Below the pieces are notes generated by a model. The model searched no databases. It was not told the origin of the DNA and saw only the letters and a list, made by a program, of their open reading frames with translations. A stretch of 64,000 bases of DNA from Cylicocyclus nassatus (Eukaryota > Nematoda > Chromadorea > Rhabditida > Strongylidae): positions 758,232 to 822,231 of the forward strand of contig CATQJL010000326.1 in the NCBI GenBank assembly GCA_958299035.1, given 5' to 3'. Of this stretch, positions 1 to 64,000 are shown one piece after another. The first letter of the stretch is position 1. Each line of letters begins with the position of its first letter. The position numbers and the translations under genes were made by a program.

Positions 1-1400
1 TCATGCGAAATATGAGCAAGCGGGAACCGCAAAAATAGTTCGCTGATTTCTTGCAGTCCGCTGGCAGAAATTTAAGATAATTTTGGCCAATTTTTAGACG
101 AACGCCCCTAAAACTATCGCGGCCTTTCTATGGATAAGTTGCGGCCAAGTGGCCGCATTCTCGCGGACTTTCCGCGAGGATATGCAAAATTACTGAGGGC
201 CGCACTGCCCAGAGTACCTTCCGCTGAAAGAAGGTACCAGGGCCCGGCACAGATGGCCTGAGGTCAAACTGGACCTCGTTTTTGAAGTTAGAAGCAACGG
301 GGATATCGTTTTCATAAGGTCTTGGGGGAAGCGCCGAAAAAAAAAACGACGAACATGTCAGTTTTTACGAGTTGAACGAGTTCTTTCGTAAGCGCGCGAA
401 TTTAAAATGCAAGACTCAAACAAACAAACGGGTTGTTTACAACGCACACAATTACATGGCTCCAAATTTCGGCTATGTGTATACAATATTATCCAAAATA
501 CAATATGTAAAAAGTTTCAAAAACTTGTGTCCTAATATCCGTTCCCGAGTTTGTTGGTTTCTAGACCAACACCAAACCAACTGGGTTGGTTCGGAGCATA
601 AATATCGGAGAGTTCACATAAGGTTTAACCCTATTTGATTTGGACGACTGGAACGCTCAAAAAATCTATCATACAGAGAAGAAAGCGAGTCAAACCATTG
701 TTTCTTCTCTCTTTTTGAGCCAAAAGTAGTGTAAATCTACGTGTTAATAGATAACGCGCTCCAATCACTGCTGTGTCCCTTAAACTATGTGGCGAAAGAT
801 GCATCGCCAGATTGTTGAGGCCACAGATTTGATAGGCCTAGAAGGTTTTTGACATTCTGAGCACTGAAATGTTACCATACCCAATGACAGAGCCTTTAAT
901 CAACAAAATATTTTTTTGCTTTTTTGTTATATTAGATATCTCAAAATGCGCTTTTTTCACTTTTTTATGGTTATTTTGATTGAATAGGGGCTTCCCCTAA
1001 TTTTTACATCATTAGAGACTACGTAAATTTTCGCGAAGTCATGAAGGACTTCGTTTCCAAAAATGCTTCAAACCAACGCGCGCCGGGCCCTGAAAGGTAC
1101 CCCAAACTCGGGTAATTAAACCATCGATGACACCTCTGCCACACAGAATCTCATTTTTGCTCGGCGTGCCCCGTCCGAAACTGCGTAAAAAGAGTCCTAG
1201 CGCTTGCTGAAAGCTTGGTTAGCGCTCGCTGAAAGAAATTTTTGCCGAGCGCTTGCAAAAAATGTTGTATCGTTGCCGCTGGCAGAATATGCGACCGTAA
1301 AGCATGTTCCTCTCGCTGAAGGTTTGGCCAGGCCCCAAAATTTTGGATCGCTTGCAGAAAGGAGCGAGTTTGCGGACACCTACCCCCGGCGATTATCTGG
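1..1400 (+). mobile_element. TIR element family A, copy 1 (split by a hAT insertion)
   Basis: Matches the five other family-A copies in this window. The 5' half occupies 1-237 and the 3' half 1093-1400, which ends in the inverted form of the family terminus (TCAGATAATCGCCGGGGGC). The left terminus lies outside the window or is degraded. The interior is non-coding and GC-rich. A hAT-type element (238-1092) interrupts it. Confidence 0.7.
238..1092 (+). mobile_element. hAT-type non-autonomous element, family B copy 1
   Basis: Terminal inverted repeats CAGGGCCCGGC at both ends (855 bp). An imperfect 8-bp duplication flanks it (230-237 and 1093-1100, 7 of 8 identical). Both subterminal regions match the ends of the larger copy at 36354-40072. 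No transposase frame is visible. A CAGGG terminus with an 8-bp duplication is the hAT signature. Confidence 0.75.
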
Positions 1401-1729
1401 CATGTGAGTCCTTTGTTCCCCTCGAGACCAAGCTCCCTGTGCTTTTTTGCTTTTGGGGGCAGAAGTGTGGTTTTTGCGAAGCAGAAGGAGCCAGAAGTGA
1501 ATTTCAAGCGAGTTTCTGTATAATTAGATAGTGACTACTAGAAATTCTTAGCGGAAATATCTTGCCGCCTGAGTTTATAAGCCTTCTCTCCCCGCGAGAC
1601 CAAACTCTTGGTGCTTTTCTGATTTTGGAGGCAGAAGTAGGATTTCCATAAAGTAAAGGCGGCCAAAAGTAAATTTATAACAACTTTCAGTGAATTTACC
1701 GTCTTCGTCAATTCCGAATGTGATTATAG
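1401..1729. other. no gene seen
   Basis: Two related ~110-bp segments (around 1400-1480 and 1590-1660) share wording about a serine-rich spacer, but I see no gene, splice signals or TIRs. Confidence 0.4.
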
Positions 1730-3100
1730 AATGTTCAGCATGCTCACTTACCCCCACCCCAGTGCCAAATCTCAACCTCGTAGCTTCAACATTGAAAATA
1801 AGGAGGTTCGAAAGTGATGGGTATTCTCGAAAACTGGTACTATATACGCAGGTGAGCGTGCTCACATAGTAGCTCTAATTTTACAACGAATACATAAAAT
1901 TGATAAAAATAATGGGAACTTTCAAGAACAGTCATTATAATCGTATTCGCCATGCTCACTTTTTCCCATGTGCCAACTCCCAGCCCCGTAGCTTGAAATT
2001 TGCAAAGAATTGATAAAGGCAATGAACGTAATCGATAACTTTGTAAAATAAGAATGTTATTCACTTACCTGCCTGTACCAACCCTTAGCGCCGCGGTCAA
2101 AGATTGCGAAAAATCAATAAAATCAAAGGAAGCAGTGGGCATTTTCAAAAATGTATCGTATTCGTAACTAACTGGCTTACCCGGCTCCGCTCGGCTCTGT
2201 CAAAAGACTGTGGTAAAGGTTCCATCCCTATCCTTGTACAACCCTTCCCAGTGCCTGCTTCTGTATGCCAATCCCCTGTTCCCGATGCGTTAGTAATCAG
2301 CATGCTCACTTACCCCCCCCCCTGTGCCAACTCCAGCCCCGTAGCCCTAACTTGACAAAAAATCGATAAAATCGACAAATGTAATCGATAAATCCAAAAA
2401 ATAATATTGTAATCGTCCTCATCATGCCCACTTACCCCCTGTGCCAACTCCCAGCCCGTAGCTCGAACTTTGGAAAAACCTTTAAAATCGACAGAGGTAA
2501 CCCTTAAATCAAAAACTAATATTGCATTCGTAATCAGTATGCTTGTTTACCCCCTGTGCCACCTTCCAGCCCCGTAGCTTGAACTTTGCAAAAAGTCAAT
2601 AAAAACGGATAAAATCGATATCGGTCGATGATGAAAAGTAGCCTATGACACCCGCCCCGCCCCGAAGTGTATGTGTGCCAAGTCTGGTCCAAATTACTTC
2701 AGAAATAAAATTTTCTATTGCACATACGTACCCACATACAGACGACAGACAAACACACATTCAGCTTTATGTATAAGACCAGCATGCTCGCTTACCCGCC
2801 TGTACCAACTCTCACCGCCGTAGCTCAAACTTTGCGAAAAATCCATAAAATACAGAACAAATGGGCATTTTCCGAAATGGTTATCATACTCGTAATCAGC
2901 ATGCTCGCCTACCCCCCCCCCCCCTGTGCCAACTCCCAGTCCCGTAGTTCAAAGTTCGCAAACATTCGATAAATTTGGTAGAAATAATATTTATTACGAA
3001 AGGGACGTTGAATCGTGAACAACATCCATGATCGTGAACCCCTCTGCCAAATCCCGGCCCAGCTCAAATTTTGCGAAATCCATAAAACTACTTCAGAGTG
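1730..3100. repeat. minisatellite of ~150-bp Helitron-derived units
   Basis: Five to six diverged units repeat a block with AGCATGCTC, a C-rich run, CAGCCCCGTAGCT and ATCGATAAAATCGATAA. The same unit forms the interior of the Helitrons at 8.9, 13.9, 21.8, 52.7 and 54 kb. C homopolymers occur at about 2307 and 2911. One Helitron (2168-2778) lies inside the array. Confidence 0.75.
2168..2778 (-). mobile_element. Helitron, non-autonomous, copy C1 (degraded)
   Basis: On the minus strand it starts TC followed by TTATACATAAAGCTGAATGT. It ends with the family hairpin region (GGAGCCGGGTAAGCCAG) and TTAG where other copies have CTAG. It lacks a target duplication, as expected for Helitrons. Confidence 0.65.
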
Positions 3101-3554
3101 AAATCGTTACCAACCATCCCACAATAACAGACACACGTGTCTGTTGGTTTCCATACTAGAAACCAAAAGACACGAAAACACCATCGACCACAAAAACACG
3201 TTGAGAACCTACAACCTAGAACCATCAACAACAAGCAGGCATGCCTATCCACCAACCTACAGACAAGTGCATCGTTATATAAGATTTTCTTTATGCCGAA
3301 ACCAGGTTGATTGGTGGAACTTTATTGACTCAACGTTTCGAACAATTCGTGTTCGTCGGGAGTCTGAAAAGGATCGTAGCATTCGCATTCGTATTTCACT
3401 ACACCGCCAAACGTCTCGTCAACGCTGCACGTCTAGACCTCCCCTAGTGCAATGTACTGGAAAGCTAAACCAGAGTGTTCACCTTCAGTCCACCATAAGA
3501 CCAGTAGCCCGCACAACTGTGACGGACGCAACTGAGTTCATACTGTGTGTCAAA

Positions 3555-3975
3555 CTATATATTGTGTGCGGATGTGAGCTTGCATAATGATAGCAGAGGC
3601 AAGAGATCATTCGTAATGACAAGACATTCATTTTTATTATTCATAGTAGGACTCTTGAAAGATATCCATGCTGCTTCTAGTATTTTTCGTGCGCAAATCT
3701 CATTCTCAAAAGCCAGCGTTATACATTTCACGTCGAATGAGGTGCCATCGTGCGCTTCAAATCTATGTTTGCCTAAAGGTGATACTTGAGTTCCTCGTTT
3801 CATACTAGCCAAGTGTTCTTCAATTCTAATGCTCAAAGGTCTACCCGTTTCGCCTATGTACAATGCTCCGCAACTTAGACATTCTAATTGGTATACAACT
3901 CCCGATTTTGCACAATCTCCTGGCTTGCCGTAGGGGCAAACAATGCAATCCTTTGATACACATTGTATATCGTAG
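3555..3975 (-). pseudogene. PLE C-terminal cysteine motif and GIY-YIG endonuclease
   Basis: The frame contains CIVCPYGKPGDC and CLSCG, then LYIGETGRPL (the YIG half of the GIY-YIG motif with the following Arg), and ARKILEAAWI with the Glu expected to bind metal. It ends at a stop at 3555. In PLEs this domain nicks the target DNA. It is fused to the RT in the intact element and is cut off here by the inverted insertion. The first ATG in the frame (3863) lies inside the domain, so it is not a real start. Confidence 0.8.
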
Positions 3976-4007
3976 CATCTGTTTCTGACTAGCCGCTTTT
4001 TGATGTG

Positions 4008-4491
4008 ATATTAGTACATGCCTCCTCAGCTCATCCAACAGCACTTAAACATGCCATAATTGGTAACATGTACAAAACTGCTGTAGGAGTATGCACGGGC
4101 GAGAGCGAGCGACTGGAATCTCGAGAATTGGCTACGAAGATTGCTCTCAGTAACGGCTGGGTACATCAACCAGTCTAACATCGTTTTGCAGCTGGGCTCG
4201 AAGGATGCACTGTTTAATCGCTCTGCTGACTTTATCGCAAATGAAAGGTATGCATAGCGGAAGTTTAGTGTCATTGCGCTGTCCATTGCCACTTTGACGT
4301 TTATTAGATTTTCGTATTCGTAAGCGCGTGGCTGTGTTGTATCCGTTACTGAGAGCAATCTTCGTAGCCAATTCTCGAGATTCCAGTCGCTCGCTCTCGC
4401 CCGTGCATACTCCTACAGCAGTTTTGTACATGTTACCAATTATGGCATGTTTAAGTGCTGTTGGATGAGCTGAGGAGGCATGTACTAATAT
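4008..4491. repeat. 149-bp inverted duplication inside the PLE
   Basis: 4008-4156 is the reverse complement of 4343-4491, around a 186-bp spacer. Read on the minus strand, the 4491-4343 arm fits the expected RT C-terminal reading (ESRELATKIALSNGY). The other arm is an extra inverted copy inserted between the linker (ending near 4157) and the cysteine/nuclease part (resuming near 4007). Confidence 0.85.
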
Positions 4492-5789
4492 ATTCTTGGA
4501 GCTTTCCTTTCGATACCATTTAGCATGAATGGTATGTCAGATAAGTGTATCTGGGTGTTTAAATAGAAAAGCCAACCACCGCGAGGGGCTTCTCGTGTGA
4601 GCTTAATGTACCGCGATTGCTGGTTCAGGATGTCAAAACACTCGTCCATTTCGGACTGTGTTGAGGTTATGACGCAGCAATCATCGATGTACCGGCAGTA
4701 CATTAAAGGTAGGCGTACAATTACTGGTGCCTCAATTTTGCTCATGAAACACAATGCGAGTACTGAAGCCAGTCTTTGACCCATCGCAATCCTCGCACCT
4801 GGGAATAGTACCCAGCCCACTTGAAGATGTTACATTTCAAACATTCCCTAATGAGGACCAGTACCAGCCCACTTGAAGATGTTACATTTCAAACATTCCC
4901 TAATGAGGACCAGTAAGCACGCCTTGCTCAAACCAAAGGTTAACATGTTGGAATAGTGCGCATCAAGCATCTCAGACAGTGCTTGCATAGCGGCATCAAC
5001 GTGAACGTTAGTGTATAGGGATGTTACATCAAACGATTCTACAACACTATTTGACCCACATTTTATCTGCCGCAAGCGCTCGACAAATTGGTGTGTGTTT
5101 GAGAAATGCGATGGAACCTTTGGGAGCAATTGGTTCACAATTTTATTTAAAACCCACGAAATTCGGTCGGTGGGACCGCCTACGCAGCTAATTATGGGGC
5201 GGATTTTATACGATTCAGGCGACATAGAGCGGAGATCGTCAGCTGCTACTTTATGCGTTTTTACCAAGTGGTAAAAAACGGGACAGTTTGGATTGTTGAT
5301 TTTCAACCTTCTCACTAATCTATCGTCAAGCCCTACAGACTTTCCCGTATCAGTCCAAACTTTATTCAATTTTCGATATTGCGCTTGGAATTCTTTTTCC
5401 GTAGCAGGATGGTATATTGACGTATCTGACAAGTGTAACTGTGCAATTTTTCTATCCAGCTCTTGGAGAATAACTACCAACTTTCCTCCTTTGTCACTTG
5501 TCGACACCCGGATAGTTCCTGCAGTTACCAATTCACGCACTTCTTTATAGCCTTGTTGTTGTTCTCGCGTCAAGTTTGTCACATGGACTCCCTTGAACCT
5601 GTTCAAAACATGCAAGATTTCACTCGTTAGAATGCGGAATTTAGTATCAGCGGCGAGCACTGGTTGAGGCTCCTTGTAAGATAAGCGCGGAAACGGTATT
5701 GGTGTTAGCATCGAACTTTCAGTGGTTTGTAAAGCTTGCGTATTTTCTTGCTGAGCTTTTATTCTCAGTGAATCGCGTAATCTATGCAA
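4485..5789 (-). pseudogene. PLE reverse transcriptase, frameshifted
   Basis: The upstream frame (5789-4848) carries the PLE-typical STSDKGGKLVVI motif at about residue 98, KIRPIISCVGGPT, and SFDVTSLYTNV (RT motif A, catalytic Asp). The downstream frame (4820-4485) carries the catalytic YIDD box in CRYIDDCCVIT. The two frames are separated by a 52-bp tandem duplication (4815-4866 repeated at 4867-4918). Since 52 is not a multiple of 3, it shifts the frame. Function in life would be target-primed reverse transcription of the element's RNA. This copy cannot encode it intact. Confidence 0.85.
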
Positions 5790-5791
5790 GC

Positions 5792-6247
5792 TTAGCCCAG
5801 TACTTTAAGGTAAAATGAAGCATTTATAATTTGAGAAGGCGAATACGACGGACCGAGACTGAGAAAATCAGTTGCGCGTGCGGACAAATGAATGTCGCCA
5901 ATGATAGTGACTCTTGCGTGAGTATCATTAAGAGCTAAACAGTTAGTAGGGTGGTGGGTCTGAAGAAGGCAAACCTCTTTGTTTTCACTCTTTCCACGTA
6001 ATGCGTCTCGGAGTTGGTCGTACTTCTTGCAAAGTCGTGATTTGACTTTAGACCGTATAGTGCTACAAATCAAGTTCGATCCGTCTTCAATCTCCCTCCA
6101 AATGTCGTCTGGCAAAAGACGTTTACAACTATTTTCTTTACAATTACATTTCAATAACGTGGAGTATAAAATGTTCTTCCTTCGCTCAATAACAAGATTC
6201 AACATGTTGTTATAAATGTTGTTTATCTTCTTGTTATGTTCTGGCAA
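5792..6247 (-). pseudogene. PLE N-terminal region
   Basis: A 151-residue frame whose C-terminal part has the conserved PLE pre-RT pattern: a short hydrophobic stretch, then LSLGPSYSPS at about residues 128-137. This segment precedes the RT in Penelope and Poseidon-type elements. The frame closes a few bases before the RT frame opens, so a single small indel near 5795 separates the two. The methionine at 6247 gives a plausible start, but the true start is not established. It is not a separate host gene, because the downstream frame continues the same polyprotein. Confidence 0.7.
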
Positions 6248-6250
6248 TCC

Positions 6251-6640
6251 ACAGATGTTTGTGATGGATCTTGCTCAAAGTCGGTACATGGGGATTATTA
6301 GAGCCGCTGATGACGAATATCGTAGTCATTTCGCGCGATAGCGCCATTTTCTGGGTTTACATTGGGTACACATAAGAAGCTAAAAGGATTTCGCTGAAAC
6401 TTTGAGGGGGGCTAACTGACATGCTGAATTACGAATATCATACTCCTTCAACATTTTGAGGCGATTTCACTGAGTTATGGTAGGTAAACTGCAGAGGGGC
6501 GAGATCTCAGTTTTGGCTGAAACTCGATCTAGAGAGATTCGACCTTCTGACCACGTCTAGAACACTCTCGTTGCGTTTTGAGACCTTTTCGCAGAGTTAC
6601 GGTAGGTACATGGCAGCGGGTAAAAATCATGAACCTGCCC
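6251..6640. other. no gene seen
   Basis: Contains two related ~110-bp segments (about 6360-6480 and 6490-6610), each ending in a GTTACGGTAGGTA-like block, which suggests an old tandem repeat. No coding signal. Confidence 0.4.
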
Positions 6641-7226
6641 TCAGATAATCGTCGGGGGCAGGCGGCCATGCGATTTATGGGCGGGCGGGCACCGGAAAAA
6701 TAGTTCGCTGATTTCTTGCGGTCCGCTTGCAGATATTTGAAGAAATTTTAGCGAATTTTGTACGAATGTTTGGAGAACAATCGCGGTTTCCTTATAGATT
6801 AGCTGCGGCGCAGTGGCCGCATTCTCGCGGACTTTCCGCGAGAATATGCAAAATTTTCGGGGGCCGCACGGTCCTTTGTGGAGGACCGCGCAACCCCCAG
6901 GTACTTTCCGCTGAGAGAAAGTACCTCAAACTTGAGTAATTAAACCAACGGTGACACCTCTGCCACATAGAGTCTCATCTTTTCTCGGCGTACGCCCGAA
7001 ATTGCGTAAAAAGGGTCCGAGCGCCTGCTGAAAGTTCGGCCAGCGTTTGCTGAAAGAGATTATCTGACGAGCGCCTGCAGAAAATTCTGTGTTGCTGCCC
7101 GCTGGCAGAATATTAGACAGTAAAGAAAGTACCGCTCGCTGAAGGTTTGGTCACGCCCCAAAATTCTGCTGACCGCTTGCAGAAAAGCGCGAGTTTGCGG
7201 ACCGCCTGCCCCCGGCGATTATCTGA
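6641..7226 (+). mobile_element. TIR element family A, copy 2 (complete)
   Basis: 586 bp, bounded by TCAGATAATCGTCGGGGGC and its reverse complement. Repeats of CTTGCTGAAAG-like words run through the 3' half. Non-coding. I could not read a target duplication. Confidence 0.75.
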
Positions 7227-7334
7227 GCCTGAAACCTTGGCAGAAAATTACCTAGAGTGCTGTCTCAGGATATCGTGCTCAATCCCCACGATAAAGGCAA
7301 TTCGTGTGGTATAAAAGTTTCCCACGACCGTAAT

Positions 7335-7566
7335 GCTTTCCTTATAGGACCACTGCCGCGCACGATACACCCTTCGGCGGCTTTTGCCTAAGCAAAAACA
7401 GAGGGAGGGAGATTTGCTGCATGCGCTACGCGTTGGGACAGGTTATCAATTTCCTTATAGGACCACTGCCGCGCACGATACACCCTTCGGCGGCTTTTGC
7501 CTAAGCAAAAACAGAGGGAGGGAGATTTGCCGCGTGCGTTACGCGTTGGGACAGGTTATCAGGATG
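7335..7566 (+). repeat. 113-bp tandem duplication
   Basis: The block starting TTTCCTTATAGGACCACTGC at 7337 recurs at 7450 with very few changes. Confidence 0.85.
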
Positions 7567-7913
7567 GCGCTGGAGACCGCTATGCAAAACGATCGTTTCC
7601 TCATCTCTTGAATATCTGGGATCTAAATTGCCGAAAGCGAAAAAATGTCCCAAAACCCTGCAACTCACCATAACTTCACTATTGCGTTATGACAGCGAGC
7701 AAGCATCATATTCATAAGCGATATGCTTGTGAACCGTTACAGGTAAGGTTTTGAGCAAATCTGGAACTTCGACCCATCTACACCCACCGTAACCCAAGAA
7801 AATGCACACCCAAGAAAATGCACTATCCTGCGAAATCAGCATGATATTCATGTTCAGCGCGCTAAATGACCACTCTAGACGAAGTTTAAAGCAAATCTAT
7901 GCTTTCGACCCCA
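7567..7913. other. no gene seen
   Basis: AT-rich unique-looking sequence with one short direct repeat (CACCCAAGAAAATGCAC at about 7803). No gene recognised. Confidence 0.4.
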
Positions 7914-8419
7914 TCTTATATATAGAGCTGAATGTCTGTTTGTCTGTATGTATGTCTGTCTGTCTGTATGTCTGTCTGTCTGTATAGGGCTTATCAAATT
8001 GAGTGTCGTTTGCACCGGCATCTCCATCTTCGCGCTGAACTCTGCGTCTCTTCCGCAGGGCTGCTCTCTGAGCACTTTCCCAGGGCGAGCGTGGGAAAGG
8101 CGGAGCATCAATCGATTGGAAGTGATTAGGGAGCATGTACCGCAGAAGAGACGCAGAGCCCAGCGCGAAGACGGAGATGCTGGTGCAAACGACACTCAAT
8201 TTGATAAGCCCTGTACGTATGTTCCGAATAGAAAATTCCATTTCTGAACCGATCGGAACCAAACTTGGCACACATACACTTCGGGCTCCGGCGAGTGTCA
8301 CAAGTGGACTGTGACACCCGCCGGGGCCCGAAGTGTATGTGTGCCAAGTTTAGTCCGGATCGGTTAAGAAATGGAATTGATTATTCGGAACATACGGCGG
8401 AGCCGGGTAAGCCAGCTAG
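7914..8419 (+). mobile_element. Helitron, non-autonomous, copy C2
   Basis: Starts TCTTATATATAGAGCTGAAT with a (TCTG)n run. Ends with hairpin CGGC-GGA-GCCG, then GGTAAGCCAGCTAG. The flanking bases are A and T. Just inside both ends lies a ~90-bp subterminal inverted repeat (8216-8300 against 8306-8390). A small TA-flanked MITE (7985-8213) sits in the 5' part. Confidence 0.85.
7985..8213. mobile_element. TA-flanked MITE with ~70-bp inverted repeats, inside Helitron C2
   Basis: 229 bp. The arms begin AGGGCTTATCAAATTGAGTG and pair over about 70 bp. TA dinucleotides flank it (7983-7984 and 8214-8215). Removing it restores the TCTGTACGTATG seen in sister Helitrons. This is consistent with a Tc1/mariner-type MITE. 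Confidence 0.75.
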
Positions 8420-8612
8420 TGCCATATAAACCACAACTCTATGAAAAGGTCCCAATATGCAGAGAGATGATATTCGTAATTAGCATGTCGAATAAGCCTT
8501 ATGGACCAAACTCCAGCCGAATTCATGACTTTGACTTCCTACCGTACATCTATCGTAACCACACGGGAAGACGTTCTGCGGAGAAAGTGTGATATCTGTA
8601 ATCAGCATGTAA

Positions 8613-8837
8613 AGGGCCGGGCATAGTTCACGCGATTTCAGTCGCGACGCGATTTGGCAATTCGCCAGAAGTCTTCGGATCCAACATTAGCAAACTGCAC
8701 ATGCATAGTGTGTATAACTTACGTAAACTGATGAAATGCCCTATCTTCTATACATTTATAATGTGCTTACAATGAGTTATGGACACCTGAAATATTGCCA
8801 AATCGCGATTGAAATCGCTTGAAGTATGCCCGGCCCT
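8613..8837. mobile_element. PIF/Harbinger-type MITE
   Basis: 225 bp with inverted repeats AGGGCCGGGCATA continuing for about 35 bp, flanked by TAA on both sides (8610-8612, 8838-8840). A 3-bp TWA-type duplication with GGGCC-type ends is typical of PIF/Harbinger. Confidence 0.7.
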
Positions 8838-8904
8838 TAAGATAACCCTTATACACGAAGTTTGAGCAAGCTCTACCGCAAAGAAATTTTGAGGCCCGGA
8901 TAGC

Positions 8905-9373
8905 CGAATAGTGCCAAACTAATATCGAACTCGTAATCAGCATGCTCGATTACCCCCCTGTGCAAATCCCAGCCCCGTAGCTCAAACTTTGCAAAAAATC
9001 GATAAAATCGGTAAAAATAATAAAGGATTTCAGATGCTAATATTGTAATCGTAATCAGCATGCTCGATTACCCCCCTGTGCAGACTCCCAGCCCCATAGC
9101 TTGAACTTTGCAAAAAAATCGATAAAATCGATAAAAGTAATCGATAATCCTGAAAATTAATATCGTATTCGGAATCCCCATGCTCGATTACCCCCCCCCC
9201 TGTGCAAACTCCCAGCCCTGTAGCTCAAATTTTGCAAAAAATCGATAAAATCGATATCGATCGACGACGAAAAGTAGCCTATGACACCCGCCGGGGCCCG
9301 AAATGTATGTATGCCAAGTTTGGTCCGGATCGGTTCAGAAATGGAATTTTCTATTTGGAACATACGTACGTAC

Positions 9374-9418
<45 letters not shown>

Positions 9419-9437
9419 TTCAGCTTTATATATAAGA
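8905..9437 (-). mobile_element. Helitron fragment, copy C3
   Basis: The minus-strand 5' end is clear (TCTTATATATAAAGCTGAAT at 9437, then a TCTG run, then the family body with the 150-bp unit repeated). The 3' hairpin end is not recognisable, so the low-coordinate border is approximate. Confidence 0.65.
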
Positions 9438-10359
9438 TTATTAAAACCATCGAATTTTGACAGGCCTACGTCAGCCACTTCGCATCAAACACCAATAAAT
9501 CTTCGGAATTTGAAACATCCGATATCTTATTATGATTTACCACTAATTTTGCAAAGCGAATGAGACTTTACGGGATCGAATTATCTAATTACGATTTTTC
9601 CAGATTTAGCCCGGAACGCGCTCGAAAATGTGAATTATGATGATTTTGTACGCGTCCATTAGAAAAAGGAGAACAAGCCGCATCGAATGATACTCAAGCT
9701 GCTTACCGTTCGATGTTCTACGATGTTTGAGTTGAACAAGAGTGGAAATCGACAGCATCAAGCAAAACTCTATTTAAAAAAATTTGACGAGCTATGGAAA
9801 GGAGAGAAAAATTGTTTCGTATCCTGTAGGGTTTGCACTATCCACTCGCTACTTGGGCTCCTTCAGAGGATTGATGCAAAGATGGTCGCAGATTTTTAGG
9901 ATTTCCAGAGAGCTCAGTGATTGCGCTACAATGTTCTGTAAGCATTTGGAAGAGAATGGAATTCTGCATCGAACGCTACCAATATCTCTCAGAAAAGCTT
10001 GTTCCATCAAATGTGACGTCCGTTTGAAAAAAGCGAAATTACTTTCGGAATGACCTAATTAGGATGATTAAATACATTACCGTGTGTGGGGAATCTAGAA
10101 AAACCAAACTGGGTAAAATATGTAACAGTAGTATAATCAGAAGAAATCTAGTTGAACATGTGAGTCACAAAAACATTGTCAAGGATGCTCGTTTTGCCAT
10201 TAGATATTCTCTAGATCCAACACTTGGTGTACGAGTTCGTAATTATAATAGTTTTTCTCAAAAAAAACTCAGTATGTATTTGTAACAGATTTCCACAGTT
10301 TTTAGATGGTAAGTTGAAGCACATATGCCGGGAATCTTGACGTAATTCAAGATACTAAA
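9438..10359. other. unrecognised region with weak open frames
   Basis: Frames at 9784-10053 and 10064-10285 (+) have ordinary amino-acid composition and end close together. They could be decayed pieces of one transposon protein, but no domain is recognisable and the frames are separated by stops. Confidence 0.3.
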
Positions 10360-10367
10360 CTAAGAAA

Positions 10368-11203
10368 CAGGGCCCGACACAGGTGGCTTACAAGGCAAGC
10401 TAGATATCGTTTTGGAATAAAAAGCAAGGGGGACATCGTTTGAGCGGAAACCACAGCTCCCCTCCCCCTCCCTACCCACACAACCGCCTTCTTCCTTTAT
10501 GTCATCTGTCATCTTCTATAAAGGACGCAAATTGTCATTCCTGCCTTATCGATCCCGTTCCCGCGGAAACCAAAAATCTTCTGTTTCAACAGGTTCGCCG
10601 GGTAAGCGCACGAATTCAACTTGCCTCGAAATAAATTGTTTGCAGCGAAGAGAAAATGAATCGACACCAAAACTGGTGTGTAGATGAGCAGTAGGGAGTT
10701 AGGAGTATGTGCAAAAAAATATGAAAAAATTATGTAAACTGAAGGCGTGGCAAACTTTTTTCGGAGTTAGGTGGCTTTCCAGCCACCTGGACAGCCACCT
10801 GAGGGGCTGTAAAAAGAAAAAGTCATAAACTTCTCTTCCTTCACATATTTTTTTCACATGTTTAACACAACTTTGTTCTACATTGAAAACCCTACAACTA
10901 AGTTTTTGAATCTCCCTAAACCCCTTCTTCCCCGCTTAGTTGCAGCCCTCCAAATATTTTGTATGGCGGCGGCAAGTCTGTTCCAAACGCGAGGGTGCGC
11001 GCCGGACCCGCATGCCGCCAATTCGGAGGATACGGACATCTTCAGTTTTTTCCGTCTGTTTCTTTATGTTTTGTTCCATTATTTCTCGTTATTCGTTTTC
11101 ATCCATTCATGATCGCGTCATAGGTGATGTCGTATTCTTGTGGCAAAGTCTACGGTGACTTCGCTTTTGGAGAATTGAAAAAGCCACCTCATGCCAAGCC
11201 CTG
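10368..11203 (+). mobile_element. hAT-type non-autonomous element, family B copy 2
   Basis: 836 bp, starting CAGGGCCCGACAC and ending with a diverged inverted end (GCCAAGCCCTG). An exact 8-bp duplication CTAAGAAA flanks it (10360-10367, 11204-11211). The left subterminal sequence matches copy 1. Internally it holds a hairpin of GGTGGC/GCCACC near 10770-10800. No transposase. Confidence 0.8.
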
Positions 11204-11293
11204 CTAAGAAATCTACTTAAAAAGGGTACAAAATACCGCATTCATCATAAAATATTGAAAAAGGATATATCAAAACGTTGTCAAACTAGTTAA

Positions 11294-11628
11294 AGGCACC
11301 GTCCACCCTAGGTTGAGGGTGCTGAGCTTTTAACAGCATATAATGTTAGGGCTCCCTATCAATCCAATGCCCAAGTCGCGACACAAAATGCCGCTTCGGA
11401 AGCGAAAAAATCGCTTCGGAGTAGCGAAGATGCACGAGGACCCCCATCCATGCCCGCCCATTTGTGCGCCCATCCAATCACCGTTCCGGAAAGGCGGCCT
11501 GTGGGTTCTCCGGAACGGGGATTGTTGGGATTTTCGCGCATTCTCGACTTCATATTCGGAATCAGGGACATGAGAAGAGTACTCTGCGTTGATACCACTG
11601 CTTTCGAAAATCTGGGTGGACGGTGCCT
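11294..11628. mobile_element. TTAA palindromic MITE, family D copy a
   Basis: 335 bp with ends AGGCACCGTCCACCC and the reverse complement, flanked by TTAA (11290-11293, 11629-11632). Related to the AAGGCAGYGTCC elements elsewhere in the window and comparable to the nematode PALTTAA class. Confidence 0.75.
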
Positions 11629-11632
11629 TTAA

Positions 11633-12240
11633 GAGAGTGGTTAGTAAAATACTGCGAAGCTATCGCAGTAACCACCATGACAATAACGAGGAACGCAATG
11701 GTGCCCATCCCGACAAAATTCTTGCTTAAGAAACACTGCACAAATCGGCTTTTAAAGCAAGAAATCCGCGTAAGAAACCACTGACGAAACGCCTTTATGG
11801 CGCGGCGGCGTCCGAATCCAAATTCAAGGGTTTTTGGATAGGCCGGTTTCAACATTTTCGAGCTCTCCAAGCTCTTTGGAATCAGCAAGGATAAGTCCAA
11901 ATAGGTGGAAAATTTTTGTTTCCAAAATTGCTCAAACGCTGCTTAGAAGGCAGTGTCTCACCAAAATCTGGTTATCGGGATGCTTGCATATTAGAAGCCT
12001 TTGCGACAACGTAAACCTTACGCGGATTCCAAATCACATGAAATGCTCGAAGACCTCATTTTTGCGAGGCCCCGTGGAAGCAACGCGGACGAGTTGGGCC
12101 TCCGCCACATTGGAACAACACTGAGAGGGTGGGTGCTGAGTTGGACGGACATGTTGAAACAGTGTCTAAGGGAAACCGGAGAAGTCGCCGGTGCGGACAA
12201 ATTGCTCTCCGCGGATCACTTTAAGCGCATTTTTCTCAGG
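11633..12240. other. unrecognised; open frame of unknown meaning
   Basis: A plus frame at about 12040-12240 has protein-like composition (LGLRHIGTTLRGWVLSW). It has no recognised domain and no clear start, and it runs into the LTR-like segment at 12240. Confidence 0.3.
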
Positions 12241-12530
12241 TACAGGGTGTTGATAATTTCTGTATCATCAACCCAATCCACTCCATTTTCCACATCACCT
12301 ATGGAATTCCCATAGGCTGAATTGTACGCCACTCATTCTTAAGTATCTAATCACTCAAGATTGATTGGCACCTGTGCACCAGGAGTGTAGCCGAACGGGG
12401 AAACTTTAAGCCATGTACCCTCCCTACGTTGTACACGCTCGAGTCGAAGTTGTTGCTCTGGCCTATTTAGGGGACCCTCTAGTATAATATTTGGAGATTC
12501 GCGCAATCTTTGGTGAGATAATGCCTTCAC
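12240..12530 (+). repeat. LTR-like segment related to the BEL/Pao region at 59.1 kb
   Basis: 12240-12440 aligns with about 59095-59290 and shares CCTATGGAATTCCCATAGGC and TATCTAATCACTCAAGA. It is probably a solo or partial LTR / 3' flank of the BEL/Pao element. Exact TG...CA ends are not clear. Confidence 0.5.
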
Positions 12531-13034
12531 GGCTGAATATTGCCGAAGAGGAAATTTAATGTGTTGAAGGCAGCGTCCGGGCAACAACGCAATCTCTAAC
12601 TTTTTTGTTACCTGGGCTTGTAAGCTACGCAAAATACAAATAATCAAGTCACAGAGCGCGAAAACGACGACACCGTGCTTCTCCTTAGCCTTATATTTTG
12701 AAATTTAAACGATTGATATTTTGAAATTCGGACTGAAACTACCCCTCCTGGACTGAGACGCAGACCGCTGCGGGATCCTACGAATTATAATTTCTGTGGC
12801 GGCATGCCCGTTCTGCCGCGGAACAAGAAATCCACAGGTGGGCGAGGCTTTCCCTTTGAAGTGTAAGTCTCCTAACCTCCCGAGGGACTTGCTTTTGCGC
12901 GAAACTATGAGCTCGCTCTTGCGCGATAGCGTGTCCAAGGGCACCCTCTCTCATATGGTACTAACGAAAGAAGTCTTTTGAGCAGGTTCAAGCGTTTGAT
13001 GCGACTGTCGCAAGTGGTGTCGTAATGAGGGCAC
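12531..13034. other. no gene seen
   Basis: Low-repeat sequence with weak frames on both strands around 12705-12980. No recognised domain or splice structure. Confidence 0.35.
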
Positions 13035-13419
13035 TTAAAGGCAGCGTCCAGGCAAGTCTGGACCTATGGAAATTTTACGTGGATAGTACTTTTGGGGCCC
13101 TAACTAAGCCACTGCCCAAGCGGCAGCTCAGGTAGTGCCCTAACGCCTGAGATATGCCCTCGAGACTGGACCCCGCGACCGTGTTTCGCATGGATTCATG
13201 GTGCAAAGCGTGGATCCTGGCGCGAAATTGCCATGAGGGTCTATCTGGGTCGCATCTGATTTCTCCGGGCTGCACGTCAGGAGGTACGCCGCGCGCGGCG
13301 GCCGCTCCGCCGCGCAAACCGCGTTCGAATCTTGGGGCCCACAGAACCCCCGCTGTTGAAGATTCCCCGCGGCAAAAACAGGGGGGTGGGGGTGGGGCAG
13401 ATACATGAATGGATGCCTT
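13035..13419. mobile_element. TTAA palindromic MITE, family D copy b (diverged right end)
   Basis: The left end TTAAAGGCAGCGTCCAGGCA matches copy c at 47957. The inner part (GGGGCCCTAA, a CATGGATTCATGG block) also matches. The right end is replaced or eroded; a possible remnant is GATGCCTTAA near 13410. Confidence 0.5.
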
Positions 13420-13740
13420 AAGTAACACTGCGCCGCTGTTGTATCGGCTGAAGTGTGGCCGTATTCATCAACGAACCCGAGGGTTAAACTAGCCCTGGAG
13501 GGTAAGTTTAACCCTCAGGGTTCATTGGCCGTATTCATCAACATAGGGTAGGGTTTACCACGGAGCGCGATCCACCCTTATAGATCAACGAACCAGTGGC
13601 CGTATTCATCAACGAACCTTGAGGGTTAAACTAACCCTGGAGGGTTAAGGCGTCAGTTATGCGTGCGCTGTGCAAACTCACATCACAGAATGCCTAAGTA
13701 CGTGCTAAATTCACCTTACACTTCTAGTCTTCCACTGTTA

Positions 13741-14925
13741 TCTTATATATAAAGCTGAATGTCTGTTTGTATGTATGTATGTATGTATGTATGTCTGTAT
13801 GTCTGTACGTATGTTCCGAATAGAAAATTCCATTTCTGAACCGGTCCGGACCAAACTTGGCACACATACACTTCGGGCCCCGGCGGGTGTCATAGGCTAC
13901 TTTTCGTCATCGATCGATATCGATTTTATCGATTTTTATCGATTTTTTTGCTGAGTTCACCTACGGGGCTGGGAGTTGGCACAGGGGGGTAATCGAGCAT
14001 GGGGATTCCGAATACAATATTGGTTTTCAGGATTATCGATTACTTTTATCGATTTTATTGATTTTTTTTGCAAAGTTTGAGCTACGGGGCTGGGAGTTGG
14101 CACAGGGGGGTAATCGAGCATGGGGATTCCGAATACAATATTGGTTTTCAGGATTATCGATTACTTTTATCGATTTTATCGATTTTTTGCAAAGTTTGAG
14201 CTACGGGGCTGGGAGTTCGCACAGGGGGTAATTGAGCATGGGGATTCCGAATACAATATTGGTTTTCGGGATTATCGATTACTTTTATCGATTTTATCGA
14301 TTTTTTTGCAAAGTTTGAGCTAGGGGGCTGGGAGTTGACACAGGGGGGTAATCGAGCATGCTAATCACCCCCAAGGGGGGTGATCAGCATGCTCGATTAC
14401 ACCCCTGTGCCAAATATCAGCCTCCTAGCTCAAATTTTCAACAAATCGATAAAATCGATAAAAGTAATGGACGATCTTGGAAACTAATATTGTATTCGTA
14501 ATCTGCATGCTCGATTACCCCCTGTGCAAACTCCCAGCCCCGCAGGTCAAACTTTACAAAAAAATCGATAAAATCGATAAAAGTAATGGACGATCCTGAA
14601 AACTAATACTGTGTTCGTAATCAGCATGCTCGATTGCCCCCCTGTGCAAAATCCCAGCCTCGCATGTCAAAATTTACAAAAAATCGATAAAATCAATAAA
14701 AGTAATCGATAATTCTGAAAACTAATATTGTATTCGGAGTCCCCATGCTCACTTCCCCCCTGTGCCAACTCCTAGCCCTGTAGGTGAACTCTGCAAAAAA
14801 TCGATAAAAATCGGTAAAATCGACATCGATCGATAACGAAAAGTGGACTGTGACACCCGCCGGGGCCCGAAGTGTATGTGTGCCAAGTTTGGTCCGGATA
14901 CGGCGGAGCCGGGTAAGCCAGCTAG
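13741..14925 (+). mobile_element. Helitron unit C4 with quasi-palindromic interior
   Basis: A complete family-C unit: TC start, tetranucleotide run, four 150-bp units in one orientation, a palindromic centre near 14375, units in the opposite orientation, subterminal inverted repeat, hairpin and CTAG. Very similar in layout to 53743-54801. Confidence 0.8.
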
Positions 14926-16390
14926 TCTCTCTATAATAAAGCGCTAGATATGACTCATGCATGTAAGATACCCCCCCCCCCCCCTCCTTCGTGGTCGCGA
15001 TTCAGATGTCAACAACTTTGTCGTTATGTGCCGGTGCAGGTGCACCGAGCTGCGGCTCATGATGGTAGTGGCGCCTGTCTTAGATAATGTTAATCGAGGA
15101 GCCTATCTAGCAAAGTGACTTGCTAGACAAGCTAAATGCTGGGAAGGGGGTAGGTTACTTGGCTGTTTTCGTTATGCATTAGATTACTATATCGCAATAG
15201 CGAGCAGCAACGCGAGCGTGGATAGCTTCCGCTAGAAAGGTTTTGAAGTTTCGGAAAACATCAGTCAAAATATAGAAAGCATATTGGAGGTATAAAAGTT
15301 ATTGTAAACTGAAGGAAAGAAAGATGGAGGTCCCCAATGCTGGAAGTACGAAAAATATGGTTTGAAATGCCGCAAAACTGAGATATTAGGGTAGCATAGA
15401 GGAAGTTGATACGAAAGAAGGGAGGGGGGCAGGGGGGGGGGAGTGGAAAAAGTTGGGGATGTGCACTTTGACTCCGGCAAAGGCAAAGATATACGCACGT
15501 CAAGAATCAGAGATCAAAACTTTGAGCGGTCCTGACATGGGGAAGATCAAGAGTAGTTTTTGAGATGTAATCGAAAGGTAAAGGAAAACTAACAAAATAT
15601 GGCGCAAACACTTAAATAATGCTAAATTTACACATTGATAAATTTAAGGACATTCGGACATTTCCAATAAAAGGAACGAGTGTCAGATTTTTCCCTGATC
15701 TCGAAGGAGCCGGAGACGTTCCCGCACGGTTTCTCGAAAACATTCATTTAGGGGAAAATAAGTGATAGAAAAGCGGAAAGTGGATTGGAAGGTTGAGATT
15801 ACTCTCGCTGGGTATGCATAAATTTTGATAAAAATCAATCTAAAAACCTCAAGAACATGATTACTGTGGCATGTTTTGAAGAAATAAGGAACTAGAGAAA
15901 CGTAGAGATTTTTTGAAGGAAACTTTTCGGAAAGAAAGCAAAATATGCTTATGCTAACAAGCCTTCAGGGCAAAGGGGGGGGGGGGAGTGAAAACACGGA
16001 GGGGGGGGGGGTTGCAGCGCAGTGTGACAGAAGAGCTTTCAATTTCTTCCAAAAAGTTTTCCAGATGACTTAGATGGCTTACTTTGAGTCCAAGTTGCAC
16101 AACCTCAGCAGATTTGGCTATTTTAGACCCACCAAGCTAATGTTTTGCAAAAGCTGTAAATCTTCCACATGCCAAACATTTGGGGAGATAAGCGCTCTGT
16201 TGTATATTTCATTCACATCAACATATAAAACCTATAGAAATTTCACTTACTTCGCGTTTTCGCCATTAGCAGATGTTTGCGAACACCTACTTTTTGACTA
16301 ACCGTAAGAAGAGGCAATGTGCCAAATTTCTACGCACATCCCACTTCACTCACGGCCAGACCGAAGTGCCGCGAAGCGGCACTTCGGTCT
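14926..16390. other. non-repetitive DNA carried in the long Helitron
   Basis: AT-rich with C and G homopolymer runs (14971, 15976, 16003). No TIR, no recognised gene; short frames only. Probably captured genomic sequence. Confidence 0.5.
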
Positions 16391-17113
16391 GGTAGTAGTA
16401 TAATCAACGAATAAGCTTATAACACTAGTTTTTATAGTTTTTAACATCTCTAGCATATTTGTGCAACATTCAATCTTACAGCGTGAGTTTATGTTTATGT
16501 GTGCAATTGTGCCATGAAAGTTCTACTTTTCCGCCGGTTTAATACCGGGCTTGTGCTACTTTCTTAGTGGTCAGTGCGTGTTATCATAAAGAAAATCTTC
16601 TGTTTTGGCACTTGTCAGAGTAGAATGCGCAACCATTTTTCCTCGTCGCATTCATTTGTCACCAAAGCTAGAATTCTTTTTCTAGCGATGTCAGTGTTTC
16701 ATGTACTTCGAGTGTGAACATAAAACGAAGTCGAAACTAAATAGTATAACAACAACTAACACTAGATACTACAACACTCGTTGATCGTTTTCCATGAAAC
16801 TACTAGATGTGAGTAAATGTTTGTATGAAGTGTTAGGGTAGAGTTAACCTTGCTCTAAGCTAGGATTGAATTAACCTTGATAAATCACGCAAGTTTTACT
16901 CTCCAGGGTCAGTTTAACCATCACGGTTCGTTGATGAATAGGGTTAATCGCTTCCGGGGTAAGGACCCTCAAGGGTAGATTTGACCCTCAGGGTTAAGCC
17001 TACCCTGTGTTTCATGAATAGTGGTTAATCGCTTTCCAGGGTTAAACTCACCCTCCAGGGTTAGTGTGCCACTGGAGGTTTATTTTAACCCTCAGGGTTC
17101 ATTGACCGTATTC

Positions 17114-18547
17114 ATACCTTCGATACATAGAGCCACGTACTTTGGTGACCTTCACTTTGAGTGTCATGATAGAACACAACCTTCACCTAGAGCGAAGTCA
17201 TCCGGGGCGAAGCCCCGGATATCATGGCATAACTAATGACATATCCATATAGGGAGAGATGTGAATGAGGTAAATATAGGATGGATTACGTTTTTATGGC
17301 CTTTTTTGCCAAAAAGACTTTTATTCAAAAATTCAATGAGGAACTGGAGCAAAATTTCTCAATTAATCTTTCTCTACACTTCGATTGAGCGTTGGAAGTT
17401 CATGAAAGCGGCTGGAGTTCAATAGAAACGAGAAACTGTGCTCAAATCTTGCGCAGAGAGTCGCTACTTAAATGCTGGTCTATCTCGTTATGGAGTGATT
17501 TTCAAGACCCGCGACGTTGTCAGTGCTCCTGGACGTCTCATGAGGATCACAACGATATATAATGTCACAGGGTTTCGTTATGATCCCGCGGAGATCAATG
17601 ACCAGAGCCAAATGCCCCGCCGGCTCTGGTCTGTCTCCGCTGCTCGTCTGCGTCTCCGCGACTTGCGCGCTACCTCGCTACCCCAAAAGCGGGGCGCGGG
17701 GCATTTGGCTCTGGTACCCTTTTCTTCGTTGTTGAGAGCCCAATTTCGACAATCTATATATCATATTAAAGCTCTTGATCTCTATTTTCACGCTGACAAC
17801 GTCGCAAGACTCCTTTTTATGATTTGAACGAGAAATATAGGAAAAACGGAGTTTTCGAAAACCTCTTATTTTTTCTTCAATTAAACTCTTTTCACTCGGT
17901 ATTTTTGTGTATTCGATAGGTCTTGTTTCTGTCTATGATGTAGACAACGTCGCCGAGCTTACTTCTTTGCTTATGCCGATTTTTTTTGTGAAAATTACCA
18001 GAAAGTGCGTTTTTCTTTACCTTGTTCTTTTTCAATGCTTTTGCAACGAATTTTCTCCAGCTTGGATGCTACTTGCTCAGAATGATGAGCGGAAGACCAG
18101 ACAACGTCGCAGGATACGAAACGACCATGCGGAGGTGAAAATTCAAAGGACGCGTCAAAAATCAGATTGGCGTCGATGTGCAGTATAACTTTTCAGACAT
18201 GTTTAACATGTTCAGTTCAGTTGTTGACAAGTTTGCCTTCTTTCGGTCTCCCAACTACCGCCACAGCTAACGCTTTTTTTCAATTGGAAAAGAACTTTGT
18301 TCCTGTTGCCACCCAATTTGACCGGCAGTTCTGGAGACAAAAATGTGCGTAGGAAACCACCAAGATAAGGTTTTAAATTTGGTGATGAGTTAGCCTCTGT
18401 TTTGTATGAATTTTTCAAATTTCCTGGTTCAATTCAGATCTCTAAATTTCCATCTATTTTTTCTAAAACAACCTTCACTTTTTATAGGGGGCAAGAACTC
18501 AAACAACTACCACTTTCTAGGCTCTGTCTCTTGACTATCGAAGGTAT
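17114..18547. mobile_element. 1.4-kb TIR element G, copy 1
   Basis: Ends CATACCTTCGATA / TATCGAAGGTATG. The interior includes a ~115-bp hairpin (arms CCAGAGCCAAATGCCCCGC, about 17600-17715) and GTGCGTTTTTCTTTACCTTG near 18010. The same order, reversed, is found in 52453-55471. Imperfect repeats of CCGTATT lie at both borders. Non-coding in both copies. Confidence 0.75.
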
Positions 18548-19109
18548 GGCCGTATTCATCAACCATAGGGTAGGGTTTACCACGAAACGCGATCCACCCG
18601 CATCGATCAACGAACCTGTGGCCGTATTCATCAACGAACCCTGAGGGTTATAAACCCTGGAGGGTTAAGGCGTCAGTTACGCGTGCCCTGTGCAAACTCA
18701 CATCATAGAATGCCTAAGTACGTGCTAAATTCACTTTATACTTTCTTTCGCTGTTATAGTAGTATAATCAACGAATAATTTTCTAACACTAGTTTTATAA
18801 TACATCTTTAGCATATTTGAGCAGCATCCAATCTTACAGGTGAGTTTACTTGAGTCAGTATTTCATGTACTTCGAATTTGAACATAGAACGAAGTCGAAA
18901 CTAAATACCATAACAACAACTAATACTAAATACTACAATACTCGTTGATAGTTTTTCATAAAACTATTAAATGCGAGTAAATGTTTGTATGAAGTGTTAG
19001 GGTAGAGTTAACCTTGCTTTAAGCTAGGGTTAAATTAACCCTGATGAATCACATAAGTTTTACCCTCCAGGGTTAGTTTAACCCTCAGGGTTCGTTGATG
19101 AATACGGCC
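18548..19109. mobile_element. AACCCT-rich TIR element F, copy 2 (uninterrupted)
   Basis: 562 bp, from GGCCGTATTCATCAACCATA to the inverted end GTTGATGAATACGGCC. It contains the site 18756/18757 (GTTA^TAGTAGTATAATC) that is occupied by the Helitron in copy 1. Confidence 0.8.
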
Positions 19110-20440
19110 ACAGGAAAGACAGCAATGCTTTGATGGCCCTGTCAATAGTACATAGTTGCCTTGTGCGGCGCAGACTCAACCCAAAAACCATAATTAGTTT
19201 CAGAGAAAGGTGCAGCGAAAACGAAAAGCAAATTTGGAACCAGCGTCCTTTATCGGATTATACATGGATGCCGCCCGCTTGAAACCATTCCCAAGCCTTT
19301 CCGAAATGTCCCGTATGAAAAAAAAACTCAGACTGCTCACCTGCTAAGTGAGAAAAATCGCTTTGTTTCCATGGCAGTGAATGTGGGCATCACATCTTCC
19401 GCCCTCACCCAATCCATGTCCGAAGGAGGTGGTGTATAAATTGTTGGCGGAATCTTGTTTGTGCCTGTGAAACAGAATATTAGCAAGTTATCCAGTTAGA
19501 ACATCGATTTTTCAATAACGAACATATGAGGGAAAGGCACTATCTTAGCACTTCAGCACTAAATAACTCTAAAAAAGAGCCTGATCAGTGGGAGATCCCG
19601 TTCGGGATCATGCAAATAACGAATTATTTCAGCTTATACAGCAAAGTGCTGCTAGTCATTGTGCTACAATATTAGGATAGTAGAGCCTCCAACAGATGAA
19701 CAAACAAGGAAGAACAGATTCCCAGAGCACCGAGCTATGAAGAGGAAACTACCTGTCCGGGTAACTTACCCGGACGGGCGATTGTTACATACCGCCCCAG
19801 GAGTGCAGATGGAAAAATAGAGCAAACCGTGTTAAAGATAGAAGTTGAGCTGAAATCTATCGTCGATCCGTTGACCGCATGTACTGGACACTGCGCAGCA
19901 CGCGCCGCGATGTAGAACGCTTGCCCTGCTACAGATTCACCATCGTAGAAATCGTGCTCTCCCACCATTTCAGCCGCGCCGCGCGTTGTTCGCAGCGTTC
20001 GAGCCCGTGCGGCCAACGAATCGACGATACCTCTATTTCACGATTACAAAGCTCATTTGAAGAAAGTGCTGAGGGGTAGAGAACGTTATTTTGCCGACAT
20101 GAAGGTTCGAAAGCGATTGCAATGAACCATGCACCTCTACACATTACAGACTACACCGGCCAACCATCAGCGGGTGAAGCTCATCGGCGACATAACCTAT
20201 GATAAGCACTCCCAATATTGCATCTGTTACCGCAGACATCCGATTAGAAGCAGTCAAAGAAATCGTTATTCAGGAATGATATCCACAAAGTTCATAATGG
20301 AGGAAAATGGACTTTCAAACTCATTTTATTCGTTCGAGGTAAAGGGTGGTCGGAATCTGCTTTCGCTCGCATTATCCAAAAATTTTTAACCCATCGCAAC
20401 CACGAGACAAAGCGGTGTGATGGAAATGATTCAACCCTGC
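19110..20440. other. no gene recognised
   Basis: Mostly unique sequence. A hairpin TCCGGGTAACTTACCCGGA lies at about 19757. Overlapping frames on both strands at 19735-20144 have a biased Arg/Ala-rich composition that looks like GC-rich non-coding DNA. Confidence 0.35.
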
Positions 20441-20914
20441 CTGACAAGGAAACGATACTTGGTGTCCGTGACCTTTCAAGATGATATGTAGGCCATTATA
20501 CTCGTCTTGAAACGCTGATTCCGAATCTGACTCCCGTTTCTGCTGATCGTTACTCTAAAAGAAATTATGAAGGATTTTCGAGTCAATCAGTAGCCCAAGA
20601 GAAAATACTATCGAGGATGCCTAATTCTCAAAAAAAGGTTGATTGAGGCAAGGCAAAACTGAAAAACACAAAAGGACTCGAACTTAAACCTGTATTGACT
20701 TGTGAGGCTATCGCACTAGACACTACACCACATTGTAGCGGCGGTTTCGGTATTCCGACTTTATTTCCCTTGGGCAAAAATCCTTCATAACTTTTTCCAG
20801 AGAAATGTTTAGCAAAAACGGAAGTCAAATTCGGAATCAGCGCTCTATGGCGAGTGTAATGGTATACATCTCATCTCAAAAAGCCCCGGACACCAAGTAT
20901 CGTTCCCTTGTGAG
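20441..20914. mobile_element. TIR element H, copy 1, with tRNA-like sequence
   Basis: Arms of about 150 bp begin CTGACAAGGAAACGATACTT. The right arm contains, on the minus strand, tRNA-like A-box (TGTCTAGTGCGATAGCC) and B-box (GTTCGAGTCC) elements at 20674-20735. Confidence 0.7.
20674..20735 (-). other. tRNA-like pol III promoter remnant in element H1
   Basis: A-box-like GTGTCTAGTGCGATAGCC and B-box-like GTTCGAGTCC are spaced about 35 bases apart. The acceptor and T stems do not pair well, so this is not a functional tRNA; it resembles a SINE head. Confidence 0.5.
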
Positions 20915-21598
20915 CTCTCGATTGCGAAAGAATCATGCGAAAAGTCCATTTAGAATGGTGCAAAATGGGATTTACCTCCATTTTAAATGGCCTTGAAAGC
21001 CCATTCTACTCTCAGCAGCAAGGTGAGCTGGGACCCAATTTTGATCTTTTCGCATATTTTTGATCGCGATTTTTTGAGAATGTGTTCCTTAGCCTATTTT
21101 AATGTCACAAGTGAGTGGAAAAAGTTTTATGTCTTTTATGAAATCTGAAATGAGTCTTTCCTTCTACGCACATATAAACGTTATGAAAATCATGGAAGAA
21201 GGTTGAATTCACCAAGATATTCACTAACAACTTAAATGCATCCAAATATGTCGATGAATTCCTATGTGAATCAAATAAAATATGCTAATTCTTCAAATCA
21301 TCAACCAGAATGAAATTTATGGCTTGTATTCAAGAATAATATAAAAAGGTTTCAAGATAGTTACGGTAAGAAATGCTTTGCATGCCCTATCTTCAAATTT
21401 TGCAGATTTGAAGTTTTGTGCAAACCACTAATTTTTCTCACAATAAACTCGATGCAGATGATGGGAAAATTACTACAGTATTCAAATGTCTTCAATCCCT
21501 TAGTAAGTGCAGAGAGAAATATGCCCCGTCTATATAAAGTTAGTTTTCGAGTTACTACGAAATCTCAAAAATTCGCGACACATGAGATTAAAAGTAGA
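20915..21598. other. no gene seen
   Basis: AT-rich. A weak hairpin near 20940-21010 (TCCATTTAGAATGG and related words). No gene recognised. Confidence 0.35.
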
Positions 21599-22057
21599 CT
21601 AGCTGGCTTACCCGGCTCCGCCGTATGTTCCCAATAGAAAATTCCATTTCTTAACCGATCCGGACCAAACTTGGCACACATACCCTTCGGGCCCCGGCGG
21701 GTGTCACAGTCCACTTTTCGTTATCGATCGATGTCGATTTTATCGATTTTTTGCAAAATTTGAGCTACGGGGCTGGGAGTTGGCACAGGGGGGTAAATGA
21801 GCATGCTGATTACATATACAATATTAGTTTTCGAAACCGTGCATTACTTTTATCGATTTTATCGATTTTTTGCAAATTTGAGCTACGGGGCTGGGCAGCC
21901 CCTAGCTCGAATTTTGCAAAAAATCGATAAAATCGATATCGATCGATGACGAAAAGTAGCCTATGAAACCCGCCGGGGCCCGAAGTGTATGTGTGCTAAG
22001 TTTGGTCCCGATCGGTTCAGAAATGGAATTTTCTATTCGGAACATACGTACACACAT

Positions 22058-22088
<31 letters not shown>

Positions 22089-22119
22089 TACAAACAGACA
22101 TTCAGCTTTATATATAAGA
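21599..22119 (-). mobile_element. Helitron, non-autonomous, copy C5
   Basis: Minus strand: TC start at 22119 with a TCTG run, two body units, then the hairpin GGCGGAGCC and GGTAAGCCAGCTAG at 21599. Flanked by A/T. Long subterminal inverted repeats are present (21620-21715 against 21960-22050). Confidence 0.85.
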
Positions 22120-23490
22120 TGCATCATGGGGCACGCTCTTCGCAGCCATTTGTTATAGATACGATTGCAAAACCTTCAAAAATAGTCGAGGGCTGGAAAC
22201 GCTTGCCGAGATGGCAACGCGCAAAGCCGTTATTATTCTGGCTTCGTGAATGATTGATTGCTACATGATCAAATGATTGACTGCCATATGAACAAGGACA
22301 AAGACAGAAAAGTCTGTAAAAACTCGAAGATTGACATCGAGATTCCTTCGAGGCATACCTTTGTTAGAAGAACCACTCAGGAGAAGATATGTGCTGAGGA
22401 GAACGAGAACATTGTTCTTTATTACGCAATAGGATGTGATTATAGTACGCACAGGGCAATCATAAGATTGTGATGCTGGTGCGGCCGCCGCGCCGCGTAC
22501 GTGTTTCATAATTGATTTCGACTTTACACGAATGGTTTTACTGCATATATATGATAGCGTTCAGGTAATGCAGTAACTGAGCTAAATATTGAACCAGTGA
22601 GGCACTATTCTCTGGTGGCTCCCATGGACGCAAAGACCGCAATCAAATCGTCGTTACGATTTTATTATAACTAGCGTGTCAGTTTGGAACACTAGAATAT
22701 ATTCAGCTCCATACTCACCTCCACCCTCATGCTAAGCAGATTGAAAGCATCATCACAAACAACACCTGACAAGCTACAAAAGTAACATTTGGGACCGGCC
22801 ATACTAATCCTGTGATTCCTGCAGTTCCTGTGATTCCTGTGGGTCCCGTAACAATGTATATTGCGAATAAACAATGTATACTGAAATTCACGAAGCGCTC
22901 CGTAGTGCGGCACATCGGAAATCGAGGAATCACTAGAATTGCAGGAATTACAGGAGCCGCAGAATCATCTCCTGGAGTAGTATGGCCGGTGCCTTTGCTC
23001 TCAAAAACACCCATGATAGATTGTAAAGTTTGTGCAAAATCAATTAGAGATACTGGATCTTGTCCCTGTCTAACGATAACCGACTCGATGATCGATAACA
23101 CTAAACTTAATACAAGGTAATCTTGAAGCAGAACAAGGACGCCCTTTGCAGTTGTTCGCTTTTTAGGTTTGATAGCGAACAGCGCCCGTGATCACTTTCT
23201 CCTGATGCGCAATTTGAACCATCCAACTCTCTTCAATACATAAAGTGGATTAGAAAAAGTTGCGCAGATGCAGAGAACCTTATGAGATGTGGAAAGGAAT
23301 TCAAGATCTGTCAAATTCGTCACTCAAAGCAGAATTCAAGATCTGTCAAATTCGTCACTCAAAGCAAAGTGTCATTATGACAATATATTTCTACTTCTGA
23401 TCAAAAGCTGAGCTTTGGAATTCAGAGACACTGGTGTACAAAAAAGGGAAATAGGGACAGTCACAAATTCAAAACAAACCAGCTAAAAAC
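22120..23490. other. unrecognised; possible minus-strand exons at 22727-23101
   Basis: A minus frame 23101-22727 reads like a secreted-protein tail (SLIDFAQTLQSIMGVFESKG). It is followed by a run of short repeats of the form ATTCCTGT, which create a Gly-X-Y-like stretch. Possible splice acceptors exist but no family is recognised. A 40-bp direct repeat (GAATTCAAGATCTGTCAAAT) occurs at 23297 and 23333. Confidence 0.3.
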
Positions 23491-23499
23491 AACGTTGCG

Positions 23500-24270
23500 A
23501 TTGCAACTCGGAGTAAATGACCAGGACGCAGCTACACCAAACAACGGAATCCACGGCCATAAAATCAAATCCACAAGGCAGAGAGACGGAAGATGTACAG
23601 CAAGCAATTGCTGAATTTGTAATAGAGCGAAGATTAGAGGTTCAACAGACAGACAAACGAGTAAAGTTTATTCACATTCCAATGATTCAAAAAACTCCTC
23701 CACCTCAGAGGGGATGAGCATTACACCTGCCATTGAGGACACGTAAGTCTCTCTCGAACCTGGGTCAGAGTTAAGAGCCGATACCTTCTGTCAAGCTCAC
23801 GAGGTTTATGATAATACCAAATAAGGTTTCACTCGCTGATTTTCATGCATTATTAGCAACTTCACATGTAGAGGGGGGGGGGCACGCGGAAGGCGACAAT
23901 CGGCGAAAAATGGAGGCTGTGTATCATCCGTCTCAATGACTTTCACGGATTTCTACTTGTGGCATTGATAATGTAACTCCCCCCACCCCCCACCCCCGTA
24001 GTCCCCCGGGGTGTCACTTTGACACCGGAGAGTTTTTGATAGGCACAAAATTGGGGATTGTCGCCTTCCGCACCACACCCCATGTAGAGTTGGACGCGGC
24101 GAGAGCAGTGGTCAGAAACCAAAACATGTCTGGTAGTCTCATCGTCCAGATACATCATTAAAAAACACGTAAGAAAGAACAATGTATAAGAAAAAACAGT
24201 GCCTTTTATGATGGGTGCTTGTTATGCAGACCAGTGGGGTGACTGCAACCAGCCAAAAGTATTTCTTTGT
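23500..24270 (+). repeat. dispersed repeat I, copy 1
   Basis: Shares blocks with 42980-43700 and 44720-45110+: a GAAGATGTACAGCAA segment, TAGTCTCATCGTCCAGATAC, and ATAAGAAAAAACAGTGCCTT. No coding function recognised. A small MITE (23874-24080) is inserted. Confidence 0.55.
23874..24080. mobile_element. small MITE with 9-bp target duplication
   Basis: 207 bp. The inverted arms include GCGGAAGGCGACAATC (about 23885-23900 and 24056-24071). CATGTAGAG occurs on both sides (23865-23873, 24081-24089). Confidence 0.75.
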
Positions 24271-24825
24271 CTGATGTTCCAGTTGTTCCAATTTGCTCCA
24301 GTTTCAAAAAATGGTACTCACAAGGGAAGTCCGATTAGTCGAAGTGGCCTTTCCGAATGAGTCATATACCATTTTGAAGAGCTTTAAACGCTGATTGCGA
24401 ATCTGATTTCATTATCTGTCGAGCGCCTCTGCATGCCTAGTTATAAATGTTTTTTTGGAGCGAAAAACGAAAGCAGAATTCAAGTAAAATTAACTATTTC
24501 GGGCTTTTTAGCGCCTAAATAGAGCAACATGTAGTATGAGTGTTTTGGACAGAAGGTATCCTTTGAAACGGAGTGCTCTGATAACCAACATTGGACCATT
24601 TGAGCAATTCTGACGAATTTTGCTCTAATTACACATTTAATTTTTGGGAGACGGCCCTTCTGAACCGAGCCCGCGCTACCGTAATTCAAGACGCAGGACG
24701 CGGGCGGGCGCGCTGCGTTCCCTGTGGACGAGATGGTCGGCTCTCTTCTCCATGCAATCAATAACGCCGTTTCGACATCTCCTTCCCTCGCCAAAACTCT
24801 GTTACTGTGTTCCTTTGATTCTCAC
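24271..24825. other. no gene seen
   Basis: Frames on both strands at 24480-24850 overlap a GC-rich patch (24655-24760). No recognised domain. Confidence 0.35.
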
Positions 24826-25922
24826 ACAAGATTATAGAAGTAAAACCTAAATCGAATTGTTACCGTAACCGAAGCAAGCCGTAAAGTTAAATGCGGACCT
24901 TCGCAGTTACACACTGCACCATATTTCACGCCTAAAACCACACTTTCATCAACAGTTTGTTCCCGCAATTAACATGAGATGCTGAAACTGAGATTTAAAA
25001 TTTCCAAAATTTAGGTTCAGTAAAGAAAATGACTGAATTGACGAGAAAATTGGGATTTAGACGTTTCCGAAGCTGCTCTATCCAAAATCAATAGTTATTT
25101 CGCTCAAAAAAATCATGAAACTGGGTTTTGAAATGAGTTTCAGAATACGGATCCAAAAGCCCAAGTTCGACCAACTTTCTACAATGAAGAATTGTGATCT
25201 GAATAATAAATTATGGTAAAATCAGGTCATAGCAGAACTGCTACTCTATTCGTACAAACTCAAAGCATTACTGATTTATCTGCATAAGATCACCAGATGT
25301 ATTGAGAAAAATGTGGGAAAATGTCGCAGCTTATAAAAGAAGAGACAAATTGAGCCCTAATAGATAAGACATATGCGAAAGTCTTGGCATGATAACTGAT
25401 GGCTCCACAACAGCGTATAGGTTACAACCTCTATAGGTATGGTTGCGGCTGTCCTGCCTAAAGCAAATGGTCAATCATTGAAGATGCCCGAGGGAAAATC
25501 ACTGATGGACTCAGATTCGCAATTTTGTTTCCGACATTTTCCGTATCGAAGAGAATTAATGTCTAGATGATATTGAAACTGCTTACCAGTTTAGTGGCGA
25601 AGGAAATTACTCCATTGAACTTTAGGTTCGAATTTTGTTTGAAAACCCAGTTTCACGATTTTTTTTGAGCGATATAACTATTGATTTTGGATAGAGCAGC
25701 TTCGGAAACATCTAAATCCCAATTTTCTCGTCAATTCAGTCATTTTCTTTACTGAACCTAAATTTTGGAAATTTTAAATCTGCATCTCATGTTAATTGCG
25801 GGAACAAACTGTTTATGAAAGTGTGGATGGTGCAGTGTGTAATTGCGGAGGCGCCATTTAACTTTACGGCTTGCTTCGGTTACGGTAACAATTCGATTTA
25901 GGTTTTACTTCTATAATCTTGT
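24826..25922. mobile_element. 1.1-kb inverted-repeat element with ~300-bp arms
   Basis: Left arm 24826-25137 and right arm 25642-25922 are reverse complements, beginning ACAAGATTATAGAAG. The ~500-bp centre has no open frame of note. No clear target duplication could be read. Confidence 0.8.
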
Positions 25923-26464
25923 CATCAGGAAAGCATGTGCGGGTGTGTTTAAACTTCTTATCCACTGCTCGCAAGCTTCATTTCATCTACTTAAATTTCA
26001 AGTCATCAAATGCAGCCCTTCTCACTGAAAAGCACACGAAAATGCTGTCAATTTGTTGTTGCACGGAAATTTCCTGTTGTGGATTGTGATTTTTGTGTGA
26101 CAGTGCCATTCTACCCAACCCTTTCGGCTCTTCATCATCTTGTTTTTTTTAGCCATTCAGAAATTCTATTTTATTTTACCTTCCTTGTCTTTAGCAGATA
26201 TATTTCGAGCATTTTTTGTCGCGCAACCTTTTTTGCACCTCTGTGTCTTATATGATCTTCAATGGCTACGCATGAAATTTTTTTTGCTCAATGGTCGATT
26301 TGTGTATTTGCACTTCCCTATAATTTTGAGTAGCGGAGAGTAGCGGCCCAGACCATGTTCGAACATAATAATAGCATTAACTGTACATCAAAGATATATA
26401 GTAAGGTAAGGTATATATAGTAAGGTTTTTTTCGCTAGGACATTGTGTCACTTCTGTCTTACAG
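25923..26464. other. no gene assigned
   Basis: T-rich sequence, possibly intron or 5' flank of the exons that follow. Short frames only. Confidence 0.3.
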
Positions 26465-26741
26465 GAAAAACTTTTTATACCTCATGTTTCAACACTCAAT
26501 GCTATGGCTATATTATATAGTCTCGCTTACGGTTGGAAAGCCCCTGATAAGAAATTCGGTGAGCTGGTGGCAAACTTTGTAAGCGATCAAGCATAATATA
26601 CTTTTTCTTTGTTCATTTGAATGCATTCAGACGCTGTTGAGGGATTGCATTGATGCAGCTTTACATGTAAGAAAAGTCCCATCGGCGAATGAGATTGATA
26701 TACATGCCAAGTATCAGAGCACATCCACTGATGAAGAATGA
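26465..26741 (+). CDS. two spliced exons of an unrecognised gene
   Basis: The exon 26465-26578 (38 codons, phase 0) is preceded by TCTTACAG and ends at GTAAGC. After a 52-bp intron ending ATTCAG, the second exon opens at 26631 in phase 0. It either splices at 26666 (GTAAGA) or reads on to a stop at 26739-26741 with an acidic tail ending DEE. The encoded segment is amphipathic (AILYSLAYGWKAPDKKFGEL). The phase agreement and canonical nematode splice sites make this look like a real gene or gene fragment. The 5' part is not found, and I do not recognise the family. Overlapping open sequence continues to 26861. Confidence 0.4.
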
Positions 26742-27340
26742 GGCTTCACTCAATAAGGCTATATTGATATGTCAATCGTCCAAAGAGGTCGTCACTTTCA
26801 GGGGACAATCGACTAGCTCGGATGACAATTTACATGCATCCGATTTTTTGAAGTCGTTCTCGGTAAGTTGTATCAGCATTGGTTACAAATTCGATCTTTT
26901 ATAGAACAAGAGTCATTTTCTTGGTTATGAAAGCGATAAGCTTCTTCGGTTTCGATGTCATGCCAATTCAAGCGATTGAAGTCAGCGGTGCCCGAAGAAG
27001 AGTGGGATGTCGCACTTGAAAAGATGATTTTAAATGCTACTAACAAACGCCAAAATGCAAAGCCCAGGGATGTATGCAGAATCGAAAGCTTCCAAGAGAA
27101 ATCACTCTGACTGTATTCCCAAAGCAAAGAGAAAATGTGTTGAGAATCCAAGTTCGAGGGTGGATAACCCGGAGAATCCAGATGGCACTGAAGACTCTGA
27201 ACTGGATAGTGCTTGCATATATGCTTTTATTGCATTACTCGCCTTGAAAATTTCGAAATCTGAACTTTCTTCACTTATCATGTGTATGTACTCTATATCT
27301 CGGTGCAACACTTACTTTCTGAATTCTGGTGATAAATAGA
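26717..27340 (+). other. further candidate exons, function unknown
   Basis: 26716-26861 is open and ends at GTAAGT. After a 42-bp intron ending TTATAG (about 26903) the sequence is open in more than one frame to 27340 (for example ESKASKRNHSDCIPKAKRKC at about 27080). Frames overlap and the true one cann't be chosen by eye. It may be a continuation of the preceding gene or a decayed copy. Confidence 0.3.
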
Positions 27341-27700
27341 GTGATTTATTTCATCGCAAATCACACCTCCTCATATAGGCGTGTTATATTACTCAGGGTC
27401 ACGATTCTAGCAGAGAAGTCAAATGATTATAAGTAGCACAATTCATGAATGTTTTCGAATAATCTAGGCAATGACAATTCAAATCATTCTAAGAAACTAT
27501 GAAAACTGCAGAACTTGTGTCAAATTCTGCCTTTGAGAAATGGTTACCATAATCGGTAACTGGAATGGCTTAAAATTACCAATGATTTTTATACATAGGA
27601 TTTCAACTTATAAGTCAAATAGCGGAAATAAGAAAACGAAAAAAATTGACATCACAGATAGAAAATTTCTATAAACAATGACATTCAAGGAGCGAACAGC
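27341..27700. other. no gene seen
   Basis: AT-rich. May hold 3' introns of the minus-strand gene that follows, but no exon is convincing. Confidence 0.3.
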
Positions 27701-27751
27701 ATATGTAAAAAAAGAGGAACATCAGCTGAATTTTCTACAACAAAAAGGCAC

Positions 27752-28416
27752 CTTCTCAGTGGCAACAGCATCAGTTGCTGTGATGACAGCGATATAAGTG
27801 TCCCCAAGACCAGACAAAACAGTTTTAGCCAATGACTGCATGCTAGTCCATTCTTCACCAGCTACGACGTTAATAGCATTACCTTTCGTGAATTCTTCAG
27901 CAGATGTGACTTTCACCGTTGAGAACCTTACATATATAGATTTATACAGCTAAGAGGTTACTTCGAAAAGAAAACCCTTACTAGAACGAAGTCTTCAAGG
28001 TATCGGCTGACGTGATATTTCTTTGACTTTACGGTAGCTGGTAGTCCTCTCAGAGTCTTGTCGACTGAGTATGCGCGTGCTTCTCGAGAGAACTGTCCTG
28101 AAAGCAGGAGATTCCAAATAAAAGCTTTCTGAATATGCAAAGTTTCGATCACTAAAGTATACACGAAAGAGATAACTTTAGATTAAGAAGAACACAGTGC
28201 TGAAAAGGAAAAAAAATCAAAACAACTAGGCTAATCTACCAAAACTGACTAAATTTCGTAATCAACATTTATCTATGCTCTGAAAGTGCGAGTGCACAAG
28301 CGCAAGAGGAAAGTATTGACAGCTCACCCAGCGTAAAATCAGGATTGACAATGAAAACAAGAGGTGATTCTGGTGAAGCGGTTGACAACAAGTTTTCTGT
28401 GCTCGGGTAGTCATCC
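27752..28416 (-). CDS. V-ATPase accessory subunit S1 (Ac45)-like, partial, three exons
   Basis: Minus-strand exons 28416-28328, 28097-27982 and 27949-27752 join in consistent phase (89, 116 and 198 nt). The first two introns have canonical GT/TTTCAG or TTTTAG borders; the last intron would be only 32 bp. The predicted segment has the order seen in the luminal domain of Ac45/ATP6AP1: a beta-strand-like PLVFIVNPDFTLGQFSREA, then LPATVKSKKYHVSRYLEDF, then a segment ending GLGDTYIAVITATDA. In animals this single-pass protein assembles with the V-ATPase Vo sector. The N-terminal signal peptide and C-terminal membrane anchor are not seen here. An RTE LINE lies immediately upstream (28851-32018). 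The family call rests on pattern resemblance only. Confidence 0.45.
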
Positions 28417-28520
28417 CTAAAATGCAAAAATAGAACAAAAAATGGATAATTAGGTCATTCATGAAGCATGAGAATAAGTCTTGAGTTATCTGCAGTGAGT
28501 GTCAAGACCTTGAAGTACTT

Positions 28521-28655
28521 GCCTCATTGGAATCCTGTCTGGTCGGGATACTCCGCCATGGCCATAATCCATAATTGTACGTTGCTCCTCTGGTCGTAAA
28601 AAGTATTTTGAGCTCTTCTTTTGCCTAATTCAAAGCGTGGTTGAGTAAAACACCT
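28521..28655 (-). other. possible upstream exon of the Ac45-like gene
   Basis: Open on the minus strand in two frames between an AATTTCCAG acceptor-like site (about 28650) and GT sites (28521, 28506). The phase does not join cleanly to the exon at 28416, so the assignment is tentative. Confidence 0.25.
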
Positions 28656-28832
28656 GGAAATTGTTACACTTTGGAAGAAAACCTATTTTTGGAAGAATGA
28701 ATGTTCAGTCCAAGTGACGTGCTCTAACTAGATAAATCATTTCTATTAAACATATTCACTCCGGCTGTAAGCTCAAGAAACGATTCTCAGCAGCAAAATA
28801 CTTCAGGACTACTAACGGTCGACGTTCATTGC

Positions 28833-28850
28833 TGGAAGAAGAACGCATAT
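28833..28850. repeat. target site duplication of the RTE element (left)
   Basis: TGGAAGAAGAACGCATAT, 18 bp, repeated exactly at 32019-32036. Confidence 0.95.
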
Positions 28851-31800
28851 TTATTTATTTATTTATTATCCTTGCATTTTCCCAATGAAAGAAAAAAGTT
28901 TTTTTTTCTATTCGGGGTCTGCTGCTCTTGTGAGTCTCTTCCACAGCTTGCAATTCAAAGCTTGTTCTTCTTCTAGCTTGAGCTCTCTTATATCTGCTTT
29001 AATTTTATCTAACCATCTCAGTTTCGGTCTTCCTTTTGGTCTTTTTCCCGATATATCTATTGACGTGCTCGATCTGGTAATGTGGTCTTCTTCACTTCTT
29101 TTCACATGGCCGTACCATTGCGTCTCTCCTGCAATTTTTTGACAACTGGGGCGACTTTCATCATGGTTCGTACGGTGTCATTTGTGACATGGTCCATCAT
29201 TGTGATGCCTAGAGTCCATCGCAGCATTTTTGTTTCCATCGTACTAAGCTTTCGCTCTTCGTTGTGCGTGATAGGCCAACATTCGCAGCCGTACATCGCA
29301 GTCGGTCGGATCATCGTACGATAGATTTGCGATTTTAGGTATATTGGCATCCGCTTGTCACACATAATTCCTGTGAGGTCTCTCCACTTCAACCAAGCTG
29401 CGTTTATTCTGTCGCATATCTCGTCTTCTAGCGTGCCATCCGCAGAAATGCGACTTCCTAAGTATTTGAAAGAGGTAGTCTTCTTTATCAGAGTGTTTCC
29501 CATTTGAATAGTTCCAGGCGTTTGGAAACCCACTTCCATGTATTCCGTTTTCAGAATGTTCACCTTGAAACCATGTCGTTCAAGCTGGGTTTTCCACATC
29601 TGTACGTCCATCTCCAGCTCCTTCCTGCTTCTTGCCATCAGGAGCACATCATCAGCGTATATGAGTGCCCATGGGGGTTGACGTATAAAATTTCTAACTA
29701 TCGCGTCAACAACAATTATGAAGAGGAGGGGTGAAAGGACGGATCCTTGATGTACGCCAATGTTTATGTGGAAATCCTCTGATCGTCCTGCTGCTGTCTC
29801 TACATAGCTGGTTGCACCTTGATAGATCATTCTTACCCACCGAACATATTCCTCTGGCACTATGTGCTTCTGTAGGGCCCACCAGATCATGTTATGTGGC
29901 ACCTTGTCAAATGCTTTCTCTAAATCCAGGAATGCAGCATGTAATTCACATTGTTTTTCTCGACATCTTTCCATAAGTGTTCTAACGATGTGAATTGCAT
30001 CAGTTGTGCCGCAGCCTTTCAAAAATCCGCATTGATTGGGTGCAAGCTCCACTATATCTCGAAGTCGTGTCTCCAATATTCTTTCGAATATTTTCAACGT
30101 GTGACTAATGAGACGGATGGGCCGATACGTGGAGCAGTCGGCTATGTCGCCTTTATTTTTCCATATTGGTATCGTTATACTTTTATACCAGTCGCTAGGC
30201 ATTCTCTTGATTCTCACTATTTGGTTTAGTAGTCGCGTTAGCCACGAAATTCCATTTTGTCCACACTTCTTCCAGAATTCGTTGGAGACATCGTCTGGGC
30301 CTGTCGCTTTGCCGTTCTTTGTCTTCGAAATAGCGACGCGGACTTCATCTTCTGTAATGGCTGGCACTGGTCCGTGAACTGGTTCAGCTTTTATGGTAGA
30401 TGTACATTCGCAGCTCGCGGACGCTAACTCTGCAAAATATGCTCGCCATCTTTTATTTATATCTTCTGGTCCTTTCAACATCCTCCCCTGTTCGTCTCTA
30501 ATACTGTAGAAGTGCTCTATGTCTTTCATGGCTTCAGTCCTTCTTCGGGCCAAACGGTAGATTTCACGTACACCTTCGGAAGTATGCAATTTTCTGTACA
30601 ACTCGGTTACATACGTTTCTTTCGCTTCCCTTACTCTCTTTTTTGTTGTACGTTTCGCTTCTAGATACTTCCGATGAGCATCTTCTGTCCTTGTTCTTTG
30701 CCATACTCTAAAAGCTGATTTCTTATTTCTTATCACAAGCTGAATCTCTTCGTTCCACCACCATGTTTCTCTGTTGAGTCTAGGTCTTCCTGGTTTCGTG
30801 CGCCCTAGTATATCTCCAATTACCTGATGAACATTTTTCTTTAGATTCGCCCACGACTGTTCTACATCTTCTTCTAACTCAGGTAGAGTAGATTCTAATG
30901 CAACTGTGGCGCTATGGTCTTCTTTGAGCTTCCACCATTTGATGTGCTCTCTTTGCTCTGTCGTTTTCCATCTTTGCTTGTCGGATGGAATATTTAAATC
31001 CAGTAAAAGTGGCTTATGCTGCGGTATGCATTCTTCACCTGGAATGACCTTGCTGTTCTTCACATACTTGAGTTCACTCTGCCTTACTGCCCAAAAGTCT
31101 ATTTGTGACTTTCTGCCTCCACTGACATACGTAATCAAATGACTGTCTTTCTTTATGAAATAGGTATTTGCCAGCGCTAAGTTATGAGCTGTAGCAAACT
31201 CAAGAATGCGTTCACCATCTTCATTTCGTACTCCGTATCCATGGTCTCCATGACATTTTTCTGTGCCACTCCTTTGCTTTCCGACATGGCCGTTGAGATC
31301 TGCTCCAAGCAGGAGCATCTCTTCTGATGGTAAAGATCGGATATAATCATCGAGTTTATGCCAGAACACATTCTTTTCAACCTCACCGCAACCGGTTTGT
31401 GGTGCGTAGGCAGTGACTACTCGTAAAATCTGCTTCCCATTTTCAATCCTGATGCTCATAAGGCGGTCACTTACTCTATCAACGTTAGTTATTTTCTTTC
31501 TCAGTCTTTCGCAGACAACTATCCCTACGCCGTTTCTGCCATCACTTACTCCGTTGTATAGGAGCTTGAAACCGTCTCCTATATCGCGCGACTTTTGCCC
31601 TTTCCATCTGGTTTCTTGAATGCAGGCGACATCCACTCTGCGTCTCTTAAGAAGATCTGCCAGTTCGCGGTGTCGCGCCGTCAAAGATCCTACGTTGATG
31701 GTTGCAAGTCGAAGCGATTCTGAGAACTTTTGTCGTTGCTTGTACCTATGATGAGCCAAGTTTTTTGAAAATCTTCTTTTCGCTCGTTGAGACAGTAGCT

Positions 31801-32018
31801 CTCGCTCTTTGTTCATGTTCGTTAGGCTCAATTTCTCGTTGCTTTCGGGGAACGCCCTAGCTGTAAGTCTTTGATCTCGCTGAGACATAAAAGAGCATAC
31901 CAATCGATGCGACGATTCGTCTTCTTCAGCCGGCTTGTCGCTTGCTTCCCTGTGGGTAAGCAGCCTGACGCTGGGAACAACCACTCACGATGGTCGAAGA
32001 ATGGTGAGTGAATGACGA
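28851..32018 (-). mobile_element. RTE-clade LINE, near full length
   Basis: 3168 bp on the minus strand between two exact 18-bp direct repeats. The 3' end is a short (AATA)n-type tail (28851-28868), as in RTE elements. A single long ORF carries an AP endonuclease and reverse transcriptase. The 5' leader is only about 130 bp to the first ATG. No 5' truncation is evident from the ORF content. The exact duplication suggests a fairly recent insertion. Confidence 0.93.
28908..31888 (-). pseudogene. RTE polyprotein (AP endonuclease and reverse transcriptase), one frameshift
   Basis: The first in-frame ATG is at 31886-31888. The frame is open upstream to 31984 but without an ATG. Endonuclease motifs: INVGSL (about residue 64), QETRW (91-95), YAPQTG, LGADLNGHVG, SQIDFW and the final PQHKPLL histidine. 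RT motifs: TGPDDVSNEFW, YRPIRLIS, AAFLDLEKAFDKVP, GVHQGSVLSPLLF, and the catalytic YADD near residue 745, then FKYLGS. The frame ends at 29102. The conserved C-terminal block resumes one frame over (WYGHVKRSEEDHITR, to a stop at 28908), so one small deletion near 29118 breaks the protein. In life it nicks target DNA and reverse-transcribes its own RNA there. Confidence 0.93.
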
Positions 32019-32036
32019 TGGAAGAAGAACGCATAT
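32019..32036. repeat. target site duplication of the RTE element (right)
   Basis: Same 18 bases as 28833-28850. Confidence 0.95.
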
Positions 32037-32700
32037 GATAGAATGAAATACCCGCGAATAAACAGAAATGTGCGATGAGAATATGTGAGACGCGTTTTTT
32101 TTGTCTTACGTCGCTTCAGGGTACATCTTGTGGCGTATTGTTTGAAAACACGCCACACGCTCCGTCGAGAAGCTCGTACGGAGACGCAGCGCGCCAACCG
32201 CTCGCACGAAAGCTGCAGCCAATCGCAGTGCGACCTCAGTGGGTGGTCCAACCTATTACCACCGTCACGATTGGAGCGGGTTCAGAAGGGCCTACACCCG
32301 GCGGCCGTTCCACGACCGGCCGGGTCGTCATCAGGGTTGAGCGTGGGGTCAGGCGCGCCCGACCTGGGGGGTCGTACTGGGGTAAGACAGAGGGGGGGGG
32401 GTCGTGATTAGGAATCGAATTCGTTCGATTGAGGAGATACTACGATTAAGGTGAAGAAGAAAAGCGCTAGTTTAGTGGATATCGCGACCTCACCAGTACT
32501 GAAGGAATGAACGGTCTTAAACAGCATACTGATTGATTTCATAATCGAAGTTTAGGCCAAAACTCAAATCTTCATCTTCTACCTTGACATATAAATTCAT
32601 CAAGGAAGCTTGCTGTGTGAAATGGGTATCATTTCCGAGCACGTCAAATTACCTCTATGAGGCCTACAAACCATTATTTACTGCATTATCTAGTGTTTCT
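32037..32700. other. no gene recognised
   Basis: GC-rich patch 32150-32400 with overlapping frames on several strands; a G run at 32391. Nothing recognised. Confidence 0.35.
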
Positions 32701-32724
32701 CAACGACTAAAAAGCGTGATTTTC

Positions 32725-33400
32725 AAACATGATTAACTTGTTTTCAAAAGTGAGAAAAGTCAGTTTTTTTGTACTCGTAACAAAGTGTTGTTCCCCACTA
32801 GTCTAGGCTAATAATCGCGCTTTGTATCGCTTGCAAATAGTGGAGTAAGAAATAATGCCAAAATTCCGACCGGCGCGTTTTTCGCCATGACTGCTTTAAC
32901 TCCACGGATTACCACAAGGCCGAAACAAGTCGAATCAAGTCCAAACACTTACTGTGGAATCTTCGAGGGTTGTGCTAGCGATTCACATAAAACTTGAATA
33001 AAAAGGCTTCTTCAATGATAAAGTTAATCGGGTCAGGCGCAACCCCACAAAAGGTCAGGCCGCCTGAGCTTTTGAGGGGTTGCGCCTGACCCGATTAACT
33101 TGTTTTCAAAATCTAAAAATCGCTCCATTTCTGTTATGAGTATTGAACTCAAAGCCTCTTCTTGCAATACTGCAAATTTGGAGCCAAACAATACACCCCT
33201 GTGGGAATTATAGCTCTAAAAGTAGGGCTATCCAAAATCCAAAACTTGCCGTCAAGCTGCATGTGCTGTGCAATCGCAGAAAGTCGACCTACAGACCTCC
33301 AAAAAACAAGAACCTCCCAAAAACGGCTGATCTCTTCGAATTATCACAGCCTGAGGTCCTGTAGGTGAAGCAGAGGGGTCGTTTAGGGGTTTTCACTGGG
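32725..33400. mobile_element. dispersed repeat E, copy 1 (around a GC hairpin)
   Basis: Centred on a hairpin with arms GTTAATCGGGTCAGGCGCAA / TTGCGCCTGACCCGATTAAC (33024-33105). Outer sequence (AACATGATTAACTTG...ACAAAGTG) matches 50750-51150 in reverse, and more weakly 49120-49740 and 60310-60550. Confidence 0.6.
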
Positions 33401-33470
33401 GGTGGGGTCGTTTTGGAAGGACTTGTGCCTGACCTCTTGCTCAACCCTGGTCGTCATTGACATTTCGGCC

Positions 33471-33720
33471 GGGACGGTCGCGAGGGCTCGACGTCCCAGG
33501 AGGGGGAACGTCCGGAAGGCGACAAATGACCTAGAACAAATGCAGCTAGTGGCCACGCCCTGTCCGAGTTTCCCGTTGTTAGGATGCTCTGGATATTTGG
33601 ATTGGGCCGGGACGGTCGCGACGGCTCGACGTCCCAGGAGGGGGAACGTCCGGAAGGCGACAAATGACCTAGAACAAATGCAGCTAGTGTTGTTAGGATG
33701 CTCTGGATATTTGGATTGGG
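33471..33720 (+). repeat. 138-bp tandem duplication (second unit shortened)
   Basis: GGGACGGTCGCGA... repeats at 33471 and 33609. The second copy lacks about 25 bp after GCAGCTAGTG. Confidence 0.85.
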
Positions 33721-35040
33721 ACGCCTTTATACACATTGCGCATGGCTCTCTCAATCTCTGACTTCGTCGTTTGTTCTCTGGTTTTTTGGACGTTTTTGTT
33801 CGTGTATGTATATTATTGCTCATTGTGTTAATGTGATGATTTGCTTTCTTTTGTATTCGCCTCTCTGTGAGGATATGCTCTTCTGCCTTTTCTAAAAAGT
33901 TTTGTTTCAGGCTGCAGCAATATGCATGGTGCTATAAAAGATCATCCTAGTAAGGAGGTTAGTAGATATCTGCGTTCTTGAGTGATGTGATAGTTTTGTA
34001 TTTTTTCATGGGTTAGGTATTTAGTTAACTATACCATTTATACGTTAATTAGTTTTTGTGCAGACCTGGTCCAAGTTGACGATGTCGAGCGGATAGAATG
34101 TGAGTAGAACCCCACTCAACAACGGTACTATAAGCCAGTTATATCAAGTAAAGGTGAGCTATTATTTTTTTGCATCTTCTTCACAATACGACTTTTCTTC
34201 AGGCTGAACATAGAAGAAGATTTTGAGCACTTTGAGCAAGGACGCATTCTGCGGTGGGATCTCGATGTTGAGACTGTTCGAGCACTTCAAATTTTTTATT
34301 TCAGCTGTCGCTTGCAATACACTGTAATGTGATAGTGATATAATAATCACTCTTTTTTCTGATTGTTAGCATCGCTGCCTTTTTTTCATTGAGAGATTCA
34401 TCGTTCAAACTGTAAAACAGAAGAGCGCAGAAAAGCCGAGGAAAGGTCATAGAATTGATTATGGACAGAATGCCAGTTTGCTAGCGGGTTGAGTAATTGG
34501 ACAGTTCTGGATTTCCGGCAAAAAGAGTTTGTATTTCTTCCACCGAAAGGGAGCTGATTTGCAACAGTATGATAGTTTTGATTTGTCTGTTTGAACAATA
34601 CCACACTGCCTTTGCATGTCTTGATTACCGTTCATGACAAGCTCAGTCGTTGCGGTGCATGATCTATGAATTTGAATGTGACAAATCGACTTCCGTGAAA
34701 CAAATGAATGAAGATCGCGGAAAAACTGCACTTCTAGGTTAAAAGAACGCGCTTTCGAAGAAATTGATCTGCTCATAACCCGTCTTTTGGGCGGCGAATT
34801 GCGATTATGTTCTCTCATTTGTTCCAAAGCTATAATGGCGTGTCTCGTAGGTCTGTAATGCTTGATCTTTTCAACCTTGAATTGAGGAAACCAAAAGTTG
34901 CACTACCAAACTCATGGACAAGTATCAACAAGGGAATAAATTTTCAAGTGACACATTTGCTCCGTAAGCTGTTTAGCCCATATTTGACCACTAGTTTGAC
35001 CGAAGGCAACAAGTAAAACAATGGAAACTCCAAAGAATGC
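33721..35040. other. candidate exons on both strands, unassigned
   Basis: Several open segments have splice-like borders. On plus, about 33900-33940 (acceptor GTTTCAG, donor GTAAGG), 34071-34110, 34203-34330. On minus, 34827-34459 and 34350-34162 are open with Cys-containing, protein-like composition (CHIQIHRSCTATTELVMNG). The strands conflict and no family is recognised. At least one host gene or gene fragment is likely here. Confidence 0.3.
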
Positions 35041-36345
35041 TGTTACCATTCGTGCGCCAGCACGTGTGCCGAAAAAGCGTCAGTCCCGGGCCTGATTGAC
35101 CTGAAGCTCAGTGTCGCGGGCGCCCATGAGGGGCGTGGCCTCCATGCGCTCGCTCCAACTGGGTTTTGTCGCCTTCCGGGCTACACCCCGTCAGGAGTCA
35201 CGCCGCGCTTGGTCGACGCTTCGCCGCGCACATCGCGCGCGAATTCTTACCAGCGCGGCGGACGAGCATGCTGAACAACTTTTCACGAACACTTGCCAAG
35301 CTTGCCGCACAACTAATTGAATGAAATTTGAGGCTGCGGGGCTTACAGATAATGGTTAGTTAAAACTGGTTACAGATAATGGATCTTTCTTTGCTTATAT
35401 AGATAAGTACGGTTTCGTGGAACATTTTCTCTTGACCAGCAAGCTTCTAGCAGGCGTCCTTCCAATCCTTGAAGCTGAACAATCGAAAAATTTCGAAGCC
35501 ATCTTTTAGTTTGCCTATTGAAGGCCTATTGAACCTTTGTTTACTACTGATGCTTGTTCATGATAAAAATAAGATGAGGGCCTTTGTTTTGTCTCTTTTA
35601 TTTCAAATGAATGGTATGCGTGCGTGGTCATTTGAAACAACTTTGAAGATGGTTTTTCTCTTCAAAAACTGACATACTCCATGCACAGTAGCTGCTTCTG
35701 ATCAAATCATCATAAAGAGCTGTTTATGACCAGTGGAATCCAAAGTGTGGAACAAGAGGAGGATGAGAATGCAAAAGGCAGGGGGGTGCTGGAACCTCGC
35801 AGTTCTTGTGGAATGCTCTCAAAGATCGTTTCAAATATGAGGTCAAAATGTGGGCTATTCAACAAAAAATACTATGCTCTGAGAAAATGTGAACAAAAAT
35901 GATATAAATGCGACGAGTAACTTAGATCGAACTCTCCGGATTTACAATACTCCAGAAGCTGATACTTACCTTTAGGACAACTCAAACCTGCAGCTTATTT
36001 ACTTCCAATTATGGCTTCACAAAAAGAACACATTGTTTTTGCTTTTTATGTGCTTAAATCACTACTTTTGTTGTCCTGCAATTTCTGAGACAGGGGCTTG
36101 ACGAACCATTTGCCATTGCGACTAGGATGGCAGTTTGTCGCCCAAACAACATCATTTTCCTACAGAACAGTCGTTTTGTTATGGGCGTGCTTGCTCTCTC
36201 GGTAGGATTCGCGCGGAAGCGGCAGTCTTTTTGCGTCCTTTGATAAACCGCCATCGCACTCGCGAAGCGACGTCGCGTGCGGCGGCCATCGCGGCGATTT
36301 CTCGCCGCGACTCCTGACCGTTCCCCGGTCGCGAGCCGACCGCCA
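35041..36345. other. unassigned region with GC-rich patches
   Basis: GC-rich patches at 35080-35260 and 36180-36345. Open segments at about 35400-35510 (FVEHFLLTSKLLAGVLPILE) and 35735-35890 (+) look protein-like but unconnected. Short hairpins near 36290-36340. Confidence 0.3.
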
Positions 36346-36353
36346 GCCGGTAC
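36346..36353. repeat. 8-bp target duplication, left of the gene-carrying hAT element
   Basis: GCCGGTAC, repeated exactly at 40073-40080. Confidence 0.85.
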
Positions 36354-36630
36354 CAGGGCCCGGCACGAGTCTGTTTCTAGAGTTTTTAAAAACGAAGTCC
36401 CCCTGACTTTCGAGAATTTTACGAAGTCCCCTTTGAACCTTGCCCTACTCCCCCCCCGCCGTCGCCATCATAGTCTGGATCGACAAGCGCATCTACATAC
36501 ATTTCCAAAGGATCTCTAAGTATTTCCATAACGCGTTTTGAGTCCAACAAACCAGTTGACCATTCTCATACAGACCTGAGATTGGAAAATTGGAAAAAAA
36601 TTAAATTGAAAAAAAAATTGAAAAATCCAG

Positions 36631-38481
36631 CGAAAATTAAGGCTCCGATGGAATATACCATAGAAGACTTCTGGCGGATGGTCTTCCAAGAAGGATGTCC
36701 ACACATTGTCAATTTAACAAAGGTATCCCTGGCCTGAATTTCGCTACCCTAACAGGCTTCACCTAATTAAATTCCAGATTATTGAGATGGTAAAGTAAAA
36801 AGTACGCAGTATTGGCCATTGCAAGCTGGTCAGTATCAAAGTTCGGAAAAATGTTTGTCAATACTAAAAAGGTAGTAAATATCAGATCTTAAGCCTGAGA
36901 ATGTGAACTTTCCCTAATTCGAGCTCTATATTAACACATTGACGACAATACGACCCACCGGTGGGTCGTACGTGTCCTGCCATTTCGGACAATACGACCC
37001 ACCGGTGGGTCGTAAGTTTTCGAAAGCTCTTACTTTGTCAGCATGCGATGGAATTCTACGGATTCTAGCACATGATTGGGGACACCTTGGCGAAGCTCCA
37101 GCCAGAGTGGTCCGGGTTCGGGATACTGTATTGTAATGTTACGGTAGATAAACCCTAGATAGAGGTAAGGCACGACTTTAGCTCAGATTCTTCATAGAGT
37201 GGTGCTGTTTTTGAAAATTCTAGTATACATGCACGAGAACAGGGATGGCACGGGACTGATGTTGGTCCATCGAAAATTATCGATTTTATCAACTTTATTG
37301 ATTTTTCGCGCTGTTTCCCAGAAAGCTCAAACCTCATATATATAGGTTTTTTAGCATGCTGACTACGAAAATAATAGTCTCGAGTTCTGATACCACCTTC
37401 TTACATCAGTTTCTTGATTGTAACGAAAATCCTACCGTACTGCTACCGTAGTCCCACTGTGAGAAAGTAGTGAACAATGTGGACACTATAATCGTGCTCA
37501 GCAAGTGAAATAAACCCAAAACACAATTTTTCACGAAAATCCATGATGTTGGGTTCGTACAGAATGACTGCCGTAATCTTACCGTATACTGTCAAAAACT
37601 GAAACAAATCATATTTTGATAATCAGCGCCTTCGATAACCCTTGTGGGGATATTCTCGGAGACATGTTTTGAATTTCTTCCAAAAAGACTACCATTTCGG
37701 ACAATACGACCCACGGGTGGGTCGTAAGTTTGGCAGAGCAAAAAAGGCTCCTGTCCGAAATGGCAGTAAACGAAAAATCGGCCTTGTCGTCAATGTGTTA
37801 AGGTTGAATCGGAAGGAAAGTTCATGTTATACAAGGTAGAAGTCTTACTATGGTTGCTCTAATTCAAATAAGTGAAGGTCGGCGTGCTAATCAGAAATTG
37901 CAAATACAGTATTATCCAGTTGATTCAAGGTACTCCATATGACCAGCTGGCCAGATCGTGTCCTACCTATGAGATGAGCGGTCGCCATGTGCTTCGTTTG
38001 ATTCGTCAAGTTAGCGTAAGCATGACCATGCAAAAGCTGCCTTATCGAACTTGCAGGATCTAAATTTAGCGGCTGGTAGAAGTTTTTGCTTTTCAAGGTG
38101 ACAAATTGGCAACTGTCCTATAATGATGCATTGCTCGGCTGGAGTAGGCAGAACTGGCACAATCATTATGATTGACATCATTCCAAGGAAATTATTCAGC
38201 TGCAAGGAAGTCGATGTAAGCATGAAAAGAGAGAAAAAGTAATTTGTAAAAAGTTTTATATTTTTAATTCAGATAGTAGAGGTAATCAAAACCCTTCGCA
38301 ACCAACGCGCATCCTGCACCCAGCTCGAGGGTCGATATGTTTTCGTTATACTTAGCGTTCTTGGTTATATAAAGGTGAGTACCGAATGCATTTCATCCAT
38401 GATTCCGTTTGTACACTGTTTTTGCAGATCAAGTGTCCAAAGTACAAGGAACGAGTGAACAAGTACATCGAAGATTTCTGA
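36631..38481 (+). pseudogene. protein tyrosine phosphatase, 3' half (7 exons), captured and decayed
   Basis: Exons: 36631-36722 (EDFWRMVFQEG, LTK), 36778-36873 (QYWPLQAGQY, FGKMFVNTKK), 37803-37871 (VESEGKFMLYKVEVL, GCSNSN), 37930-38015 (HMTSWPDR, GRHVLRLIRQV), 38098-38215 (MMHCSAGVGRTGTIIMIDI), 38273-38374, 38428-38481 (stop). The signature HCX5R loop is at 38129-38152, with Cys and Arg present. The WPD loop is also present. This order is the PTP catalytic domain, which removes phosphate from tyrosine. The last three exons join in phase. Single-base losses break the frame in the second, third, fourth and possibly fifth exons, mostly at short homopolymers. The N-terminal part of the domain is missing, because the transposon end lies 276 bp upstream. 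Confidence 0.88.
36935..37797. mobile_element. piggyBac-like TTAA element in a PTP intron
   Basis: 863 bp with inverted ends CACATTGACGACAA / TTGTCGTCAATGTG, flanked by TTAA (36931-36934, 37798-37801). The TTAA right flank abuts the splice acceptor (TTAAG) of the next PTP exon. Subterminal 22-bp palindromes TACGACCCACCGGTGGGTCG(TA) occur at 36949-36970 and 36993-37014, with a near copy at 37705-37726. No transposase frame. Confidence 0.85.
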
Positions 38482-38795
38482 ACTACGATATATCTTGCAC
38501 AGTCTTAAAACCTTATGAAAGACAGATACTTCAAATTCAAGCCAAACAGTTGAACGATGAAATGATGACAATAAATTAAAGACTCGAGGCCATGTGTATT
38601 GTTGCGTTAGCTGCGCACGATAGACAAATTTAACAAACACATTCAATGGCATAACAAATTTTCACCTCCTCTCTCAACAAAAAACATTCGAGTAAATCGT
38701 AAACGTAACAATTCATCAACAGATAATAGCGTGCACAGATCATAGAGTATTACATGTATAAACAAAGCCTACTTACATGACTGTATAGCTGATAT

Positions 38796-39215
38796 TCATT
38801 TGTTCCGTCCTCATTTCGTTATGAGAGCCTTGATCTTGTTGAGAAGGCCTACATATTGCGAGTGTTCGTGGTGCGTAGCGTAAGCAACCAGAGTTGTGCA
38901 GAACTGGGCATCAAATGCGGTAGCGGACAAAAAGCAAGTCGTGGAGATCCTAAATATCTTCATATTGGTAGAAAACCAAGAGCTTGTTGCTTTAGTAACT
39001 GCAGAAAGATCTGTGATCGTGATTGCTATCACATCCACCTCAATACCTTACAGCGCCATTCTGAATACCAGCAAAAAGATGAAGCACGATACGCAGAAAA
39101 AATTAATGAAGATCAGAGAAGTTATTAACGCTGTTCGTTGCAGGGGGCAGAACCACAGCATAAAAAGCAGTCAAATCGCAAATTTTTCTTCAGCCAAACA
39201 TTCTGATAAAATATG
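38796..39215 (+). other. open region between PTP and EFL1 fragments; weak SXP/RAL-2 (DUF148)-like frame
   Basis: After an acceptor-like TTGTGCAG, the plus frame 38897-39216 reads as helical, with NWASNAVADKKQVVEIL and SAILNTSKKMKHDTQKKLMK. This pattern loosely resembles the nematode-specific SXP/RAL-2 domain. Two other frames and the minus strand (39038-38811) are also open, so the assignment is weak. Confidence 0.3.
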
Positions 39216-39287
39216 AAGTTAGGAAACTATAATACGATGTTCTGAATATCAGCATGTTGCAGTAGATTACAAAAAGCAAACATTTAG

Positions 39288-39895
39288 ACCAAAGGCCAAT
39301 TAAACCATTCCTGGAAACGAGTGTGTCAGATCCTCAACTGGCAAACATCCAGATCCAGGAGCAAACTACCGTAAGACCTACTTTTTCCTAGAAACTGAGT
39401 TGATCTCTCGATCACTTACTGCACCATAATCATGTTTCTCTCAAATTCTTGTTTAGGAATGCCATCTCAGGAGCGACTCCCTCTATATTCGTTTGAGGGT
39501 TGCTCCGCTACCAAATGAAGTAGTAGCTTTGCTCGAAGAGTCGGCAGAGGTTCTGAAGTCTATAAGAGGGGGGCATATAGATGACAAGACTTTGACAGAA
39601 TTCAAGTGAGACGTTTAGTACCGTATCTTTGTGTACTGCTCACTCATACCTTTTCCAGGGCAAAGCTGTTGGCTGTTTGCGAAGAGAGTCTGCAATATTA
39701 TCGAGGGTCTTGGTGGTACAGAAAGAGCAAAGAAGAGATCGCTGAACTTGTTGAGAGGGTTAGTGGATAAAAAACCTAAAAATCTTGGAAAAGATTTTGA
39801 AATTTTCCAGATTTGGTGTTTTGGTCCAGGCAGAGCCAAAGTTAACATTCTCATCAATGGAACTCCTAACCATCATAGAAAGCCTTGGGACAGCA
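39288..39895 (+). CDS. EFL1 (elongation factor-like GTPase 1) fragment, four in-frame exons
   Basis: Exons 39288-39370, 39457-39605, 39659-39758 and 39811-39895 join in phase with canonical borders (GTAAGA...TTTAG, GTGAGA...TTCCAG, GTTAGT...TTCCAG, then GTGAGT). The product contains KPFLETSV, RLRVAPLPNEVVALLEES, a helical linker, and RIWCFGPGRAKVNILING. That order matches the EFL1/Ria1 core (PFRETI, PLP..V..LLE, IWSFGP..GPNIL). EFL1 is an EF-2-like GTPase that works with SBDS to release eIF6 from 60S ribosomes. Only an internal segment is present: no start, GTPase domain or C-terminus. It sits inside the hAT element, so it is probably a captured copy rather than the working gene. Unlike the PTP piece it has no visible frameshift. 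Confidence 0.8.
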
Positions 39896-40072
39896 GTGAG
39901 TGACTTGTTAATCAATTTCCACCCTCCTCAAGCTTTCCAGAATCCGAGCTGGACATGTGCAAAAATTTTTTTCCGGGGCTTCGCCCCGGACCCCGCAAAA
40001 ACGATATCCCCTTTGCTTTTTGCTCCAAAAACGAAGTCCAGCCTGCTTCTAGACGATCTGTGCCGGGCCCTG

Positions 40073-40080
40073 GCCGGTAC
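40073..40080. repeat. 8-bp target duplication, right of the gene-carrying hAT element
   Basis: GCCGGTAC, identical to 36346-36353. Confidence 0.85.
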
Positions 40081-40081
40081 C

Positions 40082-40993
40082 CGTACGGCCGCTGGCCGGT
40101 ATGCGCCAATGGCGCAACAAAATAGCACTGGGCCACAGTATTTTTTTCTATCTACCTTTCGTCTAGCTCTGTAACCTTAATATGGGGTGGTACGAACCTA
40201 CAAAAACATACATATTTATTACAGCCAGAAGATACAATGCAAAGAGACATTGAACAAACAACAAACATTGTCACATTGTACACATATGCATGAAAAATAC
40301 ATTCAAAACTAAAAAGCTAGATTTGATGCAACGGTTCACATATCGTTAAACAACCTTTCCGGATTGGCTAGGCTAAAAGGTCACATATTTGTTTTGTACT
40401 TCTGAATGCCACATTCAACTGTTGATAAGCCGCATCCGATAACCTGTAAATGAATTAATTTATTGACAATTTTTAACTTATACCAGAACTTACAGCTATG
40501 CATAGAGTAGCGATAACGTCTGTTAGCAGAGCAATATCAAAACATATGCATTTACCGGAGATGGTTAAAACAGATGATCGTATCGGTCTAGAACATACTG
40601 GGTAGTTTCAATCAAATCTTAGTCAGAGAAAACTTAAATCTTTTGGAGTGCTTCGAGCAGACGTAAGCATCAGATTAGTAGAAATGCGGTAGTATATCAC
40701 ATAGTGACTTAGCAGAAACCAACAGATCAACGATCTTCAGATGAATTGGAATACTCAAAGTAGGAATAGTCCACAATTCGCAGCATTGAGGATTATATAA
40801 AGGAGCATTCATTGGCCATATTCGTATTCACGATTAACAGTGTTTCGTAATCACGAATGACAGTGTTAACCTGACAGCGGTCAACCATTCATTGTATCCA
40901 TCATAAAAGCAAGAACCCAAACACAATGTATTGCAGCTATCTCCTAAAAAAAACTTGTGGACTCTAGTTTGTACTTCCTTAGTTCGTACCCAC
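40082..40993. other. no gene seen
   Basis: AT-rich, unique-looking. No TIRs or coding signal recognised. Confidence 0.4.
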
Positions 40994-41400
40994 TCAGATA
41001 ATCGCCGGGGGCAGGCGGTCCGCAAACTGCGCTTTTCTGCAGGCGGTCAGCAGAATTTTGGGGCGTGGTCAAACCTTCAGCGGGCGGCACTTCCTTTACG
41101 GACGCATATTCTGCCAGCGGGCAGCAATACAGCATTTTTTGCAAGCGCTCGGCAAATAATTTCTTTCAGCGAGCGCTGGCCAAACTTTCAGCAAGCGCTC
41201 GGACTCTTTTTAGGCATTTTCGGGCGTACGTCGAGCGCTAATCCATAAAGAAACCGCGATTGTTCTTCAAACATTCGTCTTTAACTTCGCCAACTTTCTT
41301 CCAAATTTCTGCAAGCGGGCCGCAAAAAATCAACGAACTATTTTTCCGGTGCGCGCTTGCTCAAAATTTGCATGGCCGCCTGCCCCCGGCGGTTATCTGA
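40994..41400 (-). mobile_element. TIR element family A, copy 3 (internally deleted)
   Basis: 407 bp, both ends present (TCAGATAATCGCCGGGGGC). About 180 bp of the middle found in copies 2 and 6 is missing. Confidence 0.75.
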
Positions 41401-41760
41401 GCAAAAGGTGTCGCGACAGTTATTTAGAATCACGTCACAGCAAATAGGCATGAACTCACTGACGTTCGGCTTTTTCGCCATTCAAGTCAAAATAAGCAAT
41501 AATATAGAGAGAAGTGATAACGAACACCATGGAGTTTGACCAAATCTGAAAAGAAATGAATGAAATGAACGGAATCATAATAATGGGCTACATCAACTAT
41601 CATCGGACAAAGAAAGTGACGCAGCCGAAATAGAAAACCCCAATAATAGAAAATTAATAGAGGAAAGTTTTCTACTTAGCAGACACAACGCGCCCAGTGT
41701 TTGAAATTATTTTCTTACTGTACGCGCAATCTTGTGTGCTTTCCGAGCTTTTGCATAGTG
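41401..41760. other. no gene seen
   Basis: AT-rich spacer with no repeat or coding signal. Confidence 0.4.
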
Positions 41761-41838
41761 GAACGGCAGCCGGCCGGCATTATTTACTAGTCCGGTGGCC
41801 GGCCGGCGTTTGGCTCCGCCCAAAATGATGGAACGGCC

Positions 41839-42002
41839 GCCGGCCGGAAGGGGGTGGGGGAACGAAAGGCGCCAGGTCCAGCCGCCTTTCGCGGCCAGCT
41901 GGTCCTTTCGCAACGTTGTTGCATGTCGTTCCAGGACCAGCAGTCCGCGGAGGCGGCTGGACCTGGCGGCTTTCGTTCCCCCACCCGCCGGAAGGCCGTC
42001 GT
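41839..42002. repeat. GC-rich long hairpin
   Basis: Arms of about 65 bp around GGGGGAACGAAAGGCG...CAGGTCCAGCCGCC, with a second inner pair GGTCCTTTCG / GTCGTTCCAGGACC. Flanked by GCCGGCCGG-rich repeats (41770-41840, 42000-42020). Possibly a small foldback element. Confidence 0.7.
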
Positions 42003-42224
42003 CGGCCGGTCGCCGGCCGGCGCGAGTGTCTGACAAGGGAACGATACTCAATGTCCGTGGCCTTTTGAGACGTGATGTATACCATTACACTCGTCTTCGA
42101 ACGCTGATTCCGAATCTGGCTTCCGTTTCTGCTAATCGTTTTTCTGAAAGAAGTTATGGAAGATTTCGAGCCAACTTTGGCGGCTCAAGGGTATGGTCAC
42201 CTGAAGGGCCTCTACCGATGCCAC

Positions 42225-42290
42225 GTTATTGTCTAGTGGTTAGTCTGATAGCCTCATAACTTGATGCAGATGTAGGTTCAAATCCTTTCG
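42225..42290 (+). other. tRNA-like pol III promoter remnant in H2 (left)
   Basis: A-box GTCTAGTGGTTAGTCTGA and B-box GGTTCAAATCC. The T-stem pairs poorly; not a credible tRNA gene. Confidence 0.5.
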
Positions 42291-42482
42291 TGTTTTTATT
42301 TTGCACTGCCTCAATCAAACTTTTTCGAGATTTACTCGAATTATGATCATGGGATAAATTTTAGCGCGAATAGTAATCATTTTTTCCAAATTTCCACATT
42401 TTTTGAAGAGTAAGGGCGTTCAGTTAGCTCGGAGATGCGAAAAAAGGTTTATTGAGGCAATGCAAAACTGAAAAACAGGAAA

Positions 42483-42549
42483 GGATTCGAACCTACCCCT
42501 GCATCATCATCATGAGTCTATCGCACTAACCATTAGACTACACTGCACC
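42483..42549 (-). other. tRNA-like pol III promoter remnant in H2 (right)
   Basis: A-box TAGTCTAATGGTTAGTGCGA and B-box GGTTCGAATCC, followed by a T-rich run. The best preserved of the three tRNA-like units, but the acceptor stem does not pair. Confidence 0.55.
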
Positions 42550-42731
42550 GTTACTCTTGGCGCTCCGAAAGTACTTCAATGGGCAGCCTAAGCCCGCACA
42601 ATCCTTTGTAACATCTTTGAAGCGATTAGCAGAAACGGAAGTCAGATTGGGAATCAGCGTTCCAAGACGAGTGTAATGGTATACAACTCATCTCAAAAGG
42701 CCACGGACACCGAGTATCGTTTCCTTGTGAG

Positions 42732-43700
42732 TAGTGACTATAAGCTAACGATTGCGCAAATTTCACTCTGTTAGCTTATTCATAAACACGCGTTTCGCAC
42801 ATACTATTCTTTTCATTACATCATTTGTCACCCGATTGTGTTCTCTTAGTAAACGGGAATCTTTATAAACTATGAAGATCCTAAGTTATAGTCTCATTTC
42901 GGTATTTTTCATTTCTTTATGATTAGGAGACTGTCGAGCTTCCAGAGTTGCTAGTAAGTTCCTTTTCCACCACAGAGATGTACTCTCATTAAACGTTATG
43001 CAGGGCCTTATTATATTGTGTTTCTAATTCTGTAAAGCGAGAGTAGATTCATTTTAAACGAACTTGAGAGCCGATATATTCCATGAGATGATAAGCTCCA
43101 TAGTATGATAAGCTCATGAGGTTTACGATGATTCCGCACAAGGTCTCAATCCAGCCTGATTTCCGTGCGTCAACAGCTACTATCCGTATAGAAGTGGAGG
43201 CGAAGAGAGTAATGAGTCAGTACCACCTATGATAGTCTCATCGTCTATATACATCTTATATATAAAGCTGAATGTCTGTTTGTATGTCTGTCTGTATGTC
43301 TGTATGTCTGTCTGTATGTCTGTACGTATGTTCCGAATAGAAAATTCCATTTCTGAACCGATCGGGACCAAACTTGGCACACATACACATCGGGCCCCGG
43401 CGGGTGTCATAGGCTACTTTTCGTCATCAATCGATAAAATCGACACCGATCGATAACGAAAAGTGGAATGTGACACCCGACGGGGCCCGAAGTGTATGTG
43501 TGCCAAGTTTGGTCCGGATTGGTTAAGAAATGGAGTTTTCTATTCGGAACATACGGCGGAGCCGGGTAAGCCAGCTAGTCGACTATAAAGAAAAGTATGT
43601 TAAAAAAAACAACATATAAGAAAAAACAGTGCCTTTTATGATGCTAGTTACGCAGACCAAATGGGTGACTGTAACCAGCCAAAGGTATCTTTTTGCTAAG
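42732..43700 (+). repeat. dispersed repeat I, copy 2 (split by Helitron C6)
   Basis: Blocks shared with 23500-24270 and 44720-45110, including TGATAGTCTCATCGTC and ATAAGAAAAAACAGTGCC. The Helitron 43254-43578 is inserted at ATACA^TCGAC. The start of the repeat is not well defined. Confidence 0.5.
43254..43578 (+). mobile_element. Helitron, non-autonomous, copy C6 (short)
   Basis: 325 bp: TC start, TCTG run, ~90-bp subterminal inverted repeats, hairpin CGGC-GGA-GCCG and CTAG. The empty site is visible in repeat I copy 3 near 44973 (ATACATCGAC). Confidence 0.88.
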
Positions 43701-44720
43701 TGTTCTAGTTGTTCGAATTTGCTTCAGTTTCAAAAACAGATGTGGTGGTATAGTGACTATAAGATATCGATTAAACTTGTCCAACTTTATACCTCGTCTA
43801 AACAAACTTTTGAAAGCGGTACAAGCGTCTTTAATCGCTAAAGACCGACTTTGTCATTGTTTGCTTCTTTCAACAACCTCAGTGTTGATATCTCAGAATA
43901 GACATGCAGCATAAAGTGATTGATTCTAGCAACCTCGCATTCCTGTACAATCTTTTCAGTCATCCCTTTGTCTAAGCTTAGTTGGTTTTGTAGAGGAATC
44001 CAAGCGTGAAAAACAAAGCGCACATTTCATGCAGCTTTCATAAGTGTGTAGATAATTGTAGGCACCACGAAGCATAACTGGATATAACAAGTGAATACGA
44101 TAGGTATATTGTCCCTTTCACATTTGCTGCTACCTCTGCCGTCGCGGACGTGCCACGTGTGACTAACACGTTGGCAACGTTGGCAGCAACACGTTGGCAG
44201 CATGCAGCAGCATGTTGGCGTGGCTAAAATGTCCTGCCAACATGTTGTGGCATGTTGCAAACATGTTGTTGCCATGTTGCCAACATGTTAGCCAGACGTG
44301 GCAGGTCTGAGACGCAGACCAAGGGTAGCAGGGGAAGCAGCAAATGTGGAGGGGACTATACATATGGTTGCCACAGTCTAGCAGCAGTGAACCTCTGTGC
44401 TGGAGTTCAGTGGATTTTTAATTTACCGTGCTTCTGTCAAACACGGTTGGATTAATTCTTTATTCCCAAGCCGCGTTCTCCGGCAAAACTGTAACAAACA
44501 CCACGAAATCGCCAGGTTCTCCAGCTTACAACTCAGTCACAACTGGCTTTCCAAAAAGAAGGAGCCAAACTTGTAAGTGTTCGGAAGGTGCCAGCTGGCA
44601 GCTTCCTTTGTTCAATGCAATGCAAACAAGACAAAAACATTGTTTTGCGAACGGTTCGCGGAATCGTACAAAACATCAGTACATGGTCATCGAATAACAA
44701 TCACGGTAGCGTCGGCTACG
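43701..44720. other. no gene; CAACATGTTG-rich stretch
   Basis: 44165-44310 is built from degenerate GTTGGCA/CAACATGTTG words that can fold back on themselves. Weak frames elsewhere; none recognised. Confidence 0.45.
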
Positions 44721-45089
44721 ACAACCTCGCAGGACCTCACGTCATGATTGAGAGCGGAAGATGTACAGCAACCCAACGGCTGATTTCGCGATAGAGCGCG
44801 AATTACGAGTGGAGCAGGTTTTCTTCTCAATCCTTCAAAAGCATCCAGATTGTGTACGAATGGAGGTCCTACAAACAGAAAAGCGAGTAAAGTTAGTTAG
44901 CTGCTTTCCATATAGAACGCGTAAAGCGGTGGGTAGGAGCCGAAACCATTTCTGATAGTCTCATCGTCCAGATACATCGACTTTAGGGAAAAAAATGTAG
45001 GGAAAACCAACGTATAAGAAAAAACAGTGTCTTATATGATGGATGCTTGTTATGCAGAACAGTCGGGTGATTGCAACCAGCCGAAAGTA
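44721..45089 (+). repeat. dispersed repeat I, copy 3 (left part)
   Basis: Shares GAAGATGTACAGCAA, TAGTCTCATCGTCCAGATAC and AACCAGCC blocks with copies 1 and 2. Interrupted at 45099 by a MULE-like element. Confidence 0.5.
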
Positions 45090-45098
45090 TCTTTTGCG

Positions 45099-46236
45099 GG
45101 AGGACGTGCGTTATACTACAAAGCCTTCTCCGCCAAAGCTCGCCGCCATAGTCGGCACGCGCGGAGAGCTGGCTTACGGTATTCCGCACCCATTTTGCAC
45201 CGGTGCGTGTGAGCCATGCGGATCGCGCGAAGCGCACCTTCGTCCATCTTCGTCGCTCGCGACGCCGCGACTTATGAAAAGTTGCATAAAAACGCTCAGA
45301 AAAAAATCGCTCTTTCAGATTCCAACGCGCGGCATCGTCCGTCGCACCGCGATAAGGTGCAAAATTGTAAAAAAAACCATTTTCTTCTTTTTTATTTGGT
45401 TTCATATTCCTATTATTTTCAAATTAAAAAAAAGGTATATCTTAATGAAAACGCGTAATAAACCAAAGCTCAAAGGCCTAGTTACTTCTCGTAAATAAAA
45501 TCTTGTATACAAATTCAAAATAAAGCTAAAGGAGAGAACGCCTTTCACCTAGAACAAAAGCAAAAATCCAAACAAAAGCAAACAAAATGGAACATTTTCT
45601 TTATTGAAACCTGAATAATTAGCTTCCGTTATTTAAAAACTTATATGTTGTTGTGTATTCAAAATAATCTTCGTTCATAAATGTTCCGGCAACATGGAAA
45701 TCTCCTCCCGCCGTAGGCTTTTGTCTTAGTAAGTTATGGCTGCAGGTTATCATCGCCGAAAGGCTAATCTCAACTTGCAATCTATGCCACAGGTCACACA
45801 CCTTGCAATGACAATTAAATGACTATATCGTGACAAAAACAAACGTGAAACAAAATAAAAAGAAGAACATTTTGAACAAAATGATGAGTTTCGGACTCAA
45901 ACGATTCTTTTGTTTTTATATTAGAAAATAAAACGAGTATAAAGCAGATTGAAAAAATAAACAAGTGTTTTCAATTTTGCACCTTATCGCGGTGCGACGG
46001 ACGATGCAGCGCTTGAAATCTGAAAGAGCGATTTTTTCTGAGCGTTTTTATGCAACTTTTCATAAAATTCGCGATCGCGGCGCGACGTCGCGAGCGGCAA
46101 AGCTGGACGAAGGTGCGTTCGCGCGATTGCCACATATCTCACGCGCACCGGCGCAAAATAGGTGAATACCGTAAGCCACCTCGGGGCGCGTGCCGACTAT
46201 GGCGGCGAGGGCTTTGTAGTATAACGCCATGCCGCC
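45099..46236. mobile_element. MULE-like inverted-repeat element with 9-bp duplication
   Basis: 1138 bp. Arms of about 260 bp (45099-45372 against 45975-46236) share CGTTATACTACAAAGCC and GCATCGTCCGTCGCACCGCG. TCTTTTGCG flanks both sides (45090-45098, 46237-46245). The spacer is AT-rich and non-coding. Long TIRs plus a 9-bp duplication are typical of Mutator-like elements. Confidence 0.78.
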
Positions 46237-46420
46237 TCTTTTGCGAAAGTTTATCAGTTATAGCGAAGCACGATATGAGGTACATATGTAAGTCTAGTTC
46301 GTGTGGTAGAAGGAGATACTGGTTGACCGCGGGAGAAGTGGAGACTCGTAGAGAGACGGACAGGCCATAGGACTGTGGAAACTCGGTAGCGGACTTGTCA
46401 GTGGTACTCGCGGTGGTACC

Positions 46421-46640
46421 CTATTTTCAGGTGTATAAGCCGCGGGGTGGTTCTAGCTTACATCGAACTGCTCAGCCGCCTCTGTGTTTCGATGAGCGAT
46501 CCTTATGTTGCACAATTCTCTCAGGCAATACGTAGCACGGTATAGTGTCCATTGGTTGCGAAGTCCTATGGCGTGTTCAGGCTGATCGATGTAAGCTAGG
46601 ACCACCCCGCGGCTTATACACCTGAAAATAGGGTAAATTA
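46421..46640. repeat. inverted repeat, ~45-bp arms
   Basis: Arms CCCTATTTTCAGGTGTATAA...CCGCGG / reverse at about 46590-46635 around a ~120-bp spacer. Confidence 0.7.
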
Positions 46641-46717
46641 TATACCGTACTGCGGAATGCATATCGTCTTCATATCTGTAACACTTGATCTTATTCTCAT
46701 AACATACTTTGCCTTTA

Positions 46718-47188
46718 TCTAACAAGGGAAGGATATTAACTTAGATAAGCCTTTTGAGATGAGACATATATTTTGAATCAGCTTGGAACACTGATCCCAA
46801 ATATGCTGTTCCTAGCTGCTTAGCTTTATTCTGAAAAGAGTTATGATCTCTTTTCTATGCAGAGTTTGCGTACGTCTCGACTTACTGATGCTACGGTGTC
46901 GACGTCTAGGTGGTTTTGCAATTGTATAATGCTCTTTTTCAAGATTGAAAGGATTAATATGATGCTAGTTTAACATCCTAGCACTTTTTTCGAGCAGATT
47001 CTAACCTACACGCCGTCTTATGATACTCAGAAATTTGTTGATTACTCACAATAGCAAGCCCATAACTCGCTTCGGAATTGCGCCAAGCAGCTAAGAATAG
47101 CATATTTGGAATCAACGTTCAAAGCTGATTCCAAATATATGTGTCTGATCTTAGAAGGCAAACCTAAATTAGTATCCTTCCCTTGTTA
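46718..47188. mobile_element. TIR element related to H
   Basis: Ends AACAAGGGAAGGATA / TATCCTTCCCTTGTT (about 470 bp). The interior echoes element H (GAATCAGCTTGGAAC, GCTGATTCCAAATAT). No tRNA-like boxes seen. Confidence 0.6.
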
Positions 47189-47269
47189 AATTATTCGAGT
47201 TTGCTGCAGAGCCAACTGCTGAATATCAAGCTCGCGATGCGAGAAGTGTGCTGGAGAAGTGCGAGAAGT

Positions 47270-48385
47270 GCGAGAAGTGCGCTAGAATTGTTCCGGAACT
47301 GTGCCACATGCGCTAGCCGCCCGCATGCGGTTTTGAGCGGCGCGAAGTTGCTACTTTTGGTTTTTGTAAAGGTTTTCATAGTACATTTTGCTCCTTTTTG
47401 TATCTCGCTTGCTCTCGTGATGAAAATGTTCCATGCTTGGAGAGGGGTACTATAATGAGCACTACTTTGTTATGTACATTAAGCTGAAAGCTGTTACAAA
47501 CTGATATCGCTTCCATCCGTGTACATTTCTCCAAGTTCCGAGTTCTTTCATCAAAAGCTGAACGGTAATTAAGAAAGAACGAGCAAGCAGTATGAGTTGT
47601 GAGAAGAAAGGGACTGAAACGCCCAAAAACCAAATCTCATCAAGAAGAAAAATTTGCGATCTCCGCAATCGTGTTGATAGTATCAATTTCTTTGAAGACG
47701 GTTCGTTCTATCAGCGACATCCTGAAATACAAAAAGAATCTTTTACAGGAACATTTACGAAGGAGAAGGGACGCGCGAATGAAAATACATTTCTTACGCA
47801 CGACGAAACATGGAAAAGCTTCATTCTCGAGCCACGCCACGATCTGAATTCCCTTCATTACAAGGGAAGCGAAGTGCAAGATTGAAACGAAACTGGGCAA
47901 AATATACAATCAAAATCGTTTAAGAAATTCAAAAACTGTTATTTCGCGCCGCTTAAAGGCAGCGTCCAGGCAAATCTGGACATATGGGGATCTCGCGTGG
48001 ATAGTAATTTTAGGGCCCTGTTCAAGCCACTCCAACCGGAAGCTCAGGTAGTGCTCTAACGGTTGAGATATTTTCCTCGGAACTGAACCTCAGGATCTTA
48101 TCTCGCATGGATTCGTGGCGCAACCCATCAGTTTCGCTTGGGTCCTCGCGCGAAACTGATGGGTTTCGCCTTGAATCCATGCGAAATGCGATTCTGGGGT
48201 CTAGTTTCGAGGCGTAAATCTCAGCCATTAGTGAGTCACCTGCGCTGCCGTTTGGGCAGTGTTATTTAGGGCCCCAGAATTACTTTCTATGTAAAATCCC
48301 CACAGGTCCAGATTTGCCTTGACTGCCTTTAACGCATGCGGGCGGCTGCAGCGCATGCAGCGCAGTTCCGGAACAGTATGAACCC
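47270..48385. mobile_element. inverted-repeat element with open central segment
   Basis: 47285-47350 (TTCCGGAACTGTG, CCGCCCGCATGCGG, GGCGCGAAG) is inverted at 47943-47952 plus 48331-48380. A TTAA element (copy D c) is inserted in the right arm. The ~590-bp centre has open frames on both strands (for example 47592-47885 +) without a recognised domain. Confidence 0.55.
47957..48328. mobile_element. TTAA palindromic MITE, family D copy c
   Basis: 372 bp. Ends AGGCAGCGTCCAGGCAAATC / inverted, flanked by TTAA (47953-47956, 48329-48332). The interior has a further palindrome around CCCATCAGTTTCGC (48126-48170). Confidence 0.78.
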
Positions 48386-49025
48386 AGCCAAAGATCTTGC
48401 AAGTTCGTGAGCTACAGCAATGGACTTATGAAAAGGTAAGTGCTCTCACTCGACTCCTTTCTCAACTTCGCAAACCGTTTTCTGTCATCTAAAGGTGGAT
48501 GTCATAAGTGCGCAATGTTCGAACAGTGGCGAGCTCATGACCCTTTGATGTAAACATTCTGTATATTCTGCTATTTACACTCGAGTTATCATTACCAAAT
48601 CCTGCCTAAAGACGAAAGAATTCAACTTTTGTGCATTCAATGTATTTTGTTATCGTTGTCCTAACATTGTTGCAAGTGGGTGGAAGTTGCTCATCGAGTG
48701 CTTTGTGTTTTACAGAAGAGAATAAAGGTTTAAGTACTAGTCTTATAGTTCATGGTCTACTCAAAAAGGAGTGAGCTAGCTAAGGCTACATTGAGAACTC
48801 CAAACATTCTCACTCATGCTGAACTGGACACATCTCCACCAGAGCTATTGGAACAAGTGTCATAACCAGGGTCAAGTAAAGGGTGCGGCACACGATCGCT
48901 GGTTACAACCCCCCCCCCCCTCTGATTGCTGTCTTAATGAGACCCCCCCCCCCTGAATTATATACCTAAGATAGCATTAGCATTACCTGAAGGCCCTGTC
49001 AAACATAATGGACAACATATCCACA
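48386..49025. other. no gene seen
   Basis: AT-rich with two C-runs (48910-48919, 48945-48953). No coding signal. Confidence 0.4.
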
Positions 49026-50279
49026 ATGAGCATGTCAGTTAACCCCTGTAGACAAAGTTTGAACGAATTCTGAAGATTCAAGATACTGGGCTACTTAAGT
49101 GAAAAGGTCATTTTTCAACATGATTAACTTTGTTTCAAAGGTGAATTAGCTATCCGTTTTTGCACTCAAGACAAAGCACTACTCCTTCTTTGTCCATCTC
49201 AGAAATCCCGCTTCAAAAGACCTCCGAACTGTGGAAGTAGAAGCCAACCGAAATCTCATTCCCATTTTCCGCTTTGGTGGCTGTGCTTTCACCAAATATT
49301 ACTTAGAGCAGAAAAAACGAATCAGGCTCAAATCGCTCCTGTAAAAACTAGGAGATCTAGGCTATCGAATCATATGAATAACGTTCGCTAAAAATGTTTT
49401 TTTGATAGAGTTAATGGGGTGCGGCACACCCCATTAACTATATCAAAAAAACATTTTTAGCGGACAGTACTTATACGAATCGATAGCCTAAACCTTGTAG
49501 ATTCCATAGGACTGTTTGGAGCCTGATTCGTCTTCTTAGCTCTGAGTGATATTTGGTGAAAGCACAGCCACCAAAGCGGAAAATGGGAATGAGATTTCGG
49601 TTGGCTTCTACTTCCACAGTTTGGAGGTCTTTTGGAGCGGGATTTCTGAGATGGACAAAGAAGGAGTAGTGCTTTGTCTTGAGTGCAAAAACGGATAGCT
49701 AATTCACCTTTGAAACAAAGTTAATCATGTTGGAAAATGACCTTTTCACTTAAAGGCAGTGTCCGAGCAAAAACTCGATTTTGAGATTTTGTGCTTATCT
49801 GGGCCTATTCGCCATGCTGAATCCGAAAATCCTCACCAGAAAGCGCGAAAACGGCGAAAAAGGGCCCTAACGCTGGACGGAAATCAGCAAGTGGGCGGGG
49901 TTTTCCCCATTGTGGATTCACGCTCCAAACTTTCGGAGCGATCTTTTCGATTCCAATTTCAAGTCATGTATTCGCACCTGGCCTGTGGAGATCTTAGAGT
50001 GCTAGCGGTATTAAAAAGATCGCTCCAGAAGCTGGGACCGCGAAATTCACAGTGGGGAAGACCCCGCCCACTTCTGATTTCCCCTCCACGTTAGAGCCCT
50101 TTTTCGCCGTTTTCGCGCTTTCCAATGTGGATTTTCGGATTCAGCATAGTGAATAGGCCCGGGTAAGCACAAAATCTCAAAATCGATTTTCTGCCCGGAC
50201 ACTGCCTTTAAGTAGCCTAGTATCTTAAATCTTCAGAATTCGCTCAAACTTTTCTACAGGGGTTAATTGACATGCTAAT
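49026..50279. mobile_element. large palindromic element (arms ~398 bp) with TTAA element in one arm
   Basis: Left arm 49026-49423 and right arm 49425-49753 plus 50212-50279 are reverse complements around GGGGTGCGGCACACCCC. Related to repeat E. The right arm is split by a TTAA element. Confidence 0.88.
49754..50207. mobile_element. TTAA palindromic MITE, family D copy e
   Basis: 454 bp. Ends AGGCAGTGTCCGAGCAAAAA / inverted. TTAA at 49750-49753 and 50208-50211. The left arm of the host palindrome shows the empty site at 49095-49098. Confidence 0.9.
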
Positions 50280-50750
50280 TATGGATTTGATACGAATATC
50301 ATGTTATCACTATTGTCAGATTACCCAACTGCAACCCCCTCCCCTTTTGACTCCTCAATACGACCCCCCAGGTGTGGCGTGCCATACCCCACGCTTGACC
50401 CTGGTCATGACCAGAGTTGAGCAAGAGGTCAGGCACAAGTCTTTCGAAAACGACCCCCCCCCCTCTAAGCCCAAAACGATCCCGTTCTTCCTCCTTTTCA
50501 CCTCCGGAACCCCCAGAGAGCGACATTCTGAAGAACATCATCCTTTTCTAAAGATTTTTTGGGTTTTTGAAGTCTGTACTCTCTACTTTCTGTGATTGCA
50601 CTTCGAAATCACACGTAATTTGACGATTGATTTTGATCTGAATGGGTTTATTGCAAGGGTCATAATTTCTTCAATGCTGGGGTGTTTGGCTACAAACTTT
50701 CACTGTAGCAAGAAGAAGCTACGAGCTCAATATCATACCAAGAATGGGGC
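50280..50750. other. no gene seen
   Basis: C-runs and a GTTGAGCAAGAGGTCAGGC block also present (inverted) at about 33425. No gene. Confidence 0.4.
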
Positions 50751-50754
50751 GATT

Positions 50755-51160
50755 TCTGGATTTTGAGTACATGTTAAGAGGGTCAGGCGCAAAGCTACAA
50801 AAGCTCAGGCGGCCTGAGCTTTTGAGGGTGCGCTTGACCCGATTAACTTTATCACCGAAGAATCTCTTCCACCCTAGTTTTACGTGGTTTGCTAGCACGT
50901 AACTCGAAGTAGAGTAGGTGTTTGAGCTTGCTTGGACTTGTTCCGACTTTGTAGTGATCGGTGGAGTTGAAGCACTCAAGGTGGAAAACGCGGTGTTTGA
51001 AATTTTAGCAGCTTTTCTTTACCCACTTTTTGAAAGCGATAGGGGATCTAATTTCTACCATAGACTGACAAAAGATATTACTTCGTTTTGAGCACAAGAA
51101 AGCAGACTTCTTATACTTTTGTGACCAAGTTAATCATGTTTAAAAATCACGCCTCCTAGA
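50755..51160. mobile_element. dispersed repeat E, copy 2
   Basis: The reverse of 32720-33110 with substitutions, including the GGGTCAGGCGCAA...GCGCTTGACCC hairpin at 50779-50841. Confidence 0.65.
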
Positions 51161-51265
51161 CGTTAGAAAACACTAGAAAATTTGATGTGTGAAAATTTGA
51201 TGTGTGGTGGTTCTAGAGCTCGTATAGGCAATTCGGCATGCTGATTACGGAAATCTCCCCACTTC

Positions 51266-51846
51266 TCAGACAATCGCTGGGGGCAGGCGGCTATGCGATT
51301 TATAGGCGGGCGGGCACCGGAAAAATAGTTCGCTGATTTCTTGCGGTCCGCTTGCAGTATTTGGAAGAATTTTAGCGAAATTTTGGACGAATGCTTGGAG
51401 AACAATCGCGGTTTCCTTATAGATCAACGGCGCAGTGGCCGCATTCTCGCGGACTTTCCGCGAGAATATGCAAAATTTTCGAGGGCCGCACGGTCCTTTG
51501 TGGAGGACCGCGCAACCCCCAGTACTTTCCGCTGAGAGAAAGTACCTCAAACTTGAGTAATTAAACCAACGGTGACACCTTTGCCATGTAGAGTCTCACC
51601 TTTGCTCGTCGTACGCCCGAAACTGCTTAAAAACTGTCCGAGAGCCAGCTGAAAATTTGACTAGCGCTCGCTGAAAGAGATTATTTGACGAGCGCCTGCA
51701 GAAAATTCTGTGTTGCTGCCCGCTGGCAGAACATTAGACAGTAAAAGAAGTGCCGCCCGCTGAAGGTTTGGCCACGCCCCAAAATTCTGCTGACCGCCTG
51801 CAGAAAACGCGAGTTTGCGGACCGCCTGCCCCTGGCGATTGTCTGA
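51266..51846 (+). mobile_element. TIR element family A, copy 4
   Basis: 581 bp, complete; ends TCAGACAATCGCTGGGGGC and inverted. Lies 15 bp from copy 5 in the same orientation. Confidence 0.78.
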
Positions 51847-51861
51847 GCAGGTCCGCTTTAC

Positions 51862-52440
51862 TCAGATAATCGCCGGGGGCAGGCGGCCATGCGATTTTTG
51901 AGCAAGCGCCGGAAAGCACCGGAAAAATAGTTCGCTGATTACTTGCGGTCCGCTTGCAGATATTTGGAAGATATTTAGCGAAATTTTAGACGATTGCTTG
52001 AAGAACAATCGCGGTTTCCTTACGGATTAGCTGCGGCGCAGTGGCTGCATTCTCGCGGCCTTTCCGCGAGAACATGCAAAATTTTCCGGGGCCGCACGGT
52101 CCTTTGTGGGGGCGCGCAGCCCCCAGGTACTTTCCGCTGAGAGAAAGTGAGTAATTAAACCAACGATGACACCTTTGCCATGTAGAGTCTCACCTTTGCT
52201 CGGTCGTACGCCCGAAACTGCTTAAAAACTGTCCGAGCGCCAGCTGAAAATTCGACTAGCGCTCGCTGAAAGAGATTATTTGACGAGCGCCTGCAGAAAA
52301 TTCTGTTGCTGCCCGCTGGCAGAACATCAGACAGTAAAGGAAGTACCGCCCGCTGAAGGTTTGGCCACGCCCCAAACTTTTGCTGACCGCTTGCAGAAAA
52401 GGGCAAATTTGCGGACCACCTGCTTCCGGCGACTATCTAA
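51862..52440 (+). mobile_element. TIR element family A, copy 5
   Basis: 579 bp. Left end TCAGATAATCGCCGGGGGC. The right end is slightly decayed (GACTATCTAA). Confidence 0.75.
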
Positions 52441-52554
52441 GTATATGGGACCATACCTTCGATAGTCTAGAGACAGGGCGTCAAAAGTGAAGGTTGTTTG
52501 AACATCTGACGTCATGAATAGTGAAGGTTATTTGAAGAAAATCAGAGAAGAGAA

Positions 52555-53082
52555 TCTTATATATAAAGCTGAATGTCTGTCTGTATGTCTGTATGTATGT
52601 CTGTACGTATGTGCGGAATAGAAATTTTTATTTCTGAACCGATTTGGACCAAACTTGGCACACATATACTTCGGGGCAGGGAGCGTGTCATAGGCTACTT
52701 TTTGTTATCGATCGATATCGATTTTATCGATTTTTTGCAAAATTTGAGCTACAGGGCTGGGAGTTGGCATAGGGGGGTAATCGAGCATGCTGATCTTATA
52801 TATAAAGCTGAATGTCTGTCTGTATGTCTGTATGTATGTCTGTACGTATGTGCGGAATAGAAATTTTTATTTCTGAACCGATTTGGACCAAACTTGGCAC
52901 ACATATACTTCGGGGCAGGGAGCGTGTCATAGGCTACTTTTTGTTATCGATCGATATCGATTTTATCGATTTTTTGCAAAATTTGAGCTACAGGGCTGGG
53001 AGTTGGCATAGGGGGGTAATCGAGCATGCTGATTACGAATATAATAATGACAGGCCCGGGCGGAGCCGGGTATGCCAACTAG
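52555..53082 (+). mobile_element. Helitron copy C7 with 239-bp tandem duplication of its 5' part
   Basis: 52555-52793 is repeated directly at 52794-53032, apparently without change. The second unit continues to a hairpin (GGGCGGAGCC) and CTAG at 53082. TC starts are at 52555 and 52794. Confidence 0.85.
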
Positions 53083-53742
53083 TATGACATAAAACAGATA
53101 TAAAAAGCATAAGAAACTGCTAAAAACCGGATAAAAACGCTGCAAAGAGGTCTAAATCTTTCATTTGGCGGCTTTTCAAAGTGCAAGTTTTTGCTCCAGG
53201 ATCAGCAATCCGCAACATGGGGTTTTGATTCTTGATGCGCCCTTTGAATTTTTACCCCCGCATTGACGTTCCTGTTTCCTAGGACGTTGTCTGGATTGTT
53301 GCGCTTATTGTTCTGAGCAACAATCGCCCAAGTTGGAAAAAAATCGATGCGAAAGCATTGAAATAGAACAAGGTAAAAAAACGCACTTTTTACGATTTTT
53401 CGCAAAAAATTCCACCATAATCGAAGAGGTAAGGGCTGGGTGGTTGTCTGCATTATGAACAGAAGCAAGATCTATAGAATGTACGAAAAAACCGCGTAGA
53501 AATAGTCAAACTAGGAGAAGAACAAGAGATTTTCGAAAACAAGGTTTTGCCGGATTTCTCGATCAAATAAAAATGTGATTCTGGGACGTTGTAAGCATAC
53601 CGAGTGAAAAGAGTTTAATTGAAGAAAAAATAAGAGGTTTTCGAAAACTCCGTTTTTCCTATATTTCTCGTTCAAATCATAAAAAGGAGTCTTGCGACGT
53701 TGTCAGCATGAAAATAGAGATGAAGAGCTTCAAAATGATATA

Positions 53743-54801
53743 TCTTATATATAAAGCTGAATGTCTGTCTGTCTGTATGTCTGTCTGTCTGTCTGTCTGT
53801 CTGTACGTATGTGCGGAATAGAAATTTTTATTTCTGAACCGATCGGGACCAAACTTGGCACACATATACTTCGGGGCAGGGAGCGTGTCATAGGCTACTT
53901 TTCGTTATCGATCGATATCGATTTTATCGATTTTTATCGATTTTTTTGCTGAGTTCACCTACGGGGCCGGGAGTTGGCACAGGGGGGTAATCGAGCATGG
54001 GGATTCCGAATACAATATTAGTTTCCAGGATTATCGATTACTTTTATCGATTTTATCGATTTTTTTGCAAAGTTTGAGCTACGGGGCTGGGAGTTGGCAC
54101 AGGGGGGTAATCGAGCATGGGGATTCCGAATACAATATTGGTTTTCAGGATTATCGATTACTTTTATCGATTTTATCGATTTTTTTGCAAAGTTTGAGCT
54201 ACGGGGCTGGGAGTTCGCACAGGGGGGTAATCGAGCATGCTGATCACCCCCAAGGGGGGTGATCAGCATGCTCGATTACACCCCTGTGCCAAATTCCAGC
54301 CCCCTAGCTCAAATTTTCAAAAAATCGATAAAATCGATAAAAGTAATGGACGATCCTGAAAACTAATATTGTATTCGTAATCTGCATGCTCGATTACCCC
54401 CCTGTGCAAACTCCCAGCCCCGCAGGTCAAACTTTACAAAAAAAATCGATAAAATCGATAAAAGTAATGGACGATCCTGAAAACTAATATTGTGTTCGTA
54501 ATCAGCATGCTCGATTTCCCCTGTGCAAAATCCCAGCCTCGCATGTCAAAATTTACAAAAAATCGATAAAATCAATAAAAGTAATCGATAATTCTGAAAA
54601 CTAATATTGTATTCGGAATCCCCATGCTCACTTCCCCCCTGTGCCAACTCCTAGCCCTGTAGGTGAACTCTGCAAAAAAATCGATAAAAATCGGTAAAAT
54701 CGACATCGATCGATAACGAAAAGTGGACTATGACACGCTCCCTGCCCCGAAGTGTATGTGTGCAAAGTTTGGCCCCGTGCGAAGCCGGGTACGCCAGCTA
54801 G
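53743..54801 (+). mobile_element. Helitron copy C8 with quasi-palindromic interior
   Basis: 1059 bp, TC start and CTAG end. Same layout as 13741-14925: units forward, palindromic centre near 54250, units reversed. The site in G copy 1 (near 17760) shows ATATA^TAG uninterrupted. Confidence 0.85.
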
Positions 54802-55499
54802 TAGCTTGCTAAAATTGGATTCGAAACAGCGAAGAAAAGGGTACCAGTGCCAAATGCCCCGCGCCCCGCGTTTGGGGTAGCGAGGAAGCGCGCAGCGCGC
54901 AGAGACGCAGACGAGCAGCGGAGACAGACCAGAGCCGACGGGGCATTTGGCTCTGGTCGTAGATCTCCGCGGGGTCTCAACGAAACCCCGCAACGTTATA
55001 TATCATTCTGATCGCCATGACACGATGGAGAACTGACAACGTCCCAAGCTTTGAAATTCACTCATTAACGCGATAGAGTAGCGTTTTCGTGCGCAACCCT
55101 CTGCGCAAGATTTAAGCGCAGTTTCTCGTTTTTGTTTAACTCCAATAGCTTTCCTAAACTTCTGAAACTCGATTTCGTTTGAATGAGAGGATAACTGAGA
55201 GATTTTGTCTTGAATTCTAGCGAAAATTCCACAGAAACCTTCTTTTTAACGTAAAAAAGGCTATGAACGCAAATTCTCGGTTTCGCAGAGATATGCTTAA
55301 GATATTACTCCCTAGATTTGCTTCATTAATATTCGTTCCGATATAGTCAGGATAATAACATCAGGGGCGAAGCCCCGGATGACTTCTGTTTTCTTCCAGG
55401 TGAAGGTTGTTTCCCCTCACAGCTCTCAAAGTGAAAGTTACCAGAGTACGTGGCTCTATGTATCGAGGGTGTATGGGACCGATACTGATCAAGGCGCCA

Positions 55500-56330
55500 A
55501 ATGGGCAAGATGAGAAGCGCTGCGTAGCACTACACATGCTTAGTCACTCGGCTGATACACCTGGAAGTAGTTACAGACCTCTCTAGAAAAAGCTTTTTTC
55601 TCACATTTAAGAGGTTCATCGCACGACGAGGAGTACCGGAAAAGATCGTTAATGACAACGGAACCATCTTCCCCCTCAGCGAACTGATACTCAGCAGCAA
55701 CTCAATATGGTGGGTGCGACCGTTTGTCACTATTTCTCGCCGAACACCGCATCAGCTGGTACTTCGTTCCTCCAGCTTCACCGCCATGGATGGGAGGATG
55801 GGAAAGAATGGTTGGACTAGTGAAAAGAGCATCAGAAGACTATTGGATGATAGAAATTGACAGACGAACTTCCACAAACGTCGTTATGTAAAATCGAAAG
55901 ATTGCCAACTCAAGACCATTGATTCACATAGGCGAAGACGACCCTTCTTGCCAAGTCTTGAGACCAGTGGACTTCATTCATAAGGACGTTCAGCTTGGAC
56001 GCACCCAACTTACACCTGCCGACAATGATCAACAAAAACAGATTACCGGATAAGTCCAAAACTTAAATTACAAAAGAAGGCCAAAACAGCTCTTTGGAGA
56101 CCGAGAAGATAACGAAAAATTTCTGGAGTATTCGGAAACACAACTACCTCCTCGAACTTCGCGACCGCCACCGTGTATCCAGGAATGGAAAAGCCACGAA
56201 TCGCAAACTAGAAATTGGAGATGGTGTGCTGCTTGACGAAGACTCACAGTTGAACACACGATACTGGCCGATGGCTGTTATAATACAACTCGTGCCTAGC
56301 AGGAATGGAGAAATTTGAAGCGCGGTCCTG
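55500..56330 (+). pseudogene. BEL/Pao integrase remnant
   Basis: Frames broken by small indels show, in order, TCLVTRLIHLEVVTDLS (55533-55583), FIARRGVPEKIVNDNGT (catalytic Asp), ISWYFVPPASPPWMGGWERM (catalytic Glu, 55760-55818), LRPVDFIHKDVQLG, and a C-terminal frame 56094-56318 with LLELRDRHR, IGDGVLL and YWPMAVIIQL. This is the integrase core and C-terminal domain order of BEL/Pao LTR retrotransposons. At least three frame changes make it non-functional. No RT or gag is visible, because the 5' side is cut by element G. Confidence 0.85.
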
Positions 56331-56591
56331 AGAGCCGCATCAAAAAGAGAGACTCAAAGACCTTCACTTGTATAGTTTCTCTGGAAATTCGTTCAACGAT
56401 GAAAAACAAAGATGAGACAGGATCCAACGCCACAAAAAGGAGGGATATTGGTCAACGTGAAAGCGCACAAGAAGAAAAATAGCAGCACCTAAACCTCGCA
56501 AGCAACCACAGAGAGCTGCAAAAAAGCCTTAGACTACTCATCTTCTAAATCCTTCATCATAAAGAGAAGCGCTCCACAAATCAGCAAGTCA

Positions 56592-58960
56592 ATGATGATA
56601 ACAATATGCCTGACAGCTCTTCTTCTCATTGATACGGCATCCGCAAATGTGCTGTCCTACTCTAAATATAGAGTGAAAGTTAAAGGCAGTGGACAGGCAA
56701 AATGGACCCCTGTCAGATTTTGGTAGTTTTGGGTAGTGGACCCCCCAATTACACCGTAGCCCCAACCCCAACTTCCAGATGATGCGCTAAGTCCTGAAAA
56801 AAGCGCTTCAAACTTCCACCAATAACGCCCACTCAATGGAAGTGGGCGGGGCTGGTGGAGTTTTGAAGCGCTTTTTTCAGGACTTAGCGCATGAATTGGA
56901 ATGTGGGGTTGGGGCTACGGTGTACTTGGGGGGTCCACTACCCGAAACTACCAAAATCTGACAGGGGTCCATTTTGCCTGTCCGCTGCCTTTAACACGAT
57001 TTCGGAATCATAATCACAACTATGTCTCAACTACAAGGATTGATGAAAATCTCGACGAAGAAAGGAATAAACAAAGTACCACTTTCGCCAAAGTACCGCA
57101 CAACAAAAAGTCGAGTTCAATGGCGCACTGATAGGAGCAACGCAGTACTCCGACATCACTATTTGCCCACCAAGAGACATTTGCGATATGATCAAATGCA
57201 TAGTTTGTGCAGATTTGTTTCGAAATCCACACTGCACCCCTAACACTGCGGTAGCAATCACAGCAGTTTGCGCATACCTTATAATGCTGCTCATTTGATT
57301 CATCTGCTACTTTGGACTTTCAGGAAGACATCTTCTGCGCTAAACTAGCGAGAACGACATGCCAACTGAAAACCACCTTGCTCCTGCAAATGATCGACTT
57401 TCCGAGCTTCTAGAAAGACAATTCCGATCTCTACTAATCCCGTCAAAGATGATCACGTTCGCGGCTATCGCAACATGTCTCGTCACAGGAGTCAATTCAT
57501 GCCAGTACACTCACACACTCTCGTCAAGGAACACGGTTTGCACGAGGATCAACAACGCGCTCAACTGTCGCTACACTATCGAAAACAGGAGAACTTTGAG
57601 TGAGCACCGACCTCAAGCTTGCTTCGGATTACATGATAACAACAGTTGGCAGCATGGAGATACAACTTCAACAAGTCGTACTCCAGTGCAATCCTGAGTT
57701 TTGTTCTACTCCAGAAATGCTGAGATAGTGGCCGAATCAGCAAAACGATGCCACTTTTCTGGATCATTCTCATCTAACACATGTGCTCACACAAGTCAGC
57801 GATTCTACATACCTGAACTTCACAACACCTACGAATTTCCTGGATACTCAAGGTGCATTTCGTCATGTGAAAGCATCCGATGTGGTTGCCTCCTACCTCT
57901 AATCGAATGTCTATTTCTCTCACTCATATGGAAAACCGCAAAATGAAACAATTTACCAAGTGTTCCACTGCCCAACTTGGGATGAATCGGCATCATCAAA
58001 CTTACAGTGTTAATGGACCAAGAGAAACCACCATTGCCACAATCACCGCGCAGACTACTCACACTCAAAAGTACGCTAATCTAACACTGGGATTTGTGAC
58101 CACGCCAACGATTCCGCTACTGAGCTCTATATTTTTGCAAGCCGTCAACACCACTAAAGCGGAAACTGCCTTGGTCGACAACGACAATGTATTCGCGCTC
58201 AGGTGCCCACCGATGGAGAGTTCTCAAAACTTCTCAGTTTGCGATGTAGAAGACACTTGCAACTGTTACCCGACGGAACCAGGCTAACGCATCTGCAAGA
58301 ACACGAACATATTGAATTTGACCACATCAGTGGACAGTAGACTGCCACTATCTTCCTCATTCTTACATCTACAAGAAGCTCATGGAAGAGTACTTGGAGT
58401 CAGCCACAAATCCATAGTCGACGTCACTATCAGCACGACTGTGGAATGGAATACAGCGAGTGTTGTCAACAACGAAGACTGCGACATCACAGCTTCACCG
58501 ATTCAAGGATGCTACAACTGCATAACCGGTGTGCACGACTTACCTTCTCTTGCCATTCACACACTCAACAATGATAGAGATGATGTGCAAGCAGAATATC
58601 TATGCTGCCTTTTGCATTGAGAACACAGTGCAGATAACAGTTGCTATACTTTAAGCGGCCGTCGCTAGATATGTCGACAGATGTTCACTAAGATGCGGAA
58701 CGAAGAGCCACGTATTCAACATATCCGGTATCCTGGCATATCACCCACACGAAGACGGAGCACTCTTTACGAATGCTAGCGAGGAGGCTTCGTACGTCAA
58801 CGTCTACAACTATCATGACATTGGACACATCATCAGCGTCGCCCTCTCGTCATGGAAGATAGTCGTCGTAGCTACCATTAGAATCGCAGCGGCGTTAGCT
58901 TTCATCATCTCTTATGTGTCCCAAACTTTGAAATTGCTACTAATGTGTGAATTTTGTGAT
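56592..58960 (+). pseudogene. envelope-like glycoprotein frame of the BEL/Pao element (phlebovirus G2-like), broken
   Basis: A start at 56592 opens a frame with a hydrophobic N-terminus (ICLTALLLIDTASA) that looks like a signal peptide. It is cut at 56680 by a TTAA element. Downstream frames (57359-57697, 57880-58287, 58312-58620) are rich in Cys, Thr and Asn. They include CDVEDTCNCY and GCYNC, the spacing seen in Phlebovirus_G2-type class II fusion proteins that nematode BEL/Pao elements carry. A hydrophobic stretch near 58870-58920 could be the membrane anchor. Stops and frameshifts break it in several places. Confidence 0.6.
56684..56990. mobile_element. TTAA palindromic MITE, family D copy d, inside the envelope frame
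   Basis: 307 bp. Ends AGGCAGTGGACAGGCAAAAT / inverted, TTAA at 56680-56683 and 56991-56994. Nearly perfect palindrome with arms CAGATTTTGGTAGTTT. Confidence 0.88.
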
Positions 58961-59094
58961 ATAATTCGTGATATACGATTCAATCAATTCATATACCCAT
59001 TATCTATCCTATCACCTTTGCTTGTTCAATACAACAACTACATGTATTTTATCAACTTCACCTAAGTTTATTCATTTTCCTAATCGCCCGGATT

Positions 59095-59400
59095 TCTGAT
59101 TTCTATACCATCAACCCGATCACTACATTTTTCTACATCGCCTATGGAATTCCCATAGGCTGATTTGTGCGCCACTCACTCTTGAGTATCTAATCACTCA
59201 AGAATGATTAGCACCTGTGCACCAGAAGTGCAACCGAATGGCGGCAACTCCTTTGAAGTCATGTACCCCGTCTGCGTTGACTGTACCTGGGCAAGCTCCG
59301 CCTTCTATTCGTGTATGTAAGGAGCCCCGAATGTATTATGGATCTGTCCAAATCTACGCCAACTACTCGTCTACCCTATCATTAGGTACACACCAAAGTG
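59095..59400 (+). repeat. LTR-like 3' segment of the BEL/Pao element
   Basis: Aligns with 12240-12530 (shared CCTATGGAATTCCCATAGGC, TATCTAATCACTCAAGA, GCACCTGTGCACCAG). Position after the envelope frame fits a 3' LTR. Ends not defined. Confidence 0.5.
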
Positions 59401-59560
59401 AAATGTGTCTCAACACTATGATCATGGTCACCATGTTCCTTTCCTTGCTAGACAATGACTTGCTTGCTTGAGGCTGTTAGTCTCAAAGTGAGTGTTACCC
59501 AGGGTCGAGCAAGAGGTGTGGCACATAAGCGCCGGATATGAACACCCCCCCCCCCCTCTC

Positions 59561-60138
59561 TCAGATAATCGCTGGGGGCAGGCGGTCCGCAAACTCGCGC
59601 TTTTCTGCAGGCGGTCAGCAGAATTTTGGGGCGTAGCCAAACCTTCAGCGGGGCGGCACTTCTTTTACTGTCTAATGTTCTGCCAGCGGGCAGCAATACA
59701 GCATTTTTTGCAAGCGCTCGTCAAATAATCTCTTTCAGCGAGCGCTAGTCGAATTTTCAGCTGGCGCTCGGACAGTTTTTAAGCAGTTTCGGGCGTACGG
59801 CCGAGCAAAGGTGAGACTCTACATGGCAAAGGTGTCACCGTTGGTTTAATTACTCACTTTCTCTCAGCGGAAAGTACCTGGGGGCTGCGCGGTCCCCCAC
59901 AAAGGACCGTGCGGCCCCGGAAAATTTTGCATGTTCTCGCGGAAAGTCCGCGAGAATGCGGCCACTGCGCCGCAGCTAATCCATAGAGAAACCGCGATTG
60001 TTCTTCAAGCATTCGTTTTTAATTTCGCCAACTTTCTTCCAAATTTCTGCAAGCGGGCCGCAAAAAATCAACGAACTATTTTTCCGGTGCGCGCTTGCTC
60101 AAAATTCGCATGGGCGCCTGCCCCCGGCGGTTATCTGA
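59561..60138 (-). mobile_element. TIR element family A, copy 6
   Basis: 578 bp, complete, inverted relative to copies 2, 4 and 5. Ends TCAGATAATCGCTGGGGGC / inverted. Confidence 0.78.
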
Positions 60139-60310
60139 GCTCCTACGTTCCGTCTCGATAATCCCTCCCCCACCACCAACATTTTCGTTTGCCTCCGTAG
60201 GCACATAAAGGTTCTAATAGCATAACTAGTAATATATTCGTAATTATCATGTCAAATAACCCTTGTGGGCCAAGCTATAGCGACCACCCATAGGAAGTGG
60301 CCATTTTTAA
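60139..60310. other. no gene seen
   Basis: Short spacer between repeats. Confidence 0.4.
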
Positions 60311-60560
60311 ACATGGTTAACTATGTTTAAAGAAAACTAACTTTTTGTACCCCATACAAAGCACTGGTCCATATTTGCGAAAAAAAAATGAGACAAAAGA
60401 TTTTGGCTTGTTCTTAATTCCATAGTTTTGAGGTTATATAAAGTGGGATTTCTAGCGTAAGCAAGGACGTAGCGGGTCTTTGTATTAGGTGCAAAAAAGC
60501 ACTTATCCCACCTTTCAAGAAAATTTGACATGCTCGAAAATGGCCATTTCACTTGAGTAC
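60311..60560. mobile_element. palindromic repeat related to E
   Basis: AACATGGTTAAC...CTTTTTGTACC at the left mirrors GTGCAAAAAAGCAC...AATTTGACATGCTCG at the right. Diverged arms of about 110 bp. Confidence 0.55.
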
Positions 60561-61780
60561 CTCAATTTTTGGAAGCCTTACAATTCGCTGAAACTTGGCC
60601 TTGTCAAGTCCAAGAGGTGCACTCTCTTGACTTGAATCCTTCACCCTAATTGTCTTACTTTATATGAACAAACATTTATGACTAGAATCTTCATTGTAAA
60701 TTAGCATGTGAAAGAGGAGGGGAAGGGAAGCCGCCGGCCATCCGGTTAGGCACAGCTCATCTGGAGTTGCTGGGCGCAGCCCAGTTGGCTGGGGACTGTG
60801 GACCAATTAATTAGTTTGCGTCTCGACATGTCCAATCCTTAGTAAAGCTCGTCCCGAGCTTTCATCTTTGACCATGGCTAAAGAGTAGGAAATCGTTGTC
60901 AAAGCTGCCCATATACCATTTGTTTCGTGGCTGCTGCGATTGAGTGCAGGAAGGTGCTATTGAAACCATTATCGTTATCAAGGTAGCCCGCAAACCATTT
61001 GTTGTTGTTGCTTTGGTTGACAGGGTTAGTGTTGTTGATCGCTCAGTGGGCTTCGTTGCTGGATCGCTCGCGAATAAGGACAGGGGAAAGGGCTTATTAG
61101 AAAGGCACGGTTCTCGCACGCCCTGTCAAAAGAAAGAGGTCGTCTCGAGCTGAGAATCAAGCGCAGCAAAATGAGCTTGGAAATGGGATGGTTATCAAAC
61201 TGGTTTGCGGGTAAGGCAATTAGGAACGGATGATTGCGATAATGATGATATCAAAAGTCGTGGATGGATGGGCTCTATCCGAGCGGAGGGAACGAGTATT
61301 GCAATGCTTGGGATGAGGATAAAACAGCATGGTAGGAACGGCATAACTTGAAACTTGAAAAGCCTTGATGTGTGGCCTTGGGTTGCCATAAATGTTGGAG
61401 AAATACATATACGTGAAAAAAATGCAGACAATCATTTCAAATGCAAATTAAAACTGCTAATGTGACAGAATGTTCAATTTGATGTTTTGAAGATTGTCGT
61501 TACAGCACTCAGAAAGAAATCGAAGGCAATAAAAACATGAGATTTTTTGAAACTATCGCGTGGGCAGCTCGAGAGGAAACACTTCCCTAACGCTGCCCAC
61601 AAGGGCGTGAGGGAAATTTTGAGTACCTGAAAGATTCTCCGAGCCGCCAATTGAAGAAGCCGTTCCTTTTATAGTGCGAACGCTTGCGGTAACTTACTGT
61701 GTGCCAGTAGCCGCTGCGAAAGTGTTTTTTTTCCAAAATTTCGCCACTGACACTTCACGCAACCGAGTATGAGGTCAGTT
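60561..61780. other. no gene recognised
   Basis: Overlapping frames on both strands at 60862-61153; neither has a recognised domain. No TIRs seen. Confidence 0.35.
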
Positions 61781-61782
61781 CT

Positions 61783-62252
61783 TCTTACAAGGAAAGGATA
61801 CTTGGTGACCGTGGCCTTTTGAAACGAAACGTAAACCATTAAATGCATCTTGAAGCGCTGGTTCCAAATCTGTTTCCATAACTGCTGCGCGCTCTTCCAA
61901 AAGAAGTTATGAACATTTTTTGTCACCAAAACTTGCGCCGTTTTTGATGCAGGATTCACCAATATCGTTAGAATATTCGCTTACGCATTATAAAAAAAGC
62001 GTACAGACAAAGTAAAGCTTCACGTTAAGCTCAGGAAAAATGTTACCGATACATCAGAGTCTAAAAAGCCTGGATACTGACGATTACTGCCTAAATCTCG
62101 CAAAATCAAAATGGAAAAAAGTCCATAACTTTGTTCAGGAGGTCGCACAGCAGATAATGAGCATAGATTTAGAATCAGCGTTCCAAGACGCACCTACTGG
62201 TATATATCTCATTGTAAAAGGCCACGGCCACCAAGTATCTTCCCTCGTTAGA
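61783..62252. mobile_element. TIR element H, copy 3 (diverged)
   Basis: About 470 bp; arms TACAAGGAAAGGATACTTGG / CCAAGTATCTTCCCTCGTTA and a GAATCAGCGTTCCAAGACGC block shared with copies 1 and 2. tRNA-like boxes are not evident. Confidence 0.6.
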
Positions 62253-63530
62253 CGCTCTGAACATCTGAATTTGACTGAAAATGGTTTACGCCTGATTCCT
62301 ATTCAAATAATTTACTTGAGTTACAAAAGTTTGCAGTGCTTTCCTTCACATAAAGTAGCATGGCGAATGAATCAATATTGTGTAGTTATTAGTTTTTGTG
62401 ACACGAACAGCAAATTTATCCAAACGAAAAACGTATAGTAGCGGCTGGCTTTTGAAAATCGCTATGATTTTGTCCATGATCAATGCAAATATTACATAGT
62501 AAGCTTCTGCTTTTTCACATAAGCATTTTGCCACTTATAATGAATTCGCTCGAATAGTTGGACTCGCGCTAAGATTCTGAAACCTTGGCCAGTGAGAAAG
62601 TTGGAGCGCCAGAAATGAGATTTCATTGACTAATTTGTTCCAAAGCAATTTTTTTCTCAAACACAGATAGACTGAGAATACAGAACAGTATGCGGGATTT
62701 CCTCCATATATTCGAATTCCCTTAACTTTATAAGCTATCATTTTTTATAAAATTCTGAAAGCAGGTAAAGACTACTGCATGAAGGCGCAAAAGCATTATC
62801 ATTTGAGCGGGCGCGAACGCGCCGCGCGCGTATCCTCACCGTTGTAAACCCTGCGTCTCATGCGCTCTGCGGCTAAAAAAGCCGCGTTCGCGCCCAACGA
62901 TATTACGCCTTCGTCATGCAACAGCGTCTAATTTTTTTTGAAGACACTAAAATGTTGAAAGAGAATTGGTCTTAGCTCAAAGTGTGTTGTTTTTCAATGC
63001 TGAACTTTTTATTAGTTGCTTACACTTGCTTATTGATTTGAACTTGAAAATTGTTATAGCTGGAACGGCAAAGAAAGTTTCGCTATCGAGAGATCGTTAC
63101 AGAGTCAAATGTAAGGCATATCGAGAAGCTTTCCAGACGCTTATGCGTACTCCCTGTTTGGCATGTTTAGACTAATTTTCAGACAAGTCTACTGTAACTA
63201 ACCTGGCGTTAAAATGCCAAGCTAGGCTTGATTTTTTTACATAAGAAGATCTTTACGAGATATGCATTTTAGTTTACTCTCTTACGTACTTTTTCTAAAG
63301 TTAAGAAGCGCAGAGATGTACCCATATTTGCGCGGGTCCTCTAACATTTATGATGATATATGAAAGCAATTATGTGAGATTCTGATACAATTACGGCCGA
63401 AACCGCCGAGAGCTTTTACTCAAAGAATAAAACAGAGATTCAACAATGAACAGAAACAGAACAAAATCGCAAAAAACGAGATCGATGGTGAGTTCAAGAG
63501 GAAAAATAAAAAAAAGGATCACTGAGGAAG
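62253..63530. other. no gene seen; one small GC hairpin
   Basis: AT-rich. A hairpin with arms GGGCGCGAACGCG / CGCGTTCGCGCCC lies at 62809-62895. No coding signal otherwise. Confidence 0.4.
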
Positions 63531-63534
63531 TTGC

Positions 63535-63825
63535 TCACCGACCACCGGTGAGGCTCGCACTTCGAATGACGTCCGAGACGCCAATAGCCGCGCCTAAATC
63601 GATGCGTGATCTCTTCGATGGTAGATCACCAGCTGATCGCGACATCTCCCCCCGTCTGATTGTCGACGTCCTCGGCGGCGTCCAAAGATGAGGTAAACGA
63701 GCTTCTGGTGCTGCTCGACGTATCGCCTCATAGAGAATCTTCACATTCGCTATTCCATCGTACCTGCTGTAGAATTGAAGACTGGTTTCTGGAGCTGCTA
63801 TTTCTGCATATAGTTTTGTGTTCAC
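63535..63825 (-). CDS. exon of an unrecognised minus-strand gene
   Basis: The open frame reads FYSRYDGIANVKILYEAIRR, then a proline/arginine-rich basic stretch with serines (STIRRGEMSRSAGDLPSKR). A GTGAGC donor lies right where the frame would close (63534-63541), and an acceptor-like CTATATGCAG occurs at about 63803. This supports a spliced exon of roughly 63540-63803. The family is not recognised. The basic Ser-rich tail suggests a regulatory or nucleic-acid-associated linker, but that is speculation. Confidence 0.4.
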   Translation of the reverse strand: MNTKLYAEIAAPETSLQFYSRYDGIANVKILYEAIRRAAPEARLPHLWTPPRTSTIRRGEMSRSAGDLPSKRSRIDLGAAIGVSDVIRSASLTGGR

Positions 63826-63852
63826 GCTGATTGTTCCGGACGTGATGAAGAT

Positions 63853-63999
63853 TTAGTTTTTACTCCCGACTGTCGTTATTGTCTCGTCCAACGTTTTCCA
63901 CGATTTCTGCATTTGCTTCCATTTTTCATACTTACTCTCCAAGCACGGCGTCCACCCAGTTACGACAGTTCCGCCCTCTCTTAGGTGTGTGAAAATGGC
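63853..63999 (-). CDS. upstream exon of the same or an adjacent gene, cut by the window edge
   Basis: Open from the window edge to a stop at 63853. It reads FTHLREGGTVVTGWTPCLES, then a charged helix (YEKWKQMQKSWKTLDE). It ends 27 bp before the next open frame, so either the gene ends here or a splice joins the two. Not recognised. Confidence 0.35.
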   Translation of the reverse strand, partial: AIFTHLREGGTVVTGWTPCLESKYEKWKQMQKSWKTLDETITTVGSKN

Positions 64000-64000
64000 T

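Follow-up and report, generated by a model that had tools for sequence, protein, structure and literature searches.

Plant Pack-MULEs and Pack-TYPE elements, which belong to other superfamilies and hosts than the element described here, sometimes capture sequence from several loci. In animals, Helitrons form multi-gene mosaics that multiply, and they are not known to carry target duplications (TSDs) or terminal inverted repeats (TIRs). A survey of 100 animal genomes (Tan et al., 2021, PMC8277862) reported 370 Pack-TIRs, 208 of them hAT; the worm reference genome contributed four. In its account the captured sequence has a median length of 224 bp and is 13.4% exonic, and four cases are multicopy. 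The pipeline, as described, accepted elements of 100-5,000 bp internal length with a single, unique parental source matching at 90% identity (PMC8277862). Composites with several sources would therefore be missed by design. In nematodes, the C. elegans DNA transposon Turmoil-1 is described as holding sequence from two host genes, rsp-2 and cpg-3 (Sela et al., 2008, PMC2572040).

The locus studied here, positions 36354-40072 of a 64,000-nucleotide stretch of Cylicocyclus nassatus DNA (the window), is a copy of an apparently non-autonomous, hAT-like TIR transposon with host-gene cargo. C. nassatus is a horse gut worm, and contigs of its genome reach 107 Mb. Like the animal Pack-TIRs of the survey, this is a TIR element with host-gene DNA inside and parent loci elsewhere, and like the multicopy cases reported there it is found with several TSDs and distant parents (PMC8277862). 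Unlike the elements described in that survey, it draws on four genes at three loci, has six copies and grew stepwise; in copy L032 the gene-derived cargo amounts to about 3.3 kb. It resembles plant Pack-MULEs and Pack-TYPE elements (PMC8903248) in the capture and shuffling of gene fragments and in amplification as a unit. As in Turmoil-1, host-gene sequence is held by a nematode DNA transposon; the pieces in Turmoil-1 are described as lying inside its inverted terminal repeats, whereas the C. nassatus cargo is internal, stems from four genes and has kept its introns (PMC2572040). The original prediction had held that intron-containing, multi-gene capture by a hAT element in a nematode would be notable. 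As a claim of novelty this is partly outdated, since animal Pack-hATs are already published (PMC8277862), and what is new here is the composite, multi-source, multi-copy form. Among the titles and abstract openings of the open-licence literature, no report of multiple gene captures by a nematode hAT was found, which is no proof of absence.

The element is bounded by a 13-bp TIR, CAGGGCCCGGCAC, perfect between its left (36354-36366, forward) and right (40060-40072, reverse) copies, and by an exact 8-bp TSD, GCCGGTAC, at 36346-36353 and 40073-40080, just as had been predicted. The ends of the element read CAGGGCCCGGC. Transposon backbone makes up the left end (36354-36457, forward, 92% to the related element L053) and the right end (39950-40072, forward, 95% to L053 over 120 bp). 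An 855-bp relative with the same ends lies in the opposite orientation at 238-1092 (reverse), between duplications at 230-237 and 1093-1100 that differ by one mismatch (GAAGGTAC/AAAGGTAC). The left end of the element matches the right end of this relative (76.6% over 77 columns), and its right end matches the left end of the relative (78.7% over 108 columns). With the TIR removed, these opposite-end pairs score 40 and 72, whereas 200 shuffles reached at most 25 and 29, which bears out the proposed match of the subterminal regions; same-side pairs score 17 and 21, with shuffle maxima of 25 and 23. At 10368-10447 (reverse) lies a further piece of a right end from this family (78%).

Transposons of the hAT superfamily typically have short CAGGG ends and 8-bp TSDs. 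Here the TIRs are short and start with CAGGG or similar, and the 8-bp TSD is exact in seven of the nine elements checked at both ends (window, L031, L032, L033, L036, L053 and L056/L058), with 7/8 bases matching in the relative at 238-1092 and 6/8 in L050; L035, L049 and L052 were left out of this count. Membership is thus read from the form of the TIRs and TSDs, and the element is termed hAT-like. It is quite unlikely, in view of these ends, that the carrier is another TIR superfamily with 8-bp duplications, for which the capture story would be the same, even though Pfam gave no transposase match for a selection of open frames from the window copy and seven TSDs (GCCGGTAC, GTTCGTAG, TGCAGGCA, TCCCTAGG, ATCAGGAG, GTTTGAGA and TTCCCATT) have no clear common hAT pattern. 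Pfam also gave nothing meaningful on nine ORFs of the relatives L052 and L053, and Rfam and tRNA scans of the window returned no matches.

The cargo has three source loci, which together hold four host genes (CNOT3, PTP-MAM33 and EFL1). The original prediction was right about PTP and EFL1, but its count of two genes was too low, as MAM33 and CNOT3 had been missed. From the left end inward, the first piece is a CNOT3 (Not3) fragment of one exon and an intron edge (36462-36596, reverse), 87% to a CNOT3 locus at C223:58.597 Mb (L051). It is separated by 32 bp of AT-rich filler (36597-36628) from the PTP fragment (36629-38483, forward), which consists of the last 13 bp of intron 4 and exons 5-11, introns kept. 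By homology to the gene, exons 5-7 lie at 36642-36722, 36778-36874 and 37806-37880, and exons 8-11 at 37933-38015, 38097-38215, 38273-38374 and 38428-38505, all forward, with the stop codon of this copy at 38481-38483. With frameshifts patched by X in the read-through, the fragment matches PF00102 (Pfam, 9.1e-42). Its source, gene P0001, is encoded exactly in 11 exons at C223:52.155 Mb (L047). The predicted 3' half of a PTP gene with retained introns is indeed present. Most of the large "intron" that had been proposed within it is a nested TTAA-flanked element of 871 bp in PTP intron 6 (36931-37802). This nested element, which we take to be piggyBac-like, has related copies (87-91%) elsewhere in the genome and is missing at the same place in the other four full copies. 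Exons 6-9 of the window copy carry frameshifts, and the one-base deletions in exons 6 and 7 are common to all six PTP-bearing copies; the PTP cargo was therefore broken prior to amplification. For this comparison the exons were aligned one by one, because MAFFT, run on the whole PTP block, put exon 6 in the wrong place near the nested insert; this fault also enters the overall MAFFT identities of the window copy in that block.

At its source P0001 is followed tail-to-tail by MAM33, and the arrangement is the same in the element. The copies match positions 6443-4399 of L047 in order, introns included, at 73-83% by blast piece. PTP exons 5-11 and the tail of the convergent MAM33 gene are one contiguous captured block. 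The MAM33 (mitochondrial glycoprotein) piece (38811 to approximately 39289, reverse) comprises the last exon (stop codon, 38811-38813) together with the greater part of the last intron. Taken by itself, it scores 18.5 bits in Pfam, under the cut-off of 21.9, and a PDB search with it gave a single match at E 1.4; the window piece is identified as MAM33 by its source gene. It ends at a deletion scar (39289-39292), where about 1.33 kb is missing in comparison with copy L032. This deletion is peculiar to the window copy and took away more of MAM33, transposon body and the upstream part of EFL1. The EFL1 fragment (39292-39951, forward) consists of four exons with their introns and breaks off a few bases into the following exon; it matches PF25118 (Pfam, 3.2e-26). 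Its source lies at C112:77.9 Mb (L048 1292-2239, 78-80%). The four internal EFL1 exons of the original prediction are present, although the first (39292 to about 39372) begins at the window-specific scar; the other three lie at about 39457-39608, 39660-39758 and 39811-39897, all forward. A fifth captured gene at positions 2439-3004 of L032 was considered and dropped, as this segment is the transposon body (40 of 1884 candidates were scored, 5 in PTP-bearing copies and 35 elsewhere).

It had been proposed that intact genes be sought elsewhere in the genome, and PTP, MAM33, EFL1 and a CNOT3 locus were all found there, on two contigs other than that of the window. The three source stretches (L047, L048 and L051) contain neither a TE-end motif nor blast matches to TE ends. 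The missing exons do not lie beside the element: in the window, matches to P0001 and to the source loci fall inside the element, except for three repeat-like L047 matches outside it (24315-24490 and 41854-41987) and two chance-level P0001 matches. The idea that 36354-40072 is the only home of these genes is rejected.

Further copies with the same cargo, whose existence had been suggested, were found at different target duplications. Six copies carry PTP; five have both ends and the sixth is broken up. The five two-ended copies have five different exact 8-bp TSDs, GCCGGTAC in the window and GTTCGTAG, TGCAGGCA, TCCCTAGG and ATCAGGAG in the others, and their flanks have only scattered common repeats, none of them collinear. 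Uninterrupted related sites were found for two of eight insertions tested. Copy L033 interrupts a repeat of which uninterrupted relatives, 89% and 87% alike over 405 bp, run across the junction in the window, and the host repeat of the 238-1092 insertion also has uninterrupted relatives, for example at 6703-7123 (77%). Among the compared loci none was found for the other six (window, L031, L032, L036, L053, for which the left flank was only 68 bp, and the copy at C112:41.15 Mb). Decayed cargo in TE-rich DNA could suggest ordinary segmental duplication or a pseudogene cluster with TE ends flanking it by coincidence. This has practically no probability and is refuted for the group of copies by the five exact TSDs at the same ends, the uninterrupted site of L033 and the sources on two other contigs; gene pieces lying by coincidence between unrelated TE ends are likewise rejected. 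The finished mosaic transposed repeatedly. Copies L031 and L033 agree at 99.9% over PTP-MAM33 and at 99.7% over EFL1 (99.0 and 99.7% in two long blast pieces) and have a 989-bp nested insert in common, yet their TSDs differ, so they moved lately and separately. Other elements carry EFL1 without PTP, namely L056/L058 (exact TSD TTCCCATT), L049 and L050, the last with a longer CNOT3 piece, which indicates that cargo was added stepwise. The six PTP-bearing copies split from the PTP-less elements with ultrafast bootstrap values of 97-100, and the PTP-bearing form had a single origin. The right-end block alone leaves the tree without resolution, and either CNOT3 or EFL1 may have been captured first.

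Taken together, the original observation on this locus is confirmed, and its interpretation as capture is supported and enlarged. Very probably a hAT-like TIR transposon took up host-gene DNA, after which the whole unit transposed and was amplified. The backbone consists of a left end of about 100 bp, a body of about 565 bp and a right end of about 120 bp. It was filled at two places: EFL1 entered between body and right end, and the gap between left end and body received CNOT3 and later PTP-MAM33 as a single contiguous block. Transposon sequence flanks both sides of each capture place. The cargo was copied at the DNA level with introns kept. A processed retrocopy, with introns removed, and Helitron capture can both pick up gene pieces, and the element shares with Helitrons the form of a multiplying multi-gene mosaic. 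Introns and genes in both orientations, together with TSDs and TIRs around the whole unit, which Helitrons are not known to have, refute both readings and leave them next to no probability. Each capture may have occurred by template switching during repair of a break within the element, either by gap filling or by fork stalling and template switching (FoSTeST). The product would have been moved by a transposase acting in trans. Aberrant transposition, by end bypass or by composites that join and trim intervening host DNA, is a possible but less favored route; composites could also give multi-copy cargo from distant loci with transposon sequence between. However, the source genes were cut within introns or exons at the capture edges, no TE ends occur in the source stretches, and the 32-bp filler and a 2-bp junction overlap suit repair. 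Clear microhomology is found at one junction only, MAM33/TE body (AC), where chance is possible. Cargo and source genes differ by 13-28%; the captures are therefore old, and how they came about is not directly readable. The same divergence from genes of this genome might point to horizontal transfer of mosaic and cargo from another strongylid. This is very unlikely, as the PTP piece found 64 proteins, among which C. nassatus P0001 (82%) scores best, ahead of Necator americanus (72%), and all five proteins found with the EFL1 fragment are from C. nassatus, in a search confined to proteins of 62-196 aa, a range outside which full-length EFL1 of other species falls.

Seven deposited gene models carry the cargo (P0028, P0026, P0044 and P0065-P0068). 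The public C. nassatus model P0028 (185 aa), whose contig has the length of C326 (34426028), is encoded exactly at 38123-39903 (forward), with PTP-side exons at 38123-38215, 38273-38374 and 38428-38463 and EFL1-side exons at 39472-39606, 39660-39758 and 39811-39900 plus stop. It joins the PTP signature loop HCSAGVGRTG to the EFL1 domain in a frame that is open over six exons. The other six models, judged by similarity and by the length of their contigs, appear to lie on other copies, and P0044 couples PTP exons with a Kunitz domain. By default the element would be parasitic, and the chimeric models over it would be by-products of splice signals carried in with the cargo. That the family is an ongoing animal exon-shuffling machine, which keeps adding host-gene pieces whose splice sites yield new chimeric genes, seems unlikely; under this reading, one or more of the models might be expressed as a new protein or give rise to antisense RNA against CNOT3 or MAM33. 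The family provides an animal case in which one TIR transposon gathered several unrelated loci stepwise and multiplied the mosaic, a process better known from plant Pack-MULEs. Since earlier-stage elements (EFL1 only, and CNOT3 with EFL1) and the source genes are present in one genome, capture order and joints can be studied directly. Gene sets of parasites of this kind hold transposon-borne chimeras under the labels of phosphatases and EFL1 proteins.

In the horse strongylid Cylicocyclus nassatus, the element at 36354-40072 is bounded by a TIR that is perfect over 13 bp and by an exact 8-bp duplication (TSD), as proposed in the original prediction. From its end sequence and duplication length, the element is regarded as hAT-like. 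Both of its subterminal regions resemble the opposite ends of a short relative at 238-1092, again as predicted, with scores that exceed 200 of 200 shuffles. Another right end of the same transposon family is recognized at 10368-10447 by sequence match to the element end. Two genes, PTP and EFL1, had been named as cargo; both are confirmed, but the count was too low because MAM33 and CNOT3 are also there. From left to right, the window copy consists of a TE left end of 104 bp, a 135-bp piece of CNOT3 on the minus strand (87% to its source), 32 bp of AT-rich filler, a PTP piece starting 13 bp ahead of exon 5 and running to the 3' end, a minus-strand MAM33 tail, the scar of a deletion, the EFL1 piece, and a TE right end of about 120 bp. 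The MAM33 piece of the window alone scores 18.5 bits, below the Pfam cut-off of 21.9.

PTP and EFL1 gene loci, for which a search had been suggested, were located elsewhere in the assembly (514,686,895 bases, 369 contigs). The PTP protein P0001 (354 aa) is exactly encoded in 11 exons at C223:52.155 Mb, with a MAM33 gene tail to tail behind it, whose pieces give PF02330 (2e-12). The EFL1 gene is at C112:77.9 Mb, and the captured part, 1292-2239 of this locus (L048), has coding stretches on both sides. At the CNOT3 locus (C223:58.597 Mb; 2.2 kb examined), exon pieces give Pfam Not3 (2.7e-49). Neither the TE-end motif nor blast matches to TE ends were found in these three source stretches. The copies follow the PTP-MAM33 locus (L047) in a single order, so PTP and MAM33 were taken up as one block. 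Copies L032 and L036 are collinear with it, introns and intergenic stretch included, from 6443 to 4400 or 4399, copies L031 and L033 match from 6418 to 4399, and in the window copy the match runs from 6443 to the start of its deletion at 4750. The identity of this cargo to the source ranges over blast pieces from 73 to 83%.

A genome search with the PTP-MAM33 block, in which all nine candidates were scored, returned 14 matches: these fall in six copies of the element and in the source gene, plus a single PTP-like exon that matches weakly (75%). Thus, further copies with the same cargo do exist: five of the six PTP-bearing copies retain both ends, each flanked by a different exact duplication, and the sixth (C1:26.14-26.17 Mb) is split by insertions, its right TIR alone being seen. 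Between the flanks of the copies there are scattered repeats only (10 rows) and no collinear matches. L033 is inserted in a repeat, and uninterrupted relatives (82-89%), found in the window at 6701-7104, 51326-51725, 51928-52318 and 59684-60078, span the insertion point. The short relative at 238-1092 is placed in the same family (73-77%), so this repeat family is a target of two hAT-like elements. Six further insertions were examined in the same way, and the loci compared contained an uninterrupted site for none of them. L031 and L033 moved recently and separately: they are near-identical (two blocks agree at 99.9% and 99.7%, long blast pieces at 99.0% and 99.7%) and have a 989-bp nested insert in common, yet their duplications differ.

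All six copies lack one base in PTP exon 6 (nt 65) and another in exon 7 (nt 68), so PTP was broken before the spread; other deletions occur in some. Among five copies compared, that of the window has diverged most, with 87-88% identity to the rest over the PTP block and 94% over EFL1; it is also the only one of them with a 1.3-kb deletion and with a nested, TTAA-flanked non-autonomous element (36931-37802). This nested element, which we take to be piggyBac-like, contains internal palindromes (TACGACCCACCGGTGGGTCGTA) and has relatives of 87-91% elsewhere in the genome (best 40 of 6007 candidates). Despite the broken cargo, a 185-aa public gene model over the window copy is exactly encoded in six exons, and GT..AG can be read at each of its five junctions, with split codons read by eye from the sequence. 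Six other predicted gene models (P0026, P0044 and P0065-P0068) appear, judging by similarity and by the lengths of their contigs, to lie on other element copies. In P0044, also public and on a contig equal in length to C112, a Kunitz domain is joined to PTP exons that come from a copy of the element, perhaps because a host gene splices into the transposon.

Related elements show other combinations of the cargo. Among the best 40 of 3949 candidates from a search with EFL1 and the right end, 22 have the right end alone and 18 have EFL1. Of these 18, six are the PTP-bearing copies, ten others combine EFL1 with the right end, one place is truncated and one is the gene; repeat counts from the genome searches are lower bounds. 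One such element, L056/L058, has EFL1 and an exact TSD (TTCCCATT), with no match to CNOT3 or PTP. L050 (with L054 and L057) combines EFL1 with a longer stretch of CNOT3 and has no PTP; its right TIR is worn, and its TSD agrees in six of eight bases. Within the EFL1 piece of this element (C1:39.37 Mb; L050:1241-1957), 0.7 kb matches its own reverse complement (84%). The 565-bp stretch separating MAM33 from EFL1 in L032 is TE body, which is present at many other places, including L052, a relative in which the comparison revealed none of these genes. With EFL1 on the right-end side of the body and CNOT3/PTP-MAM33 on its left-end side, there are two capture places. In trees, the six PTP-bearing copies are separate from the gene and from L049, L050 and L056, which have EFL1 without PTP (ultrafast bootstrap 97 in the tree without L056; in a second set, 100 for EFL1 and 97 concatenated). 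They also split off in the body tree, where only three are included (support 100); a tree of just the right-end block, 130 columns long, gives no resolution. L050 takes the deepest position when the gene serves as outgroup, though CNOT3 is common to it and the PTP-bearing group. Another relative, L053:69-3299, has the same ends as the element and an exact TSD (GTTTGAGA) around different contents, perhaps another captured gene; its proline-rich frame (minus, 1189-1377) has no Pfam match.

The window holds further features outside the element. A 960-aa open frame at 29102-31984 (minus), which contains an endonuclease domain (PF03372) and a reverse transcriptase domain (PF00078), is a non-LTR retrotransposon. 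Pieces of reverse transcriptase and GIY-YIG in separate frames at 3555-6274 (minus), both below Pfam cut-offs, are presumably Penelope-like. A piece with a Phlebovirus G2-like glycoprotein domain at 57871-58287 (plus; PF07245, 1.6e-10) is perhaps a retrotransposon envelope remnant. Tandem arrays with a unit of about 115-121 bp and ATCGATAAAATCGAT-like motifs lie at 2318-2604, 8916-9256, 13924-14819 and 53922-54699.

At the cargo junctions, MAM33 shares 2 bp (AC) with the TE body, the 32 bp separating CNOT3 from PTP have no source, and the EFL1 piece apparently reaches a few bases into its following exon before the TE right end takes over. The overlap, the filler and the EFL1 edge would be consistent with break repair by template switching, short of proof. 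Such repair, by gap filling or by fork stalling and template switching (FoSTeST), is what has been proposed for animal Pack-TIRs (Tan et al., 2021; PMC8277862). According to the same study, 100 animal genomes yielded 370 Pack-TIRs, 208 of them hAT, with a median captured length of 224 bp and four multicopy cases, and the worm reference genome has four. Turmoil-1 of C. elegans is described as carrying two gene pieces (Sela et al., 2008; PMC2572040). Capture by TIR elements in animals, nematodes included, is therefore already known from these accounts, and the original prediction that such capture would be notable in a nematode stands only in part. The filters described by Tan et al. require one unique source, whereas the C. 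nassatus element combines four genes from three loci. As far as the searches of open-access literature show, what is new is such a composite, built stepwise and multiplied in the genome.
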